Shown: positions 1-48,386 of the stretch, piece after piece
Layout: the number at the start of each line of letters is the position of its first letter
Position numbering within the stretch: position 1 is the first letter of the stretch
Assembly: GCA_030693415.1 (NCBI GenBank)
Contig: JAUYAR010000150.1
Coordinates: 1-48,386 of the forward strand
Length of the DNA stretch: 48,386 nt
Reading direction: 5' to 3'
DNA from: Candidatus Cloacimonadaceae bacterium
Lineage (GTDB): Bacteria; Cloacimonadota; Cloacimonadia; Cloacimonadales; Cloacimonadaceae
Program-made: the position numbers and the translations under genes
The notes under the pieces: generated by a model
Told to the model about the DNA's origin: nothing
Seen by the model: the letters and a program-made list of their open reading frames with translations, nothing else
Database searches by the model: none

Positions 1-126
1 TGGTCATTCGCTTCCAGTTGCTCTCCACCCCACCTCACGGTGACGCAGTTACCTTCGGCTACAGAGTTTTAACGGTGCTCTGAACAGGACTTTCACCTGT
101 CTGATATGTATCGCTCACAGGCGCAC
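1..126 (-). mobile_element. 5' end of a group II intron (truncated by window edge)
   Basis: Read on the minus strand from 126 downwards, this begins GTGCGCC and continues with the pattern GGTGAAAGTCC, GCCGAAGGTAACTGCGTC and GGTGGGGTGGAGAGCAAC. That resembles the 5' boundary and early domain I of bacterial group II introns, which typically start GUGYG. No maturase is visible because the window ends. The first 115 nt are identical to the copy at 48272-48386. The family assignment rests on recalled intron 5' ends, not on a folded structure. The insertion point lies 4 nt beyond a CCGACG hairpin (131-148). Confidence 0.75.
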
Positions 127-130
127 GAAC

Positions 131-148
131 GCCGACGTCCCCGTCGGC
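131..148 (-). repeat. CCGACG hairpin, intron-occupied copy
   Basis: gccgacgtccccgtcggc is a perfect 7-bp stem with a 4-nt loop. Read on the minus strand it is followed by gttc and then directly by the intron GTGCGCC. It is one of seven copies in the window. Confidence 0.85.
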
Positions 149-205
149 AATAGTAGCGACAAACATAACACATCAACCAATCTGTAAACCATCCTGCGGA
201 CAAGA

Positions 206-223
206 ACCGAAGGGGACGTCGGT
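206..223 (+). repeat. CCGACG hairpin, degenerate empty copy
   Basis: accgaaggggacgtcggt is the same hairpin with one broken pair. It is followed by aattc-cat, which matches the intron target with no intron present. Confidence 0.75.
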
Positions 224-239
224 AATTCCATAGCGCATA

Positions 240-257
240 GCCGAATCGGAATTCGGC
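240..257. repeat. GCCGAA/TTCGGC hairpin repeat, left copy
   Basis: gccgaatcggaattcggc has a 6-bp stem and is followed by a 'ttcccaatgg' tail. A near-identical copy with a similar tail lies at 48139-48156. Confidence 0.65.
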
Positions 258-361
258 TTCCCAATGGAGAGAATGCGGCTACCCAATTATCCCATGCCGA
301 TGTAGTATCTGCTTGTGACGGTGGCAGTTCCAGATTCGTAAAAGATGAAAAACGTGGCTGG

Positions 362-381
362 ATTCCAGCCTTCGCTGGAAT
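362..381. repeat. ATTCCAGC-CTTC-GCTGGAAT palindrome
   Basis: A perfect 8-bp inverted repeat with a CTTC loop, in a context tggattcc...gaatgacggg. It resembles the dispersed 'ATTCCCGC...GCGGGAAT' intergenic repeats seen in many bacterial genomes (for example dRS3 of Neisseria). Only one copy is visible here. Confidence 0.6.
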
Positions 382-455
382 GACGGGTTCACCCGTTCAC
401 TCGTTCACCCGCAGGATCGGCATCCTGCGCTACAAAAATCCAGTCTTCCCCCTTT

Positions 456-513
456 GCATTACGGTATCAATACGGACTCATTACGGACTAAGTCCGTATT
501 AACTCCGTAATGC
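456..513 (+). repeat. ACGG palindrome (family A), copy 1
   Basis: Arms at 456-478 and 491-513 start GCATTACGG and end CCGTAATGC, flanking a 12-nt centre. The arms pair with a couple of mismatches. It is preceded by ccccctttgc and followed by a degenerate GCAGCAT element at about 521-544. Other copies are at 27304-27361 and 47970-48027. Confidence 0.85.
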
Positions 514-618
514 TATGGAGTAGCGCAAAATGCCGATTCTGCGGAGAAACTTGCAATGAATTAGACTGCAATGACTTAATGCAGGAGAAGAGCAGTTGGG
601 ATAGAGTCCCTTCGTGTC

Positions 619-672
619 GCCGACGGGGACGTCGGCGTTCCATGATATGGAATTACCGACGTCCCCGTCGGT
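619..672. repeat. Head-to-head pair of CCGACG hairpins
   Basis: Hairpins at 619-636 and 655-672 face each other around gttccatgatatggaat. Each is followed on its own reading strand by an uninterrupted (g/aa)ttc-cat, so both are empty intron sites. Confidence 0.85.
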
Positions 673-692
673 TCTTGCCCGCAGGATCGGTT

Positions 693-743
693 ACAGATTT
701 GTGGGTTGACCACAGATTTGTGGGTTGACTACAGATTTGTGGA
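693..743 (+). repeat. 19-bp tandem repeat, about 2.7 units
   Basis: Units at 693-711 and 712-730 read acagatttgtgggttgacc and acagatttgtgggttgact, and a partial third unit follows at 731-743. There are no spacers, so this is not a CRISPR. It lies between two CCGACG hairpin clusters. Confidence 0.85.
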
Positions 744-810
744 TGGTTTACGTAATTTGCAGATGTGTCAAGCTCATCGCTATTTTCGCATAGGGATAGA
801 GCTTCGTGTC

Positions 811-828
811 GCCGACGGGGACGTCGGC
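811..828 (+). repeat. CCGACG hairpin, empty copy
   Basis: gccgacggggacgtcggc, followed by gttc-catgattt. The preceding cttcgtgtc is shared with the copy at 619, so the repeated unit is longer than the hairpin alone. Confidence 0.85.
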
Positions 829-860
829 GTTCCATGATTTAACTCATTGCAGGCTCCTCC

Positions 861-878
861 GCAGCATCGGCATGCTGC
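861..878. repeat. GCAGCAT-CGGC-ATGCTGC palindrome (family B), copy 1
   Basis: A perfect 7-bp stem with a 4-nt loop. It is preceded by aggctcctcc, much as in the copy at 27251 (agactcctcc). Confidence 0.85.
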
Positions 879-1019
879 GGAACTGGTGAATGCGGTGCTC
901 CGGTGTAATGCCGCGCCCTTTGCGCTTGACAGATTCCGCTTTTCCCAAAAAAAGGCACAAATAAAGATAAATCGAACAGGCAGGCGGAGTTGAGTATCCG
1001 CCGCCGGATGGAGAAAACA

Positions 1020-3497
1020 ATGGAATATCCTTTTCATGAGATCGAGCAAAAATGGCAGCAGATTTGGCGCGAAAAACGCATTTTCAACGCTCCGGATCTT
1101 TCCGAAAAACCAAAATACTATGTCCTTTCGATGTTTCCCTATCCCTCCGGCGTTCTCCATATCGGGCATGCGTCTAACTATTCGATCGGCGATGCGGTCA
1201 CGCGGCTGAAAATGATGGAAGGCTATGCCGTGATGCAGCCAATGGGCTATGATTCCTTTGGCATGCCTGCGGAAAATCATGCCATCCAGCACAATTCACA
1301 CCCAAAGATTACCACCGAGGAAAATATCTCCGCCATGCGCAGCCAGTTTGACGCCATGGGCTTTGGACTGGACTGGGATCGCGAGGTCAGCACCTGCCGT
1401 CCGGATTACTACAAGTGGGGACAATATATCTTCAAAAAGCTCTTTGGAAAAGGCTTGGTCTATCGCAAGAAATCCTTTCAAAACTGGTGCGACGAATGCC
1501 AGACAGTGCTTGCCAACGAACAGGTCGAGGACGGTGCCTGCTGGCGATGCCAGAGCGAAGTTGTCCAGAAAGAATTGGAGCAGTGGTATTTTAAGATCAC
1601 CGAGTATGCAGAGGAATTGCTCGATTTCAGCAAAGTGATCGACTGGCCGGAGCGTGTGATCATGATGCAAAAGCATTGGATCGGCAAAAGCGAAGGCACC
1701 TTGATCGAATTTCCGTTTGAGAACACAAATGAAACCATCGGCGTCTTCACTACTCGTCCGGACACTATCTTTGGCGCCACTTTCATGGCATTGCCTCCGG
1801 AGCATCCGCTGGTGCAGAAATGGTTGATGGAAGATACTGAAAACAAAGCGCTTGTGGATTTTTGCCAGAAGGTCATCAACGAAGACAAGATGACGCGCAC
1901 TGCCACGGACACCGCCAAGGAAGGCATCTTCAGCGGCAGGTTCTGTATCAATCCTTTGAATAATGAAAAAGTGCAGATCTGGGTGACGAACTATGTCCTC
2001 ATGGATTATGGCACCGGCGCCGTGATGGCTGTCCCCGCGCATGACCAACGCGATTTTGAATTTGCCGAAAAGTATGACATCCCGATGCGGATTGTGATCC
2101 AGAATCATACTCAAAACCTGATCCTGTCCGAAATGACCGAAGCATATATCGAACCCGGCATCATGGTCAATTCCGGAGCCTTTGACGGTATGGAAAGCGA
2201 AGCCGCCAAGGGTGCAATCGCTCAAGAGCTTGAAGCCGAGGGCAGAGGCAAACGCACCTCCACCTATCGTTTGAGGGACTGGGGAATCTCGCGCCAACGA
2301 TATTGGGGCAATCCCATTCCGGTGATCCACTGTCCGGATTGCGGCATCGTTCTGGTTCCGGATTGCGATCTGCCCGTGCTGCTTCCCGACAACGTTCAAG
2401 TGGGTAAAACCACAAATAACCCGCTGCTTTCCGTGCCGGAATGGATCAATGTGCCTTGCCCGGACTGCGGAAAAGACGCAAGGCGCGAAACGGATACGAT
2501 GGACACCTTCGTAGATAGTTCATGGTACTATGCGCGCTATGCGGATCCCCAAAACAGTGAGCTTCCTTTTGATCCGGTCAAGGGAAATTATTGGCTGCCG
2601 GTGGATCAATATATCGGCGGCATCGAACACGCCTGCATGCACTTGCTCTATGCCAGATTCATCGGAAAGTTTATGCGCGATCTTGGCTGGCTGGAGCAGG
2701 ACGAACCCTTTGCCAGATTGCTCACCCAGGGCATGGTCACCAAAGACGGCGCCAAAATGAGCAAATCCAAAGGCAACACCGTCGATCCTACCTATATCAT
2801 TGATCGTTTCGGAGCGGATACTTTGCGCGTATTCTTGCTTTTTGCCTCGCCACCGGAAAAAGACGTGGAATGGAGCGACGACGGCGTCATGGGTTCATTC
2901 CGTTTCCTGAACCGCGTGTGGCGATTGATCGAATCCAATCTGGAAACCATCAAGCGTGGCATGGCTTGCAGCGCAGAGCCGGAGGATGTTTCTCCGGAAA
3001 TGAAACCCCTGCTTTTCAGCTCCCACCGAGGCATCAAAAAGTGGCGCGAGGATTGTCTCAAGCGCATGCAGTATAATACCGCCATCGCCGCCACGATGGA
3101 ACATCTGAATCACTGCATTGCCGTGAAGAATCCCGAATCCTTGAGCGATGCCGATCTGGCGGTCTATAGTGAAGCCTGCGGTATCATTGCCCAAATGCTT
3201 TATCCCTTCGCGCCCCACATCGCTGAAGAGCTTTGGCAAATGATGGGCTTTGAGACGATGCTTCACGAAAGCGGCATGCCGGATTATGAGGAGCGCTATC
3301 TCATACAGGATAGTATCACTTACGTAATCCAGATCAATGGCAAACTGCGCGGCAGGATCGAAGTGCCTGTCGATATCGATCACGAAACCTTGAAACAGCA
3401 AGTTCTCGAGGTAGAAAACGTCAAGCGCAGCCTGGAAGGTTGCCAAGTCAAAAAGATTATCGTCGTTCCAGGAAAGATGGTGAGTATAGCGGTGTAA
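1020..3497 (+). CDS. leuS: Leucyl-tRNA synthetase
   Basis: Class I aminoacyl-tRNA synthetase that charges tRNA-Leu with leucine in the cytoplasm. The PYPSGVLHIGH signature places HIGH at about residues 47-50, and DGAKMSKSKGN places KMSKS at about 579-583. The CP1 editing region lies between them (TTRPDTIFGATF, near residue 245). The C terminus ends in the usual small domain (IQINGKLRGRIEV). At 825 residues it is a normal bacterial length. I chose ATG 1020 because GGATGGAG lies at a good distance and the protein then starts MEYPFHEIEQKWQ, as the family does. An upstream in-frame TTG (990) and an ATG (1008) are less likely. A TTGACA box lies at 926-931. It is monocistronic or first in a loose cluster. 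Confidence 0.98.
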   Translation: MEYPFHEIEQKWQQIWREKRIFNAPDLSEKPKYYVLSMFPYPSGVLHIGHASNYSIGDAVTRLKMMEGYAVMQPMGYDSFGMPAENHAIQHNSHPKITTEENISAMRSQFDAMGFGLDWDREVSTCRPDYYKWGQYIFKKLFGKGLVYRKKSFQNWCDECQTVLANEQVEDGACWRCQSEVVQKELEQWYFKITEYAEELLDFSKVIDWPERVIMMQKHWIGKSEGTLIEFPFENTNETIGVFTTRPDTIFGATFMALPPEHPLVQKWLMEDTENKALVDFCQKVINEDKMTRTATDTAKEGIFSGRFCINPLNNEKVQIWVTNYVLMDYGTGAVMAVPAHDQRDFEFAEKYDIPMRIVIQNHTQNLILSEMTEAYIEPGIMVNSGAFDGMESEAAKGAIAQELEAEGRGKRTSTYRLRDWGISRQRYWGNPIPVIHCPDCGIVLVPDCDLPVLLPDNVQVGKTTNNPLLSVPEWINVPCPDCGKDARRETDTMDTFVDSSWYYARYADPQNSELPFDPVKGNYWLPVDQYIGGIEHACMHLLYARFIGKFMRDLGWLEQDEPFARLLTQGMVTKDGAKMSKSKGNTVDPTYIIDRFGADTLRVFLLFASPPEKDVEWSDDGVMGSFRFLNRVWRLIESNLETIKRGMACSAEPEDVSPEMKPLLFSSHRGIKKWREDCLKRMQYNTAIAATMEHLNHCIAVKNPESLSDADLAVYSEACGIIAQMLYPFAPHIAEELWQMMGFETMLHESGMPDYEERYLIQDSITYVIQINGKLRGRIEVPVDIDHETLKQQVLEVENVKRSLEGCQVKKIIVVPGKMVSIAV

Positions 3498-3549
3498 TAC
3501 CGAGTTTTTTGGAAATATGCCTATCAAACACAGCGACTTTCCCAGTAGC

Positions 3550-3567
3550 GCAGCATGCCGATGCTGC
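3550..3567. repeat. GCAGCAT palindrome (family B), copy 2
   Basis: gcagcatgccgatgctgc, embedded in gtagc...gg, lies 53 bp after the leuS stop. Its position could make it an RNA 3' stem, but there is no T-run. Confidence 0.8.
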
Positions 3568-3600
3568 GGACCGGATATTCAGAGAACGCAAATACCATAC

Positions 3601-3757
3601 ATCACTACATCACTTTCTCTGCCTCTCTTCTCTGATCCCTCTGAATCTCCGTGGTGAAAAATCTCTGCTTCTCACCCGCCTTGCTCAGTGCATAAGAATC
3701 ACTAAAAAATATTTCCCGCTTGACAAAAGGCAAGGGCTCTTGGGAGTGTTCCATAAA
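3601..3757 (+). promoter_or_regulatory. Pyrimidine tract plus TTGACA promoter-like module ahead of lepB
   Basis: A CT-rich tract (3601-3680, including tctccgtggtgaa) is followed by ctaaaaaatattt and TTGACA at 3720-3725. No TATAAT lies 16-18 nt downstream, but CATAAA begins 26 nt after the box. The stretch aligns with the region ahead of lepA over about 110 bp. Calling it a promoter is inference. Confidence 0.5.
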
Positions 3758-3783
3758 TTCCGAAAAATAAGGAAATGAGGTTC

Positions 3784-4719
3784 ATGAAAGAACGCGCGTC
3801 CCTGAAAAACATGAAACAAAAGCAAGATACAAAAGAAATAGCCGGAACGATCACCCCTCTACCGGATGGCAAGAAGTTTCGCAAACGCAAGCCCTTCGTC
3901 CAAGACTGGGTGGAGGCGATCCTCTTTGCCTTCGTGGTGGCGATGATCATCCGCAACTATACGTTTCAGAACTTCATGATTCCCTCTTCTTCGATGGAAA
4001 AGACCCTATTGGTGGGCGATTATCTGGTGGCGAACAAACTTAAATACTATTTTACCGATCCCCAACGCGAGGACATCGTCACTTTCCGCTATCCCAAGAT
4101 CGAGGAAGGCACACCGGAACACCCGGAATATAAAAAGGACTTCGTCAGGATTTTCCATCCGATCTATATCAATAAAAGCGGGAGTTTTAGCAAGTTTCCC
4201 CTCACCTTTTTGCACCTCTCCTATTATGCCAGAAAGAATGTGGTGAAAAGGGTGATCGGCATGCCGGGAGACACTATCGAAGTGCGCGACAAGATCGTCT
4301 TTGTCAACGGCGAAAGATTCGAGCGCGGATATGAATGCTATGACGTCGCCGAACCCGCTCCCCCCTCCCCGCCAAGGATCATTCACGAACACCGGATGAG
4401 CCCCTTCACGATGGATTGGGTGGCGCAAAGCCGCTGGTATGAACCATTTAGAGTGGAAACGGATTCCACGGACGCGATCGCCAGACGCAACTTTTTCAAC
4501 CGCGATTGGTTCGGGCCAATCAAAGTGCCCGAGGGCAAATACTTCGTGCTCGGGGACAATCGCGACGTGAGCGAAGACAGCCGTTATTGGGGATTTCTGG
4601 ATCGAAAGGACATCACCGGCACGCCTTGGCTGATCTTCTTTTCCAAGGGTATCGAATATAACAAGCTGTTCGACACCCCGCACACACGATGGGACAGAAT
4701 CTTCCGCCTCGCCCGTTAG
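3784..4719 (+). CDS. lepB: Signal peptidase I
   Basis: Membrane-bound serine protease that removes signal peptides from exported preproteins. A basic N terminus leads into one membrane segment (about residues 36-55, AILFAFVVAMII). It is followed by the catalytic serine box IPSSSMEKT (Ser at about 70), the catalytic lysine box VVKRVIGMPGD (Lys at about 155), and the late box GDNRDVSEDSRYWG. The two boxes are separated by extra sequence, giving about 311 residues, within the Gram-negative range. ATG 3784 sits about 10 nt after AAGGA; ATG 3775 abuts that site and is less likely. The last 31 bp overlap the next gene in another frame. Confidence 0.95.
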   Translation: MKERASLKNMKQKQDTKEIAGTITPLPDGKKFRKRKPFVQDWVEAILFAFVVAMIIRNYTFQNFMIPSSSMEKTLLVGDYLVANKLKYYFTDPQREDIVTFRYPKIEEGTPEHPEYKKDFVRIFHPIYINKSGSFSKFPLTFLHLSYYARKNVVKRVIGMPGDTIEVRDKIVFVNGERFERGYECYDVAEPAPPSPPRIIHEHRMSPFTMDWVAQSRWYEPFRVETDSTDAIARRNFFNRDWFGPIKVPEGKYFVLGDNRDVSEDSRYWGFLDRKDITGTPWLIFFSKGIEYNKLFDTPHTRWDRIFRLAR

Positions 4720-5819
4720 GGCTCTATCTTCATATTCCTTTCTGCCTCAGGAAATGTGATTATTGCAGCTTTTTCTCGCAGGACTATTCCCGCGCCGCAC
4801 TTTCCCGCTATCTTGAATACTTGGATATGGAGATAGGCCTCTATCGGGATTTCTTGAGCGAAGAGCTTGATACGATATACTTTGGCGGAGGAACGCCATC
4901 GCTTTTGAGCGCGGAGGAGATTTTCATGCTCTGCTCGCGTTTCAAGCTCAAGGAAAATGCCGAAATCACGCTTGAAATCAACCCTTTGCAGATCACGTCT
5001 TCCTATCTGAAGGAACTGGTTTCAACCCCCGTGAACCGTCTTTCCATCGGAGTGCAAAGCCTTGATAACAATGATCTTGCCTATCTTGGAAGACGTCATC
5101 GGGCTCAGCAAATCCCCGAAAAGATTTCTCTCCTGCGTGAGTTTGGTTATGATAATATCTCGCTTGACCTGATCTACGGTCTGCCGGGTTCGAGTGAGCA
5201 AAGCGGGAAGGAAAACCTCGCGCGTTTCCTTGCTTTGGGCACTGAGCATCTATCATGCTATCTGCTTACCTTAGATGAGGATACGCCGCTCGGGAAAAAG
5301 CAAAAAGAGCGGGCTACTCTACCAGAAGACGAGATTCTCGCCGCGCAGTATCATGCCATCCGTGAAGGCTTGACAGACGCGGGTTTTGAGCACTACGAGA
5401 TCTCAAACTTCGCGCGATCCGGCTTTCGTTCAAAACACAATCTGCTTTATTGGAATTCCGATCCCTGGCTTGCCTTGGGAGCTTCCGCTGCCGGATGGAT
5501 GCCGCCCAGGCGTTATCAGAATGCCGCTTCGCTAAAAGAGTATTACAAAGACATCGATGCCGGCGTGGTTTTCCCCAATACCGAGCATTCCGATGAGCGC
5601 CAAAACGCCGCGGACTATGCAATGATGAGCCTTCGCCTGATAGAGGGCATGGATAGTGCCGAATATAAGAAACGTTTCGGAGTTGATTTTATGAAAGAAA
5701 AGTGCGAGGCGGTCAAGCGTTTGGCAGCTTTGGACTTGCTGGAGTTTGATGAGAATCATATCCGCTTGTCAAGCAAGGCTTTGTTCATATCAAATACCGT
5801 GATCGGAGCGCTGCTGTGA
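4689..5819 (+). CDS. hemW: HemW-like radical SAM protein
   Basis: Oxygen-independent coproporphyrinogen III oxidase-like family. The radical SAM cluster motif CLRKCDYCSFF has Cys at about residues 19, 23 and 26. The CxxxCxxC is followed by Ser-Phe, the HemW pattern rather than the HemN one, so a haem-chaperone-like role is likelier than true CPO activity. IYFGGGTPSLL (SAM binding) and SIGVQSLDNNDL follow, as expected for the family. Its length of 376 residues is typical. The start overlaps the end of lepB and no strong Shine-Dalgarno is visible, so translation is probably coupled. The next gene overlaps by four bases (GTGA). Confidence 0.9.
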   Translation: MGQNLPPRPLGLYLHIPFCLRKCDYCSFFSQDYSRAALSRYLEYLDMEIGLYRDFLSEELDTIYFGGGTPSLLSAEEIFMLCSRFKLKENAEITLEINPLQITSSYLKELVSTPVNRLSIGVQSLDNNDLAYLGRRHRAQQIPEKISLLREFGYDNISLDLIYGLPGSSEQSGKENLARFLALGTEHLSCYLLTLDEDTPLGKKQKERATLPEDEILAAQYHAIREGLTDAGFEHYEISNFARSGFRSKHNLLYWNSDPWLALGASAAGWMPPRRYQNAASLKEYYKDIDAGVVFPNTEHSDERQNAADYAMMSLRLIEGMDSAEYKKRFGVDFMKEKCEAVKRLAALDLLEFDENHIRLSSKALFISNTVIGALL

Positions 5820-7228
5820 AACTGGAAGAATTGCGTCTTCAGCTTGCGGAAACGATATCCGGAACTCCTTTTGAGGGCAAAACATACTTTACCGGAGGCT
5901 GCGTGCGGGATTATCTTCTGTCTCTTTCGGATGCCGTCTCCAAAGAGCGCCAATACGTCGAACAATCCACTCAGGATGTGGATATCGCGGTCGAGTTTCC
6001 CGATGGCGGAGTGCTGCTTTCACATTTTCTTCACCAAAGGCTGGGCACTTCCCACCCAACAGTCTATAATACTTTTGGGACGGCTTCAACCATTCTGCGG
6101 GGTTTGCGATTGGAATTGGTGATGACCCGTAAAGAAAGCTACCGCGCCAGGAACAGAAAGCCTTCGGTGCTTGCGGGAGATTTGCTTGACGATGCCAAAA
6201 GAAGGGATTTCACCGTCAATGCCATCTATATCAATATCTCCGATGGAGCGTTGTTTGACCCCACTCAAAGGGGGTTTGAGGATCTGAAAAATGGCGTCAT
6301 ACGCAGCGTTCGCGATCCCGGAGGAGTCTTTGAAGAAGACCCTTTACGCTTGCTGCGTGCGATCCGGTTTGCCGTTCAACTGGATTTCTCCATCGATGAG
6401 GAAACGCTTGCGGCGATTTGTGTTAGCAACGCGTCAATCAAAGACATCTCCGAAGAGCGGATCGCGGAGGAGTTTTGCAAGATCATCTCTCTGCCGGATA
6501 TCGAAGCCGCGATTTCCGGTATCGAGCTGATGCGTGAGACCGGCATCCTGACACAAATCCTGCCGGAACTGCAAGCGTTGGTTGGACTTGCGCAAAACCA
6601 CTTTCACCATCTGGACGCGTACTATCACACCCTGGAGGTGCTGCGCAAGACCGGAAACATCCCCAATCTGCGTCTCGCGGCACTCCTGCACGACGTTGGC
6701 AAAGCGCAAACTCTCACGCTCAGCGATAAGGGAAACATCCATTTCTATTATCATCATAGCGTCGGCGCCCACCTGGCGAGAGAGATCCTCAAACGTTTTC
6801 ACATTCGCAAAGCCGATGCCGTCAATATCGCCTTCGCGATCGAAAAACACATGGTTTTCAAACAAGGCGGCGAGAAGGGCGAAAAGCTGAAAGATTCCAC
6901 CCTGCGTCGCTATATGGAGCACGGCGATGACAAGTTGGAACTGCTCTTGGGGCTCATTCATGCGGACAATCTGTCGCACCATCCTGATCACTGTCTGCCG
7001 GATCAAATTCCAGCATTAAGACGGCGAATCGGCTTGTTGAAAGAGGTGATGCAAAGATTTATCTTGACAGGTAGAGACCTGATGGAGGAGTTTGCCATTT
7101 CCGAGGGTAGTATTATAGGAGAAATGTTGAAAATAGCGAAGGAGCGATGGTTTGAAAATCCCGAGTGGGGAAAACAAGAGCTGTTGGATATGCTGCGGCG
7201 GGAGTTTTTCCCTGGGGTAGAAGGATGA
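5816..7228 (+). CDS. cca: tRNA nucleotidyltransferase / poly(A) polymerase family with HD domain
   Basis: Adds the 3' CCA, or possibly only A residues, to RNA. FTGGCVRDYLL at residues 25-35 and QDVDIAVEF at about 53-61 give the nucleotidyltransferase GG...DxD core. RRDFTVNAIYI and EDPLRLLRAIRF are family motifs B to D. An HD phosphohydrolase motif (LLHDVGK) lies at about residue 290. The gene starts at GTG 5816 inside the TGA of the preceding gene, so it is translationally coupled. The window tRNA encodes its own CCA, so repair or poly(A) functions are possible. Sequence alone cannot separate CCA-adding from poly(A) specificity. Confidence 0.9.
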   Translation: MKLEELRLQLAETISGTPFEGKTYFTGGCVRDYLLSLSDAVSKERQYVEQSTQDVDIAVEFPDGGVLLSHFLHQRLGTSHPTVYNTFGTASTILRGLRLELVMTRKESYRARNRKPSVLAGDLLDDAKRRDFTVNAIYINISDGALFDPTQRGFEDLKNGVIRSVRDPGGVFEEDPLRLLRAIRFAVQLDFSIDEETLAAICVSNASIKDISEERIAEEFCKIISLPDIEAAISGIELMRETGILTQILPELQALVGLAQNHFHHLDAYYHTLEVLRKTGNIPNLRLAALLHDVGKAQTLTLSDKGNIHFYYHHSVGAHLAREILKRFHIRKADAVNIAFAIEKHMVFKQGGEKGEKLKDSTLRRYMEHGDDKLELLLGLIHADNLSHHPDHCLPDQIPALRRRIGLLKEVMQRFILTGRDLMEEFAISEGSIIGEMLKIAKERWFENPEWGKQELLDMLRREFFPGVEG

Positions 7229-7230
7229 TG

Positions 7231-8481
7231 ATGCGCAAGATATTGATCGCGATGATTTTACTGCTGGCACTGTGCGCCTTGGGAGCCGAGATATTGGTGC
7301 CCATGGATATCACCCAGACAAATCATCTCAAGGCATACGGAGTGGCTTTTTCAGGCTTGAAACAGCAATACGTGGTGAAATGGCTGCTCAATTACCGGGG
7401 CGGCAGCTTTCTCTTTCCAGATAGCGACGCGATCGCTGCGCTCTGCAATATCCGTGGCGTGAGATATGAGATCATAGCTTCCGCTCAGGTGGCATCCATC
7501 ATGAGCGAAATCCAGGAATCCAACATGGAATTCGTGGTGCTTGAAAAAGAACCCAAGATCGCCATCTATATCCCTCCCAATACTTTGCCCTGGGACGACG
7601 CCGTCACCCTCGCGCTCGAATATGCCGAGATCGAATATGACCGGCTCTGGGACGATGAGGTTCTCTTGGGAAAGCTTGCGGACTATGACTGGCTGCATCT
7701 GCATCACGAGGATTTCACCGGGCAGTATGGCAAGTTTTATGGCTCATATCGATACATGCCCTGGTATCAGGATGATGTGCGCGAGAACGAGACAATGGCT
7801 GCAAGACACGGATTCTCAAAGGTTTGGCAGCTCAAACACGCGGTTGCGGAAAAGATTCGTGATTTCGTCTTTAAGGGAGGATTCATGTTTGCCATGTGCG
7901 CAGCAACGGATACTTACGACATTGCCATGGCGGCGCATGGAATCGACATCGTGGACGCGCTGATCGATGGCGACGGGATCGATCCCAATTATCAGAGCAA
8001 GCTCAATTTTGACCGCTGTTTCGCCTTTGAGAACTTTAAGCTCAAGACCAATCCCTTCGAATATGAGTTCTCGGATATCGACGCCAGCGACTATTCAATG
8101 CTGCGCGGCGCGGAGGCGGATTATTTCCAGCTCTTCGATTTCTCCGCCAAATACGATCCCGTTCCGACAATGCTCACGCAGTGCCACACAAACGTGATCG
8201 ACGGTTTCCTCGGACAGACGACTTCCTTCTTCAAGGACAAGGTCAAAAAAAGCGTGATCATCCTGGCGGAAGTGCCTTCCCATAACGAAGTGAAATACCT
8301 CCACGGCAACATCGGCAAAGGGACATTCACCTTCTATGGCGGACACGACCCTGAAGATTATCAACACAAGGTGGGGGATCCGGAAACGATTTTGGATCTG
8401 CATCGCAATTCACCCGGCTATCGCTTGATCCTCAACAATATCCTTTTCCCCGCGGCGGAAAAGAAAGAACTGAAGACCTGA
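7231..8481 (+). CDS. Exported GATase1-like protein (often labelled 'asparagine synthetase B')
   Basis: About 416 residues with a clear signal peptide (MRKILIAMILLLALCALGAE). A nucleophile-elbow-like FAMCAATDTYD places Cys at about 223, in the style of class I glutamine-amidotransferase-like folds. FYGGHDPEDYQH and SPGYRLILNNILFP lie near the C terminus. I recall similar secreted proteins of the FCB group being annotated as asparagine synthetase B, but no ATP-dependent synthetase domain is visible and that function is doubtful. The start codon is one of three tandem ATGs (7225, 7228, 7231); 7231 has the best spacing from AAGG. It leads a three-gene envelope cluster with an MCE protein and a beta-barrel protein. 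Confidence 0.65.
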   Translation: MRKILIAMILLLALCALGAEILVPMDITQTNHLKAYGVAFSGLKQQYVVKWLLNYRGGSFLFPDSDAIAALCNIRGVRYEIIASAQVASIMSEIQESNMEFVVLEKEPKIAIYIPPNTLPWDDAVTLALEYAEIEYDRLWDDEVLLGKLADYDWLHLHHEDFTGQYGKFYGSYRYMPWYQDDVRENETMAARHGFSKVWQLKHAVAEKIRDFVFKGGFMFAMCAATDTYDIAMAAHGIDIVDALIDGDGIDPNYQSKLNFDRCFAFENFKLKTNPFEYEFSDIDASDYSMLRGAEADYFQLFDFSAKYDPVPTMLTQCHTNVIDGFLGQTTSFFKDKVKKSVIILAEVPSHNEVKYLHGNIGKGTFTFYGGHDPEDYQHKVGDPETILDLHRNSPGYRLILNNILFPAAEKKELKT

Positions 8482-8495
8482 TAACAGGACAGCGG

Positions 8496-9398
8496 ATGAT
8501 GAAGTTTTATACGAATACATACAAAACTCAAGTCAAGGTTGGGCTCTTCACCCTGATCATTGGACTTTTCCTGCTGATCAGCTATTTGTGGCTCACCAAC
8601 AGTTTGAACGTAGGCGCCCAACAGGAACTGAAACTGAGCTTCGACAACGTGATGGGCTTGGAAATAGGGGATAAAGTGATGTTCCGCGGCATGGAAGCGG
8701 GTAGAATCCGCGAGATCCGTATCAAGGGAGATCGCGTCTTCGTATCTGCAAAGATCGGCAAAGATTTTAAACTCAAAGATGGCAGCCGCTTCTATATATC
8801 GGATAGCAGCCTCATGGGCGGCAAGGGTTTATTCATCGAACAAGGCAGCCGTGAGACCTGGCTGGCGATGGATAAAACCCACACAGGAGAATCCCCCGCA
8901 GGTGTGATGTCCATCGTTGCCAAAGCCTCTTCGGCGATCGACGAAATGAAATCCATGATGGCACAATTGGGCTCTAAGGAAGGGATCATCGGCAAATCAT
9001 CCAATATGATAGACGATGCAGGTGCCGCGGCGCGCTCTGTTGATGCCCTCGCGACGGACATGAATACCGAAATCGGTGCCGTGCTTTCGCGCATCGATGC
9101 CCTCACCGCTCAGATCAATTCAATCGTGAATGCCAACCGCGAAAACGTAAATAACGTGCTGGCTTCCTCACCAATGACGATGCAAAACCTGAATCATACC
9201 CTGGACAGCCTGCAAGTTCTTTCCGGTAAGCTGCATCAGACCGTGGATGGCGTCAATCGCGGTAAAGGCAGCGCGGGATTGGTGATGACGGAGGACGAGC
9301 TATACCGCCGCCTGATGGAATCCGTGAACAACCTTGACGCTCTCGTCAAAGACGTGAAGTCAAATCCCAAGAAATACGTCAAATTCAGTATATTTTAG
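8496..9398 (+). CDS. MCE-domain (MlaD-type) lipid-transport protein
   Basis: A single N-terminal membrane anchor (about residues 15-35, VGLFTLIIGLFLLISYLW) is followed by an MCE domain (about 42-120: ELKLSFDNVMGLEIGDKVMF, with GMEAGRIREI and GGKGLFIEQGS). The 170-residue helical tail is of the type that forms tunnels in MCE hexamers. MlaD-like proteins carry phospholipids between inner and outer membranes. No MlaE/MlaF partners are adjacent, so the ABC permease and ATPase must be elsewhere. AGGA lies 6 nt before ATG 8496; the second ATG (8499) is also possible. It is probably cotranscribed with its neighbours. Confidence 0.85.
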   Translation: MMKFYTNTYKTQVKVGLFTLIIGLFLLISYLWLTNSLNVGAQQELKLSFDNVMGLEIGDKVMFRGMEAGRIREIRIKGDRVFVSAKIGKDFKLKDGSRFYISDSSLMGGKGLFIEQGSRETWLAMDKTHTGESPAGVMSIVAKASSAIDEMKSMMAQLGSKEGIIGKSSNMIDDAGAAARSVDALATDMNTEIGAVLSRIDALTAQINSIVNANRENVNNVLASSPMTMQNLNHTLDSLQVLSGKLHQTVDGVNRGKGSAGLVMTEDELYRRLMESVNNLDALVKDVKSNPKKYVKFSIF

Positions 9399-9406
9399 GA
9401 AAGACA

Positions 9407-12400
9407 ATGAATATAAAAAAGACCCTCATGCTTGTCTTGCTGCTCATTCTGGCGGCGCTGGCAAGTGCATATAACTTCGGTCAAAACAAGGTAAATGGCA
9501 AGCTAACCGACTGGTCGATGATTCAGACCATGCACTTCGATATCTATTTCCCCGCGGGCAATGACGAATTTGGCAAGCTCGCGGCGCTGATGGCTGAGGA
9601 GACCTATTATCTGTTGAGAGCGGATCTGCGCTTTCCAGTCTCCAGCCGCATCCCGATCATCTTTTATGGCAGCAAGACGGAGTTTCAAAGCACAAACATC
9701 ATCTATCCCATCCTCACGGAAGGGGTTGGCGGTTTCACCGAAAGCTTGCGCAACCGCGTGGTGATTCCCTTTGAGGGCAGCTATTCCAAGCTGGAAGAGC
9801 TGCTCGTCCATGAACTCGTCCATGCCTACGTGAACGCGTTGGACGACCGCATCACCAATGCTTTCAACTCCTTGCGCCCCACCGGTTTCCCCTTCTGGTT
9901 CTCGGAAGGGCTGCCGGAATTTCTCTCCATCGGCGGTGAGGATAACTTTAACAACATGTTTGTGCTGGATATGGTGGTCAATGACCGTCTGCCTTCGCTG
10001 GAAAACATCGAGGGCTATTATGCCTACCGCCTGGGCGAGAGCTTTTTGACCTATATTGCCAATACTTACGGCAGGGAAAAGGTCTCCGAGTATTTCTACG
10101 CCATCCGTTCGATGAATAGCTTTCAAGACGCCACCAAGAAGGTCTTCGGACTGGAATTCAAAGAGCTTGAATCCCGTTGGCGCTATCAGCTCAAGCGGGA
10201 CTATTTTCCCACGATGAACACCCATGGCGTGCCCAAGGAAGATTTTGAACAACGCACCGATCACACCAAGGACGGATCCTATTTCAACTTTATGCCCCGC
10301 TTTTCGCCGAACGGACAACGCTATGTCTTTTTTTCCAACCGCGGAGCGCGCTACAGCATCTGGATAGCAGGCACACAAGGGCTTTCCCCCGCTCGCAAAC
10401 TGATCACCGGAGAGAGCAGCGGGAAGCTGGAGGAATTCTATTATTTCCGTTCTAATATAGCCTGGTTTTCGGATAACCGCCGCATCGCCTTTTCGGCAAA
10501 GACCGCGAACGGCGATCGCATCCACATCATGGACGTAGAACAGCGCAAGATCATTGAAAGTTATGCACTGCCGCAGCTTTCCGCCATCTATGAAATCGAT
10601 GTGTCTCCGATAGACGGCAAGATCGTGATCGCCGGACAGATGAAAATGCAGTCTGATCTCTTTCTATTCGATCCGGAAAGCGGAGAACTGACCCGTTTGA
10701 CCGACGACTATTATGATGACGCCCAACCGCGTTTTTCGCCGGATGGCAGAAGTGTTGTTTTTTCCTCCGAACGCAGCCTGGATCTTAATGGTCAGCGCAA
10801 GGGCTTCTTTGCCAATCTCACCCGCGATATCTACACCTATGACTTGGATAGCGGTCAGATTCACCAACACACCTTCGGAGAGGCAAATAGCAGCTTCCCG
10901 CTCTTTGACGGCAGCGGCGAAAAGCTGATCTATGTATCCGAAAAAAATAGAATTACAAATCTGATGACCATTGATCTTCCCAGCGGAAAAAGAGCACAAA
11001 TGACCGAGGTTCTGTCCGGAGTTTTCAGCGGGGACGTTTCCCAGGACGGACTCTATCTGGTCTTTTCAAGCTACTTCAACGGCGCCTGGGACATCTATTT
11101 TGGCAACAACCCGTTTTCCAACCTTGAATATACGGATTATCCCGAGGCAAAGCTATCTACCGGTGAGCGCGACTTGTTAGACCACATCAACCTCCGCGAT
11201 CTGGACTATTTTGGCAAACGCCCCAAACAGAAACCGCGGCGGATCAATCCCGCTCCGCAATATGACAGCCGCAGACCCTTCCTCGGCGATATCCAGGAAT
11301 TCAGCTTCACCCGCGAGGATTCCCTCAACCTCTTTCGGGACTTCAGCTATGATGACCGACCCGATGCAATAGTCAACCCTCCGCAGGTGAAACCCTATCA
11401 CACCCGTTTCAGCCTGGACAGCCTTTGGGGCGGGCTGGCATATTCCTCCGCAGTGGGAACGATCGGCTATATCGAACTGGGCTTGAGTGACATGATGGGC
11501 AACCACGGCATCGGCATCAATGCCGGAATCGCCGGAAAGCTGGAAAAGTCCAACCTCCTGCTCAGCTATCTCTATCTGAAACGCCGGGCAGATTTTGGCA
11601 TCGGCGCTTTCAATCTCTTTGACGAGACGATCTACCGGTTTTCCATTCCGGGACCGGATGACTATTTGAAGTATCGCGAGCGGCAGACCGGCGCCTATTT
11701 TCTCACCCGCTATCCATTCAACCGCTTCCTGCGAGCCGATTTTGAACAGCTTGTCTATCAACGGGAATGGAGCTGGGATAAATGGATCTGGAATTCCGAC
11801 GCCACCGAAGGCAATTGGGCGGATCTCACCAATCCAGAAAAGAGTTGGGTCTATTCCCCCGCTATCAGTTTGGTGCACGACAACGCTCTATATGGCTCGA
11901 CCGGACCCTTGGTGGGTTGGCGTGCTTATTATACACTACGTACCAGCATTGCCGATAAGAAGATGGAATACCTCACCAATTACCTCGATATCCGCAGCTA
12001 CACTCTTTTCAGCAAGCGATACGCCTTGGCTTTCAGAGGTATTGGCGGAGTGACAGTAGGTGACAGCACTCAAGTATTTACTATTAAAGGCTACAATGGT
12101 GTCCGTGCCTACGAAGGCGATCTCAATGGGCAAAAGAAAGCCCTGATCAATGCCGAGCTGCGATTTCCCTTCTTTGAATACATCGCCATGGCGTTTCCGT
12201 TGCCCATCACGCTTGGAAACATCCGCGGCAGCGTTTTTGCAGATCTGGGCACCGTATTCGACGAAGCCAAGGATTTTCGTGCTTTCGACAACGGCAAGCT
12301 CAAGGATCTTCATCTCAGTTATGGCTGGGGACCGAGGATCAATCTGGGCTATGTCGTTCTCCGGCTCGATATCGCATGGTCGTCGAATCTTTCCAAAATA

Positions 12401-12442
12401 TCCAAGCCGGCTTATTACCTGAGCCTGTCCGAAGATTTTTAA
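9407..12442 (+). CDS. Peptidase MA-like / TolB-propeller / beta-barrel fusion protein
   Basis: A 1011-residue exported protein with a signal peptide (about 1-21). A gluzincin-type metallopeptidase region follows, with HELVH at 135-139 and a downstream FSEGLPEF whose Glu at about 167 fits the third zinc ligand. From about 290 to 590 it carries TolB/PD40-like blades (RFSPNGQRYVFFSNRG, RFSPDGRSVVFSSERS). From about 690 the alternating pattern and the end (GPRINLGYVVLRLDIAW) resemble an Omp85/BamA-like barrel closing strand. Long proteins of this kind are known in the FCB group, usually labelled Tol biopolymer transport proteins. The peptidase activity is inferred from motifs only. It starts 8 nt after the MCE gene. 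Confidence 0.8.
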   Translation: MNIKKTLMLVLLLILAALASAYNFGQNKVNGKLTDWSMIQTMHFDIYFPAGNDEFGKLAALMAEETYYLLRADLRFPVSSRIPIIFYGSKTEFQSTNIIYPILTEGVGGFTESLRNRVVIPFEGSYSKLEELLVHELVHAYVNALDDRITNAFNSLRPTGFPFWFSEGLPEFLSIGGEDNFNNMFVLDMVVNDRLPSLENIEGYYAYRLGESFLTYIANTYGREKVSEYFYAIRSMNSFQDATKKVFGLEFKELESRWRYQLKRDYFPTMNTHGVPKEDFEQRTDHTKDGSYFNFMPRFSPNGQRYVFFSNRGARYSIWIAGTQGLSPARKLITGESSGKLEEFYYFRSNIAWFSDNRRIAFSAKTANGDRIHIMDVEQRKIIESYALPQLSAIYEIDVSPIDGKIVIAGQMKMQSDLFLFDPESGELTRLTDDYYDDAQPRFSPDGRSVVFSSERSLDLNGQRKGFFANLTRDIYTYDLDSGQIHQHTFGEANSSFPLFDGSGEKLIYVSEKNRITNLMTIDLPSGKRAQMTEVLSGVFSGDVSQDGLYLVFSSYFNGAWDIYFGNNPFSNLEYTDYPEAKLSTGERDLLDHINLRDLDYFGKRPKQKPRRINPAPQYDSRRPFLGDIQEFSFTREDSLNLFRDFSYDDRPDAIVNPPQVKPYHTRFSLDSLWGGLAYSSAVGTIGYIELGLSDMMGNHGIGINAGIAGKLEKSNLLLSYLYLKRRADFGIGAFNLFDETIYRFSIPGPDDYLKYRERQTGAYFLTRYPFNRFLRADFEQLVYQREWSWDKWIWNSDATEGNWADLTNPEKSWVYSPAISLVHDNALYGSTGPLVGWRAYYTLRTSIADKKMEYLTNYLDIRSYTLFSKRYALAFRGIGGVTVGDSTQVFTIKGYNGVRAYEGDLNGQKKALINAELRFPFFEYIAMAFPLPITLGNIRGSVFADLGTVFDEAKDFRAFDNGKLKDLHLSYGWGPRINLGYVVLRLDIAWSSNLSKISKPAYYLSLSEDF

Positions 12443-12472
12443 GTGAAATTAATGTAATATAGGAGTCAAATC

Positions 12473-13951
12473 ATGAAAATCGATTTGTTGCGCAAACTTC
12501 CCGATCACATGGATACCGTAGTGGTAATGATGGAGGAAAAGGGAAACATCAAAAACGTTGAATTCCTGACCGACACGCTCAAGGAAGCCATCGCCACTTT
12601 CGTCAAAAGCGACGATTTTACCTTCAGCTATGCCGCGCTCAAGAGTTTCCAGGCGGTGCAGAATCACACCCGCACAAACGTCATTCTTTGCGGTATCGGC
12701 ATTGCCGCGAAGCTCAGCATGGACAAGCTGCGCCAGCTCTTTGCCTCTTGCATCCGCGCGTCGCTGAAACTGAACGCGCGCCAAGTCTATATCTTCCCCG
12801 GTTTCGTCAATCCCACCGGGGATGTCCAGTTTGGACACGTGCTTTCCGAAGCCGCCCTGCTGGCAGAATACAAGTTCTCCAAGTATCTCAGCTCGGACAA
12901 ACAGCACAGCATCGAATCCGTGCATCTGGCGCTCAACCTCAAAAACACCCGCCATATCAACCGCGGCATTTTAGAGGGCAGAATCTATGCGGAAGCAACC
13001 AATCTGGCACGCAACCTGGTGAACGAGCCTGCGAACGTGATCACTCCCGAAAGCCTTGCCGAAGCAGCCAAGAAAGCCGCCCTGCAATACGGTTTCTCCC
13101 TCGAGATATTCACTCTGGACAAGCTCAAACGCCTCAAGATGGATGCCTTCCTCGCCGTCGGACGCGGCTCCAAACACGAACCACGCCTCATCATTATGAA
13201 ATATCACGGCAATCTGGAACACAAAAACAAGGTGATCGGACTCGTGGGAAAAGGACTCACCTATGACAGCGGCGGATATTGCATCAAAACCCCGCAGGGC
13301 ATGGTGAACATGAAAAACGACATGGCTGGCGCCGCCGCAGTGATCGGAACCTTTGCCGCCATCGCCACCCTCAAGCTCAAGATCAACGTCATTGGCATCA
13401 TCGCCGCGTGTGAAAATATGATCTCAGGAGACGCCTATCGCACCGGAGACATCCTTCGCAGCATGGCGGGCAAGACCATCGAAGTGATCAATACTGATGC
13501 CGAAGGACGCCTCACTCTGATCGACGCCATCACCTATGCCATCACAAAAGAGCATGTGGAAAAGATCATCGATATCGCCACCCTCACCGGAGCCGCCGTC
13601 GGAGCCCTCGGAAATCAGATCTCCGCCGTCGTCACCAACGACGACAAATGGCTGGACAAGCTGAAAACCGCCTCCGAATCCAGCGGCGAAAAGATCTGGC
13701 AGCTCCCTGCCCACGAAGATTACAAGGAACTGATCAAATCCGAGGTCGCCGATCTCAAAAACAGCGGCGGACCCTTAGCCGGAACCATCACCGCAGCCCT
13801 CTTTATCCGTGAATTCGTGGAGGAAAAACCCTGGATCCATATCGACATCGCCGGCACTGCGTTGCGCGACAAGGAAAGCGGAGTCTATTCCTATGGCGCC
13901 ACCGGAGTGGGCGTGCGGCTGCTGACTTCGCTGCTCAAGGAAATGGAATAA
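12473..13951 (+). CDS. pepA: Leucyl aminopeptidase, M17 family
   Basis: Cytosolic dinuclear-zinc aminopeptidase. VGKGLTYDSGGYCIK carries the metal-binding and catalytic Lys. NMKNDMAGAAAV, and NTDAEGRLTL at about residues 340-349, are the M17 signatures, and the Arg of NTDAEGR is present. At 492 residues it has the full family length, including the N-terminal macro-like domain. AGGAG lies 8 nt before ATG 12473. The stop overlaps the start of the following metal-binding lipoprotein gene (TAATG), so the four genes 12473-16402 look like one operon. Metal uptake and a zinc peptidase would share a promoter. Confidence 0.95.
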   Translation: MKIDLLRKLPDHMDTVVVMMEEKGNIKNVEFLTDTLKEAIATFVKSDDFTFSYAALKSFQAVQNHTRTNVILCGIGIAAKLSMDKLRQLFASCIRASLKLNARQVYIFPGFVNPTGDVQFGHVLSEAALLAEYKFSKYLSSDKQHSIESVHLALNLKNTRHINRGILEGRIYAEATNLARNLVNEPANVITPESLAEAAKKAALQYGFSLEIFTLDKLKRLKMDAFLAVGRGSKHEPRLIIMKYHGNLEHKNKVIGLVGKGLTYDSGGYCIKTPQGMVNMKNDMAGAAAVIGTFAAIATLKLKINVIGIIAACENMISGDAYRTGDILRSMAGKTIEVINTDAEGRLTLIDAITYAITKEHVEKIIDIATLTGAAVGALGNQISAVVTNDDKWLDKLKTASESSGEKIWQLPAHEDYKELIKSEVADLKNSGGPLAGTITAALFIREFVEEKPWIHIDIAGTALRDKESGVYSYGATGVGVRLLTSLLKEME

Positions 13952-14847
13952 TGCGTATCCGCCGGATCCTGATCCCACTTTTGCTTTTGATCCTGCTGGG
14001 CACCTTGTCCTGCAAGGGAAAAGCTAAAAGCAGCAAACAGTTGATTATCGTCTCCATCTATCCTTGGGAGCTGGTATTGAAAGAGCTGGTCGGCGAAGAC
14101 ATCGAAGTGCGAAGCATCATCCCGCCGGACGCATCGCCACACACCTGGTCTCCCAAACCGGCAGATCTTGCCGCGCTTCAGAATGCGGATCTGGTGATCT
14201 CAAACGGACTCGGACTGGAAACCAATCTGCTCTCCGCATTTGAAAGCCGGGGAGATAAGCACATCAGCATGGCGAAGCTTCTTGCGCTGAATGAGGTTTA
14301 CGGATGTTCCTGCATGCCCGATGAGGACGATCATAACGAGGAAAACGATCCCCATATCTGGACATCCCCTTCCATCCTGCTACGAAGCGTCATTGCCCTC
14401 ACGGACATCCTTCAAAGCCATTTTCCCCAAATCGCGGACAAGATCAAAGATAACGGGCACCGCATGGCATCCTCCATCACCGCAGCGCATCAGCGCATCA
14501 TGCAGGAACGCCTCGCGATCCACAATCCCGCAGTGGTCACCTTTCACGACAGTTTCCGCTATTTTTTGGATGCCTACAACATCGAATTCGTCGGCGCCGT
14601 GCAAAGCTCTCCCGGCAAGGAACCTACGCCAAAGGAACTGGCGGAGCTGGGCAAACGCATCAAAGCCAAAAACGTGAAGGCGATCTTCGTGGAACCGCAA
14701 ATGAACCGCCAGCCGGCGGAAATCCTGGCAACCGAATTTGATCTCAAACTCGTCGAAATCGATCCCATGGGCTATACCATAAAAGCGACCACCATCGCGG
14801 AGTTTCTCATTGGCAATTGGGAAAGAATGAAACTGGGTCTTAAATAG
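13951..14847 (+). CDS. Zinc/manganese ABC transporter substrate-binding lipoprotein (ZnuA/TroA family)
   Basis: A lipoprotein signal ends LLGTLSC with Cys at residue 21. Cluster A-I ligands are visible: His in SPHTWSPKPADL, His in DPHIWTSP, His in TFHDSFRYFLD, and Asp in VEIDPMGYTI. A short acidic, His-containing loop (CMPDEDDHNEEND) precedes the DPHIW ligand, like a reduced version of the ZnuA His-rich loop. At 298 residues it is typical. Its neighbours are the matching ATPase and permease. Zinc is the likelier metal, but manganese cannot be excluded. Confidence 0.9.
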   Translation: MRIRRILIPLLLLILLGTLSCKGKAKSSKQLIIVSIYPWELVLKELVGEDIEVRSIIPPDASPHTWSPKPADLAALQNADLVISNGLGLETNLLSAFESRGDKHISMAKLLALNEVYGCSCMPDEDDHNEENDPHIWTSPSILLRSVIALTDILQSHFPQIADKIKDNGHRMASSITAAHQRIMQERLAIHNPAVVTFHDSFRYFLDAYNIEFVGAVQSSPGKEPTPKELAELGKRIKAKNVKAIFVEPQMNRQPAEILATEFDLKLVEIDPMGYTIKATTIAEFLIGNWERMKLGLK

Positions 14848-14853
14848 GAACCT

Positions 14854-14886
14854 ATGAGTGAAATAGCTCGCTCGCGGACAAGATGA
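14854..14886 (+). CDS. Possible 10-codon leader ORF coupled to the ABC ATPase start
   Basis: AGGAA (14845-14849) precedes ATG 14854. The reading frame encodes MSEIARSRTR and stops at TGA 14884-14886, overlapping the ATPase start ATG 14883 as ATGA. The ATPase start itself has only a weak GGA nearby. The layout suggests that ribosomes load at the short ORF and re-initiate. There is no homology to support the peptide itself. Confidence 0.4.
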   Translation: MSEIARSRTR

Positions 14887-15611
14887 TCGAGATCAAAGAC
14901 CTGAGCTTTTCCATCGGTGAAAACAAGATCCTTGTGGACATCAATCTCGCCATCGCGGATCAGGAGTTTGTGGCGATCATCGGTCCCAACGGAGCGGGAA
15001 AATCCACCCTGATCAAGCTGATCCTCGGCATGATTCCCATGCAAACGGGAAAGATACTCATCGATGGAAGCCCTCATCTTCAATGGCTGAACCACAATCC
15101 AGTCGGCTATCTGCCTCAGCGTGAGGATTTTGACCGCCGTTTTCCCGCCACCGCGATGGACATCGTTCTCATGGGATTGGCAGGAGAAATCCCGCTTGGT
15201 GCGCGTTTCAAAAAGACGCATCGAGCGCTTGCTATTGAAGCGATGGAATATACCGGCACGGCAGAGCACGCCAAACGTCTGATCGGAACCCTTTCCGGAG
15301 GAGAGTTTCAGCGCGTGCTATTGGCAAGAGCGATCGTTTCCCGCAGCAAATATCTGATCCTGGACGAACCGGAAGCCAGCATCGACCACACCGGCGTGGA
15401 AACCTTTTTTGCCCTGCTCAAAGATCTCAATCAACAGGGAAAGACGGTGATCACCATCTCCCACGACCTGCACACCCTCACCGAGTATTGCAGTTTTCTC
15501 GTCTGCCTAAACCGCCATCTGCACTGCCACACCCAGACCGAAATGGTGAACGCGGAATTGATTCACAAGACCTTCGGCAAAGCGGTAAAGATCATTGAAA
15601 AGGGCTATTGA
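14883..15611 (+). CDS. Zinc/manganese ABC transporter ATP-binding protein
   Basis: 242-residue nucleotide-binding subunit. Walker A GPNGAGKST is at about 34-42, the signature LSGGEFQRVLLARAI near 139, and Walker B YLILDEPEASID near 158, followed by the H-loop ITISHDL. It powers the permease encoded directly downstream, whose start overlaps or abuts this stop. The start MIEIKDLSFSIG is normal for the family. Initiation may depend on the short ORF at 14854-14886. Confidence 0.93.
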   Translation: MIEIKDLSFSIGENKILVDINLAIADQEFVAIIGPNGAGKSTLIKLILGMIPMQTGKILIDGSPHLQWLNHNPVGYLPQREDFDRRFPATAMDIVLMGLAGEIPLGARFKKTHRALAIEAMEYTGTAEHAKRLIGTLSGGEFQRVLLARAIVSRSKYLILDEPEASIDHTGVETFFALLKDLNQQGKTVITISHDLHTLTEYCSFLVCLNRHLHCHTQTEMVNAELIHKTFGKAVKIIEKGY

Positions 15612-15613
15612 AG

Positions 15614-16402
15614 ATGTTTGAATATGGCTTTTTGGTCTATGCTTTGATCGGCGCGGTGCTTTCCGCTGTTAGTTTGGCGCTTTTTTCTCCGTTTGTGACC
15701 CTGCGTAAGATATCCTATATGGGTGAAGCGCTTTCCCACATTGGCTTTGCGGGTATCGCCATCGCTTTGATACTCGGCATCGATCTCTTTGCCACGACCC
15801 TCGCTTTTGTAGTCCTGATCGCGCTTGCCATCGGTTTCCTCGCCCAACACAAAAAGCTGGAGGAAGCCAACGGCATCACCATCTTCCTCTCCGTTTCCAT
15901 GGCATTGGGCGTGGTGCTGATCTCGCTCAAAAAGAGCTACACTTTCGATCTTTCCAGCTATCTTTTCGGAAACGTCCTGCTCATCGGCAAAGCCGAGATC
16001 ATCTATCTGATCCTGCTGCTGATTGCCAATCTGACGTTTATCCTCGTCTTCTACAAAGAGCTCTTTTACCTCTCCTACAATTCAGAAATGGCAGCATTTT
16101 ACCGCATCCGCGCGAATCTCATCAACCGCATTTTCCTCGCTCTGCTGGCTGCCAACATCGTTCTCAATCTCAAATCCGCGGGCATCATCCTTGTGAGTGC
16201 GCAATTGATCCTGCCAGCAGCTACGGCGTTCAATCTTGTCCGCAGACTCGGCTCCGCCATCGTTGTCAGCCTAATTGTGGGTTTGGTCGCGGCGCTGGGA
16301 GGCTTTGCGTGTTCCTGGTATCTGAATCTGCCCACCGGCGCGACGATCGTGCTGCTGGAGTTTGGTCTATATCTTGCGAGCTTGGGTGTGAAGAGGAGAT
16401 GA
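15614..16402 (+). CDS. Zinc/manganese ABC transporter permease (ZnuB family)
   Basis: About 262 residues with seven to nine hydrophobic segments. The family-typical GEALSHIGFAGIAIAL (about residues 35-50) follows the motif MFEYGFLVYALIGAVL. Later, KSAGIILVSAQLILPAATA and PTGATIVLL match the ABC-3 permease pattern. ATG 15614 lies 9 nt after AGGG; TTG 15608, overlapping the ATPase stop, is an alternative. It closes the metal-uptake operon. Confidence 0.92.
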   Translation: MFEYGFLVYALIGAVLSAVSLALFSPFVTLRKISYMGEALSHIGFAGIAIALILGIDLFATTLAFVVLIALAIGFLAQHKKLEEANGITIFLSVSMALGVVLISLKKSYTFDLSSYLFGNVLLIGKAEIIYLILLLIANLTFILVFYKELFYLSYNSEMAAFYRIRANLINRIFLALLAANIVLNLKSAGIILVSAQLILPAATAFNLVRRLGSAIVVSLIVGLVAALGGFACSWYLNLPTGATIVLLEFGLYLASLGVKRR

Positions 16403-16478
16403 GATAGCTACCGCAGCAGTGCATTGCTGCAGGGTTGAGATGGCTTCCATACCAGAATTATCGGCGCATTGAAGATAC

Positions 16479-16510
16479 ATAAAATCGTAAAGAAAGTCGC
16501 CGCGACTGTC
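16479..16510 (-). repeat. GACAGTCG...GATTTTAT element (family E), copy 1
   Basis: Read on the minus strand it is GACAGTCGCGGCGACT followed by a short T-rich stretch and CGATTTTAT. It contains an AGTCG/CGACT stem. The same arrangement occurs at 37026-37057 on the plus strand, again close to family B and D palindromes. Confidence 0.6.
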
Positions 16511-16575
16511 AGGTTGAGAAATTTGCTTTGGATATTTGCTTCGCGATTTACTTTGTTTTTCTTCGTATGTATTTC

Positions 16576-16593
16576 GCAGCATCGGCATGCTGC
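16576..16593. repeat. GCAGCAT palindrome (family B), copy 3
   Basis: gcagcatcggcatgctgc followed by gctacat, identical to the copies at 27251 and 37070 including that tail. It lies 15 nt before a long palindrome. Confidence 0.85.
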
Positions 16594-16608
16594 GCTACAT
16601 CCAAAGCA

Positions 16609-16686
16609 TTAATCAAGCCTTAATCAAGCGTTAATCAAGCGTAATAAAACTAACGCTTGATTAACGCTTGATTAAGGCTTGATTAA
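16609..16686. repeat. Perfect 34-bp-arm palindrome of TTAATCAAGCG units (family D), copy 1
   Basis: The left arm at 16609-16642 and right arm at 16653-16686 are exact reverse complements around a 10-nt loop (aataaaacta). Each arm is three 11-bp units (TTAATCAAGCC, then TTAATCAAGCG twice). As RNA it would form a very stable hairpin between the uptake operon and lepA, but no U-tract follows. Confidence 0.9.
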
Positions 16687-16749
16687 CGCAGTCAAGTGAG
16701 AGAGCGGCTTGCCGCCAAGGTGAATATCCTAACAATCCACCCTTCTACT

Positions 16750-16897
16750 CGTCCACCGCTCCGTTTCTCATTCTCTGATTCCTCTGTCCCTCTGTGGTGA
16801 ATCAAATCTCTGAAACTCACTCTTCCACCTTATTCAAACCACCTAAAAACTCAATTTGATTGACAAAAGCGCGCCAAAGCAATTTAAGGCACATAAT
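16750..16897 (+). promoter_or_regulatory. Pyrimidine tract plus TTGACA promoter-like module ahead of lepA
   Basis: A CT-rich tract containing ctctgtggtgaa and aaatctctgaaactcac is followed by cacctaaaaactc and TTGACA at 16860-16865. CATAAT begins exactly 26 nt after the box, at 16892. It aligns with the module ahead of lepB, including the order and spacing of the gtggtgaa and TTGACAAAAG elements. Confidence 0.5.
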
Positions 16898-16946
16898 CGG
16901 TAAGATGGATTTAATTCGCTATCCGGCAAGGATATAAGGACAAAAA

Positions 16947-18746
16947 ATGAAACAGGAACACATACGAAACTTCTGCATCGTCGCCCACATCGATCATGGA
17001 AAATCTACTCTGGCGGATCGGTTTTTGGAAGCGACTCACGTGATCGGCAAAGGCGCTGAGGTGGCTCAGGTCTTGGACAGCATGGATTTGGAACGCGAAA
17101 AAGGCATCACCATCAAGAGCCACGCCATCAGAATGATCCACAACTATAAAGGACAGGACTATATCCTGAATCTGATCGACACCCCCGGGCACGTGGATTT
17201 TTCCTATGAAGTTTCCCGCGCGTTAGCTTCCTGCGAAGGCGCGATCCTTTTAGTGGACGCCTCCCAGGGCATCGAAGCGCAAACGATGAGCAACCTTTAT
17301 CTGGCTCTGGAAAATAACCTAGAGCTGCTGCCGGCACTGAACAAAATTGATCTGCCCAAGGCGGATATCGAAGGCACGGAACACGATCTGGTGGAAATCC
17401 TCGGCTGCAAACCCACTGACATCAAACGCGTGAGCGCCAAAGCCGGACTCGGCATCATCGAACTTTTGGACGCCGTCGTCGAAGTCCTTCCCGCTCCCAA
17501 AGGCGTGGAAAATTCTCCTCCCAAAGCTTTGATCTTCGATTCCTATTTTGATATGTATCGCGGCGTGGTGGTGTTGGTGCGCGTCTTTGACGGAATGCTG
17601 AAAAAGGGAGACCGCATCCGGCTTTTTTCAAACGCCCGTGAATATGATATCGAAGAGATCGGATATCTGGGGCTCAAGTTCTCTCCCCAAAAGGAATTGT
17701 TGACCGGTGAGGCGGGATATGTGATCGCCAATATCAAAGAAGTGGCGGACGCGCGCGTCGGAGATACCATCACTCTCGCCAAGGGCGGCTGCACGGAAAT
17801 CCTGCCAGGCTTTATGGAGCCGAAACCGATGGTCTATAGCGGCATCTTTCCGATCAACGGCGAGGACTATGAAAACCTCGTGGATTCGATCGCCAAGCTT
17901 AAGCTAAACGACGCCTCGCTCATCTATGAAAAGGAAAATTCCGCCGCGCTCGGATATGGTTTTCGTTGCGGATTCCTCGGCATGCTGCATCTGGAGATCG
18001 TGAAAGAACGCATGATGCGGGAATATAACATTCCGATCATTGCCACAACGCCCAGCGTGCGCTTTCTGATCAAGCTCAAAAACGGATCCGACATCATCGT
18101 CAACAACCCCATCGACTTTCCTGATCCAAACTATATCGACACCATCGAAGAACCCTTTATGGAGACGGAGATCATCGTTCCCACGGATTATATCGGCAAC
18201 ATCATGAAACTGGCTCAGGATCGCCGCGGCATCCAGAAAAACATCCAGTATATCGATGAAAAACGCGTAGCATTGCATTATGAGATGCCGTTGATCGAGA
18301 TTATCTTCGATTTTTATGACAAGCTCAAAACCGTGAGCCGCGGCTATGCCTCGCTGGATTACTCCTTCAAGGATTACCGTCCCTCAAACGTGGTCAAGGT
18401 GGATATCCTGATCAACGGCGAAAAGGTTGATGCCATGAGCTTTATCTGCCATCACGACAAAGCTCATAATTGGGGAAAAAGCGTCACCACCACGCTCTCG
18501 GAAGTGATCCCGCGGCACATGTTCAAGATCGCCCTGCAGGCTTCCATCGGAGCCAAGATCATCGCCCGCAGCACAATCAACGCCATGCGCAAGGATGTGC
18601 TGGCAAAGTGCTATGGCGGAGACGTATCGCGCAAACGCAAGCTATTGGACAAACAAAAGGAAGGCAAGAAAAAGATGAAGGATATCGGCAGCGTGTCCGT
18701 CCCCCAGGAAGCTTTCCTCGCAGTTTTGAAAGCGGATCGCGATTGA
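16947..18746 (+). CDS. lepA: Elongation factor 4 (LepA), back-translocating GTPase
   Basis: Ribosome-associated translational GTPase. P-loop region AHIDHGKS is at residues 13-20, REKGITIKSHAIR is switch I, DTPGHVDFSYEVSRAL is G3, and NKIDLPKAD is G4. The C-terminal LepA-specific domain is present (DILINGEKVDAMSFICH, then the Lys/Arg-rich GGDVSRKRKLLDKQKEGKKKMK). At 599 residues it is the standard length. AAGGA lies about 8 nt upstream of ATG 16947. It is followed after 13 nt by a BamA/TamA-like gene. Confidence 0.98.
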   Translation: MKQEHIRNFCIVAHIDHGKSTLADRFLEATHVIGKGAEVAQVLDSMDLEREKGITIKSHAIRMIHNYKGQDYILNLIDTPGHVDFSYEVSRALASCEGAILLVDASQGIEAQTMSNLYLALENNLELLPALNKIDLPKADIEGTEHDLVEILGCKPTDIKRVSAKAGLGIIELLDAVVEVLPAPKGVENSPPKALIFDSYFDMYRGVVVLVRVFDGMLKKGDRIRLFSNAREYDIEEIGYLGLKFSPQKELLTGEAGYVIANIKEVADARVGDTITLAKGGCTEILPGFMEPKPMVYSGIFPINGEDYENLVDSIAKLKLNDASLIYEKENSAALGYGFRCGFLGMLHLEIVKERMMREYNIPIIATTPSVRFLIKLKNGSDIIVNNPIDFPDPNYIDTIEEPFMETEIIVPTDYIGNIMKLAQDRRGIQKNIQYIDEKRVALHYEMPLIEIIFDFYDKLKTVSRGYASLDYSFKDYRPSNVVKVDILINGEKVDAMSFICHHDKAHNWGKSVTTTLSEVIPRHMFKIALQASIGAKIIARSTINAMRKDVLAKCYGGDVSRKRKLLDKQKEGKKKMKDIGSVSVPQEAFLAVLKADRD

Positions 18747-18759
18747 CCAAAACCCCACT

Positions 18760-20418
18760 ATGAAGAAGCTGCCGGTTCTGATCGCCATCCTGCTCTGCGC
18801 TTTGCAGATCGGTGCTCTCAGGATCAGGGAGGTTTCCTATTCCGCGGATTTTCCCTTTGACGAAGTGAGGCTGAGACAGGTTTCGGGCTTGAGGAAAGGA
18901 GCAGAATATTCCCCGGAGCTCCTGAAAATGGCGATCACCGCTATGCAGACCGAGCTAAGCAGACAGGGACGCCATTTCGTGAAAATCCCTTATCCGGAGC
19001 TGATTCCGGTTTCTGAGGAAGAGCTGGATTTGAGCTTTCTTTTGGACGAGATCATCAGTTCAAGGCAGGTATCGGTTCACTTTGTCGGCATGCGTTATTT
19101 TTCCGAGGCAAAGCTGAAACAGGTTTTGCTCATCGGAGAGGAACGCAGATTCAGCATTGATGAGCTGCCGGGCTTGATGAACCTGATCCTGGATCAATAT
19201 CATCAACGCGCCTATCTCTTTGCCAAGGTGAGCCTGGACTCATTGGTTTATGGGGACGCGCTCGGCGCCTGGCTGAGAATCGAGGAAGGCAAGCCTTTCA
19301 AGGCGGAACGCTACTATTTTGAGGGCAACCAATATACCCGCGATCAAACCCTGATCAAGCTTTCCGGGCTGGCGCAAAAGCCTTTGATCACCCCCCAGGC
19401 TCTCGATCAGGCGGAACAAAACATCCTGCGCAAAGCCTATATCCGGGACGCGATCATCGAACCGATCGAGGAAAACAGCCTCCTGATCAAGATCGAAGAA
19501 GGCAAGATGACCTATCTGGAAGGCATCCTGGGAATCAACCAGCGTGAATTGAAAACCGAGCTCAGCGGTCTGTTGCGCTTGAAGTTTCTCAATCTCTGGG
19601 GTTCGGATCGATCGATCAGTCTGTATTGGAAAGAACACAGCGGCAGCGGAGAACTGGAACTCAGCTATCATGAATCAGGGCTCAACCGCTTTCCGCTCTC
19701 CGGCGATCTCTATCTCTATCGCGCAGTGCAGGATTCTTCCTGGATCAAATCTCAGGTCCGCGCCGAGATTTATTCCTATTTTGCCAATCACCGCTATGGC
19801 ATCGAAATGGTGGGTGAATCCATCGCTCCGGGCATGCGGCGTCCCATTATCGTGGATAAAAACGCCCGCCGCAGCATCGGCGCGTTCTGGAGATTCGACA
19901 ACAGCCGCCCGAGGATCAATCCTGCCAAAGGCATCGAAGCTGATCTCGTCTATCGCATAATCTACTCAGACCTCGCGAAACGTTTCAGGGACGCCTTTGA
20001 AGCGGATTACAGCACCTACTTGAGGATATCAAACCGCTTTGTGACGTCGCTGGGATTTCACCTTCGCAACCTCAACGACACCGCGGCTTTGGATTATGAA
20101 CTCTATAAAATGGGTGGTTATTCCAGCCTGCGGGGCTATGGCGAAGATGAGATCAGAAGCCACCGGCTCGGATGGGCAAATTATGAGCTGCGCTATCACC
20201 TCAGTCCCCAATCGCGCGCATTCGTCTTTTTTGATCATGGCGCTTACGCATTGCCGCTGAATCGTTTCAAATCAGACCTCCTCGCTCTGGGGCTTGGCAT
20301 CAAAGTGAATACCAGACTCGGAATTCTGGGTATCGCCTATGGGCTTGGCTATCGGGAAAACGGCTTTGCGGATTTCGGTTCCGGCATGGTTCATGCCGGG
20401 CTTGATTTGTCTTTTTAG
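18760..20418 (+). CDS. BamA/TamA-like outer-membrane protein with POTRA repeats
   Basis: 552 residues. A signal peptide (about 1-19) precedes POTRA-like segments (IREVSYSADFPFDEVRLRQV, VHFVGMRYFSEAKLKQVL, AERYYFEGNQYTRDQTLIKL). A C-terminal half of alternating amphipathic strands includes GGYSSLRGYGEDE, the conserved loop-6-like motif with VRGF replaced by LRGY, and ends in an aromatic (LDLSF). Omp85 proteins insert barrels or export polypeptides. It is shorter than BamA (about 800), so it is probably a TamA-like or accessory member. It probably shares the lepA transcript. Confidence 0.8.
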   Translation: MKKLPVLIAILLCALQIGALRIREVSYSADFPFDEVRLRQVSGLRKGAEYSPELLKMAITAMQTELSRQGRHFVKIPYPELIPVSEEELDLSFLLDEIISSRQVSVHFVGMRYFSEAKLKQVLLIGEERRFSIDELPGLMNLILDQYHQRAYLFAKVSLDSLVYGDALGAWLRIEEGKPFKAERYYFEGNQYTRDQTLIKLSGLAQKPLITPQALDQAEQNILRKAYIRDAIIEPIEENSLLIKIEEGKMTYLEGILGINQRELKTELSGLLRLKFLNLWGSDRSISLYWKEHSGSGELELSYHESGLNRFPLSGDLYLYRAVQDSSWIKSQVRAEIYSYFANHRYGIEMVGESIAPGMRRPIIVDKNARRSIGAFWRFDNSRPRINPAKGIEADLVYRIIYSDLAKRFRDAFEADYSTYLRISNRFVTSLGFHLRNLNDTAALDYELYKMGGYSSLRGYGEDEIRSHRLGWANYELRYHLSPQSRAFVFFDHGAYALPLNRFKSDLLALGLGIKVNTRLGILGIAYGLGYRENGFADFGSGMVHAGLDLSF

Positions 20419-20635
20419 GGTATCCCCAAAAAAAATCTCTTGCCAAAAATATCATACTCTATAGGTTGGCGACAATAAACAAGTACATAGATGTGAGTAA
20501 GGACTGTGTGAAAGGATACTAAAGGGCTCGCGCCTTTTTCGCCTTTCAAACAAAAAGCCCCGGCATGGCTATATCTGCCGAAAATATCAAAATCAAACCC
20601 AAAAAAATATGGATTTCACTTATGGAGGAATCACC
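20419..20635 (+). promoter_or_regulatory. Leader region of the small lipoprotein gene
   Basis: I see no gene here. TTGCCA (20440-20445) follows an A-tract, and CAATAA lies 27 nt later. A hairpin aaagggc/gcctttt at 20521-20538 may end the lepA-BamA transcript, and a short stem cggca/tgccg follows at about 20561-20580. The spacing leaves a 5' leader of about 150 nt. No riboswitch class is recognised. Confidence 0.35.
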
Positions 20636-20818
20636 ATGAAAAAACTTATCTTATTGGCCCTAATCGCTATGATGCTTATCGGCATGGTCGCTTTCAGCGC
20701 GTGCAAAGCAAAGACCGAAGAACCCAAGACTGAAGAAATCGCTCCGGCTATAGAAATCCCCACTGATACTACAGTCGTGGTTCCGGTGCCTGAACCAGTT
20801 CCAGCCAAAATCAAGTAA
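20636..20818 (+). CDS. Small predicted lipoprotein, 60 residues
   Basis: MKKLILLALIAMMLIG... is a signal peptide ending in FSAC with Cys at residue 23, a slightly unusual lipobox because of Phe at -3. The mature part is only about 38 residues, rich in Lys, Glu, Pro and Val, with PVPEPVPAKIK at the end. GGAGGA lies 6 nt before the start and a strong intrinsic terminator follows at 20859-20889, so it is a self-contained transcription unit, probably well expressed. It may be an outer-membrane tether analogous in size to Lpp; the C-terminal Lys invites that comparison but does not prove it. Confidence 0.75.
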   Translation: MKKLILLALIAMMLIGMVAFSACKAKTEEPKTEEIAPAIEIPTDTTVVVPVPEPVPAKIK

Positions 20819-20858
20819 TACAAACACGCTGAAACAACAATAGCGCAGTCCTTAAAAA

Positions 20859-20889
20859 ACGGGTGTCCTTGTGACACCCGTTTTTTTTT
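20859..20889 (+). terminator. Intrinsic terminator after small lipoprotein
   Basis: acgggtgtc (20859-20867) pairs with gacacccgt (20873-20881) around a 5-nt loop and is followed by a run of T. An A-run precedes it, so it could work on both strands. Confidence 0.92.
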
Positions 20890-21012
20890 ACTCATAATTT
20901 TTTTAAGCTGTTGAATCAATTCCACATTCCCGGACTTTGAGGAAGGCAGATATTATCGTGAAAAAAGGAATGTTTCTTGCATCGTTAACGCGATATAAGC
21001 GAGGTAGATTGC

Positions 21013-21480
21013 ATGACGACTAAAACCGCAAAAGACTACTTGTGTTACTGTGGACTGAACTGCAGGATGTGCAGCATCGTTGCCACCTTGCCGCGCCTGG
21101 CGGGAAACTTGCATCAAACCCTTCAGGAAGACGGTTGGGAATTCTATGGTTCCGAGCTCTTTCCCGAGTTTCCGGATTTCTGGAAAGTGTTGAAAAGCAT
21201 CTCCGAACTTGATCAGACCAGCCCTTTTTGCCGCGGCGGCTGTGGAGACCCTGATTGCGGGATCCGCAAGTGCGCCATCGCCAAAGACATCGACGTCTGT
21301 GCTTTCTGCGTCGAATTTCCCTGTAAACAACTAACCGATTTCATTAGACGTTATCCGTTTATAGTGCAGAACAATCACCGCATCCGCGAGATCGGCATCG
21401 ACGCCTGGCTAACAGAACAGGAAGAACTGGCTGCCAAAGGTATCACAAACCGTGATCTGTGCATTCAATCCGGCATGTGA
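21013..21480 (+). CDS. DUF3795-like cysteine-rich protein
   Basis: 155 residues with a Cys-rich N terminus (YLCYCGLNCRMCS, Cys at 11, 13, 17, 20) and a second cluster (CRGGCGDPDCGIRKCAI, then CAFCVEFPCKQL). This is the DUF3795 layout. The function is unknown; the Cys pattern suggests metal or Fe-S binding. GAGG lies about 8 nt before ATG 21013. It is flanked by a terminator and a 190-bp gap, so it is probably monocistronic. Confidence 0.8.
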   Translation: MTTKTAKDYLCYCGLNCRMCSIVATLPRLAGNLHQTLQEDGWEFYGSELFPEFPDFWKVLKSISELDQTSPFCRGGCGDPDCGIRKCAIAKDIDVCAFCVEFPCKQLTDFIRRYPFIVQNNHRIREIGIDAWLTEQEELAAKGITNRDLCIQSGM

Positions 21481-21670
21481 AACGCATGATCTGCAAAATC
21501 AGGGAAAAATGGTTGACAATTTCATCCTACTCCGTAAGCGTGGTGTCGTGGTTGTTTTCATCTTCATAAGATTGAAAAAACGCACCTATAACAGTGACAC
21601 TGAGTATGGGTCAACATAGGAAAATGAGTATAAAAACGAAAATAAGATAAATAAACTAAAGGAGCCGATC

Positions 21671-24600
21671 ATGAAAAAGATCCTCTTGATTAACCTGATG
21701 ATCGCAATCTCTTTGTTATGTTTTGCCGGCATAGACGAGTTTTACTCATTCAATGCCACCACTGGAACATACGTTCCGATCACAGGAACCCCAATTCCGT
21801 CGATTCACTCGGACGATGCCTTATCCGAAGCCATCAATATCGGGTTTACCTTTCCCTATGGAGAAAACGTTTATACGGTGGTTCGCGTTTCCTCAAACGG
21901 ATGGGTGGGTTTTGGTCCAACTTTTGCTCACAGCAATCTGAGCAACCAGCTTCTGTCCACCGAGTACCGTCCTTTGGCAGCACCGCTCTGGGATGACATC
22001 AGTTTGTCCGGCGGCACGGCACAGTATCTCGTGACGGGCACGGCGCCAAACCGGATCTTCACGGTTCAGTATCAAAACGCGAGGTGGAATTACAGCGCCA
22101 CCAACCAGTTCAACTTTCAGGTGCGTCTCTATGAAACCGGAAAGATAGACTTCATCTATGGCACCTATACCGGCACGCCTTCCAACGCTTCGGCTTCCAT
22201 CGGGATAAACATGCTGCCCGGTGGATCAACCTGGATCTACAGCGTAACTCCCGGTCCGCCGGCAACTGTATCCCAAACCACGGAAAACATATCAATCTCA
22301 GCCTTCCCAGCCAATGGCACCATCTATGAGTTCCTGCCTTTAGTGGCAGCAAACAACGATCTGGCGGCTGTGGGACTACTTGGAGATACCACTCCCTCGC
22401 AGGGAACTCCCACCAATTATACCATAACGGTTCGCAATCGCGGCTCCAATGCCCAAAACGTATATCAGGTCAAGCTTGTCACATCTACGGGGGCTGAACT
22501 GGCATCGATCGCCGGCACTCCCATCGCCGCGGGACAGACCATCGATTTCACTGTTACCTGGACCCCCGCAACCGAGGGTCCGCTGATCATTCGTGGCAGG
22601 GTCGTCCTTGTCGGAGATCAAAACCCAAACAACGACCAGACTCAGCCATTGAACATCACCGTCATGCCCGAAGGCATGGTGGTCGTCACCGTCGGAGCGG
22701 GAGACCAGCAAGCCCAGATCCCCGTCAATATGTACTGGATGAACAGCCTCTTCGAGACTCTTTACTATCCTCAGGAACTCGGTATGTTCGGCACAGTCAC
22801 GGCTCTTTCCTTCTACAACAGCTTTGTGACCAACCTGCCGAATAAACCCACCAAAATCTGGCTCGGCTCCACTCAAAACGACAACCTTGCCGGTGGATGG
22901 ATTCCCTCCACGCAGCTCACACTCGTCTATGACGGCAATGTGAATTATCCCATCGGGCAAAATACCATCACCATCCCCCTGCAAACTCCATATACCTACG
23001 CCGGCGGAAACCTCGTGATGATGGTGAACCGTCCCATGGACACGCAGTATTTCTCCCCTTCGGACGTTTTCTATAGCCAGACCGTGGGCACGAACCGCAG
23101 TCTGCATATCTATTCCGACGGAACGCAGTACTTCCCGGAAAATCCTCCCACCGGAGCCACACCGACCGGGCAATTTCCTAAGACCACCTTCCACATGACT
23201 CCAATTGGCCCAAATCCGATTTTTATGGTCAACCCCAGCAGCCACAACTATGGAACGGTGCTCCTGAACAGCACCCACAACCGCAACTTCAACGTGATGA
23301 ACGTAGGTGGCGGAACCCTCACCATCACCAGCATCGGCATCGCAGGCAGTGAATACATGACCCTGCAAAACCTGCCCGCGCTTCCGGCAAACCTGAATAC
23401 CGGTCAGTTACTCACCTTCACCGCAAGATACAATCCCACGATCGCGGGGAACCATACAGCCACGATCACCGTGAACGATCACCTTCGTTCAGGGGGACGC
23501 TCCACCCGGGACCGCCTACCCAACACCATCGCGCTGACGGGTAGCTGCGTCGATCCCACCATCACCGCGCTGCCCTACTTGCAAAACTTCGATGCGGTCA
23601 CAGCTCCCGCTTTACCTGTGCAATGGACAACCATCGTCCAATCCATCGCCCCCGCCGCAGGAGTGACGACCAGCGCCACAACCCCATACTCGGCGCCTAA
23701 TAGCGCTCTGATGACAAACAGCACGGACGCCAACGCTTCGCTGATCTTCGTAGCGCCTCCATACGTGAACACGATCAACACCAACGCTACCAGAACCAAA
23801 TTCTATGCCCGTTCCTCCGGAGCGAACTTCACCCTCTCCGTGGGTGTATTAACCAATCCGCAAATCGCTGCGACCTACATCGAAACCCAGGTGATCACTC
23901 TCAGCACTACCTGGACGGAATACGTGGTCACTTTCGGAGGTTATACCGGCACGGGCAGAACCATCGCTTTCAAGCATGGACTGGGTGGAACGAACCGCTC
24001 CATTTTTCTGGACAACATCATGCTGGAATACATCCCTCAAAATGATCTTGCCGCGCTATCAATAACCGGAAACACCACGCCCTCCGTGGGCATGCTGTCA
24101 AACTATAGCATCAGCATCTTCAACTGGGGTTCGAACCCGCAAACGACCTATCAGGTGAAGCTCTTCCGCACCGGCGACGTCGAGCTTGGATCAGTTGCCG
24201 GTCCAAACATCAATCCCGGTCAGACGGTCGTCGTTGCTGTGCCATGGACTCCCACCGTGGAAGGCGCCACCCAGGTCTATGGCAAGGTCTTCCTCACGGG
24301 AGATCAAAACAACCTGAACGACCAAACCCCGAACTTCCCTGTCGTCGTCCAACCCCAGGGCTTGATGGTTCTCACCATCGGCTCAGGCAACCAGACCGGT
24401 CGCTTCCCATTGGATATGTATTACATGAACTCGCTGTTTGAGACCCTATACTATCCCGCGGAGCTTGGAAACACGATCGGCGTCATCTTTGGCGTTGGAT
24501 TCTACAACAACTTTGCGACCAATCTGCCGAACAAACCCACCAAAATATGGATGGGCACCACCACCCAAAACGATCTCTCCGCCGGATGGATCCCCTCCAC

Positions 24601-26956
24601 TCAGTTGACCCTCGTCTTCGACGGCAACGTGAACTATCCCAGCGGACAAAACCTGATCCACATCCCCTTCACCACACCCTTTATGTATCTGAACGGACAA
24701 AACCTCGTGTTATTGGTAAACCGTCCCATGGACACCCAATACTTCAGTCCCTCGGATTTGTTTCTGACCCAGACCGTGGGAACGAACCGCGCCCGCAACG
24801 CCTATTCAGACGGCATCGCATACGATCCTGCCAATCCTCCCACCGCCACAGCAAGCGGAGCCTTCCCCAAAACATCCTTCTACATCGTCCCCGGAGGAGT
24901 GGGACACATCAACGGAACGGTCTATGGAGCCGGCGGAGCGCCGTTAGCCGGAGTTCTAATGCAATTTGCCACCGGCGGATATAGCGCAACTACCAACGCC
25001 CAGGGACTATATCAGATTCAAAACCTCATCACGGGCACCTATCAGGTAACCTTCAGCAAGTACGGATATATCAACCAGACCCAAACCGTTGAGATCTCGG
25101 AAGATGTGACCCTGACCCTGAATATCAACCTTGTCCAGATGCCGCAAGTGACCGTCGGCGGAACCATTCTTGCCAGCGACACCGGATTGGGACTTCCCGG
25201 AGCGGGGATATTCTTGCAGGGCTATGATAACTATAGCGGCACCACCAATACCCAGGGGCTCTTCAGCATACCCACCGTTTACGCGAATCAGACCTACAAT
25301 TATACCGTCATCTGCCCCGGCTATCAAAACGCCAGCGGTGTCATCAACGTGGGCAGCACAAACTATTCTTTCGGAAACATCATCTTAAGTGAGATCGCCT
25401 ACGCGCCCAGACAAGTGCAGGGTGAGATCATCAACAACAACACCCAAATCAGCCTCCAATGGCAGGCACCGGATCCCACCGCACTCGATCTGACTGAGAG
25501 CTTTGAAGGTGATTCCTTCCCGCCGGAAAGCTGGTCGAGGGTAATCAACAACAACGGTCCCGCCAACGCCAATGGAGTATTTCCCACTTGGTGCAGAACG
25601 GGTGGCATCACCATCGGCGGAAACCCAGTCAATCCCACGGACGGTAGCCATCAAGCCGGATTGTGGTGGAGCTATAGTCACCAGGATGAATGGTTGATGA
25701 CCCCCTCCTTCAACTGCCCCCCCGCAGCATATTTGAGGTTCGATTCCTATGTCTTTCTCGGTTCCACCAATGGCGATCACTACTATGTGAAAGTCTCCGC
25801 AAACGGAGGAACCACCTGGACGATCCTTTGGGATGCCTCAGCTCTGACCGGTGGATGGAACTACTATACCACGCCGATCAACATCAATCTCTCCATGTAT
25901 GAGGGACAGCAGATCAAGCTCGCCTGGCACGCGGATGATCCGCCTTCAAATGACGGTCTTTGGTATGTCTGGTTCATAGACGATATCTATGTCGGCAACG
26001 AAGTCGGCGCATTGCGTTTTGCCGCATCGGATTTCAGCAGGACTTCTGTAAGTTCCACCCGACCAAACACATCCATCGATGCCAGCCTTCCTTTGCGGCT
26101 CTCCAAAGATGTTAGACATGCGTATCCGCGCGTCGAGGGCAAATTCACCGCTACAAACGTCCAAAGCGGTGGTCGGTACAACAGCCGCGCCCTGATCGGC
26201 TACAAGGTCTGGCGTCTGACTGCGGGAATGGAGCAGAGCGAACAGACTTGGACTCTTCTGACCACGGCAACGATTCCAGGACAGACTCTTATTGACACCA
26301 ACTGGATGAATCTGCCAAACAACACCTATCGCTGGGCAGTCAGAGCAGTCTATACCTCAAACGTCATGTCCGTACCCGCTTTCTCCAATCAATTGGTCAA
26401 ACAAGTGGTCAGCGGATCCATCTCCGGCGTGGTGAGGACTCCTCAAACAGCACCGATTCAGGGAGCTACAATCACCGCGGGTGCATTTACCGCCACGACA
26501 AACACCTCCGGCGCCTACAGCTTGCTCGTCCCCGTCGGCACATACAGCGTCACCGCTTCCAAGACGGGATTCATTACCCTCACTGTCCATGACGTCCTCG
26601 TGAACACCAATCTTACTACCACGGTAAACTTCGTCCTTCACCCCGGATCAGCTACGGATGATGATTTGATGCCGGTTTATCATACGGAGCTGGGGGGGAA
26701 CTTCCCCAATCCCTTCAATCCCGAAACCACGATCAGCTACGCGGTCAAAGACCCCTCAGCCGTTTCTATCGGGATCTATAACGTCAAAGGGCAATTGGTG
26801 CGCACCCTGGTGAATAAAGAGCACAACAGCGGACGCTTTAGCGTCGTGTTCAATGGAAAGGACGATGCGGGCAAAAACATTGCCAGCGGCATCTATTTCT
26901 ACCGGATGACAGCTGGGAGCTTTGTCTCCACCAAAAAGATGATCCTCATGCAGTAG
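21671..26956 (+). CDS. Giant multidomain secreted adhesin-like protein with FlgD-like C-terminal sorting domain
   Basis: 1761 residues with a signal peptide at about 1-20. Two copies of a roughly 288-residue module occupy about 227-515 and 790-1078. Each starts NDLAA followed by a CARDB-like domain and continues into a segment containing PTKIW, PSTQLTLV and NRPMDTQYFSPSD. Between them are a choice-of-anchor D-like domain (MVNPSSHNYGTVLL, about 517-620) and a jelly-roll-like region. Then come two carboxypeptidase-regulatory-like domains (about 1080-1240), a choice-of-anchor J/cleaved-adhesin-like domain (about 1275-1440), a third regulatory-like domain (about 1580-1660), and NFPNPFNPETTISY leading to the sorting domain (about 1675-1761). 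It probably acts at the cell surface or is released. AAAGGAG precedes ATG 21671, and a terminator lies 27 bp after the stop. Confidence 0.9.
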   Translation: MKKILLINLMIAISLLCFAGIDEFYSFNATTGTYVPITGTPIPSIHSDDALSEAINIGFTFPYGENVYTVVRVSSNGWVGFGPTFAHSNLSNQLLSTEYRPLAAPLWDDISLSGGTAQYLVTGTAPNRIFTVQYQNARWNYSATNQFNFQVRLYETGKIDFIYGTYTGTPSNASASIGINMLPGGSTWIYSVTPGPPATVSQTTENISISAFPANGTIYEFLPLVAANNDLAAVGLLGDTTPSQGTPTNYTITVRNRGSNAQNVYQVKLVTSTGAELASIAGTPIAAGQTIDFTVTWTPATEGPLIIRGRVVLVGDQNPNNDQTQPLNITVMPEGMVVVTVGAGDQQAQIPVNMYWMNSLFETLYYPQELGMFGTVTALSFYNSFVTNLPNKPTKIWLGSTQNDNLAGGWIPSTQLTLVYDGNVNYPIGQNTITIPLQTPYTYAGGNLVMMVNRPMDTQYFSPSDVFYSQTVGTNRSLHIYSDGTQYFPENPPTGATPTGQFPKTTFHMTPIGPNPIFMVNPSSHNYGTVLLNSTHNRNFNVMNVGGGTLTITSIGIAGSEYMTLQNLPALPANLNTGQLLTFTARYNPTIAGNHTATITVNDHLRSGGRSTRDRLPNTIALTGSCVDPTITALPYLQNFDAVTAPALPVQWTTIVQSIAPAAGVTTSATTPYSAPNSALMTNSTDANASLIFVAPPYVNTINTNATRTKFYARSSGANFTLSVGVLTNPQIAATYIETQVITLSTTWTEYVVTFGGYTGTGRTIAFKHGLGGTNRSIFLDNIMLEYIPQNDLAALSITGNTTPSVGMLSNYSISIFNWGSNPQTTYQVKLFRTGDVELGSVAGPNINPGQTVVVAVPWTPTVEGATQVYGKVFLTGDQNNLNDQTPNFPVVVQPQGLMVLTIGSGNQTGRFPLDMYYMNSLFETLYYPAELGNTIGVIFGVGFYNNFATNLPNKPTKIWMGTTTQNDLSAGWIPSTQLTLVFDGNVNYPSGQNLIHIPFTTPFMYLNGQNLVLLVNRPMDTQYFSPSDLFLTQTVGTNRARNAYSDGIAYDPANPPTATASGAFPKTSFYIVPGGVGHINGTVYGAGGAPLAGVLMQFATGGYSATTNAQGLYQIQNLITGTYQVTFSKYGYINQTQTVEISEDVTLTLNINLVQMPQVTVGGTILASDTGLGLPGAGIFLQGYDNYSGTTNTQGLFSIPTVYANQTYNYTVICPGYQNASGVINVGSTNYSFGNIILSEIAYAPRQVQGEIINNNTQISLQWQAPDPTALDLTESFEGDSFPPESWSRVINNNGPANANGVFPTWCRTGGITIGGNPVNPTDGSHQAGLWWSYSHQDEWLMTPSFNCPPAAYLRFDSYVFLGSTNGDHYYVKVSANGGTTWTILWDASALTGGWNYYTTPININLSMYEGQQIKLAWHADDPPSNDGLWYVWFIDDIYVGNEVGALRFAASDFSRTSVSSTRPNTSIDASLPLRLSKDVRHAYPRVEGKFTATNVQSGGRYNSRALIGYKVWRLTAGMEQSEQTWTLLTTATIPGQTLIDTNWMNLPNNTYRWAVRAVYTSNVMSVPAFSNQLVKQVVSGSISGVVRTPQTAPIQGATITAGAFTATTNTSGAYSLLVPVGTYSVTASKTGFITLTVHDVLVNTNLTTTVNFVLHPGSATDDDLMPVYHTELGGNFPNPFNPETTISYAVKDPSAVSIGIYNVKGQLVRTLVNKEHNSGRFSVVFNGKDDAGKNIASGIYFYRMTAGSFVSTKKMILMQ

Positions 26957-26982
26957 TAGATTCTGCCTGAATCGATAATACC

Positions 26983-27012
26983 GCCCCGGACATTGTGTTC
27001 GGGGCTTTTTTT
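26983..27012 (+). terminator. Intrinsic terminator after the adhesin
   Basis: gccccgga (26983-26990) pairs with ttcggggc (26998-27005) around cattgtg and is followed by a run of eight T (27005 onward). Confidence 0.9.
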
Positions 27013-27030
27013 GGGAAAGAATTTGGCATT

Positions 27031-27048
27031 ACCGACGTCCCCGTCGGT
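27031..27048 (-). repeat. CCGACG hairpin, copy in central mosaic
   Basis: accgacgtccccgtcggt. Read on the minus strand the hairpin is followed by aatgcc rather than ttc-cat, so this copy lacks the apparent intron target tail. Confidence 0.8.
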
Positions 27049-27250
27049 TCACGCGCCCCAGCCCCAGATGTGGCTTGGATATGGTCTTTGTCTCCGTCGG
27101 TCACGGGTTTTCGTGTTCGCTCCACCCCGTGGACACACAACACAAAACCAAGTATGAGTCCGGTAGGACGGAACTGTGGTAGTGTGGGGGATCGGAATTC
27201 CCCACCCCATGATTTAACTCATAACAGGCTAACTCTTTGCAGACTCCTCC

Positions 27251-27268
27251 GCAGCATCGGCATGCTGC
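27251..27268. repeat. GCAGCAT palindrome (family B), copy 4
   Basis: gcagcatcggcatgctgc with the gctacat tail. It lies 35 bp from a family A palindrome, the same pairing seen at the right window end in the opposite orientation. Confidence 0.85.
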
Positions 27269-27303
27269 GCTACATCTTCTCCGCTGCTGCAGCTACCTCC
27301 TTA

Positions 27304-27361
27304 GCATTACGGAGTCAATACGGACTTAGTCCGTAATGAGTCCGTATTGATACCGTAATGC
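27304..27361 (-). repeat. ACGG palindrome (family A), copy 2
   Basis: Arms at 27304-27326 and 27339-27361 surround tagtccgtaatg. It is in reverse orientation relative to the copies at 456 and 47970. Its right edge lies at the truncation point of the VCBS pseudogene. Confidence 0.85.
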
Positions 27362-27364
27362 TAA

Positions 27365-28588
27365 GGGGGACTGCCGGATCTGCTGATCACCGGTCGTTGG
27401 GATCAGAACAGGTTTTCGACCTTATACCGGAACGACAACTTTGGGATTTTCAGCAATGTCAATGCGGGATTCCCCGGTCTGAGCAGTTCGTTTAGTGCCT
27501 GGGGGGATTACAACAATGACGGCAAGATCGATCTGATTCTTGCAGGCTATAACGGTACCGGATATCATAGCGCAGTGTATCAAAATAACTTCCCTGCTGT
27601 AAACACTGCTCCCTCTCCTCCTACTGTCGCATTTGATCATGTATCAAATAGGTTCTCCTTTTCGGGAGCATCGGATGACACCACTCCTTTTGCCGCGCTT
27701 ACATATAACCTTAGAATCGGCACGGGTCCGGGGTTGGGCGACGTGATATCACCTATGTCAAGCGCCAATGGCTTTCGCAGGATTGCTGCCAGAGGGAGAA
27801 AGGAATATCTGTTCAACCCACAGCCTGGAGTTACATACTATGCTTCAGCTCAAACGATCGACAACGGTTTTCTGGGTTCAGTTTTTGGTAATGAGATCAT
27901 GTTTGTCGTCCAAGATCAACTGATTGACTATTGCGGACCGATCACCCTGGATTTTGGCTCTGTATATCTAAATAATACTCCTGCTCCAGAATATGCCAAT
28001 CTGGTAAACATCGGAAACGAAGCGATTGTGCTAAATTCTATTACACTACAGTCTGGATACTCTGTCTTTGAAGTTATCAATCAAGATGTTCCGATAACAG
28101 TTCCACCCGGTTCTTCCTATGCCATCGGGATAACTTTCACACCTATGACCGAAGGGATCGTGAGCGATAGTTTGATCATTGCCAGTAATGCCACAAACCA
28201 TCCCCAATTGACTTTTGCCCTCACCGGCAGAGGCGTTTCCTCTCCCCCCGATTCAGTGCAAAATCTGCAAATAGCCATGATCGGTGCGGACGCGCATCTA
28301 TCCTGGGATGCGGTATTATCCACCACCACTGGAGATCCCATTGAAGTGAACCGATATCTCGTATTATTTGATCAACTGCCTGATAATCAACATTTTGGGT
28401 ATCTGACAAATACTACCGCATTGAACTTTATCCACTTAGGAGTTGGTCAATTCAGCCCGTCATGTTTCTACCGGATAGTAGCTCTGATTCTATATGATAG
28501 AGAGGATGCTCTATGGTTGGATGAGATTTCCGCGAAACAAATCCCTGTTTCATTACTGGAAGTGCAAAGACATCTGGGAAGAAAATAA
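27365..28588 (+). pseudogene. 5'-truncated VCBS/FG-GAP and choice-of-anchor D protein
   Basis: The open frame begins right after an in-frame TAA at 27362-27364 inside the repeat. From 27371 it encodes LPDLLITGRWDQNRFS..., then WGDYNNDGKIDLILAGYNG, a VCBS/FG-GAP calcium-binding-type repeat. No start codon or signal peptide precedes it; the first GTG (27575) lies in the middle of the domain. A choice-of-anchor D-like domain follows (GPITLDFGSVYLNNT) and then an FN3-like tail (NLQIAMIGADAHLSWD). There is no FlgD-like sorting domain at the end (LEVQRHLGRK). It looks like the C-terminal part of a larger secreted protein whose front half was lost at the repeat. Confidence 0.85.
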
Positions 28589-28860
28589 GCTCATACTAAA
28601 TTAACTAAATTTATCTTTGATGTGTGGTTTGCACATCTTGAACCCTAGGTTTAATTCAAAACTCCGCAGCGAGTTTCAGGCGGCAATACTAAGCTCTTGA
28701 TCGGCGAAGTTTTAAGGCAGAGCACCACTCTAAGTTCTGAGTTTCTTCACCCTCCACTTTTCACCTTTCCTCCACGATCTGACCGCTCCCTCAAGCTCCA
28801 CCTCTTTTTTAGTTGACAATTAGCCATGGCATGATTTGTTGGGCTAAATTGGATAAAAAT
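28589..28860 (+). promoter_or_regulatory. Intergenic region with pyrimidine tract and TTGACA ahead of ABC operon
   Basis: No gene. A CT-rich tract (about 28735-28806) ends in cctcttttttag and TTGACA at 28813-28818. CTAAAT begins 25 nt after the box. This is the same arrangement as ahead of lepA and lepB, though the pyrimidine tract shares composition rather than exact sequence. Confidence 0.45.
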
Positions 28861-29541
28861 ATGGAGATTATCAGCACCCGAGATCTGATCAAGGATTATG
28901 ACCTGGGAAAGGTGAAAGTCCGCGCTTTGAGCGGAGTCGATATGACTATCGCGAGGGGGGAGTTTGTCGCCATTATGGGTCCCTCCGGATCGGGGAAAAG
29001 CACTCTGATGCATATCATTGGGTGTCTGGACAGTCCTTCGACGGGAGATTATCTTTTGGAAGGGGAGATGGTGAGCGCGATGCCAAAATCAGCGCTGGCT
29101 TCGATCCGCAACAAAAAGATCGGCTTTGTGTTCCAATCCTTCAACCTGCTTCCGCATCTGAGCTTACTCAAAAACGTGGAGCTGCCGCTGATGTATAGCG
29201 GCATGAATCCTTCACGCAGAAAAGAAAAGGCAAGATGGATCATCGAAAGCGTGGGGCTCAGCGACCGCATCAAACACAAGCCATCGGAGCTTTCCGGCGG
29301 GCAGAGACAACGCGTTGCGATCGCCAGAGCGATCGTGAACGACCCCACCATCCTTTTGGCGGACGAACCCACCGGAAATCTCGATTCCCAAGCCGGAGGA
29401 GATATCCTGGAGATATTTTCCCAGCTTCACCGCAATGGAAACACCGTGATCATCGTCACCCACGATCCCGCCGTCGCCGCTCGTGCCGATCGTATCATCC
29501 GCATCATGGATGGAAGGATTGAAAGTGGCGATTCAGCTTAG
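28861..29541 (+). CDS. MacB/LolD-type ABC transporter ATP-binding protein
   Basis: 226 residues. [23 protein letters not shown] is the usual opening, Walker [10 protein letters not shown] is at about 40-48, the signature [15 protein letters not shown] near 140, and Walker [14 protein letters not shown] near 161, followed by the H-loop IIVTHD. The type VII (MacB/LolCDE/FtsE-like) group couples ATP hydrolysis to periplasmic work such as lipoprotein or peptide export. The partner permease overlaps its end. ATG 28861 is preceded by GGA at about 9 nt. Confidence 0.92.
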
Positions 29542-30760
29542 AGAATCCATCAGCATCGGCTTGGCGGACATCATGACCCGCAAAGTGCGCAGCGCCGTCA
29601 CCGTGATCGGAATCATCCTTGGAGTGATGTGCATCATGGTAGTGCTGGCAATCGTGAACGGCATGAACCAATCTACCCTGAGTTGGATGTCGGAACGGGG
29701 CGGTTTGAACAAAATCGAGGTCAATCGCAATTGGAGCTATGATTTCAGCCGCGGGGGCGATGCCAGTTTTGACCTGCGGGAGATCAATTATATCCGCAGC
29801 CAGATCCCATCCGCAGAGGCTTTCAATCCCCAGGTGCAGCTTCGAGACGGTGTCGTTTTACGTGGCGATCTCAGCTATCAGGGATCGGTCATTGGAGTGA
29901 TGCCGGACATGATGATCGTGGAAGATTGGCAGGTGGACAAAGGCAGATTCTTTTCCAACGTCGATATGGATCTGCACAACAACGTCATAGTATTGGGCTC
30001 GACCATGAATCGCGAACTCTTTGGCTCGCGCAATTCCCTTGGCGAATACGTGGTTTTGAAGAAACAAAAGCTGATGGTTGTGGGCGTGCTCGATGAAAAA
30101 TACTGGCAAAACCAAGGTGGGAGCGGAGCCTTTGGAGACAACGCCCTGGAATATCTGAACCGGCGTGCCTTTGTTCCGATCTCCACGATGCTGAGTAAGC
30201 TTAGCCCGGGTGAAAGAATCAGCAGCATCGAAATCAAAGCATCCAGCCCCGATGCCGCTAAGGAACTGAGACAGAAACTGGAAGGCATCATCCTCAACCT
30301 CAAGGGCGGCAAGCGTTTGTTCACGGTCAGTTCCGCTCAGGAAGAGCTTGATCAAATGAAACAAAACACGATGATCTTCTCGGCTGTTTTCATCCTGATC
30401 GCTGTCATATCACTGCTGGTGGGAGGAATCGTGATCATGAACATCATGTTGGCATCGATCAAGGAACGCACCCGCGAGATCGGAGTTCGCATCGCTGTCG
30501 GAGCACGCAGTTTTGACGTATTTGTCCAGTTTTTGGTGCAGACGGTTTTGATCACGGGGTTAGGCGGAGTTTTGGGTGTTATCTTAGGTTTGGGCATCCT
30601 CGGAGCGGTGGGAGATTATTTGAACATCAAGGTTGCGGCATCGGTATCGATGATTTTTGTGGCGCTTATCGTTTCGGTGGGCGTGGGTTTGGGATTTGGC
30701 ATCATGCCTGCATATCGTGCCAGCCGCCTCGATCCAGTCGTAGCGTTGAGAGAGGAATAA
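29525..30760 (+). CDS. MacB-type ABC transporter permease
   Basis: About 411 residues with four membrane segments: one after RKVRSAVTVIGIILGVMCIM, a large extracytoplasmic MacB-PCD-like domain (about 60-270), then three C-terminal segments in an FtsX domain with NIMLASIKERTREIGVRIAVGA. The C terminus PAYRASRLDPVVALREE is a classic MacB ending. I prefer GTG 29525, 7-8 nt after GGAAGG; ATG 29510 is an alternative. Either way it overlaps the ATPase gene. The substrate is unknown, and no HlyD-like adaptor is adjacent. Confidence 0.9.
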   Translation: MAIQLRESISIGLADIMTRKVRSAVTVIGIILGVMCIMVVLAIVNGMNQSTLSWMSERGGLNKIEVNRNWSYDFSRGGDASFDLREINYIRSQIPSAEAFNPQVQLRDGVVLRGDLSYQGSVIGVMPDMMIVEDWQVDKGRFFSNVDMDLHNNVIVLGSTMNRELFGSRNSLGEYVVLKKQKLMVVGVLDEKYWQNQGGSGAFGDNALEYLNRRAFVPISTMLSKLSPGERISSIEIKASSPDAAKELRQKLEGIILNLKGGKRLFTVSSAQEELDQMKQNTMIFSAVFILIAVISLLVGGIVIMNIMLASIKERTREIGVRIAVGARSFDVFVQFLVQTVLITGLGGVLGVILGLGILGAVGDYLNIKVAASVSMIFVALIVSVGVGLGFGIMPAYRASRLDPVVALREE

Positions 30761-30763
30761 CCG

Positions 30764-31837
30764 ATGACCAAAAAGAAGTTTCAGCCATTCAGCAGCTTGA
30801 TCGATTCGATCATGTCCTATCTGCGGACTGTGATCGCCGATACCAAACGCACTTGGGAACATTTGCAGAACCCCCGCAAGCGGAAACTGATCCTGAAAAA
30901 CGTATCACATTTCTTCCACACGCTCTATGTGCGGATCACCACGGAAGGTGTGCTGAAGGAATCAGCATCGCTCACCTATATCACGATTTTGGGCTTTCTG
31001 CCCTTTATCACTTTCATATTTTTGATCGCTCCCGATCTTCCCTTTTTGAATCTCAAGGAGAAGTTTCAGACCGTTGTGGCAAACAACTTTTTCCCTGGTT
31101 CGGCTCAGGCGATCATCCAGTTTTTTGACGAAATGATGGCGCGGCGTTCGGGTTTCAATGTCTTCAATTTCATCATCCTGCTGGTAACTTCCTATTCTCT
31201 GTTCAAAGTGATCCGGGATACCTTCGATCGCATTCTCAGCCTGCAATTCCGTTATTCGCAAGATCTGCTTTCACAGATAATCAAGTTTTCCGGCACTGTG
31301 ATCTTTGGTCTCTTCATCATGATCCTGCTCTTTTCCAGCAGCTCGCTGCCGATCATTTCGATGATGCTGCGCCTGCCCGGGTTGCAGTATCTGATGTATG
31401 TCATCCCTTTTGTGTTGCAGTTTTTGGCGATGTTGTTTTTATACATGCTGCTACCTACGATCCGGATCAAACGGAGTTCGCTGTTCAGAGGAGCGTTTTG
31501 GACGACTGTGGTGTGGGTTGTGGCAAAATCCGGTTTCGATTTCTATATCTACCGGCTCACCAACATCCAGGCAATCTATGGAGTGATGGCGGCACTACCC
31601 ATCTTTCTAATGTGGATATATATCAATTGGGTGATCATCCTCGGTGGCATCGTGTTAGTCTCCGTGATCGAAAACAAGGATTATTCCAAACGGCTCAAGG
31701 AAGATCCCAAGAAAGTGCTGCGCCTGACCGTGGAAATGTATAGCAACGAGAAAATCAACACCCGCATCGAGAGCTATTTGAAAAGTAGCGAACTTAAGAA
31801 TTTAACAAAAATTATAGATGAAGAAGAGGAAACATGA
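30764..31837 (+). CDS. YihY/BrkB family inner-membrane protein
   Basis: 357 residues with about six hydrophobic segments. KESASLTYITILGFLPFITF (about residues 63-82) is the family hallmark near the first segment, and VMAALPIFLMWIYINWVIILGG is the conserved late pair. The C-terminal tail is soluble and charged (KIIDEEEET). The family was once taken for RNase BN, wrongly, and its role is unsettled. It sits in an operon between a MacB-like permease and purH, with a 3-nt gap upstream and an ATGA overlap downstream. Confidence 0.9.
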   Translation: MTKKKFQPFSSLIDSIMSYLRTVIADTKRTWEHLQNPRKRKLILKNVSHFFHTLYVRITTEGVLKESASLTYITILGFLPFITFIFLIAPDLPFLNLKEKFQTVVANNFFPGSAQAIIQFFDEMMARRSGFNVFNFIILLVTSYSLFKVIRDTFDRILSLQFRYSQDLLSQIIKFSGTVIFGLFIMILLFSSSSLPIISMMLRLPGLQYLMYVIPFVLQFLAMLFLYMLLPTIRIKRSSLFRGAFWTTVVWVVAKSGFDFYIYRLTNIQAIYGVMAALPIFLMWIYINWVIILGGIVLVSVIENKDYSKRLKEDPKKVLRLTVEMYSNEKINTRIESYLKSSELKNLTKIIDEEEET

Positions 31838-33381
31838 AAAAGTATGCCCTGATCAGCGTGAGCGACAAATCCGGGATCGAGCTACTCGCAACCGAGTTGC
31901 ACAGCCTGGGTTATAGTATCCTTTCAACCTCAAACACTGCCAAACACCTGCGCCAGTTTTGTCCAGATGTGGTGGAAGTCTCGGATCTCACCGGATTCCC
32001 AGAGATATTGGACGGAAGGGTGAAGACTCTGCATCCTGTGATCTACGCGGGAATATTGGCAGACCGCAACAACGTGGAGCACGCAAAGACTCTGCAGGAA
32101 TTGAATATCGAACACATCGACGTGGTGGTGGTAAATCTCTATCCCTTTGCCCAGATACGGCTTCATGAGGGTTCCACCCAAGCGGAGATCATCGAAAACA
32201 TCGATATTGGAGGTCCTTCGCTCATCCGAGCCGCGGCGAAGAACTATCAAAATGTGGTGGTGCTCACCGACCCCAAGGACTATCTCCCCACGATCGAACA
32301 CCTGCGGCATGGTGGAATGCTGACCCCTGATTTCAGCGTCGAATTGGCACAAAAAGCCTTTGCCATGGTCTCGCATTATGATGCGGATATAGCTGATTAT
32401 TTTGCCGGATTGCGGGATCAGGAAAAGCCGGAACGCAATGTGCCGCCATTCTTTGATCTTTCCTGCTCGCTCAACATGGCGATGCGTTATGGCGAGAATC
32501 CACATCAAATGGCGGGCTTTTATGTGAACAAACGCAAGGGCTGGGATATCCTGCACGGCAAGAATCTCTCCTTCAACAATCTCTTGGATATCGATTCCTC
32601 ACTGCGGGCGGTGCGCCTCTTCGAAGAGCCCACCGTGGTCATCACCAAACATTGCAATCCCTGTGGCATCGGCTGCGGTTTCAGCCTCAGCGATGCCTAC
32701 CGCAAAGCCTTTGCTACAGATACGATATCACCCTTTGGCGGGATCGTGATCGTGAATAGAAGCTTGGATCTGGAAACCGCGGTGCAGATCAACCGCATCT
32801 TCACGGAGATCATCATCGCGCCGGGTTATGAGCCTGGAGTTCTGGACATCCTGAAGAAAAAGAAAGACCGTCGCTTGATCCAGTATGATCCGCAACTGCT
32901 TGTCCGTCCCAGCAATCCGATGGAGATCAAGACCCTGGGCTGGGGCTATTTGCTGCAGGAATGGGATCTGGTGGATGAGCCGATCAACATTATGAAAGTG
33001 GTGACCCAGCGCCAGCCCAGCCAGGAAGAATTCGCGGCTTTGGTCTTTGGCTGGAAAGTGGTTTCCATCCTGCGTTCAAATGCCATCGCGCTGACCAGCA
33101 AGGACGGAACTCTGGGGCTGGGGATAGGACAAACCAGCCGCATCGATTCCACCACCTTTGCTCTTTACAAAGCGCAAAAGTTCAATCATGATCTCAGCAA
33201 AGCCATTTGCGCTTCGGACGGCTTCTTCCCATATCGGGATTCCATCGACGAACTCTATCGCCAGGGGATCAAAGCCGTCATCCAGCCAGGTGGCTCAAAA
33301 GCCGATCCAGAGGTCATCAAAGCCTGCGACGAGCTGGATATGGCAATGGTTTTCACCGGCTACCGGCACTTTAGGCACTAA
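31834..33381 (+). CDS. purH: Bifunctional AICAR transformylase / IMP cyclohydrolase
   Basis: Catalyses the last two steps of IMP synthesis. The N-terminal MGS-like cyclohydrolase domain (KKYALISVSDKSGIELLA, GRVKTLHPVIYAGIL, VVVNLYPF, NIDIGGPSLIRAAAKN) is followed by the transformylase (LRYGENPHQ-like MRYGENPHQMAG, ITKHCNPCGIGCG, and SDGFFPYRDSID near the end). At 515 residues it is the standard length. ATG 31834 overlaps the stop of the membrane protein gene (ATGA), so expression is tied to the ABC-YihY operon. No other pur gene is in the window. Confidence 0.97.
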   Translation: MKKYALISVSDKSGIELLATELHSLGYSILSTSNTAKHLRQFCPDVVEVSDLTGFPEILDGRVKTLHPVIYAGILADRNNVEHAKTLQELNIEHIDVVVVNLYPFAQIRLHEGSTQAEIIENIDIGGPSLIRAAAKNYQNVVVLTDPKDYLPTIEHLRHGGMLTPDFSVELAQKAFAMVSHYDADIADYFAGLRDQEKPERNVPPFFDLSCSLNMAMRYGENPHQMAGFYVNKRKGWDILHGKNLSFNNLLDIDSSLRAVRLFEEPTVVITKHCNPCGIGCGFSLSDAYRKAFATDTISPFGGIVIVNRSLDLETAVQINRIFTEIIIAPGYEPGVLDILKKKKDRRLIQYDPQLLVRPSNPMEIKTLGWGYLLQEWDLVDEPINIMKVVTQRQPSQEEFAALVFGWKVVSILRSNAIALTSKDGTLGLGIGQTSRIDSTTFALYKAQKFNHDLSKAICASDGFFPYRDSIDELYRQGIKAVIQPGGSKADPEVIKACDELDMAMVFTGYRHFRH

Positions 33382-33430
33382 AATTGTTTGACAGATTGAG
33401 CGCTCTGAAAAAGCTGACCTTTCCTTGCGC

Positions 33431-33524
33431 GGAGATGTGTCCGAGTTGGCTGAAGGAGCACGATTGGAAATCGTGTGTATGTGCAAAACGCGTACCCTGG
33501 GTTCGAATCCCAGCATCTCCGCCA
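33431..33524 (+). tRNA. tRNA-Ser(GGA), CCA encoded
   Basis: The acceptor ggagatg pairs with catctcc. The anticodon stem cacga/tcgtg frames loop ttGGAaa with anticodon GGA at 33466-33468, reading UCC and UCU. A long variable arm (about 33476-33496) is typical of class II serine tRNAs, and the T-arm contains gttcgaatcc. The 3' GCCA is encoded. TTGACA lies 37 bp upstream of the 5' end (33388-33393). Confidence 0.97.
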
Positions 33525-33583
33525 TCAGTTTTTCCACTTGATGGCAATCAATCCCTTTCGCACAAGACAGGAGTATTTTAGAC

Positions 33584-35302
33584 ATGAAAACAAACAAAGG
33601 TATTCTAATCGGCTGCATAGCTTTTCCGCTCGTCCTTGTTTTGGCTTTCTTCATCGGTTTCGTCACCAAGATCGGCAGCGGCGGATATGGAACCAAGCTG
33701 GTTTCAGATAGCTGGCTGCTGCTTGATTCGAGGGGCATGATCTCCGATTATAATGAGATCACAAGCACCGGCTTTTTTGGTTCTGGTCAAGCCAGCACGG
33801 AAGATGTCTGCCGCAAGATCAGATCCGCCGCCACGGATAAAAAGATCAAAGGCATCCTGATCAAACCCGCTTTCATCCAGGTGAGCCACGCCAATCTGGG
33901 TGAGATCGGCGAAGCCATCAAAGTTTTCAAAGCCGGCGGCAAACCCGTCATCGCCCACGGTGATATGCTTCTACAAAAGGATTATCTGCTTTGCGCGATG
34001 GCGGACAGCATTTATATGGAAGCATCTGCTTCCGCGGGACTGCTGCTGGAAGGAGTTTCCGCAAACATCCTCTTTTACAAGGAAGCTCTGGACAAACTCG
34101 GCATCAAGATGCACGTCCTCCAATCCGGTGAATACAAAGGAGCGGGAGAACCATATTCACAGACTTCGCTCAGCCCCGGCACCAGAGACAACATCGCCAA
34201 AGCACTCAAAGCACGCTATGATCTGATGATCTCTGATATCTCCAAACTGCGGAGCGCGGACAGCCTTTCCGTGAAGGATATCTTCGAGAACCGCAGAGAT
34301 TTCTTCATTAGTGCGGACACCGCGAAGCATGCCAAACTCATCGACCGCGTGCTCTCATACGACGATCTATTGCGCGAATATGACATCAGAAAAAAACACA
34401 GCATCTCGATCGGCAGCTATTCGGACAAGAGTTCCTCCGCTCACCAAAAGGATCGCATCGCGGTTGTAAATCTGAGCGGAACCATCTCTCCTTCGATGGG
34501 TTACAGCTCCGAATCCGTCATCAGCGCAGATAAAGTGAGCGATATCATTGAGAGTATTTCCGCCGACAAGAGCATCAAAGCGGTGGTGCTGCGCGTCAAC
34601 AGTCCCGGAGGCAGCGCTTTGGAATCCGAATTGATCTACCAAAAACTGAACAAGCTGCGCCAAAAGATGCCGGTGGTTGTATCCATGGGTGGAGTTGCCG
34701 CCAGCGGAGGATACTATATCAGTTGCGCTTCGGATTACATTTTTGCCGATCCCTATGCCATCACTGGTTCGATCGGCGTGATCATGACTTTGCCGGAAAC
34801 CGACGTACTGGGCAGAAAACTCGGTTTGCGCAGCCAGACCATTCACTATGGCAAGTATGCCGGCGCCATCAACCTTTTTGAGAAATACGATCCCGAGATC
34901 ATCGCTTCGCTAAAACGCAATTCCGAAAGTGTTTATAATGAGTTTAAAGCTCGTGTCCGCATCTCCAGAAATATCCCTTCTGAAGATATGACCGCCGTCG
35001 CCGAAGGCAGGATATTCAGTGCCGCGGACGCTAAAAAACTGAAGCTCATCGACGAGATCGGCGGACTGCAAAACGCCATTGGCAAAGCAGCCGCGCTGGC
35101 GAAGCTCGATTCCTATTCCACGAGACAATTTCCAGGAAAGATCACAATTTTCGATGCTTTGCGTGAAAGCAATGCCTTCAACCTAATCCAAAAAATGCTG
35201 AACTGGGATAAACAAAGCCCCGCCCAGCAACTGGAAGCCCACCTTGCGCGTGCTTTCAGTCCCAATCATTGGCTCTATCACTGTCCCTACAATCTGGATT
35301 GA
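33584..35302 (+). CDS. sppA: Signal peptide peptidase A, long (67K) type
   Basis: Membrane-anchored Ser/Lys protease that degrades cleaved signal peptides. An N-terminal anchor (about residues 7-29) is followed by tandem SppA domains. The Lys box GEYKGAGEPYS in the first domain places Lys at about 185. The Ser box GGVAASGGYYISC in the second places Ser at about 374, a spacing close to E. coli K209/S409. VNSPGGSALESE precedes the nucleophile. At 572 residues it is slightly shorter than the E. coli enzyme. ATG 33584 follows AGGAG at a somewhat long distance (about 12 nt). Confidence 0.95.
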   Translation: MKTNKGILIGCIAFPLVLVLAFFIGFVTKIGSGGYGTKLVSDSWLLLDSRGMISDYNEITSTGFFGSGQASTEDVCRKIRSAATDKKIKGILIKPAFIQVSHANLGEIGEAIKVFKAGGKPVIAHGDMLLQKDYLLCAMADSIYMEASASAGLLLEGVSANILFYKEALDKLGIKMHVLQSGEYKGAGEPYSQTSLSPGTRDNIAKALKARYDLMISDISKLRSADSLSVKDIFENRRDFFISADTAKHAKLIDRVLSYDDLLREYDIRKKHSISIGSYSDKSSSAHQKDRIAVVNLSGTISPSMGYSSESVISADKVSDIIESISADKSIKAVVLRVNSPGGSALESELIYQKLNKLRQKMPVVVSMGGVAASGGYYISCASDYIFADPYAITGSIGVIMTLPETDVLGRKLGLRSQTIHYGKYAGAINLFEKYDPEIIASLKRNSESVYNEFKARVRISRNIPSEDMTAVAEGRIFSAADAKKLKLIDEIGGLQNAIGKAAALAKLDSYSTRQFPGKITIFDALRESNAFNLIQKMLNWDKQSPAQQLEAHLARAFSPNHWLYHCPYNLD

Positions 35303-35338
35303 GGAGCGTGAACCGAGCCCAAATATTACAGGAACATT

Positions 35339-36856
35339 ATGAAAAAAGATAGTTTTAACTCCGAGATCATCGTGAACGTCCACCCCTTGGAAAAGCGGGT
35401 AGCCGTGCTCGAGGACAACCGTCTGGTGGAGCTCTTTGTCGAGCGCATGGACAAACAAAACATCGTCGGCAACATCTACAAGGGCACCGTCAAGGATGTC
35501 CTACCCGGAATGGGAGCCGCTTTTATCGAGATCGGGCTCGATCGCACTGCTTTTTTGCATTATTCGGATATCGTGCTGGATTTCTTAGACGTTTTTGAAC
35601 ACGACAAACCGCAGAAAAGGCTTCATCCAAGCGATTCTTCCAAAATCGGCAATCTGCTCAAGCCCGGACAGGAGATCGTGGTGCAGGTGCACAAGGGACC
35701 TATCGGTTCCAAGGGCGCCCGCCTCACAGGTCAGATATCCATTCCCGGCAAATATCTGGTGCTTTTTCCAAACAAGGACAAGATCGCAATCTCCCGCAAG
35801 ATCTATAACCAGGGTGAGCGCAATCGCATCCGCACAATCCTTTCCAGCATCAAGGACCCCACCTACGGACTGATCGTGCGCACTGAAGCTGAAGGTTGCG
35901 ACGAAGAAGAGTTTAAGAACGAATACAATGCGCTGGCAAAAACATGGCGTCTCACTGAGAAACAGATCAAGTTTGCCAAGCCACCGGTCTGCGTCTTTGA
36001 AGAAAACGCCCTGGAAAACTATCTGATCCGCGATCTCTTTGGAGAGCATGTGGATCGTTTGGTGATCGATGACAAGGCTTTCCGCCGCAGAATCATCTCC
36101 TATCTGGAAGATATATCGCCGGAACTGGTCAATCAGGTGGAACTCTATAAAGAGGATTCCCCCATCTTTGATGCCTGGGGCATCGAGAAAAAGATCGAAA
36201 CCGTCTTTCACTCGCGCATCTATCTGCCCAGCGGGGGAAATATCAAGATCGAACAGACCGAAGCTCTTGTGGCGATCGATATCAACACCGGCAGTTTCAC
36301 CGGAAAAACAAACTATGAAGAAACAATCAAACGCACCAACATCGAAGCAGCAGCGGAAAGCGCGCGTCAAATCCGGCTTCGCGATCTCAGCGGCGTGATT
36401 ATCATTGATTTTATCGACATGATCAGCGAAAACAACAAACAGGAAGTGTTGGACACCCTGCGCAAAGGCTTGCGTCGCGACCGCGCCAAAAACAAGGTCT
36501 ATTCCTTCACGGAACTGGGTTTGGTGGAAGTAACCCGCAAACGCATGCGCTCGACCCTGATCGCCAATTTTTCCGATACCTGCCCATATTGCAGCGGTAG
36601 CGGACGCGTGATCTCCAAAGAAGCCATGACCATGCGCATCCATCGGTGGCTCAGCCGGGCGGAATATTTTATCAAGAATCAGATGCTGCGCATCGTTGTC
36701 AATCCTGATTTGCATGCCCATATCCGCAATCACGACGAGCATTTCGTCGCTTTCAAGGATCAGATAGAATTTTTTGCCGATGCGGATTCCCGCGTCGATC
36801 AATTCAAGGTTTTTCGCCTCCCGGGGATGGAGGAAATCACCTCAAAATACAATTGA
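35339..36856 (+). CDS. rng: Ribonuclease G/E family endoribonuclease
   Basis: Cytoplasmic 5'-end-dependent endoribonuclease for rRNA maturation and mRNA decay. The S1 domain (about residues 40-130, NIYKGTVKDVLPGMGAAFIE) is followed by the RNase-H-like and DNase-I-like regions. The catalytic Asp pair lies at about 314 (VAIDINTG) and 357 (IIIDFIDM), separated by 43 residues as in RNase E (303/346). The zinc-link CPYCSGSG follows. At 505 residues with no long disordered tail, this is RNase G rather than E in form. No intrinsic terminator is obvious before the convergent operon. Confidence 0.95.
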   Translation: MKKDSFNSEIIVNVHPLEKRVAVLEDNRLVELFVERMDKQNIVGNIYKGTVKDVLPGMGAAFIEIGLDRTAFLHYSDIVLDFLDVFEHDKPQKRLHPSDSSKIGNLLKPGQEIVVQVHKGPIGSKGARLTGQISIPGKYLVLFPNKDKIAISRKIYNQGERNRIRTILSSIKDPTYGLIVRTEAEGCDEEEFKNEYNALAKTWRLTEKQIKFAKPPVCVFEENALENYLIRDLFGEHVDRLVIDDKAFRRRIISYLEDISPELVNQVELYKEDSPIFDAWGIEKKIETVFHSRIYLPSGGNIKIEQTEALVAIDINTGSFTGKTNYEETIKRTNIEAAAESARQIRLRDLSGVIIIDFIDMISENNKQEVLDTLRKGLRRDRAKNKVYSFTELGLVEVTRKRMRSTLIANFSDTCPYCSGSGRVISKEAMTMRIHRWLSRAEYFIKNQMLRIVVNPDLHAHIRNHDEHFVAFKDQIEFFADADSRVDQFKVFRLPGMEEITSKYN

Positions 36857-37025
36857 CGGACATAGCTCCTCCTTTGCTCTTTCACTGATCTCCTGAGCGA
36901 TTTCTGCTGGTTGGCGAAAGTAGCGCGCAGTGAGAAGAGTGGGTGTGTATTGAGATGCGGAGTTGCGATATCCACATTAATAGGTCATGATCGTGATATC
37001 ACTGTCTCGCGTGATGGATAGCGAG

Positions 37026-37057
37026 GACAGTCGAGGCGACTGTTATTGCGATTTTAT
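37026..37057 (+). repeat. GACAGTCG...GATTTTAT element (family E), copy 2
   Basis: gacagtcgaggcgactgt then tattgcgattttat. It contains an ACAGTC/GACTGT stem. It is the counterpart of 16479-16510 on the opposite strand. Confidence 0.6.
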
Positions 37058-37069
37058 CTCTCCACACCC

Positions 37070-37087
37070 GCAGCATCGGCATGCTGC
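37070..37087. repeat. GCAGCAT palindrome (family B), copy 5
   Basis: gcagcatcggcatgctgc with the gctacat tail, 26 bp before a family D palindrome, as at 16576. Confidence 0.85.
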
Positions 37088-37113
37088 GCTACATGCCTTC
37101 CCGTCCCACAGCG

Positions 37114-37191
37114 TCAATCAAGCGGTAGTCAAGCGTTAATCAAGCGTAATAAAACTAACGCTTGATTAACGCTTGATTAAGGCTTGATTAA
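37114..37191. repeat. TTAATCAAGCG palindrome (family D), copy 2
   Basis: The loop and the right arm (37158-37191) are identical to the first copy. The left arm (37114-37147) has a few substitutions (for example tcaatc and ggtagtc), so the two arms no longer pair perfectly. Lying between convergent genes, it could act as a two-way transcription barrier. Confidence 0.88.
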
Positions 37192-37446
37192 CGCTTTGGA
37201 AAGAGGAAGGAGGGGGAAGAGATTGAAAATAAAGCATTTATGTAATGGTTTATGTAATGGTTGTGAAATGGTATAAAATGGCATTTATGAAATGAGATAA
37301 GAAATAAGAAGATTTGGGAAGTAATTGGCAACTTATTGGCGTTTGTGGGAGTAATTGCTCTCAGATTTGCCGAAAAACAAGCCAAGGATAGATATGCTAT
37401 AACTCGTTGATAATAAATGGCTTCAGATAATTCGGCTAACCGACGC

Positions 37447-38850
37447 TCACCGCTTTTCCAGTGCTTTGTAGAGAGATTTGCGCAGGACATAGGTCTTAAA
37501 TAAAGCCTTGAACGCACCGGTGATCATTTGGGGACGGATAGCCTTGCGGCGCAGACTGTTGATGAAGAGTGGGATCAGTTTCCAGCCTTTCCTCAGGTAA
37601 ATCTGGAGGTAGGCTTTGGGGAGGTAGCTTTCCATCTGTTTTGGGCTCATTCCGAGTGGCTGATATACGCAGTGCGTGATGTCAAAATCCTCCCAGTTAT
37701 AGTGAAGGATGCGGTTTTCCGCCTGCAATTTTGCAAAAACCTCGGTGCCAGGGAATGGAGTGAGTATGGAAATTAGGACATAACCAAAGGGGAGGGAACT
37801 GAAGAATTTGATATTTTGTTCGATGTATTTGGGCTGATCAAATTCGTCTCCGCTGCCCAGAATCATATACCAGTTGTGGGTGATGGAGAGGCGGTTGAGA
37901 GTGTTGATCGCCTGTTTGATCTGGGGGATATCGATCTTTTTGTGCATGCGTTTGAGCACTTCCGGGATGCCGCTTTCGATGCCGATCGAGACCAGCGTGC
38001 AGCCGCACTTTGCCATCCGCGCGAATAATTTGGGATCTTTAACGATGCTGTCCACACGGGTCATGCAGTTCCAGCGGAACTTGAGTCCCCGCTTTTCCAC
38101 TTCTGCGCAGAAGTCGTTCACCCAAACTGTATCGACGGTGAGATTATCATCATGAAACCAGAAAGTGTCGAAGCCCCAACGGATGTATTCCTCGACGTCT
38201 GCAATCACGTCCAACACCTTGCGTTGACGGTATTTACCGTTGTAGAATGCGGAAATAGAACAGAATGAGCAGCGGAAAGGACAACCCCGGCTGGAGACGA
38301 TCTTGGGGGTGAAAGTAAATTCCGGAGCGGTCAAATCCATCGTGATGCGGGGCAGATGGTCAAGATTCTCCAATATGGCGATATGACCTTCGTTAAAAAG
38401 CTTTCCGTCCTTTTCAAAGACGATGCCGGGGATCTCGGGATAGGGATTTCCCGCTTCGAGGGATTTGAGCAGCAGGGAAAACACTTCCTCGCCCTCGCCG
38501 CGGCAGACATAGGAAACTCCCGTTTCGGCAAGGACTTCTTTGTACATGAAAGTGGCATGGTGTCCGCCGAGGATGGTGGGAATGGATGGATAATCCTGTT
38601 TCAGCTTGATCAATAGCTCTCTGGCGACGGGATAGGTGGATGTGACGCAGGATACGCCGATAAGATCAGGTTGGTAGCGACGGATGTATCGATCCACGCT
38701 ATCGGCATCGGCGATCACGACAGTGCTTTTGTGTCCGGCATCGCGAGCGGCGGCTGCCACAAAGAGCAAGCCCTGCAGGATCTGATGACCCTTGCGCATG
38801 GTTTCAAGTCCGCCGGTGCGCCCCCGTGGGGATACAAAGAGTAGATTCAT
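37447..38850 (-). CDS. B12-binding-type radical SAM protein
   Basis: 467 residues. The N-terminal Rossmann-like cobalamin-binding-type domain (about 1-140: LIGVSCVTSTYPVAREL, PTILGGHHATF) lacks the DxHxxG lower-ligand motif. The radical SAM domain has SRGCPFRCSFC with Cys at about 190, 194 and 197, and WFHDDNLTVD follows. The closest recalled relatives are BchE-like or methylthiotransferase-like proteins of unknown substrate. I chose ATG 38850, 6 nt after AAGGAG; the longer frame upstream runs through rex and reads as low-complexity His-rich shadow. It is last in the seven-gene operon, 2 nt after rex. Confidence 0.88.
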   Translation of the reverse strand: MNLLFVSPRGRTGGLETMRKGHQILQGLLFVAAAARDAGHKSTVVIADADSVDRYIRRYQPDLIGVSCVTSTYPVARELLIKLKQDYPSIPTILGGHHATFMYKEVLAETGVSYVCRGEGEEVFSLLLKSLEAGNPYPEIPGIVFEKDGKLFNEGHIAILENLDHLPRITMDLTAPEFTFTPKIVSSRGCPFRCSFCSISAFYNGKYRQRKVLDVIADVEEYIRWGFDTFWFHDDNLTVDTVWVNDFCAEVEKRGLKFRWNCMTRVDSIVKDPKLFARMAKCGCTLVSIGIESGIPEVLKRMHKKIDIPQIKQAINTLNRLSITHNWYMILGSGDEFDQPKYIEQNIKFFSSLPFGYVLISILTPFPGTEVFAKLQAENRILHYNWEDFDITHCVYQPLGMSPKQMESYLPKAYLQIYLRKGWKLIPLFINSLRRKAIRPQMITGAFKALFKTYVLRKSLYKALEKR

Positions 38851-38852
38851 AC

Positions 38853-39476
38853 TCACTCCTTTTCTGCCAAACGGCGTGAAAGCACTGCCAGCGAAGCGAA
38901 CATATCGACGTATTCCACGATGATGTCCGGTGGCACGATGATCTTGTGCGGAGTGAAATTCCAGATAGCCTTGATCCCGCTGTGCACCATGATGTCCGCG
39001 ATCAATTGTGCAGCTTCGGGAGGCACGGTGATGATGCCGATGCGGATGTTTTGTTTCAATGCCATGGTGCTGAAATCCCAAGCTGAATAAACCGGGATGC
39101 CGTGCACCATTCCACCGATTTTGGCAGGATTGTTGTCAAAGGCGGCAACGATGGAGAGCCCTTTTTGAGAAAACTCCTGATAGCCCAAAAGCGCGGAACC
39201 GAGGTGTCCCACTCCCACCAAAAAGCTGGTGGAAGTATCATTCCAATTGAGCAGTGCTTCGATTGCCGAATAAAGTTCCTTGATCCGATAGCCCTTTTGG
39301 GGGATATTTTCAACCCCGGTAAAAGTGAGATCCTTGCGCACCATGGTCTGATGCACGTCTGCAAAGACGGAAATCTTGGTGGCGGAAACTTCTTTGAGAC
39401 CCGCCCGGCGCAGTTGTTTCAACACTTCCAGATACTGGGGAAGGCGTTTGAGGGTGCTGGTGGGTATCTTGACCAT
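38853..39476 (-). CDS. rex: Redox-sensing transcriptional repressor Rex
   Basis: 207 residues. The N-terminal winged-helix part (about 1-80: RLPQYLEVLKQLRRAGLKEVSATKI is split over the DNA-binding helices, with HQTMVRKDL) is followed by the Rossmann NADH-binding fold with GVGHLGSALL at about 88-97 and the FDNNPAKIG acidic loop. The C-terminal helix (VEYVDMFASLAVLSRRL) is for domain swapping. Rex senses NADH/NAD+ and represses fermentation or respiration genes. AAGGAG overlaps the stop of the upstream gene. No clear TTGTGAA-type operator is visible ahead of the operon. Confidence 0.93.
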   Translation of the reverse strand: MVKIPTSTLKRLPQYLEVLKQLRRAGLKEVSATKISVFADVHQTMVRKDLTFTGVENIPQKGYRIKELYSAIEALLNWNDTSTSFLVGVGHLGSALLGYQEFSQKGLSIVAAFDNNPAKIGGMVHGIPVYSAWDFSTMALKQNIRIGIITVPPEAAQLIADIMVHSGIKAIWNFTPHKIIVPPDIIVEYVDMFASLAVLSRRLAEKE

Positions 39477-39485
39477 GCAAGCTCC

Positions 39486-42215
39486 TTATTCGAAAGGCAG
39501 AAAGTTGATCAGCAAGTTGAAATGCATGCTGGAGAGGATTGCTCCGACCACGACGCTGATCACAATCACGAGTTTGAAATAATCCTGACCCTTGAGCATG
39601 CTGATCAGTTCCATGTTTCGGGACAGATATGCAGACGCGGCGTAGAATTCTTCGCCGATCAGAGTATAATCGCAGGTGGTGATAAAGAATGGCACCTGGG
39701 TGATGGCGTCGGTGCCGGCAATCTGGATCGAGCCGGCCTGGTTGCCGGTTTCGGTCATTAGCAACGCCTCGGCATTGAAATATCCCATATAGAATATCGT
39801 GGCGACGCGTTCCCGCACTGTGATGCCATTGACGGCAGCGCTGAAAGCGAACTGGGCATCGGAGACGTAAAATATGTCGTTTTGATTGTAGGCATCCTGT
39901 CTGCCGGCTTCGCTATAGGCGGTTCTCACCATTTCCTGAGCGAGGGGAACTACGAAATAATCCAAATGCGGGGAGATCAGACGAATATCATATTCAGCGG
40001 TTTTCCGTGCGATCTGATTGAGGATCATCATCGCAGCGATCGTGCAAGGCTCGCCAAGCGACCCCCATCCGGGAACGAACATCACCGGTCTGCCCATTTC
40101 CGTGGCGCGTCCCACGGCGTTGTCCAACTCTTCAAGACCAGCGATGGGGCGGATGAAAAGCTCCTTCCTGCGGCTGTTGTAGATGGAGAATAGCAGTAAA
40201 AAACAGAAGAGCAGGCTTCCCAGCAAGGTGGCATATTTGGTGTTGTCAAACCATTCGGAAACGGGATAGTTCCAGATGCTGCCGTCGGGATGAGTAAACG
40301 TATTCGATTGGGAATGCATTCCCTTGCCATCGGTGACGAGCAGTTGATAGGCAAAGCTGCGAGCGTTGAGCTGGCTTTCGCGCCATAGGGTTTTGAGCCA
40401 TGCCCGCTCGCTTTTTTTGGCGCTTGCTTCTTTATAGGCGGGGTGTTTGGTGATAAAGTCCGCAAATTCGCTGTCCTTGAGGTTTTTCTCAAACTCATCG
40501 CGGAAGAGCGAGGCACGGAAGACGGCTTCTTTTTCATTGTCCACCGCCACTATGAAACTTGGATCGATGGTGATGCGCTTGGTGGCGTCGTCGAAACCCT
40601 TGAGCACTTTATATAGCGTACTCTCATAGCTGATCGCGTGGTCATAGGAACGGATCATGGCGTTGCTGCGCAAGCCGGGGGCAAAATCGGCACTCAATTT
40701 TGACCTTGTGAATACGTCGTAATATAATCCGGTGAGGGGCATTGAGTTCAAGCGGATGTTTTTGGCATTGAAACGCCGGGTGATGTTGTCGTAAAAAACG
40801 TTCTGCTTCAACACATCGTTGCTCCAAGCGCGCGTTCCCCTGATCTTGACAACGCTTTCCACCTTGAATTCCGCTACGTTCTTCAAAGCTATAGGGATGT
40901 TTATCCGAAAGGTTTTATCTACAAAGTGTTCGATCACTTCCAGGTGTTTGACGCCGCTTTTATCGTAAAACGTAAATTTGATCTGGTCGATTTTATAGCT
41001 TTCGTTCTCCGCCAGTTCATAATTCACGCGCAGACGGGTCTTCTGGGAATTGGCATAAGCCGCTTGACTGATATAGGCGATGGGATGACCGATTGAGACC
41101 AACAGGTTGTCCCCTTTGTCGTTCATCTTGTCCTTGATCTTAAATTCGGGAACCTTGGGCAGCATATCGCTGGTTCGGATGCGAAGGGAATTGCCGAGGC
41201 TGGCGGTTTCAAATCCAGAATAATCTACATAGCTGAAGACGGGGAGATAATCCCCAACATTTTGCAAAGTGCCGATGCCCGCTTCCCTGGCGTTCACTTT
41301 GTGATATGAAAACGGAGTGTTGCTATGATTTGGCAGGTCGAAGAGATGGATCGATCCATTCTGCCAGGCGGCGTTGAATACGCTGTCCGGCGCGTGGAGG
41401 TTTTTGAGCTGCTCATTGTGGTATAGCGGGATCATGCTCTTCGGCATCAGCCATGCGCTGTATTGAGCAATGTCCTGGCTACCGGAGGGTGGGCTGAATT
41501 CAAAGCCAAACTCTTGTGTGTCTTCCAAATAGGTGGTGTGCAGCACGGCTGTTGAATCTGGACGGTTGTCATACGGCGCCACGGATTTGATCTCGGAGCC
41601 TGAGAAATGCCTGCCCCGCTCGTTTACTGCTACGATGCTGTAATAATACTCTTTGCCGGGGATGGGATTGGCAAAGATATAGTCAAACTGGTTCAGTTTA
41701 TAGCCGGCAAGCACGTCCTCGCCTTGTAGCACTTTCTTGCCGCGGTAATAGAAATTGTTTTTGCTGATGGCGCCCAGAACCGTGTAGTGGGGCAAGAGGT
41801 TTTTCAGCACAATCGGATCGAGCGGCACAGCAAGGTAGAGCGGGCTGTCGGGAGCTTGGTGCTTTTCCTTTTTGAGTTTGCCGGGAGCTTTTTCAAATTC
41901 GATCAGAGGTTGATAATCCCGGTCAAAGAAATAGAGCTCGTTGCCGATAACGCCCAGTTTAGGATCGACCTCGATCTTGCTGAGGAGAAAAAGGCTGTCC
42001 GGATTGTGTCCCCGGTAGATATTATATTGGATGACCCGCTTGGATTTGTCCAACGGTTTCCATTTGAGCATGACGCCGGTGCCGTCATCAAAAGGCATAT
42101 CCAGCACACTGAAGTTTTGCACGGTGGCATCTGTGTCATCTTGCTTTTTGGCACAGGAGCCGATCAGCATCAACGCCACCAACAGAATTCCCAATATCGG
42201 CATATTCTTATTCAT
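39486..42215 (-). CDS. FN3/DUF6754-like membrane lipoprotein, paralogue 2
   Basis: 909 residues. The lipobox is LMLIGSC with Cys at 21. The long N-terminal part has fibronectin-like segments (DDGTGVMLKWKPLDKSKRV, with IYRGHNPDSLFLL). A membrane segment at about 655-675 (LLGSLLFCFLLLF) is followed by the basic NSRRKELFIR, which points inward, then an alpha/beta domain at about 690-885 (NAVGRATEMGRPVMFVPGWG ... GSIQIAGTDAITQVPFF) that I recall as DUF6754. A final membrane segment is VVISVVVGAILSSM. The predicted layout is FN3 part outside, DUF6754-like domain in the cytoplasm. It is clearly paralogous to 44786-47704, with the C-terminal domain best conserved. Its function is unknown. Confidence 0.75.
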   Translation of the reverse strand: MNKNMPILGILLVALMLIGSCAKKQDDTDATVQNFSVLDMPFDDGTGVMLKWKPLDKSKRVIQYNIYRGHNPDSLFLLSKIEVDPKLGVIGNELYFFDRDYQPLIEFEKAPGKLKKEKHQAPDSPLYLAVPLDPIVLKNLLPHYTVLGAISKNNFYYRGKKVLQGEDVLAGYKLNQFDYIFANPIPGKEYYYSIVAVNERGRHFSGSEIKSVAPYDNRPDSTAVLHTTYLEDTQEFGFEFSPPSGSQDIAQYSAWLMPKSMIPLYHNEQLKNLHAPDSVFNAAWQNGSIHLFDLPNHSNTPFSYHKVNAREAGIGTLQNVGDYLPVFSYVDYSGFETASLGNSLRIRTSDMLPKVPEFKIKDKMNDKGDNLLVSIGHPIAYISQAAYANSQKTRLRVNYELAENESYKIDQIKFTFYDKSGVKHLEVIEHFVDKTFRINIPIALKNVAEFKVESVVKIRGTRAWSNDVLKQNVFYDNITRRFNAKNIRLNSMPLTGLYYDVFTRSKLSADFAPGLRSNAMIRSYDHAISYESTLYKVLKGFDDATKRITIDPSFIVAVDNEKEAVFRASLFRDEFEKNLKDSEFADFITKHPAYKEASAKKSERAWLKTLWRESQLNARSFAYQLLVTDGKGMHSQSNTFTHPDGSIWNYPVSEWFDNTKYATLLGSLLFCFLLLFSIYNSRRKELFIRPIAGLEELDNAVGRATEMGRPVMFVPGWGSLGEPCTIAAMMILNQIARKTAEYDIRLISPHLDYFVVPLAQEMVRTAYSEAGRQDAYNQNDIFYVSDAQFAFSAAVNGITVRERVATIFYMGYFNAEALLMTETGNQAGSIQIAGTDAITQVPFFITTCDYTLIGEEFYAASAYLSRNMELISMLKGQDYFKLVIVISVVVGAILSSMHFNLLINFLPFE

Positions 42216-42267
42216 AAGTTGTTTCCTTCATGTCATCATGGCAAGCGCCATCTGCAAACAGAGTAAT

Positions 42268-42309
42268 GGTAAGCACGGGGATGCGAGGGTTGGCATCCCC
42301 GAGCTTACC
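42268..42309 (-). promoter_or_regulatory. Strong stem-loop inside the membrane-protein operon
   Basis: ggtaagcacggggatgc (42268-42284) pairs with gcatccccgagcttacc (42293-42309), one mismatch in 17, around an 8-nt loop. It lies in the only large gap of the operon (111 bp). No U-tract follows on the minus strand, so a processing or partial-termination site is likelier than a full terminator. Confidence 0.65.
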
Positions 42310-42326
42310 AAGGATTTGTCCGGCTG

Positions 42327-42929
42327 CTATTTCAGCAATCCCATGACGTCATTTACCAGGAACTGGATTCTGCCGATCAATAGCGAGATACGCGCCATCA
42401 CGGTCAAACCGAAGGAAGCGCCAAATCCCACCATCATATACCACTTTCCCACGTTCACAAACTTGCCATATAAGCCGGCGTGCGCCTTTGAAAAGAAGAA
42501 ATAGAGCAGCACGGCGATAGTTCCAAAGAAGATCAGAAACAAGTTGACGCTCTCGAGCGGAACCATTGCCTGACGCATCTGCACTAGGATGCTGGTGTGC
42601 ATGGCAAGCGGAACGCTGGCGCCCACGCCCATCATCGAAAAGGCGATGGGATAGCGAGATAGCCAGCTCAGTTTGCGGGAGAAGCGGAGGAGGTAGAACA
42701 TACCGATAATGCTGGGGATGATCAGAATCCACTGTTGTTTGAGGAATAGCGGTTGATAGAAATAGGGCACGAACACGCGCTCATAAGTCAGCACCAAACC
42801 ATAACCCAGCGAGATGCCTACCAACAGTTGCTCGGACATCTGATACAGGGGATTGTCCTTGTAAAGAAAGGAGAATATGCACAAGGTAAAGAATGCTCCG
42901 ACCAGGTTGCTCATTAATTCGAATGACAT
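42327..42929 (-). CDS. Polytopic membrane protein of the DUF6754-like operon, 200 residues
   Basis: It has about six hydrophobic segments. It starts MSFELMSNLVGAFFTLCIFSFL and includes YQMSEQLLVGISLGYGLVLTYE and a C-terminal GFGASFGLTVMARISLLIGRIQFL. That ending resembles the last segment of the 209-residue neighbour (GVGLGSVATTLKIMLGIERSYL), so the two may be distant paralogues. AGGGAGGA precedes the start. No family was recognised. The conserved Gly-rich segment followed by a basic helix suggests a shared way of packing in a complex. Confidence 0.7.
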   Translation of the reverse strand: MSFELMSNLVGAFFTLCIFSFLYKDNPLYQMSEQLLVGISLGYGLVLTYERVFVPYFYQPLFLKQQWILIIPSIIGMFYLLRFSRKLSWLSRYPIAFSMMGVGASVPLAMHTSILVQMRQAMVPLESVNLFLIFFGTIAVLLYFFFSKAHAGLYGKFVNVGKWYMMVGFGASFGLTVMARISLLIGRIQFLVNDVMGLLK

Positions 42930-42941
42930 GTTTTCCTCCCT

Positions 42942-44129
42942 TTATTTCTTTGCCGTTCTGGCTTTTTGGATGAAGTAGCCGATGTTGCCCAGAATAATGA
43001 ACAGGATGATCATGATATGGGCGACGGATTGGGCGTTCATGCCGATGCGCGCGACCTTGAATTTGTAGAGGATATTGCGTGTCATGCGGTTGAGATCACC
43101 CCAGGCGAGATAACCGAGCTCTTCTTTTTGCTGCTCGGTGACGGTGCGCACATCGATCAATATCTTGCCGTCCTGCTCAGTTTTGATCTGATTGAAGAGG
43201 GCGGTTTTATCCGGATATTTATCGATGAAAAGCTGAAACTCCGCCGGTGAAAAGATGGCTATGCTTTGAGTGGTGATATTGATCAGTTTCTTTGCCGCGT
43301 CGTCCGCGAGGATATCGCTGCTGAAGGATCTGCCGGGGATGATCTTGACGCCTTCCTCGTCGAAAGTCGGACGGATGGGAGAGCCAGGTTCGCGATAGGC
43401 GGCAAAGACGTCCACCAGCTTTTCATACTCGGCAGCGCCCTTGAGCCCTGCAAGCATGCCGATAAACTGCCCGCTTTGGAGGTAGGGATATTGATCGGCA
43501 GCCATCACCGCAGTCACTCCCACAGAGACGTTCAAGCCAAACTTCGGTCTGGCATAGAAGAGCCAGGACATGCCTGCCACCGAGCCGGAAAACTCCACTA
43601 CCAAGTTCAGTTCGCTATAGTTGTTGAGCGCTTTCATGATCGGCAGATTTTCCACCTTGCGCCCTTCGGCATCCGTCTTCACCGTGGTGGAGATGTTGTC
43701 TCCCATACCGATGATGGTGGGCATCGCCAGAGCGGCGGGAATGTATCCGAAATTACAATAGTCCACGCCGGATTTGATATCCGGATATTCTTCCTTGACG
43801 GTGTTGATGGCATAATCGATGATTGGTCCGCCTTGTGGCAGCCAGGTGAGCATAAACACTTTGATGTTGCGCTCAAAGCAATGCCGCAGGATCGCCACTT
43901 CCATCGGAAAGAGTTCCGGCATCGTGGAGGCATCGTGTGCAAAGCTGAGCAGTAAAGCGCGGTCTTCCCTGCCGGAGAATGAATCTATCATCTGATAGAG
44001 ATTCTCCGTGGGAGGAGTCGTGACGTTATCAGAATTGTAGGGAATCATCAGGGGAATGACGATGGCAAGTGCGACCACGATGTAGATCCAGCGTCGGTCG
44101 AGCTTTTGTATGCGTTCAAAAAAGTTCAT
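42942..44129 (-). CDS. Double-anchored extracytoplasmic alpha/beta protein, 395 residues
   Basis: A basic N terminus (MNFFERIQKLDRRW) and one membrane segment (WIYIVVALAIVIPLMIPY) precede a soluble alpha/beta region of about 310 residues. That region includes RALLLSFAHDASTMPELFPM, IKVFMLTWLPQGGPIIDYAI and FSGSVAGMSWLFYARPKFGLN. A C-terminal membrane segment (VAHIMIILFIILGNIGYFI) ends in a basic tail. Positive-inside charges place the soluble part outside the cytoplasm. I chose ATG 44129 because AGGAG abuts the ATG at 44135 and is correctly spaced for 44129. No known family was recognised. Confidence 0.7.
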   Translation of the reverse strand: MNFFERIQKLDRRWIYIVVALAIVIPLMIPYNSDNVTTPPTENLYQMIDSFSGREDRALLLSFAHDASTMPELFPMEVAILRHCFERNIKVFMLTWLPQGGPIIDYAINTVKEEYPDIKSGVDYCNFGYIPAALAMPTIIGMGDNISTTVKTDAEGRKVENLPIMKALNNYSELNLVVEFSGSVAGMSWLFYARPKFGLNVSVGVTAVMAADQYPYLQSGQFIGMLAGLKGAAEYEKLVDVFAAYREPGSPIRPTFDEEGVKIIPGRSFSSDILADDAAKKLINITTQSIAIFSPAEFQLFIDKYPDKTALFNQIKTEQDGKILIDVRTVTEQQKEELGYLAWGDLNRMTRNILYKFKVARIGMNAQSVAHIMIILFIILGNIGYFIQKARTAKK

Positions 44130-44143
44130 CTTCATCTCCTAAA

Positions 44144-44773
44144 TCAATCACCGCCGCCCAAATATGAGCGTTCGATTCCGAGCATTATTTTGAGGGTGGT
44201 GGCGACGCTTCCAAGTCCTACGCCTAACATGATGCCACGCTTTGAAGCCAGGTTTGGCACGTCCAGAATCCATTGCGAGATTGTGGGAAGGTGTTTGCTG
44301 ATCTGCACTCCCAATGGAACCTGAGCAAGCATCACGAGGATGGCGGCAAGCAGCAGCACCGTCGCTTCCGGCGAACGCGCACGAAAGGCTTTGTATGCCG
44401 CGGATGCCATATAGAAAGCCAACAGCGCAAACATCGTGGCGCTCATCGGCATCTGCATGTTTTCAAACATCCACATATAGACTCCGCCTTTTTGGGTGCC
44501 GCCAATGAATCCGGCAAGGGTGGTTACTACGAATCCGGCAAAGAAGAAGTAGCTGTATTGCCATTTCGGAGCGCGGCGTTTTATCTTGTTTGTGTGCATC
44601 ATGGATAGGCTGACCACACCGAGAAGCATGGCAAACGGTGCCATGGCGCGTGCCCAGGGCATATAGAAGCTATAGTAGAAATCATCCTGGAAGAACTTGT
44701 GCGTGCTCAGCGCCCAACCAAACCAGAAGATTCCTCCGATTATCACGATCATCAGTGGTATTGTTTTCTTCAT
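44144..44773 (-). CDS. Polytopic membrane protein of the DUF6754-like operon, 209 residues
   Basis: It has about six hydrophobic segments, starting MKKTIPLMIVIIGGIFWFGW. HKFFQDDFYYSFYMPWARAM forms an amphipathic loop, and the C terminus is GVGLGSVATTLKIMLGIERS followed by YLGGGD. GAGG lies 7 nt before the ATG. It lies 12 nt after the 972-residue gene and 14 nt before the 395-residue gene. No family was recognised. Similarity of its last segment to the 200-residue protein suggests a common ancestor. Confidence 0.7.
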   Translation of the reverse strand: MKKTIPLMIVIIGGIFWFGWALSTHKFFQDDFYYSFYMPWARAMAPFAMLLGVVSLSMMHTNKIKRRAPKWQYSYFFFAGFVVTTLAGFIGGTQKGGVYMWMFENMQMPMSATMFALLAFYMASAAYKAFRARSPEATVLLLAAILVMLAQVPLGVQISKHLPTISQWILDVPNLASKRGIMLGVGLGSVATTLKIMLGIERSYLGGGD

Positions 44774-44785
44774 GAAATACCTCGT

Positions 44786-47704
44786 TTATTTTAAAGGAAA
44801 TAGCTGCATAAACTGAGTGACCTGGAAAGTAGCCAATATGGCGCCTACAATCACGCAGGAAAGGATCAGGAACTTGAAATAGTCCTGTGCCTTCAGGGTG
44901 CCCAAGAGCATGGGCTCTCTATTCAAATAGGCGGAGGCGGCATAGAGTTCCTCGCCGATCAATGTATAGTCGCAAGTGGTAATAAAGAAAGGAATCTGGG
45001 TGATGGCATCGCTGCCGGCTATCTGAACCGCGCCCACCATGTTTCCAGTCTCGGTCATGAGCAGCGCTTCGGCGGCAAAGAATCCCATAAAGAAGTTCGT
45101 CGCCATTCGTTCGCGCACCATGATGCCGTTCACACCAGCCACATAAGCAAACTGGGCGTTGCTCAGATAAAACACGCTGTTCTTATCGTAACTATCCGGT
45201 CGTCCCACTGAATAGTGAGCCTCGCGAACGATTTCCTGCGCGATCGGCATCACGATAAAGTCATAACAGGGAACGATGATCCTGGTATCGTATTCCGCAG
45301 CTTTTTTTGCCACCAGTCCGAGTATCCCCAAGGATGCCAGGGTGGCGACGTCCGAAAGTCCGCCGTTGCCCATGCAATAAAGCATCGGGCGTCCCATTTC
45401 GGTGGCGCGGCCAATGGCATTGTCGATCTCCTGCAAACCGGCAATGGAACGGATAAAGAGATCCTTTCCTCGCTTTGCCAGATTGACAAAGATCACCACC
45501 GCCAAGCCAAAAAGAAGGGTTGCGATCAGCGTGACAATCTTATTGCGGTCAAACCAGTTGGAAACGGGGATCATAAAATTGACCTCGCCGTTTGCCAATG
45601 TGTCCGGATCGGATTCCACATACAAGCCGCGTCCGTCTGTCTTGACCAGCATATAGCTCTGGTGACGGGATTCCGGCTCGCGGATCGATGCCACATATCG
45701 GATGCGGCTTCGGTCGCTATTGCGGGAAAGTGCTTTCTGCATGTGTTCGTTGTTTTCGTAGGCGTTCACCCGTTTCTGCATGGTCTCGAGCTTATTTTTC
45801 ATCCCGGTGATCTGAGCTTCCACCTCCGGTGTCATGGGCATCGCTTTCAGGGTGTCCATCTGGGACTTCATTTCGACCAGCTTGGTTTTCATTCCGTCGA
45901 TGGCTTTGATAGCCTCATCCTTGAAGAGATTGGTCATCAACGTCATCTCGGCTTCGCGGTCATAGGTGAAATCCAATTCAGGGGAGACGAGGATATTTCC
46001 TCTGTGCTTTTCGCCGAGTAAGAGCTTGCGGCTGAATCTTTTGCCATCGGTATAGGTGTGCAGCATGTCCCCTTTCACAAAGTTGATGCCGTAAACCATG
46101 CGTCCCACGGTGGAAGGATAGGAAATCGTGACGTCCAGATTGTTGTCGTAGGAGGTGTTGCTCTTGATCAAAGTATATTGTGGCGAACGGATTCCGCGGC
46201 GGTAAACCACGTTTTTGATGCCGGAAACTTCCACCCCGGTGCGGTAAAGCTGTTTGGAAGGCATCAGCGCCAGCATCGTTTCGTCCCATTCGAGGTTTTG
46301 TTCGATGTAATAATCTGCCGGAATCTTGGGCTTGCCTTGCATGGTGATGCGCATTTTGAAACCCTGTTTATAGTCATAGCCGGTGGGAACGTCCAGCCGG
46401 ATGATATTGTCCTGATGGTATTCGTTGATCGTGACAAAGGGCTTTTCCTCTCCAGTGCGATAGAGGGAGAAGTAGATGTTTTGCACTTTCTGGGTTTCGG
46501 CTTTATTGAGCTGATAGTTGATCTTCAGCTTGGTATTTTCCTGATCCAGGGAGGAGGTCTTGGTGATGAACACGATGGCATTGTCCCAGATCACGGAAAG
46601 CCGGTCGCCTTTGTCATTGGGTTTGTCTTCCGCATGGAAAGTCGGCTTTGGCGGAATGGCACTGCTGTTTGTTTGCCGGGTTTGCACCATGTGGGACATT
46701 GAGGAGCTTTCGCCGTCCAAAAGCTCGATCGCGTAGCCAGCACCCTTGATGGCATCGATGTCAATCCCTGTGGAAGCCAGGCTCGCGGCACCAACGGCAG
46801 TATAGTTCTTGAGTGCTCCACCGCCGATTCCACCTTGGGCGATCGGAGTGGCGTATGCTTTTTGCTGCGCGGGATCGTCCTTGACCTTCATCCACAGCGA
46901 ATCGGAGATTCCACGCACGATATGGATGCGATAGGAGGTGATGTCTTGTTTGAAAAGCGGAAGCTCCCATTCAAAGCGCAGCTCCTGTTTGTCCTCCAAC
47001 CAGGCGCTATAAAACGCTGTGGCAGGTTCTGGAGGATTGGTAAGCGGAGTGGAGGCTTGAGGAATTGCATGGGGCATATACTGGTTTCTTTCGTTGACCG
47101 CCACTACTGTGTAATAATAGGTCTCGCCGGGGCGCAGATAGGCATAGGTGACCAACTGGCGAAACTTCATCCCGGCATAGTAAGTGGAATCCTCCGCGTT
47201 GGCGGAGCGCACTTTGTCGGAGCGGTAATAATATGCTTTCTTTTCGAGGGAGGAGAAGATGTCAAATTTCTCTGATAACCGAGCCGCGATCTCCATGTTC
47301 CGAGGGATCTTGCGGAAGAGCGGACTCTTATCGTTCTGCCCTTTTTCCCTGCGCAATTTACCTGGGGAGCCGATGTCGATGAAATCGCTGTTGCCGCTGT
47401 CATAGAAAAACATCTGGTTGGAAGCGACTCCGGTTTTTACGTTCACCGGAATCGAAGCTAAGAAAAACAGTGTGTCTGGACTGATTCCGCGATAAACACG
47501 ATATTCCAATATTCTCTTGGAACGGTGAAGTGGCTTCCAGCTCAGCATCAATCCCGTGCCGTCATCGGCAGGAATATCCTCAATCTTGAAGTCTTCCACA
47601 ACATTTTCTTCGGCAAGCTTTTGCTTTTGTGCTATTACAACGCTGATAACAGCGATGAACAACAAGACCAGCAACAGGCTTAAATGTCGCTTTGATAACC
47701 TCAT
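44786..47704 (-). CDS. FN3/DUF6754-like membrane protein, paralogue 1
   Basis: 972 residues, first gene of the operon (AGGAG 7 nt before ATG 47704). The N-terminal hydrophobic segment (LSLLLVLLFIAVISVVIAQ) has no lipobox Cys, unlike paralogue 2. The FN3-like part is similar (DDGTGLMLSWKPLHRSKRI, YRVYRGISPDTLFFL). A coiled coil of about 65 residues (near 593-660, KTKLVEMKSQMDTLKAM) is absent from paralogue 2. A membrane segment with basic exit (LAKRGKDLFIR) leads to the DUF6754-like domain at about 755-945 (NAIGRATEMGRPMLYCMGNG, VQIAGSDAITQIPFF), then a last membrane segment. Function unknown; two such chains may form a heteromer. Confidence 0.75.
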   Translation of the reverse strand: MRLSKRHLSLLLVLLFIAVISVVIAQKQKLAEENVVEDFKIEDIPADDGTGLMLSWKPLHRSKRILEYRVYRGISPDTLFFLASIPVNVKTGVASNQMFFYDSGNSDFIDIGSPGKLRREKGQNDKSPLFRKIPRNMEIAARLSEKFDIFSSLEKKAYYYRSDKVRSANAEDSTYYAGMKFRQLVTYAYLRPGETYYYTVVAVNERNQYMPHAIPQASTPLTNPPEPATAFYSAWLEDKQELRFEWELPLFKQDITSYRIHIVRGISDSLWMKVKDDPAQQKAYATPIAQGGIGGGALKNYTAVGAASLASTGIDIDAIKGAGYAIELLDGESSSMSHMVQTRQTNSSAIPPKPTFHAEDKPNDKGDRLSVIWDNAIVFITKTSSLDQENTKLKINYQLNKAETQKVQNIYFSLYRTGEEKPFVTINEYHQDNIIRLDVPTGYDYKQGFKMRITMQGKPKIPADYYIEQNLEWDETMLALMPSKQLYRTGVEVSGIKNVVYRRGIRSPQYTLIKSNTSYDNNLDVTISYPSTVGRMVYGINFVKGDMLHTYTDGKRFSRKLLLGEKHRGNILVSPELDFTYDREAEMTLMTNLFKDEAIKAIDGMKTKLVEMKSQMDTLKAMPMTPEVEAQITGMKNKLETMQKRVNAYENNEHMQKALSRNSDRSRIRYVASIREPESRHQSYMLVKTDGRGLYVESDPDTLANGEVNFMIPVSNWFDRNKIVTLIATLLFGLAVVIFVNLAKRGKDLFIRSIAGLQEIDNAIGRATEMGRPMLYCMGNGGLSDVATLASLGILGLVAKKAAEYDTRIIVPCYDFIVMPIAQEIVREAHYSVGRPDSYDKNSVFYLSNAQFAYVAGVNGIMVRERMATNFFMGFFAAEALLMTETGNMVGAVQIAGSDAITQIPFFITTCDYTLIGEELYAASAYLNREPMLLGTLKAQDYFKFLILSCVIVGAILATFQVTQFMQLFPLK

Positions 47705-47885
47705 ACGCTATCTCCTATTCTATTCTAACTTGTAATTGCCTTATGCATCGCATCACCTGAAAAGCACCCGATATTGTCAATGACTTTTTTGGGTGGATAG
47801 GTGAAGCCGGGGATGAGAAATGAGAAATGAGAGATAACACAGAGGAAAGCAGAGTGAAAGCTGAGCAAGAGAAGAGGGATGATGT
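47705..47885 (-). promoter_or_regulatory. Pyrimidine tract plus TTGACA ahead of the seven-gene operon
   Basis: Read on the minus strand, a CT-rich tract with cctctgtgttatctctc (within about 47815-47880) is followed by cacccaaaaaagtca and TTGACA (47775-47780). CATAAG begins 29 nt after the box. The order of elements is the same as ahead of lepA, lepB and the ABC operon; the downstream spacing is a few bases longer. Confidence 0.45.
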
Positions 47886-47969
47886 GAGGTTCAACCTTGA
47901 CCAGTCCGTAGGACGGCACTTTCTTCATCTCTTATCTTGCACCTAAAAAAATCCGGTTCTTCCCCCTTT

Positions 47970-48027
47970 GCATTACGGAATCAATACGGACTCATTACGG
48001 ACTAAGTCCGTATTGACTCCGTAATGC
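47970..48027 (+). repeat. ACGG palindrome (family A), copy 3
   Basis: Arms at 47970-47992 and 48005-48027 (GCATTACGG...CCGTAATGC) pair with one mismatch around cattacggacta. The flanking ccccctttgc and taaggagtagcgc match the copy at 456-513. Confidence 0.88.
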
Positions 48028-48038
48028 TAAGGAGTAGC

Positions 48039-48056
48039 GCAGCATGCTGATGCTGC
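48039..48056. repeat. GCAGCAT palindrome (family B), copy 6
   Basis: gcagcatgctgatgctgc, 11 bp after the family A palindrome. One loop base differs from the other copies. Confidence 0.8.
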
Positions 48057-48138
48057 GGATGAGCCTGCAAATAGTTAATCTGCAATGAGTTAACCCTTGG
48101 AGCGGGAAATTCCGATTCCCCACAGTTTACAAACCACA

Positions 48139-48156
48139 GCCGAATCGGAGTTCGGC
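48139..48156. repeat. GCCGAA/TTCGGC hairpin repeat, right copy
   Basis: gccgaatcggagttcggc, followed by atcccagtgg. It matches 240-257 with one change in the hairpin. Confidence 0.65.
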
Positions 48157-48248
48157 ATCCCAGTGGGGTGGGTGGCAGGACTCGGGGGTTAGTATTCGCT
48201 CTATCCTGTGCTATCTTGTGTCGCCCCTGATGGGGTTGCCGCGCAGGA

Positions 48249-48266
48249 ACCGACGGGGACGTCGGT
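48249..48266 (+). repeat. CCGACG hairpin, intron-occupied copy
   Basis: accgacggggacgtcggt, followed by aattc and then directly by the intron start GTGCGCC at 48272. Confidence 0.85.
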
Positions 48267-48271
48267 AATTC

Positions 48272-48386
48272 GTGCGCCTGTGAGCGATACATATCAGACA
48301 GGTGAAAGTCCTGTTCAGAGCACCGTTAAAACTCTGTAGCCGAAGGTAACTGCGTCACCGTGAGGTGGGGTGGAGAGCAACTGGAA
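48272..48386 (+). mobile_element. 5' end of a group II intron (truncated by window edge)
   Basis: 115 nt starting GTGCGCCTGTGAGCGATAC, identical to the reverse complement of 12-126. It shows the same GGTGAAAGTCC and GCCGAAGGTAACTGCGTC motifs expected of intron domain I. The maturase and 3' end lie outside the window. Confidence 0.75.

Follow-up and report, generated by a model that had tools for sequence, protein, structure and literature searches.

The question raised by this locus is which of seven closely spaced minus-strand genes, in a Candidatus Cloacimonadaceae bacterium, belong together and what they might do as a unit. The genes lie on contig C150 of a 2.8-Mb assembly, in a stretch of 48,386 nucleotides that was analysed as a whole (to be referred to as the window). 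The original prediction treated all seven as one uncharacterised membrane module, built of two duplicated half-modules around a unique central protein, with the Rex regulator as its connection to NADH balance.

Gene content of the locus

The genes and domains are listed here from the upstream end of the operon (TM, transmembrane helix; topologies are predicted).

44786..47704, minus strand: A1, 972 aa; signal/anchor, large extracytoplasmic FN3-like arm, TM, DUF6754, TM
44798..45562, minus strand: DUF6754 of A1, residues 715-969 (PF20539, E 3.3e-116)
44144..44773, minus strand: B, 209 aa; about six TM, N-terminus inside
42942..44135, minus strand: C, 397 aa; TM, extracytoplasmic alpha/beta domain, TM, with the N and C ends both inside
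43395..44015, minus strand: putative Rossmann-like domain of C, residues 41-247 (AlphaFold2 model mc25c7a768145 and fold matches)
42327..42929, minus strand: D, 200 aa; six to seven TM
39486..42215, minus strand: A2, 909 aa; second A, lineage-specific
39504..40259, minus strand: DUF6754 of A2, residues 653-904 (PF20539, E 4.9e-110)
38853..39476, minus strand: Rex redox-sensing repressor, 207 aa; passenger, beside A2 in part of one family
37447..38850, minus strand: B12-binding radical SAM protein, 467 aa; passenger

The intergenic gaps calculated from these coordinates are 12, 8, 12, 111, 9 and 2 nt, in agreement with the close spacing first reported. The two large proteins are paralogous, as had been proposed, with 329 of 980 alignment columns identical (34%, E 1e-174). 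They had been described as FN3/DUF6754-like. Both are members of PF20539 (387.4 and 367.1 bits, against a curated cut-off of 27), so the DUF6754 part of this description stands, while the FN3 match in A1 is weak and falls under the Pfam cut-off (22 versus 25 bits). The N-terminus of A2 reads as a putative lipoprotein signal, with a LIGSC lipobox. The middle protein, C, has the expected anchor at each end and is 397 rather than 395 residues long. The similar last segment claimed for B and D was not recovered. BLASTP gives an E value of 0.11 over 10 residues. As candidate ancient duplicates, B and D have motifs that look collinear by eye, but they gain no support from hhalign, and their profile score of 16.1 is no better than the 17.6 of the reversed control.

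In the Pfam scan of the window proteins, C matches no family, and B and D match none above cut-off. The PADLOC anti-phage defence models have zero matches to the seven proteins at E 0.001, Rfam has no match at gathering score within 36800-48386, and the promoter scan finds no minus-strand site upstream of A1. Roughly 260 nt upstream of the A1 start, positions 47965-48032 form an inverted repeat (28-nt arms, 93% complementary, 12-nt loop), either a repeat element or a terminator.

Two other proteins of the window have composite architectures. The 1761-aa protein at 21671-26956 contains carboxypeptidase-regulatory and Ig-like domains and a Por_Secre_tail/FlgD_ig C-terminus, which suggests a type IX-like sorting signal. 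In the 1011-aa protein at 9407-12442, an MA-type peptidase and a WD40-like repeat occur together with an Omp85-type C-terminus.

The core unit contains four genes

The real unit is four genes in the fixed order A-B-C-D, and not the seven-gene set. In the Cloacimonadota loci (counted without L001-L030, L051-L080, L094 and L119, which are short or duplicate), this order is present for 110 of the 117 copies of C (84 long and 26 short ones). The median gaps are 12, -1 and 10 nt. Contig ends truncate five of the seven exceptions (L115, L120, L136, L148 and L154); L144 is without A, and D comes before C in L153. Of 124 Cloacimonadota genomes, 121 carry DUF6754, and 117 of these 121 also have C. The next such gene after D is a further A in 45 of the 84 long copies, and A2 is a lineage-specific extra A.

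The source genome has a second A-B-C-D operon with identical gene order (locus L031, contig C149). Its products are a shorter A (417 aa from the first start codon) followed by a B of 232 aa, a C of 281 aa and a D of 212 aa. C is thus not unique, and the arrangement of a duplicated half-module around it is not borne out. We are nearly certain that A-B-C-D exists as a system. Directly upstream of the short A is a gene for a 267-aa lipoprotein-like protein (L031:6054-6857), with similar genes in L032, L033, L167 and other loci.

The remaining two of the seven genes were correctly identified at the outset. The Rex assignment is firm (NF003994, 243.8 bits with a cut-off of 130), and the last gene encodes a B12-binding radical SAM protein. 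The 32 same-family loci with more than 900 nt of room include 16 in which A2 is followed by Rex and eight with a radical SAM gene within 3 kb downstream. Both are local passengers in part of one family only. A consensus-based scan for Rex operators gives 7 sites where 2.58 are expected, and no operator-like site lies between the operon start and the window end (47705-48386).

These results bear on the first view of the locus, in which Rex controls a sensory module whose two halves flank a unique protein. The gene order and the presence of Rex in the window are consistent with it. The second ABCD operon, the dissimilarity of B and D, the absence of Rex from half of the family loci with room and the lack of a Rex-like site upstream all argue against it, and we consider it highly improbable.

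Distribution beyond Cloacimonadota

Genome contigs were scanned with a DNA pattern for the motif D-Y/F-T-L-I-G-E-E, which produced at least 116 loci. The record titles listed, for 80 of these, cover about 20 phylum-level groups by our own count, with group names as given in the records, nearly all of which are metagenome-assembled genomes. They include Planctomycetota, Nitrospirota, Zixibacteria, Eisenbacteria, Elusimicrobia, WOR-3/Stahlbacteria, Fermentibacteria, Neomarinimicrobia, Acidobacteria, Gemmatimonadota, Binatia, Sumerlaeota and a Kofleriaceae bacterium, as well as the Firmicutes Symbiobacterium and Fermentithermobacillus.

A profile built from Cloacimonadota sequences matches A in 114 of the at least 116 loci (exceptions L275 and L283). 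In this motif-selected set, 70 copies of A have 2.6 kb or more of sequence downstream, and 64 of these are followed by B, C and D. Four of the six exceptions (L292, L192, L274 and L280) resemble ORF-calling artefacts by eye. In L229 a 209-aa gene, taken for Rex, comes next, and L277 is without recognisable C and D. Some genomes have tandem double sets (L196, L223, L246 and L281). Within and beyond Cloacimonadota, the homologues are linked at nearly all of the loci that could be assessed. With this linkage, and with no solved structure matched by sequence beyond chance level, the idea of an uncharacterised membrane module survives.

DUF6754 has no match in 14 well-known control genomes. Eleven viral-contig stretches match a motif, and none of them encodes a relative. 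Plasmids have no match.

An associated pair of proteins, probably cytoplasmic

In many loci a 375-aa protein (S375) is encoded upstream of A and is itself preceded by a GlmL-like protein of about 610 aa. The at least 116 motif-selected loci include 78 copies of A with room, and 29 of these have S375 no more than 600 nt upstream. The GlmL-like protein is a member of PF13941 (MutL; 432 bits versus 27). In contrast to GlmL itself, it stays below the equivalog cut-off of NF040745 (232.7 and 235.7 bits versus 475), and its neighbours are S375 and often ABCD.

In 35 genomes, all chosen as DUF6754 carriers, searches detected the GlmL-like protein in all but G126, G138 and G148 (32 of 35) and S375 in all but G138 and G152 (33 of 35). 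In Nitrospirota, DUF6754, S375 and GlmL are each present in the identical 22 of 118 genomes, and none of the three is present in the other 96. One inheritance event could explain this pattern because the genes adjoin there, and it may reflect a single ancestral acquisition. Among 199 Planctomycetota genomes, DUF6754 is present in 50 and S375 in 47. Both are found in 45, DUF6754 only in 5, S375 only in 2 and neither in 147, so that 45 of the 52 genomes with either have both (Fisher p 2e-36, with kinship ignored). This co-presence also holds where DUF6754 and S375 are on different contigs or far apart (for example in G332, G358 and G392).

S375 was matched in 120 of 124 Cloacimonadota genomes, including three without DUF6754 (G049, G060 and G095). 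Eight of the 120 matches are weak, with best E values above 1e-31, and may be to a fused paralogue. The four DUF6754-bearing Cloacimonadota genomes that have no S375 match (G009, G025, G101 and G122) are all less than 90% complete.

The pair is apart from ABCD in all five Cloacimonadota GlmL loci that we read. In the source genome it is on contig C106 (L327), behind a 132-aa protein of a further recurring family. In L337, L339 and L341, a single GlmL-S375 pair adjoins two ABCD sets, which fits a shared energiser. L196 and L246 are the same contigs as L337 and L341, and they show the C that went undetected in L337 and the second set that is truncated in L341.

Both proteins are highly conserved, with 175 invariant positions of 620 in GlmL (31 sequences) and 72 of 376 in S375 (29 sequences). 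The stretches of GlmL conserved at 95% or more include TDxGSTTTKA and GVDIGGATTD. We take these to be candidate phosphate motifs of the ASKHA fold family, to which GlmL/MutL-type proteins belong. The associated protein is ATPase-like, matches GlmL/MutL and keeps ATP-motif candidates.

The N-terminal part of S375 contains a weak RnfC_N stretch (E 0.00058 in L182 and 0.02 in L237). The likeness to RnfC is limited to this stretch, a weak barrel-sandwich-like match, and is below the cut-offs (20.3 versus 25.6 bits for RnfC_N, and 12.6 versus 245.95 bits for TIGR01945).

The GlmL-S375 pair very probably belongs to the A-B-C-D system. A different arrangement would have the pair as an independent enzyme-reactivation (chaperone) unit inherited alongside ABCD, with ABCD alone as an envelope sensor or structural complex. 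Known GlmL is described as acting on glutamate mutase as a reactivating chaperone (PMC4682846), and by analogy a chaperone role is possible for the GlmL-like protein. The separation of the pair from ABCD in the five Cloacimonadota loci and the three genomes with S375 and without DUF6754 are in keeping with such independence. The matched presence in Nitrospirota (22 of 22 carriers) and Planctomycetota, the adjacency of the genes in several groups and the score far below the equivalog cut-off speak for the pair as a part of the system, and the independent arrangement is unlikely.

Three further kinds of protein are encoded near the pair or resemble it. Small proteins of one family, about 100-140 aa long (L327:2019-2417, with relatives in L206, L201, L231 and others), are encoded just upstream of GlmL-S375. 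The family was found in 28 loci by profile, some of these matches being ORFs in overlapping frames, and has no Pfam match above cut-off. A small protein upstream of GlmL in L335, L336, L337, L338 and L340 recurs within the GlmL cluster, and one member (L193) has a weak PH-domain match (bPH_6, E 0.00011). In addition, single proteins of about 980-990 aa (L330:11843-14824 and G000:C38:11950-14820) resemble fused GlmL and S375, and look like paralogues of the separate pair.

Predicted topology and folds

Topology was predicted from hydropathy and charge averages over 48-57 sequences, with positive-inside counts. In A, two TM helices flank a cytoplasmic domain, and in C two TM helices flank an extracytoplasmic domain. 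The averaged hydropathy suggests six TM helices for B and six or seven for D.

The AlphaFold2 model of the last 272 residues of A2 (m20a398660d61) has a mean pLDDT of 93.6, and that of C has a mean of 86.7, with low-confidence stretches at 251-253 and 266-289. Both models have a domain of alternating helices and strands between TM helices, TM-(alpha/beta)-TM. The domain of A is better conserved, with 21 invariant positions over 57 sequences compared to 4 in C. The invariant positions of A include R52, R66, E69, R164, E179, E185, Q203, D212, E218 and E219 (first-sequence numbering).

For the A domain, the VIA-align matches listed include Sir2 (Z 11.8, 3.5 Å, 144 aligned), phosphoglycerate kinase (Z 11.0), KtrC/KtrA (Z 10.1), transhydrogenase domain III (Z 9.8) and CODH epsilon (Z 9.7). 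For the C domain they include MT0777 (Z 9.4), an RCK domain (Z 9.2), several dehydrogenases and CODH epsilon (Z 8.8, 145 aligned), and these listed matches tie within one Z unit. Foldseek finds no match with E below 0.001 for the A domain or C.

A and C were considered as ancient duplicates, based on collinear motifs by eye. The hhalign P is 0.017 and arises through a TM helix. Their soluble parts are collinear, but the profile score of 17.3 compares with 14.8 and 17.1 for reversed controls, and this relationship was rejected. The helix/strand order is common to the two models, and PDB entries 1kjn, 3cf4, 9c0q, 1id1 and 4l76 are in the top-50 VIA lists of both. These similarities indicate a common fold class only.

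Sequence searches of the PDB identified no characterised complex for A-D. C and D have no match, and A and B have single matches at chance level (E 0.89 and 0.41, respectively). The GlmL-like protein has none at E 0.1, and S375 has two weak ones (best E 0.0058). No Pfam family recurs among the relatives of B, C and D: 11 families are each found in one or two of 55 B members, none is found in 48 D members, and none recurs in C relatives.

Sir2, transhydrogenase domain III and CODH epsilon are grouped here as DHS-like NAD/FAD-binding folds. A is near all three, and CODH epsilon aligns end to end with C. The identities are 10-14%, however, and other Rossmann-like folds tie with them. Moreover, unlike these folds, A and C are flanked by TM helices, and the domain of C is predicted to be outside the cytoplasm.

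The fold matches could be read as a redox- or nucleotide-linked membrane complex, in which A would bind NAD(P), FAD or another nucleotide, B and D would carry electrons or ions, and Rex would report the NADH state in some members. The place of Sir2 as the closest listed match to A, the two other DHS-like matches, the RnfC_N-like stretch of S375 and the Rex genes after A2 are consistent with this. On the other hand, phosphoglycerate kinase ties with Sir2, RCK domains are near Z 10, Foldseek finds no support below E 0.001, a GxGxxG-type motif was not seen by eye after the first strand of A, and Rex is lineage-specific. We regard a redox complex as somewhat unlikely.

The RCK matches (KtrA/KtrC and MthK, Z 9-10) and the compact 6-7 TM proteins B and D also bring to mind a gated ion channel or transporter, with a B/D pore gated by the RCK-like domain of A. 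In view of the lack of a recurring Pfam family in B or D members, and of PDB sequence relatives beyond E 0.41, such a channel is very unlikely.

A possible mechanism

The reading that we prefer is an ATP-energised one, in which this region supplies one copy of the membrane components (A-B-C-D), and the cytoplasmic part consists of a GlmL/MutL-type protein and S375. It draws on the observed gene order, spread, co-occurrence and ATP-motif candidates, and on a fold class of A and C taken from predicted models; the mechanism itself is put forward tentatively. GlmL would bind and hydrolyse ATP, and S375 would couple GlmL to the Rossmann-like DUF6754 domain of A on the cytoplasmic side. B and D, within the membrane, would then pass the change on, both to the Rossmann-like domain of C outside the cytoplasm and to the FN3-like arm of A. 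Powered by ATP, such a device would span the envelope and move, assemble or remodel something at the cell surface. We infer ATP use, all of the contacts, the direction of coupling and the substrate. The energy-linked envelope complex of the original prediction is possible in this form, with the energy link moved from Rex to a GlmL-type protein that is encoded elsewhere in the genome.

It is possible, though doubtful, that the system represents a new class of ATP-driven trans-envelope machine, in which the Rossmann-like domains of A (inside) and C (outside) would face one another from opposite sides of the membrane with B and D as the link between them, and in which one GlmL-type protein and S375 would drive one or more ABCD sets in common. 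The same doubt attaches to the combined statement that such an ATP-driven machine is old enough to occur in about 20 phyla (among the titles listed) and is near-universal in Cloacimonadota.

Relation to known systems and implications

The Pfam entry for DUF6754 (PF20539), to which the full domains of A1 and A2 belong far above cut-off, describes a single domain, names no function and does not cover the constant partners B, C and D. No paper that names DUF6754, PF20539 or PF13941, and none that links Cloacimonadota with fibronectin type III, was found in open-access full text. The four-to-six-gene system matches no known complex among those compared.

Three of the four core members are without a family name. 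The parts list and the phyletic profile make the system testable in cultured relatives, with Symbiobacterium, Nitrospira and planctomycetes as candidates. With its single gene order conserved across many phyla, and its DUF6754 marker in 121 of 124 genomes of one of them, the set probably has a basic role at the envelope of these bacteria.

Follow-up and report, generated by a model that had tools for sequence, protein, structure and literature searches.

Both ends of the DNA stretch analysed here (the window, 48,386 nucleotides) break inside one and the same intron, and at each end the intron starts just after a short palindrome, which raises the question of how this element comes to its insertion sites. 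The window is the whole of contig C150 (of 185) of a 2.81-Mb genome that is 99.8% complete, and its ending inside an intron at both sides is what would be expected of a repeat. Of the intron, the window contains no more than nt 1-115 (right) and nt 1-126 (left); EBS1, the protein and the 3′ end come from other contigs of this genome. Intron-bearing contigs other than C153 stop about 97-138 nt into the intron, so that the EBS1 of an individual copy is readable on C153 only. The source looks like a metagenome-assembled genome, so the copy counts may include strain variants of one site. Our answer is that the element belongs to a hairpin-directed group II intron lineage that works like group IIC introns and whose habitat here is a family of REP-like palindromes.

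The right filled site in the window reads ACCGACG-GGGA-CGTCGGT-AATTC↓GTGCGCC and the left one GCCGACG-GGGA-CGTCGGC-GTTC↓GTGCGCC (↓, point of insertion; Table 1), so that the two copies follow different types, A and B, of one hairpin family, REP1. Folded as single-stranded DNA, the right-copy hairpin reaches −9.5 kcal/mol (z −4.6), and the palindromes give z values from −3.7 to −5. The hairpins, junctions and strands at these two sites and at four empty copies are as given in the preliminary description; all four empty copies do read hairpin-TTC-CAT, although one has a mismatch in its stem. Two of them form an inverted doublet with unfilled TTC↓CAT sites facing each other, and the same layout is present beside a transposase gene on contig C29. 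A hairpin of a second family, REP2, which is empty in the window, is filled on contig C153. Palindrome matches with at most two mismatches number 14 in the window versus 1.84 expected, and 0 of 100 shuffles reach 14.

Table 1. Intron ends, target hairpins and empty sites in the window.
Feature	Position	Strand	Remarks
Intron 5′ end, right copy, nt 1-115	48272..48386	+	GTGCGCC start; contig ends inside intron
Intron 5′ end, left copy, nt 1-126	1..126	-	100% identical over the 114-base query; contig begins inside intron
Target hairpin, right copy, REP1 type A	48249..48266	+	7-bp stem, loop GGGA
IBS1, right copy, TAATTC	48266..48271	+	Last 6 exon bases
Target hairpin, left copy, REP1 type B	131..148	-	7-bp stem, loop GGGA
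IBS1, left copy, GCGTTC, overlapping stem foot	127..132	-	6/6 pairs with EBS1 GGATGC, two of them wobbles
Empty REP1 inverted doublet	620..671		Type B (+) at 620-635, type A (-) at 656-671
Empty REP1 type B site	812..827	+	TTC-CAT
Empty REP1 type A site	207..222	+	One stem mismatch (CCGAAG), still TTC-CAT
Empty second-family hairpin (REP2)	239..258	+	AGCCGAAT-CGGA-ATTCGGCT, then TCC↓CAA
REP1 palindrome with no competent site	27032..27047	-	Perfect palindrome, then TAATGCC

Using 114 bases of the window's right copy (48273-48386) as query, we located 16 5′ ends of the intron in the genome, each at 100% identity across 97-114 bases, and there are 13 3′ ends. Every one of the 16 5′ junctions adjoins a hairpin. 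Fifteen abut a CCGACG-loop-CGTCGG hairpin, with the loop GGGA except for one AGGA and one GAGA, and the exon after it ends in TAATTC (nine copies), CGTTC (five) or CGCTC (one). The sixteenth, on C153, abuts the second family, GCCGAAT-CGGA-ATTCGGC, and follows AGCCGAAT-CGGA-ATTCGGCT-TCC. The filled strand is always that on which the loop reads GGGA, AGGA, GAGA or CGGA, and all 13 3′ junctions read TA(T/C)↓CAT. The proposed insertion just behind a hairpin, always on the same loop strand, is supported by all 16 junctions, with the correction that one copy uses the second hairpin family and has TCC↓C in place of TTC↓C. Introns lying away from any hairpin, named earlier as evidence against such targeting, are absent among these 5′ junctions. 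GC skew, which is weak here, gave no signal of a replication-strand bias such as the preference of group IIC for the lagging-strand template: 7 of 11 filled and 44 of 98 empty sites are on the positive-skew strand.

The copy on C153 comprises domain I and a 443-aa open reading frame with reverse transcriptase (RT) and maturase domains, in which no endonuclease domain was found; domains V and VI, with a bulged A, are supplied by other contigs. Because of these two domains, the GTGCG start and the RT/maturase frame, the element can be classed from its sequence as a group II intron. Rfam RF00029 matches at 65.6 bits (cut-off 40) and the D1-D4 models below threshold only; in the protein, RVT_1 and GIIM exceed their cut-offs and TIGR04416 scores 379 bits versus 300. 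The intron's 5′ domain shows 33 pairs with two-sided changes, and the domain VI bulge is present. Named close relatives of the protein come from Candidatus Cloacimonadota, and its nearest solved counterparts are GsI-IIC and E.r. IIC. In a maximum-likelihood tree, it groups with introns from Verrucomicrobiales and from a Cupriavidus plasmid (100/99); the class C references (GsI-IIC, E.r. IIC and L253, an integron-borne intron) form a separate clade (100/100), and in this unrooted tree the two clades may be sisters. The protein thus appears to lie outside class C, and "IIC", the comparison made at the outset, stands here for behaviour rather than for demonstrated membership. Types g6, U1 and U2, which are near class C, also sit after terminators (PMC8919778), and the present clade may prove to be one of them. 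The most similar plasmid-borne intron, on plasmid pMTS3 of Cupriavidus sp. P-10 (L251 around 2068; 46% protein identity), likewise has a small hairpin rich in GC a few bases ahead of its first nucleotide (ACCGC-GTCA-GCGGT-TTAGT↓GTACGCC).

EBS1 occupies intron nt 176-181, in the loop of a domain I hairpin, and its partner is the last six exon bases. An alignment of intron 5′ ends yielded the EBS1/exon pairs GATTCG/CGAATC, TAGTGC/GCGCTA, TAGTGT/CCACTA, TAAGGG/CCCCTA, AATATC/GGTATT and GGGTAC/CCACCC, and EBS1 of the present genome, GGATGC, pairs with GCTTCC (C153) and GCGTTC (type B sites). In a blind scan of nine introns, with every 6-nt stretch of the intron set against every exon offset (2032 combinations), column 176 against exon positions −6 to −1 came first by a wide margin, with 5.22 of 6 pairs with the introns' own partners versus 2.17 with others. 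Shuffling of partners gave p = 0.0002 for EBS1 positions 1-3 and p = 0.00035 for positions 4-6, values that serve as a guide only, the introns being related. No second region pairing further upstream in the exon, i.e., no EBS2, emerged from the same scan. An EBS pairing with TTC, as had been anticipated, is thus present and covaries with the exon in relatives, but the pairing extends over six bases and is not confined to TTC. Bases 4-6 of IBS1 fall at the stem foot or within it, so that insertion would have to open the lowest stem pairs. Counting against our best explanation, GGATGC, the only EBS1 that is readable, fits the commonest site, TAATTC, poorly: four of six pairs form, one a wobble, as at the window's right copy. 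Other intron copies may carry a different EBS1, hidden by the assembly. The 3′ part of the intron exists in at least two sequence versions, GCTGG or GCCGG ahead of TCTCTTAC, and one copy ends in CTAC, the others in CTAT (L051, L059, L060 against L050; L052); these differences point to intron subfamilies, whose EBS1 could differ.

The same intron 5′ end is present in 15 related genomes. The 22 further junctions, from 12 related genomes, all lie behind a stem, which is perfect over 5 bp or more in 17 cases and imperfect in five; entry L071 of the junction list is a false match. The relatives' hairpins vary in sequence (TCGACACG-AGA, CGTAAACG-AGGA, CTGCCAAT(T)-CGGA, TCGTAGCAT-TGGA, GTGGCAATC-TGGA and others). 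In genomes G033 and G021 the introns sit on each genome's own multicopy palindrome: that of G033 has 60 copies there and none in five other genomes searched, and that of G021, which flanks a transposase gene, has 44 copies there and 1-9 loose matches in five other genomes searched. Filled palindromes in G033 amount to 0 of 11 without (T/C)TC versus 4 of 9 with it (p = 0.026). C at +1 is common to most relatives, two having T instead, and the following AT is part of the present genome's repeat. In four related genomes (L086, L104, L125, L131) introns stand after one common short hairpin, GAGTCCC-A(T/G)C-GGGAC, followed by GG(T/C)ATT↓ or GAAATT↓, with T at +1 where seen; this hairpin is a second target type within the intron clade.

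The whole genome holds 198 exact GGGA-loop palindromes (104 + 94; reversed control, 0), and 117 relatives hold 0-4 each, in keeping with the original suggestion that the target is a dispersed palindromic repeat through which the intron, now found at no fewer than 16 sites, can spread. Our census of empty sites combines whole-genome pattern counts with 0.97 Mb of fetched contigs. By the former, 148 palindromes have TTCC 1-8 bases after them and are still empty at TTC↓C; in the latter, filled and empty sites stand at 7:55 for TAATTC-like exon ends, 6:36 for CGTTC, 1:12 for CGCTC and 0:7 for TAAATC. On the opposite (TCCC) strand, TTC directly follows the stem in 65 copies, 15 of which have TTCC, and none of the 65 is filled. 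REP1 palindromes are often arranged as inverted doublets. Of the genome's three Y1 transposase genes, one (C29) is surrounded by 11 REP1 copies in an array, one (C45) is flanked by REP2 on both sides, and one (C71) has three REP1 copies nearby. Two of the transposases (C29, C45) exceed the Pfam Y1_Tnp cut-off, and the best NCBIfam model for all three is REP_Tyr_transpos (76.8, 68.9 and 50.9 bits; cut-off 80). Because of the inverted doublets and the clustering around a REP-transposase-like gene, the palindrome family looks like REP/REPIN. On the other strand the target TTC↓C becomes GGAA; it occupies the palindrome foot, the place of GTAG in known REPs (PMC2817692). One may conjecture from this position that the intron recognises and splits a part of the palindrome that is likely to be conserved for the transposase.

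We consider it highly probable that these sites reflect a mobile, hairpin-directed intron specialised on REP palindromes, working as a whole in the following way. The group II intron, composed of its RNA and the endonuclease-less 443-aa RT/maturase, would actively retrotranspose: it would reverse-splice into DNA that is single-stranded or forms a cruciform, at a point directly 3′ of a short hairpin. Its choice of target would combine (i) the hairpin, whose shape and loop (NGGA or AGA) are probably what is recognised, (ii) pairing between the six-nucleotide EBS1 and exon positions −6 to −1, which reach into the stem foot, and (iii) C at +1 (IBS3). In this genome the qualifying hairpins would be the REP-like elements, present in about 200 copies that REP-associated tyrosine transposases have probably multiplied, and the intron would have spread to 16 or more of them. 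Its relatives in sister genomes occupy the palindromes of those genomes, and their EBS1 has changed to match. Against this account stand, besides the poor EBS1 fit, the T at +1 in two relatives, the lack of a skew-related strand bias and the transposase scores just under the NCBIfam cut-off. Hairpins could also be mere markers of intergenic DNA rich in repeats: of the 37 non-REP1 hairpins with TTC↓C in the 0.97-Mb sample none is filled, a difference from REP1 that reaches only p = 0.04.

The strongest competing account, which we regard as unlikely, is ordinary IIC behaviour, in which the hairpins would be intrinsic terminators and the intron would insert after terminators generally, striking REPs because they are numerous. 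Insertion behind terminators is indeed documented for IIC introns (PMC4424553, PMC8919778), the solved proteins closest to the present one belong to that class, and single-copy relatives use hairpins of many sequences. However, no T-run follows the present hairpins and a terminator scan called none of those in the window, which led us to reject terminator identity for them. The placement of the protein outside class C also argues against this account, as does the covariation of EBS1 over six bases versus the 3-4 reported for IIC (PMC7923331). The loops point the same way: counted by eye, 9 of 13 target hairpin families have NGGA or AGA on the intron strand, whereas among the genome's 139 stem families the commonest loop is NGGA in three and AGA in none.

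Far less probable is that the intron was a passenger, intron-bearing REPs having been copied by the REP transposase or by inter-repeat recombination and the sites not having been chosen by the intron at all. The intron copies are nearly identical, and composite repeats flank many sites, with shared stretches of up to about 200 nt; the longest high-identity match that reaches a junction, between two copies, is 190 nt at 96%. When the 16 upstream flanks were compared all-against-all, however, the shared parts were pieces of composite repeats only, and beyond about 190 nt of shared repeat all 16 flanks are different. The copies are therefore not products of duplicated loci, and flank duplication, the other source considered in the preliminary description, was rejected. 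Three site types (A, B and REP2) are filled, with the remaining flanks unique, the junction falls at one exact base, and EBS1 tracks the exon in relatives, all of which speaks against passive copying.

Scarcely credible is sequence-only homing, by which about seven bases (IBS1 and the +1 C) would be recognised and the hairpin would be irrelevant baggage of a frequent repeat: the six-base pairing is enough for partial specificity and palindromes without TTC are unfilled in G033, but only 149 of 11,876 TTC↓C sites in the 0.97 Mb have a perfect stem (≥7 bp) whose end lies no more than 6 nt upstream, yet a hairpin is present at every filled site, and relatives whose IBS1 differs are found behind hairpins of unrelated sequence. 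Such stems precede 69 of 20,000 random positions.

According to a review, the targets of bacterial group II introns are of three kinds, namely homing sites, terminators and attC (PMC4424553). Introns of group IIC use attC or positions behind terminator hairpins, with an IBS1 of 3-4 bp (PMC4424553, PMC7923331), and in the E.r. IIC structure the DNA stem is read by shape with a spacer ahead of IBS1, the stem-loop being described as exclusive to IIC (PMC10190682). With GsI-IIC and E.r. IIC (PMC10190682, PMC4424553) the present intron shares an endonuclease-less RT/maturase, a hairpin just 5′ of the insertion site, the use of EBS1 and a single +1 base, the lack of an EBS2 signal, and intergenic sites. 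Unlike them, it groups outside the class C clade, its target is a dispersed repeat family, and its covarying EBS1 has 6 nt and a partner overlapping the stem foot, as against 3-5 bp plus a spacer; unlike their terminator targets, its stems have 7-9 bp, an NGGA/AGA loop and no T-run. IIC-attC introns of integrons (PMC7923331) likewise use a recurrent palindrome, on one strand only and as a hairpin, with spread through a repeat family possible, but their target is attC, with TTGT↓T, and not REP, and the integron intron in our tree is a member of class C. Insertion sequences, and 2 of 9 group II introns of Pseudomonas putida, have been found in REPs (PMC1525189, table entry); there too mobile elements occupy REP palindromes, but most are DNA transposons, and the P. 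putida intron is REP-associated in only 22% of its copies, compared with 16 of 16 here. In a literature search largely confined to open-access papers, this entry was the only link between group II introns and REP, RAYT, BIME or Cloacimonadota. The palindromes themselves resemble REP/REPIN with RAYT (PMC2817692, PMC3116915) in their hundreds of copies, inverted doublets and cluster beside a Y1 transposase gene, and differ in having GGAA, the complement of the intron target, for GTAG, in the phylum (Cloacimonadota) and in transposases just under the NCBIfam cut-off.

Hairpin targeting would here occur in a protein clade outside class C. The EBS1 is longer and no EBS2 is detectable, as might be expected of a mode of recognition halfway between those of IIC and of IIA/IIB. 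The proliferation of the intron could be due to the hundreds of sites, probably harmless ones, that a dispersed REP family provides; since both filled and empty sites occur naturally, the rules by which structured DNA is recognised can be tested directly on them. We give roughly even chances to the broader proposition that an intron lineage outside class C lives on REP palindromes, reads hairpin shape, NGGA/AGA loop and six-nucleotide EBS1, and re-tunes EBS1 as the REP families of its hosts turn over; it would then be a selfish element exploiting the conserved ends of another, and hairpin targeting would not be exclusive to IIC.

A further dispersed palindrome (..CAATACGGACTCATTACGGACTAAGTCCGTATTGACTCCGTAATG..) lies near both contig ends (window 471-512 and 47979-48029); its core stem occurs about 31 times in 0.97 Mb, with no intron after any copy. 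A CGGC-loop family with the stem GCAGGAT or GCAGCAT (window about 410-430 and 860-885) has some 40-50 copies in the 0.97-Mb sample, was never seen as a target, and is without TTCC after the stem where inspected. Apart from the intron, the genome (G000) encodes a second reverse transcriptase domain (contig C140:4661-5173, L048), within a 1252-residue open frame.
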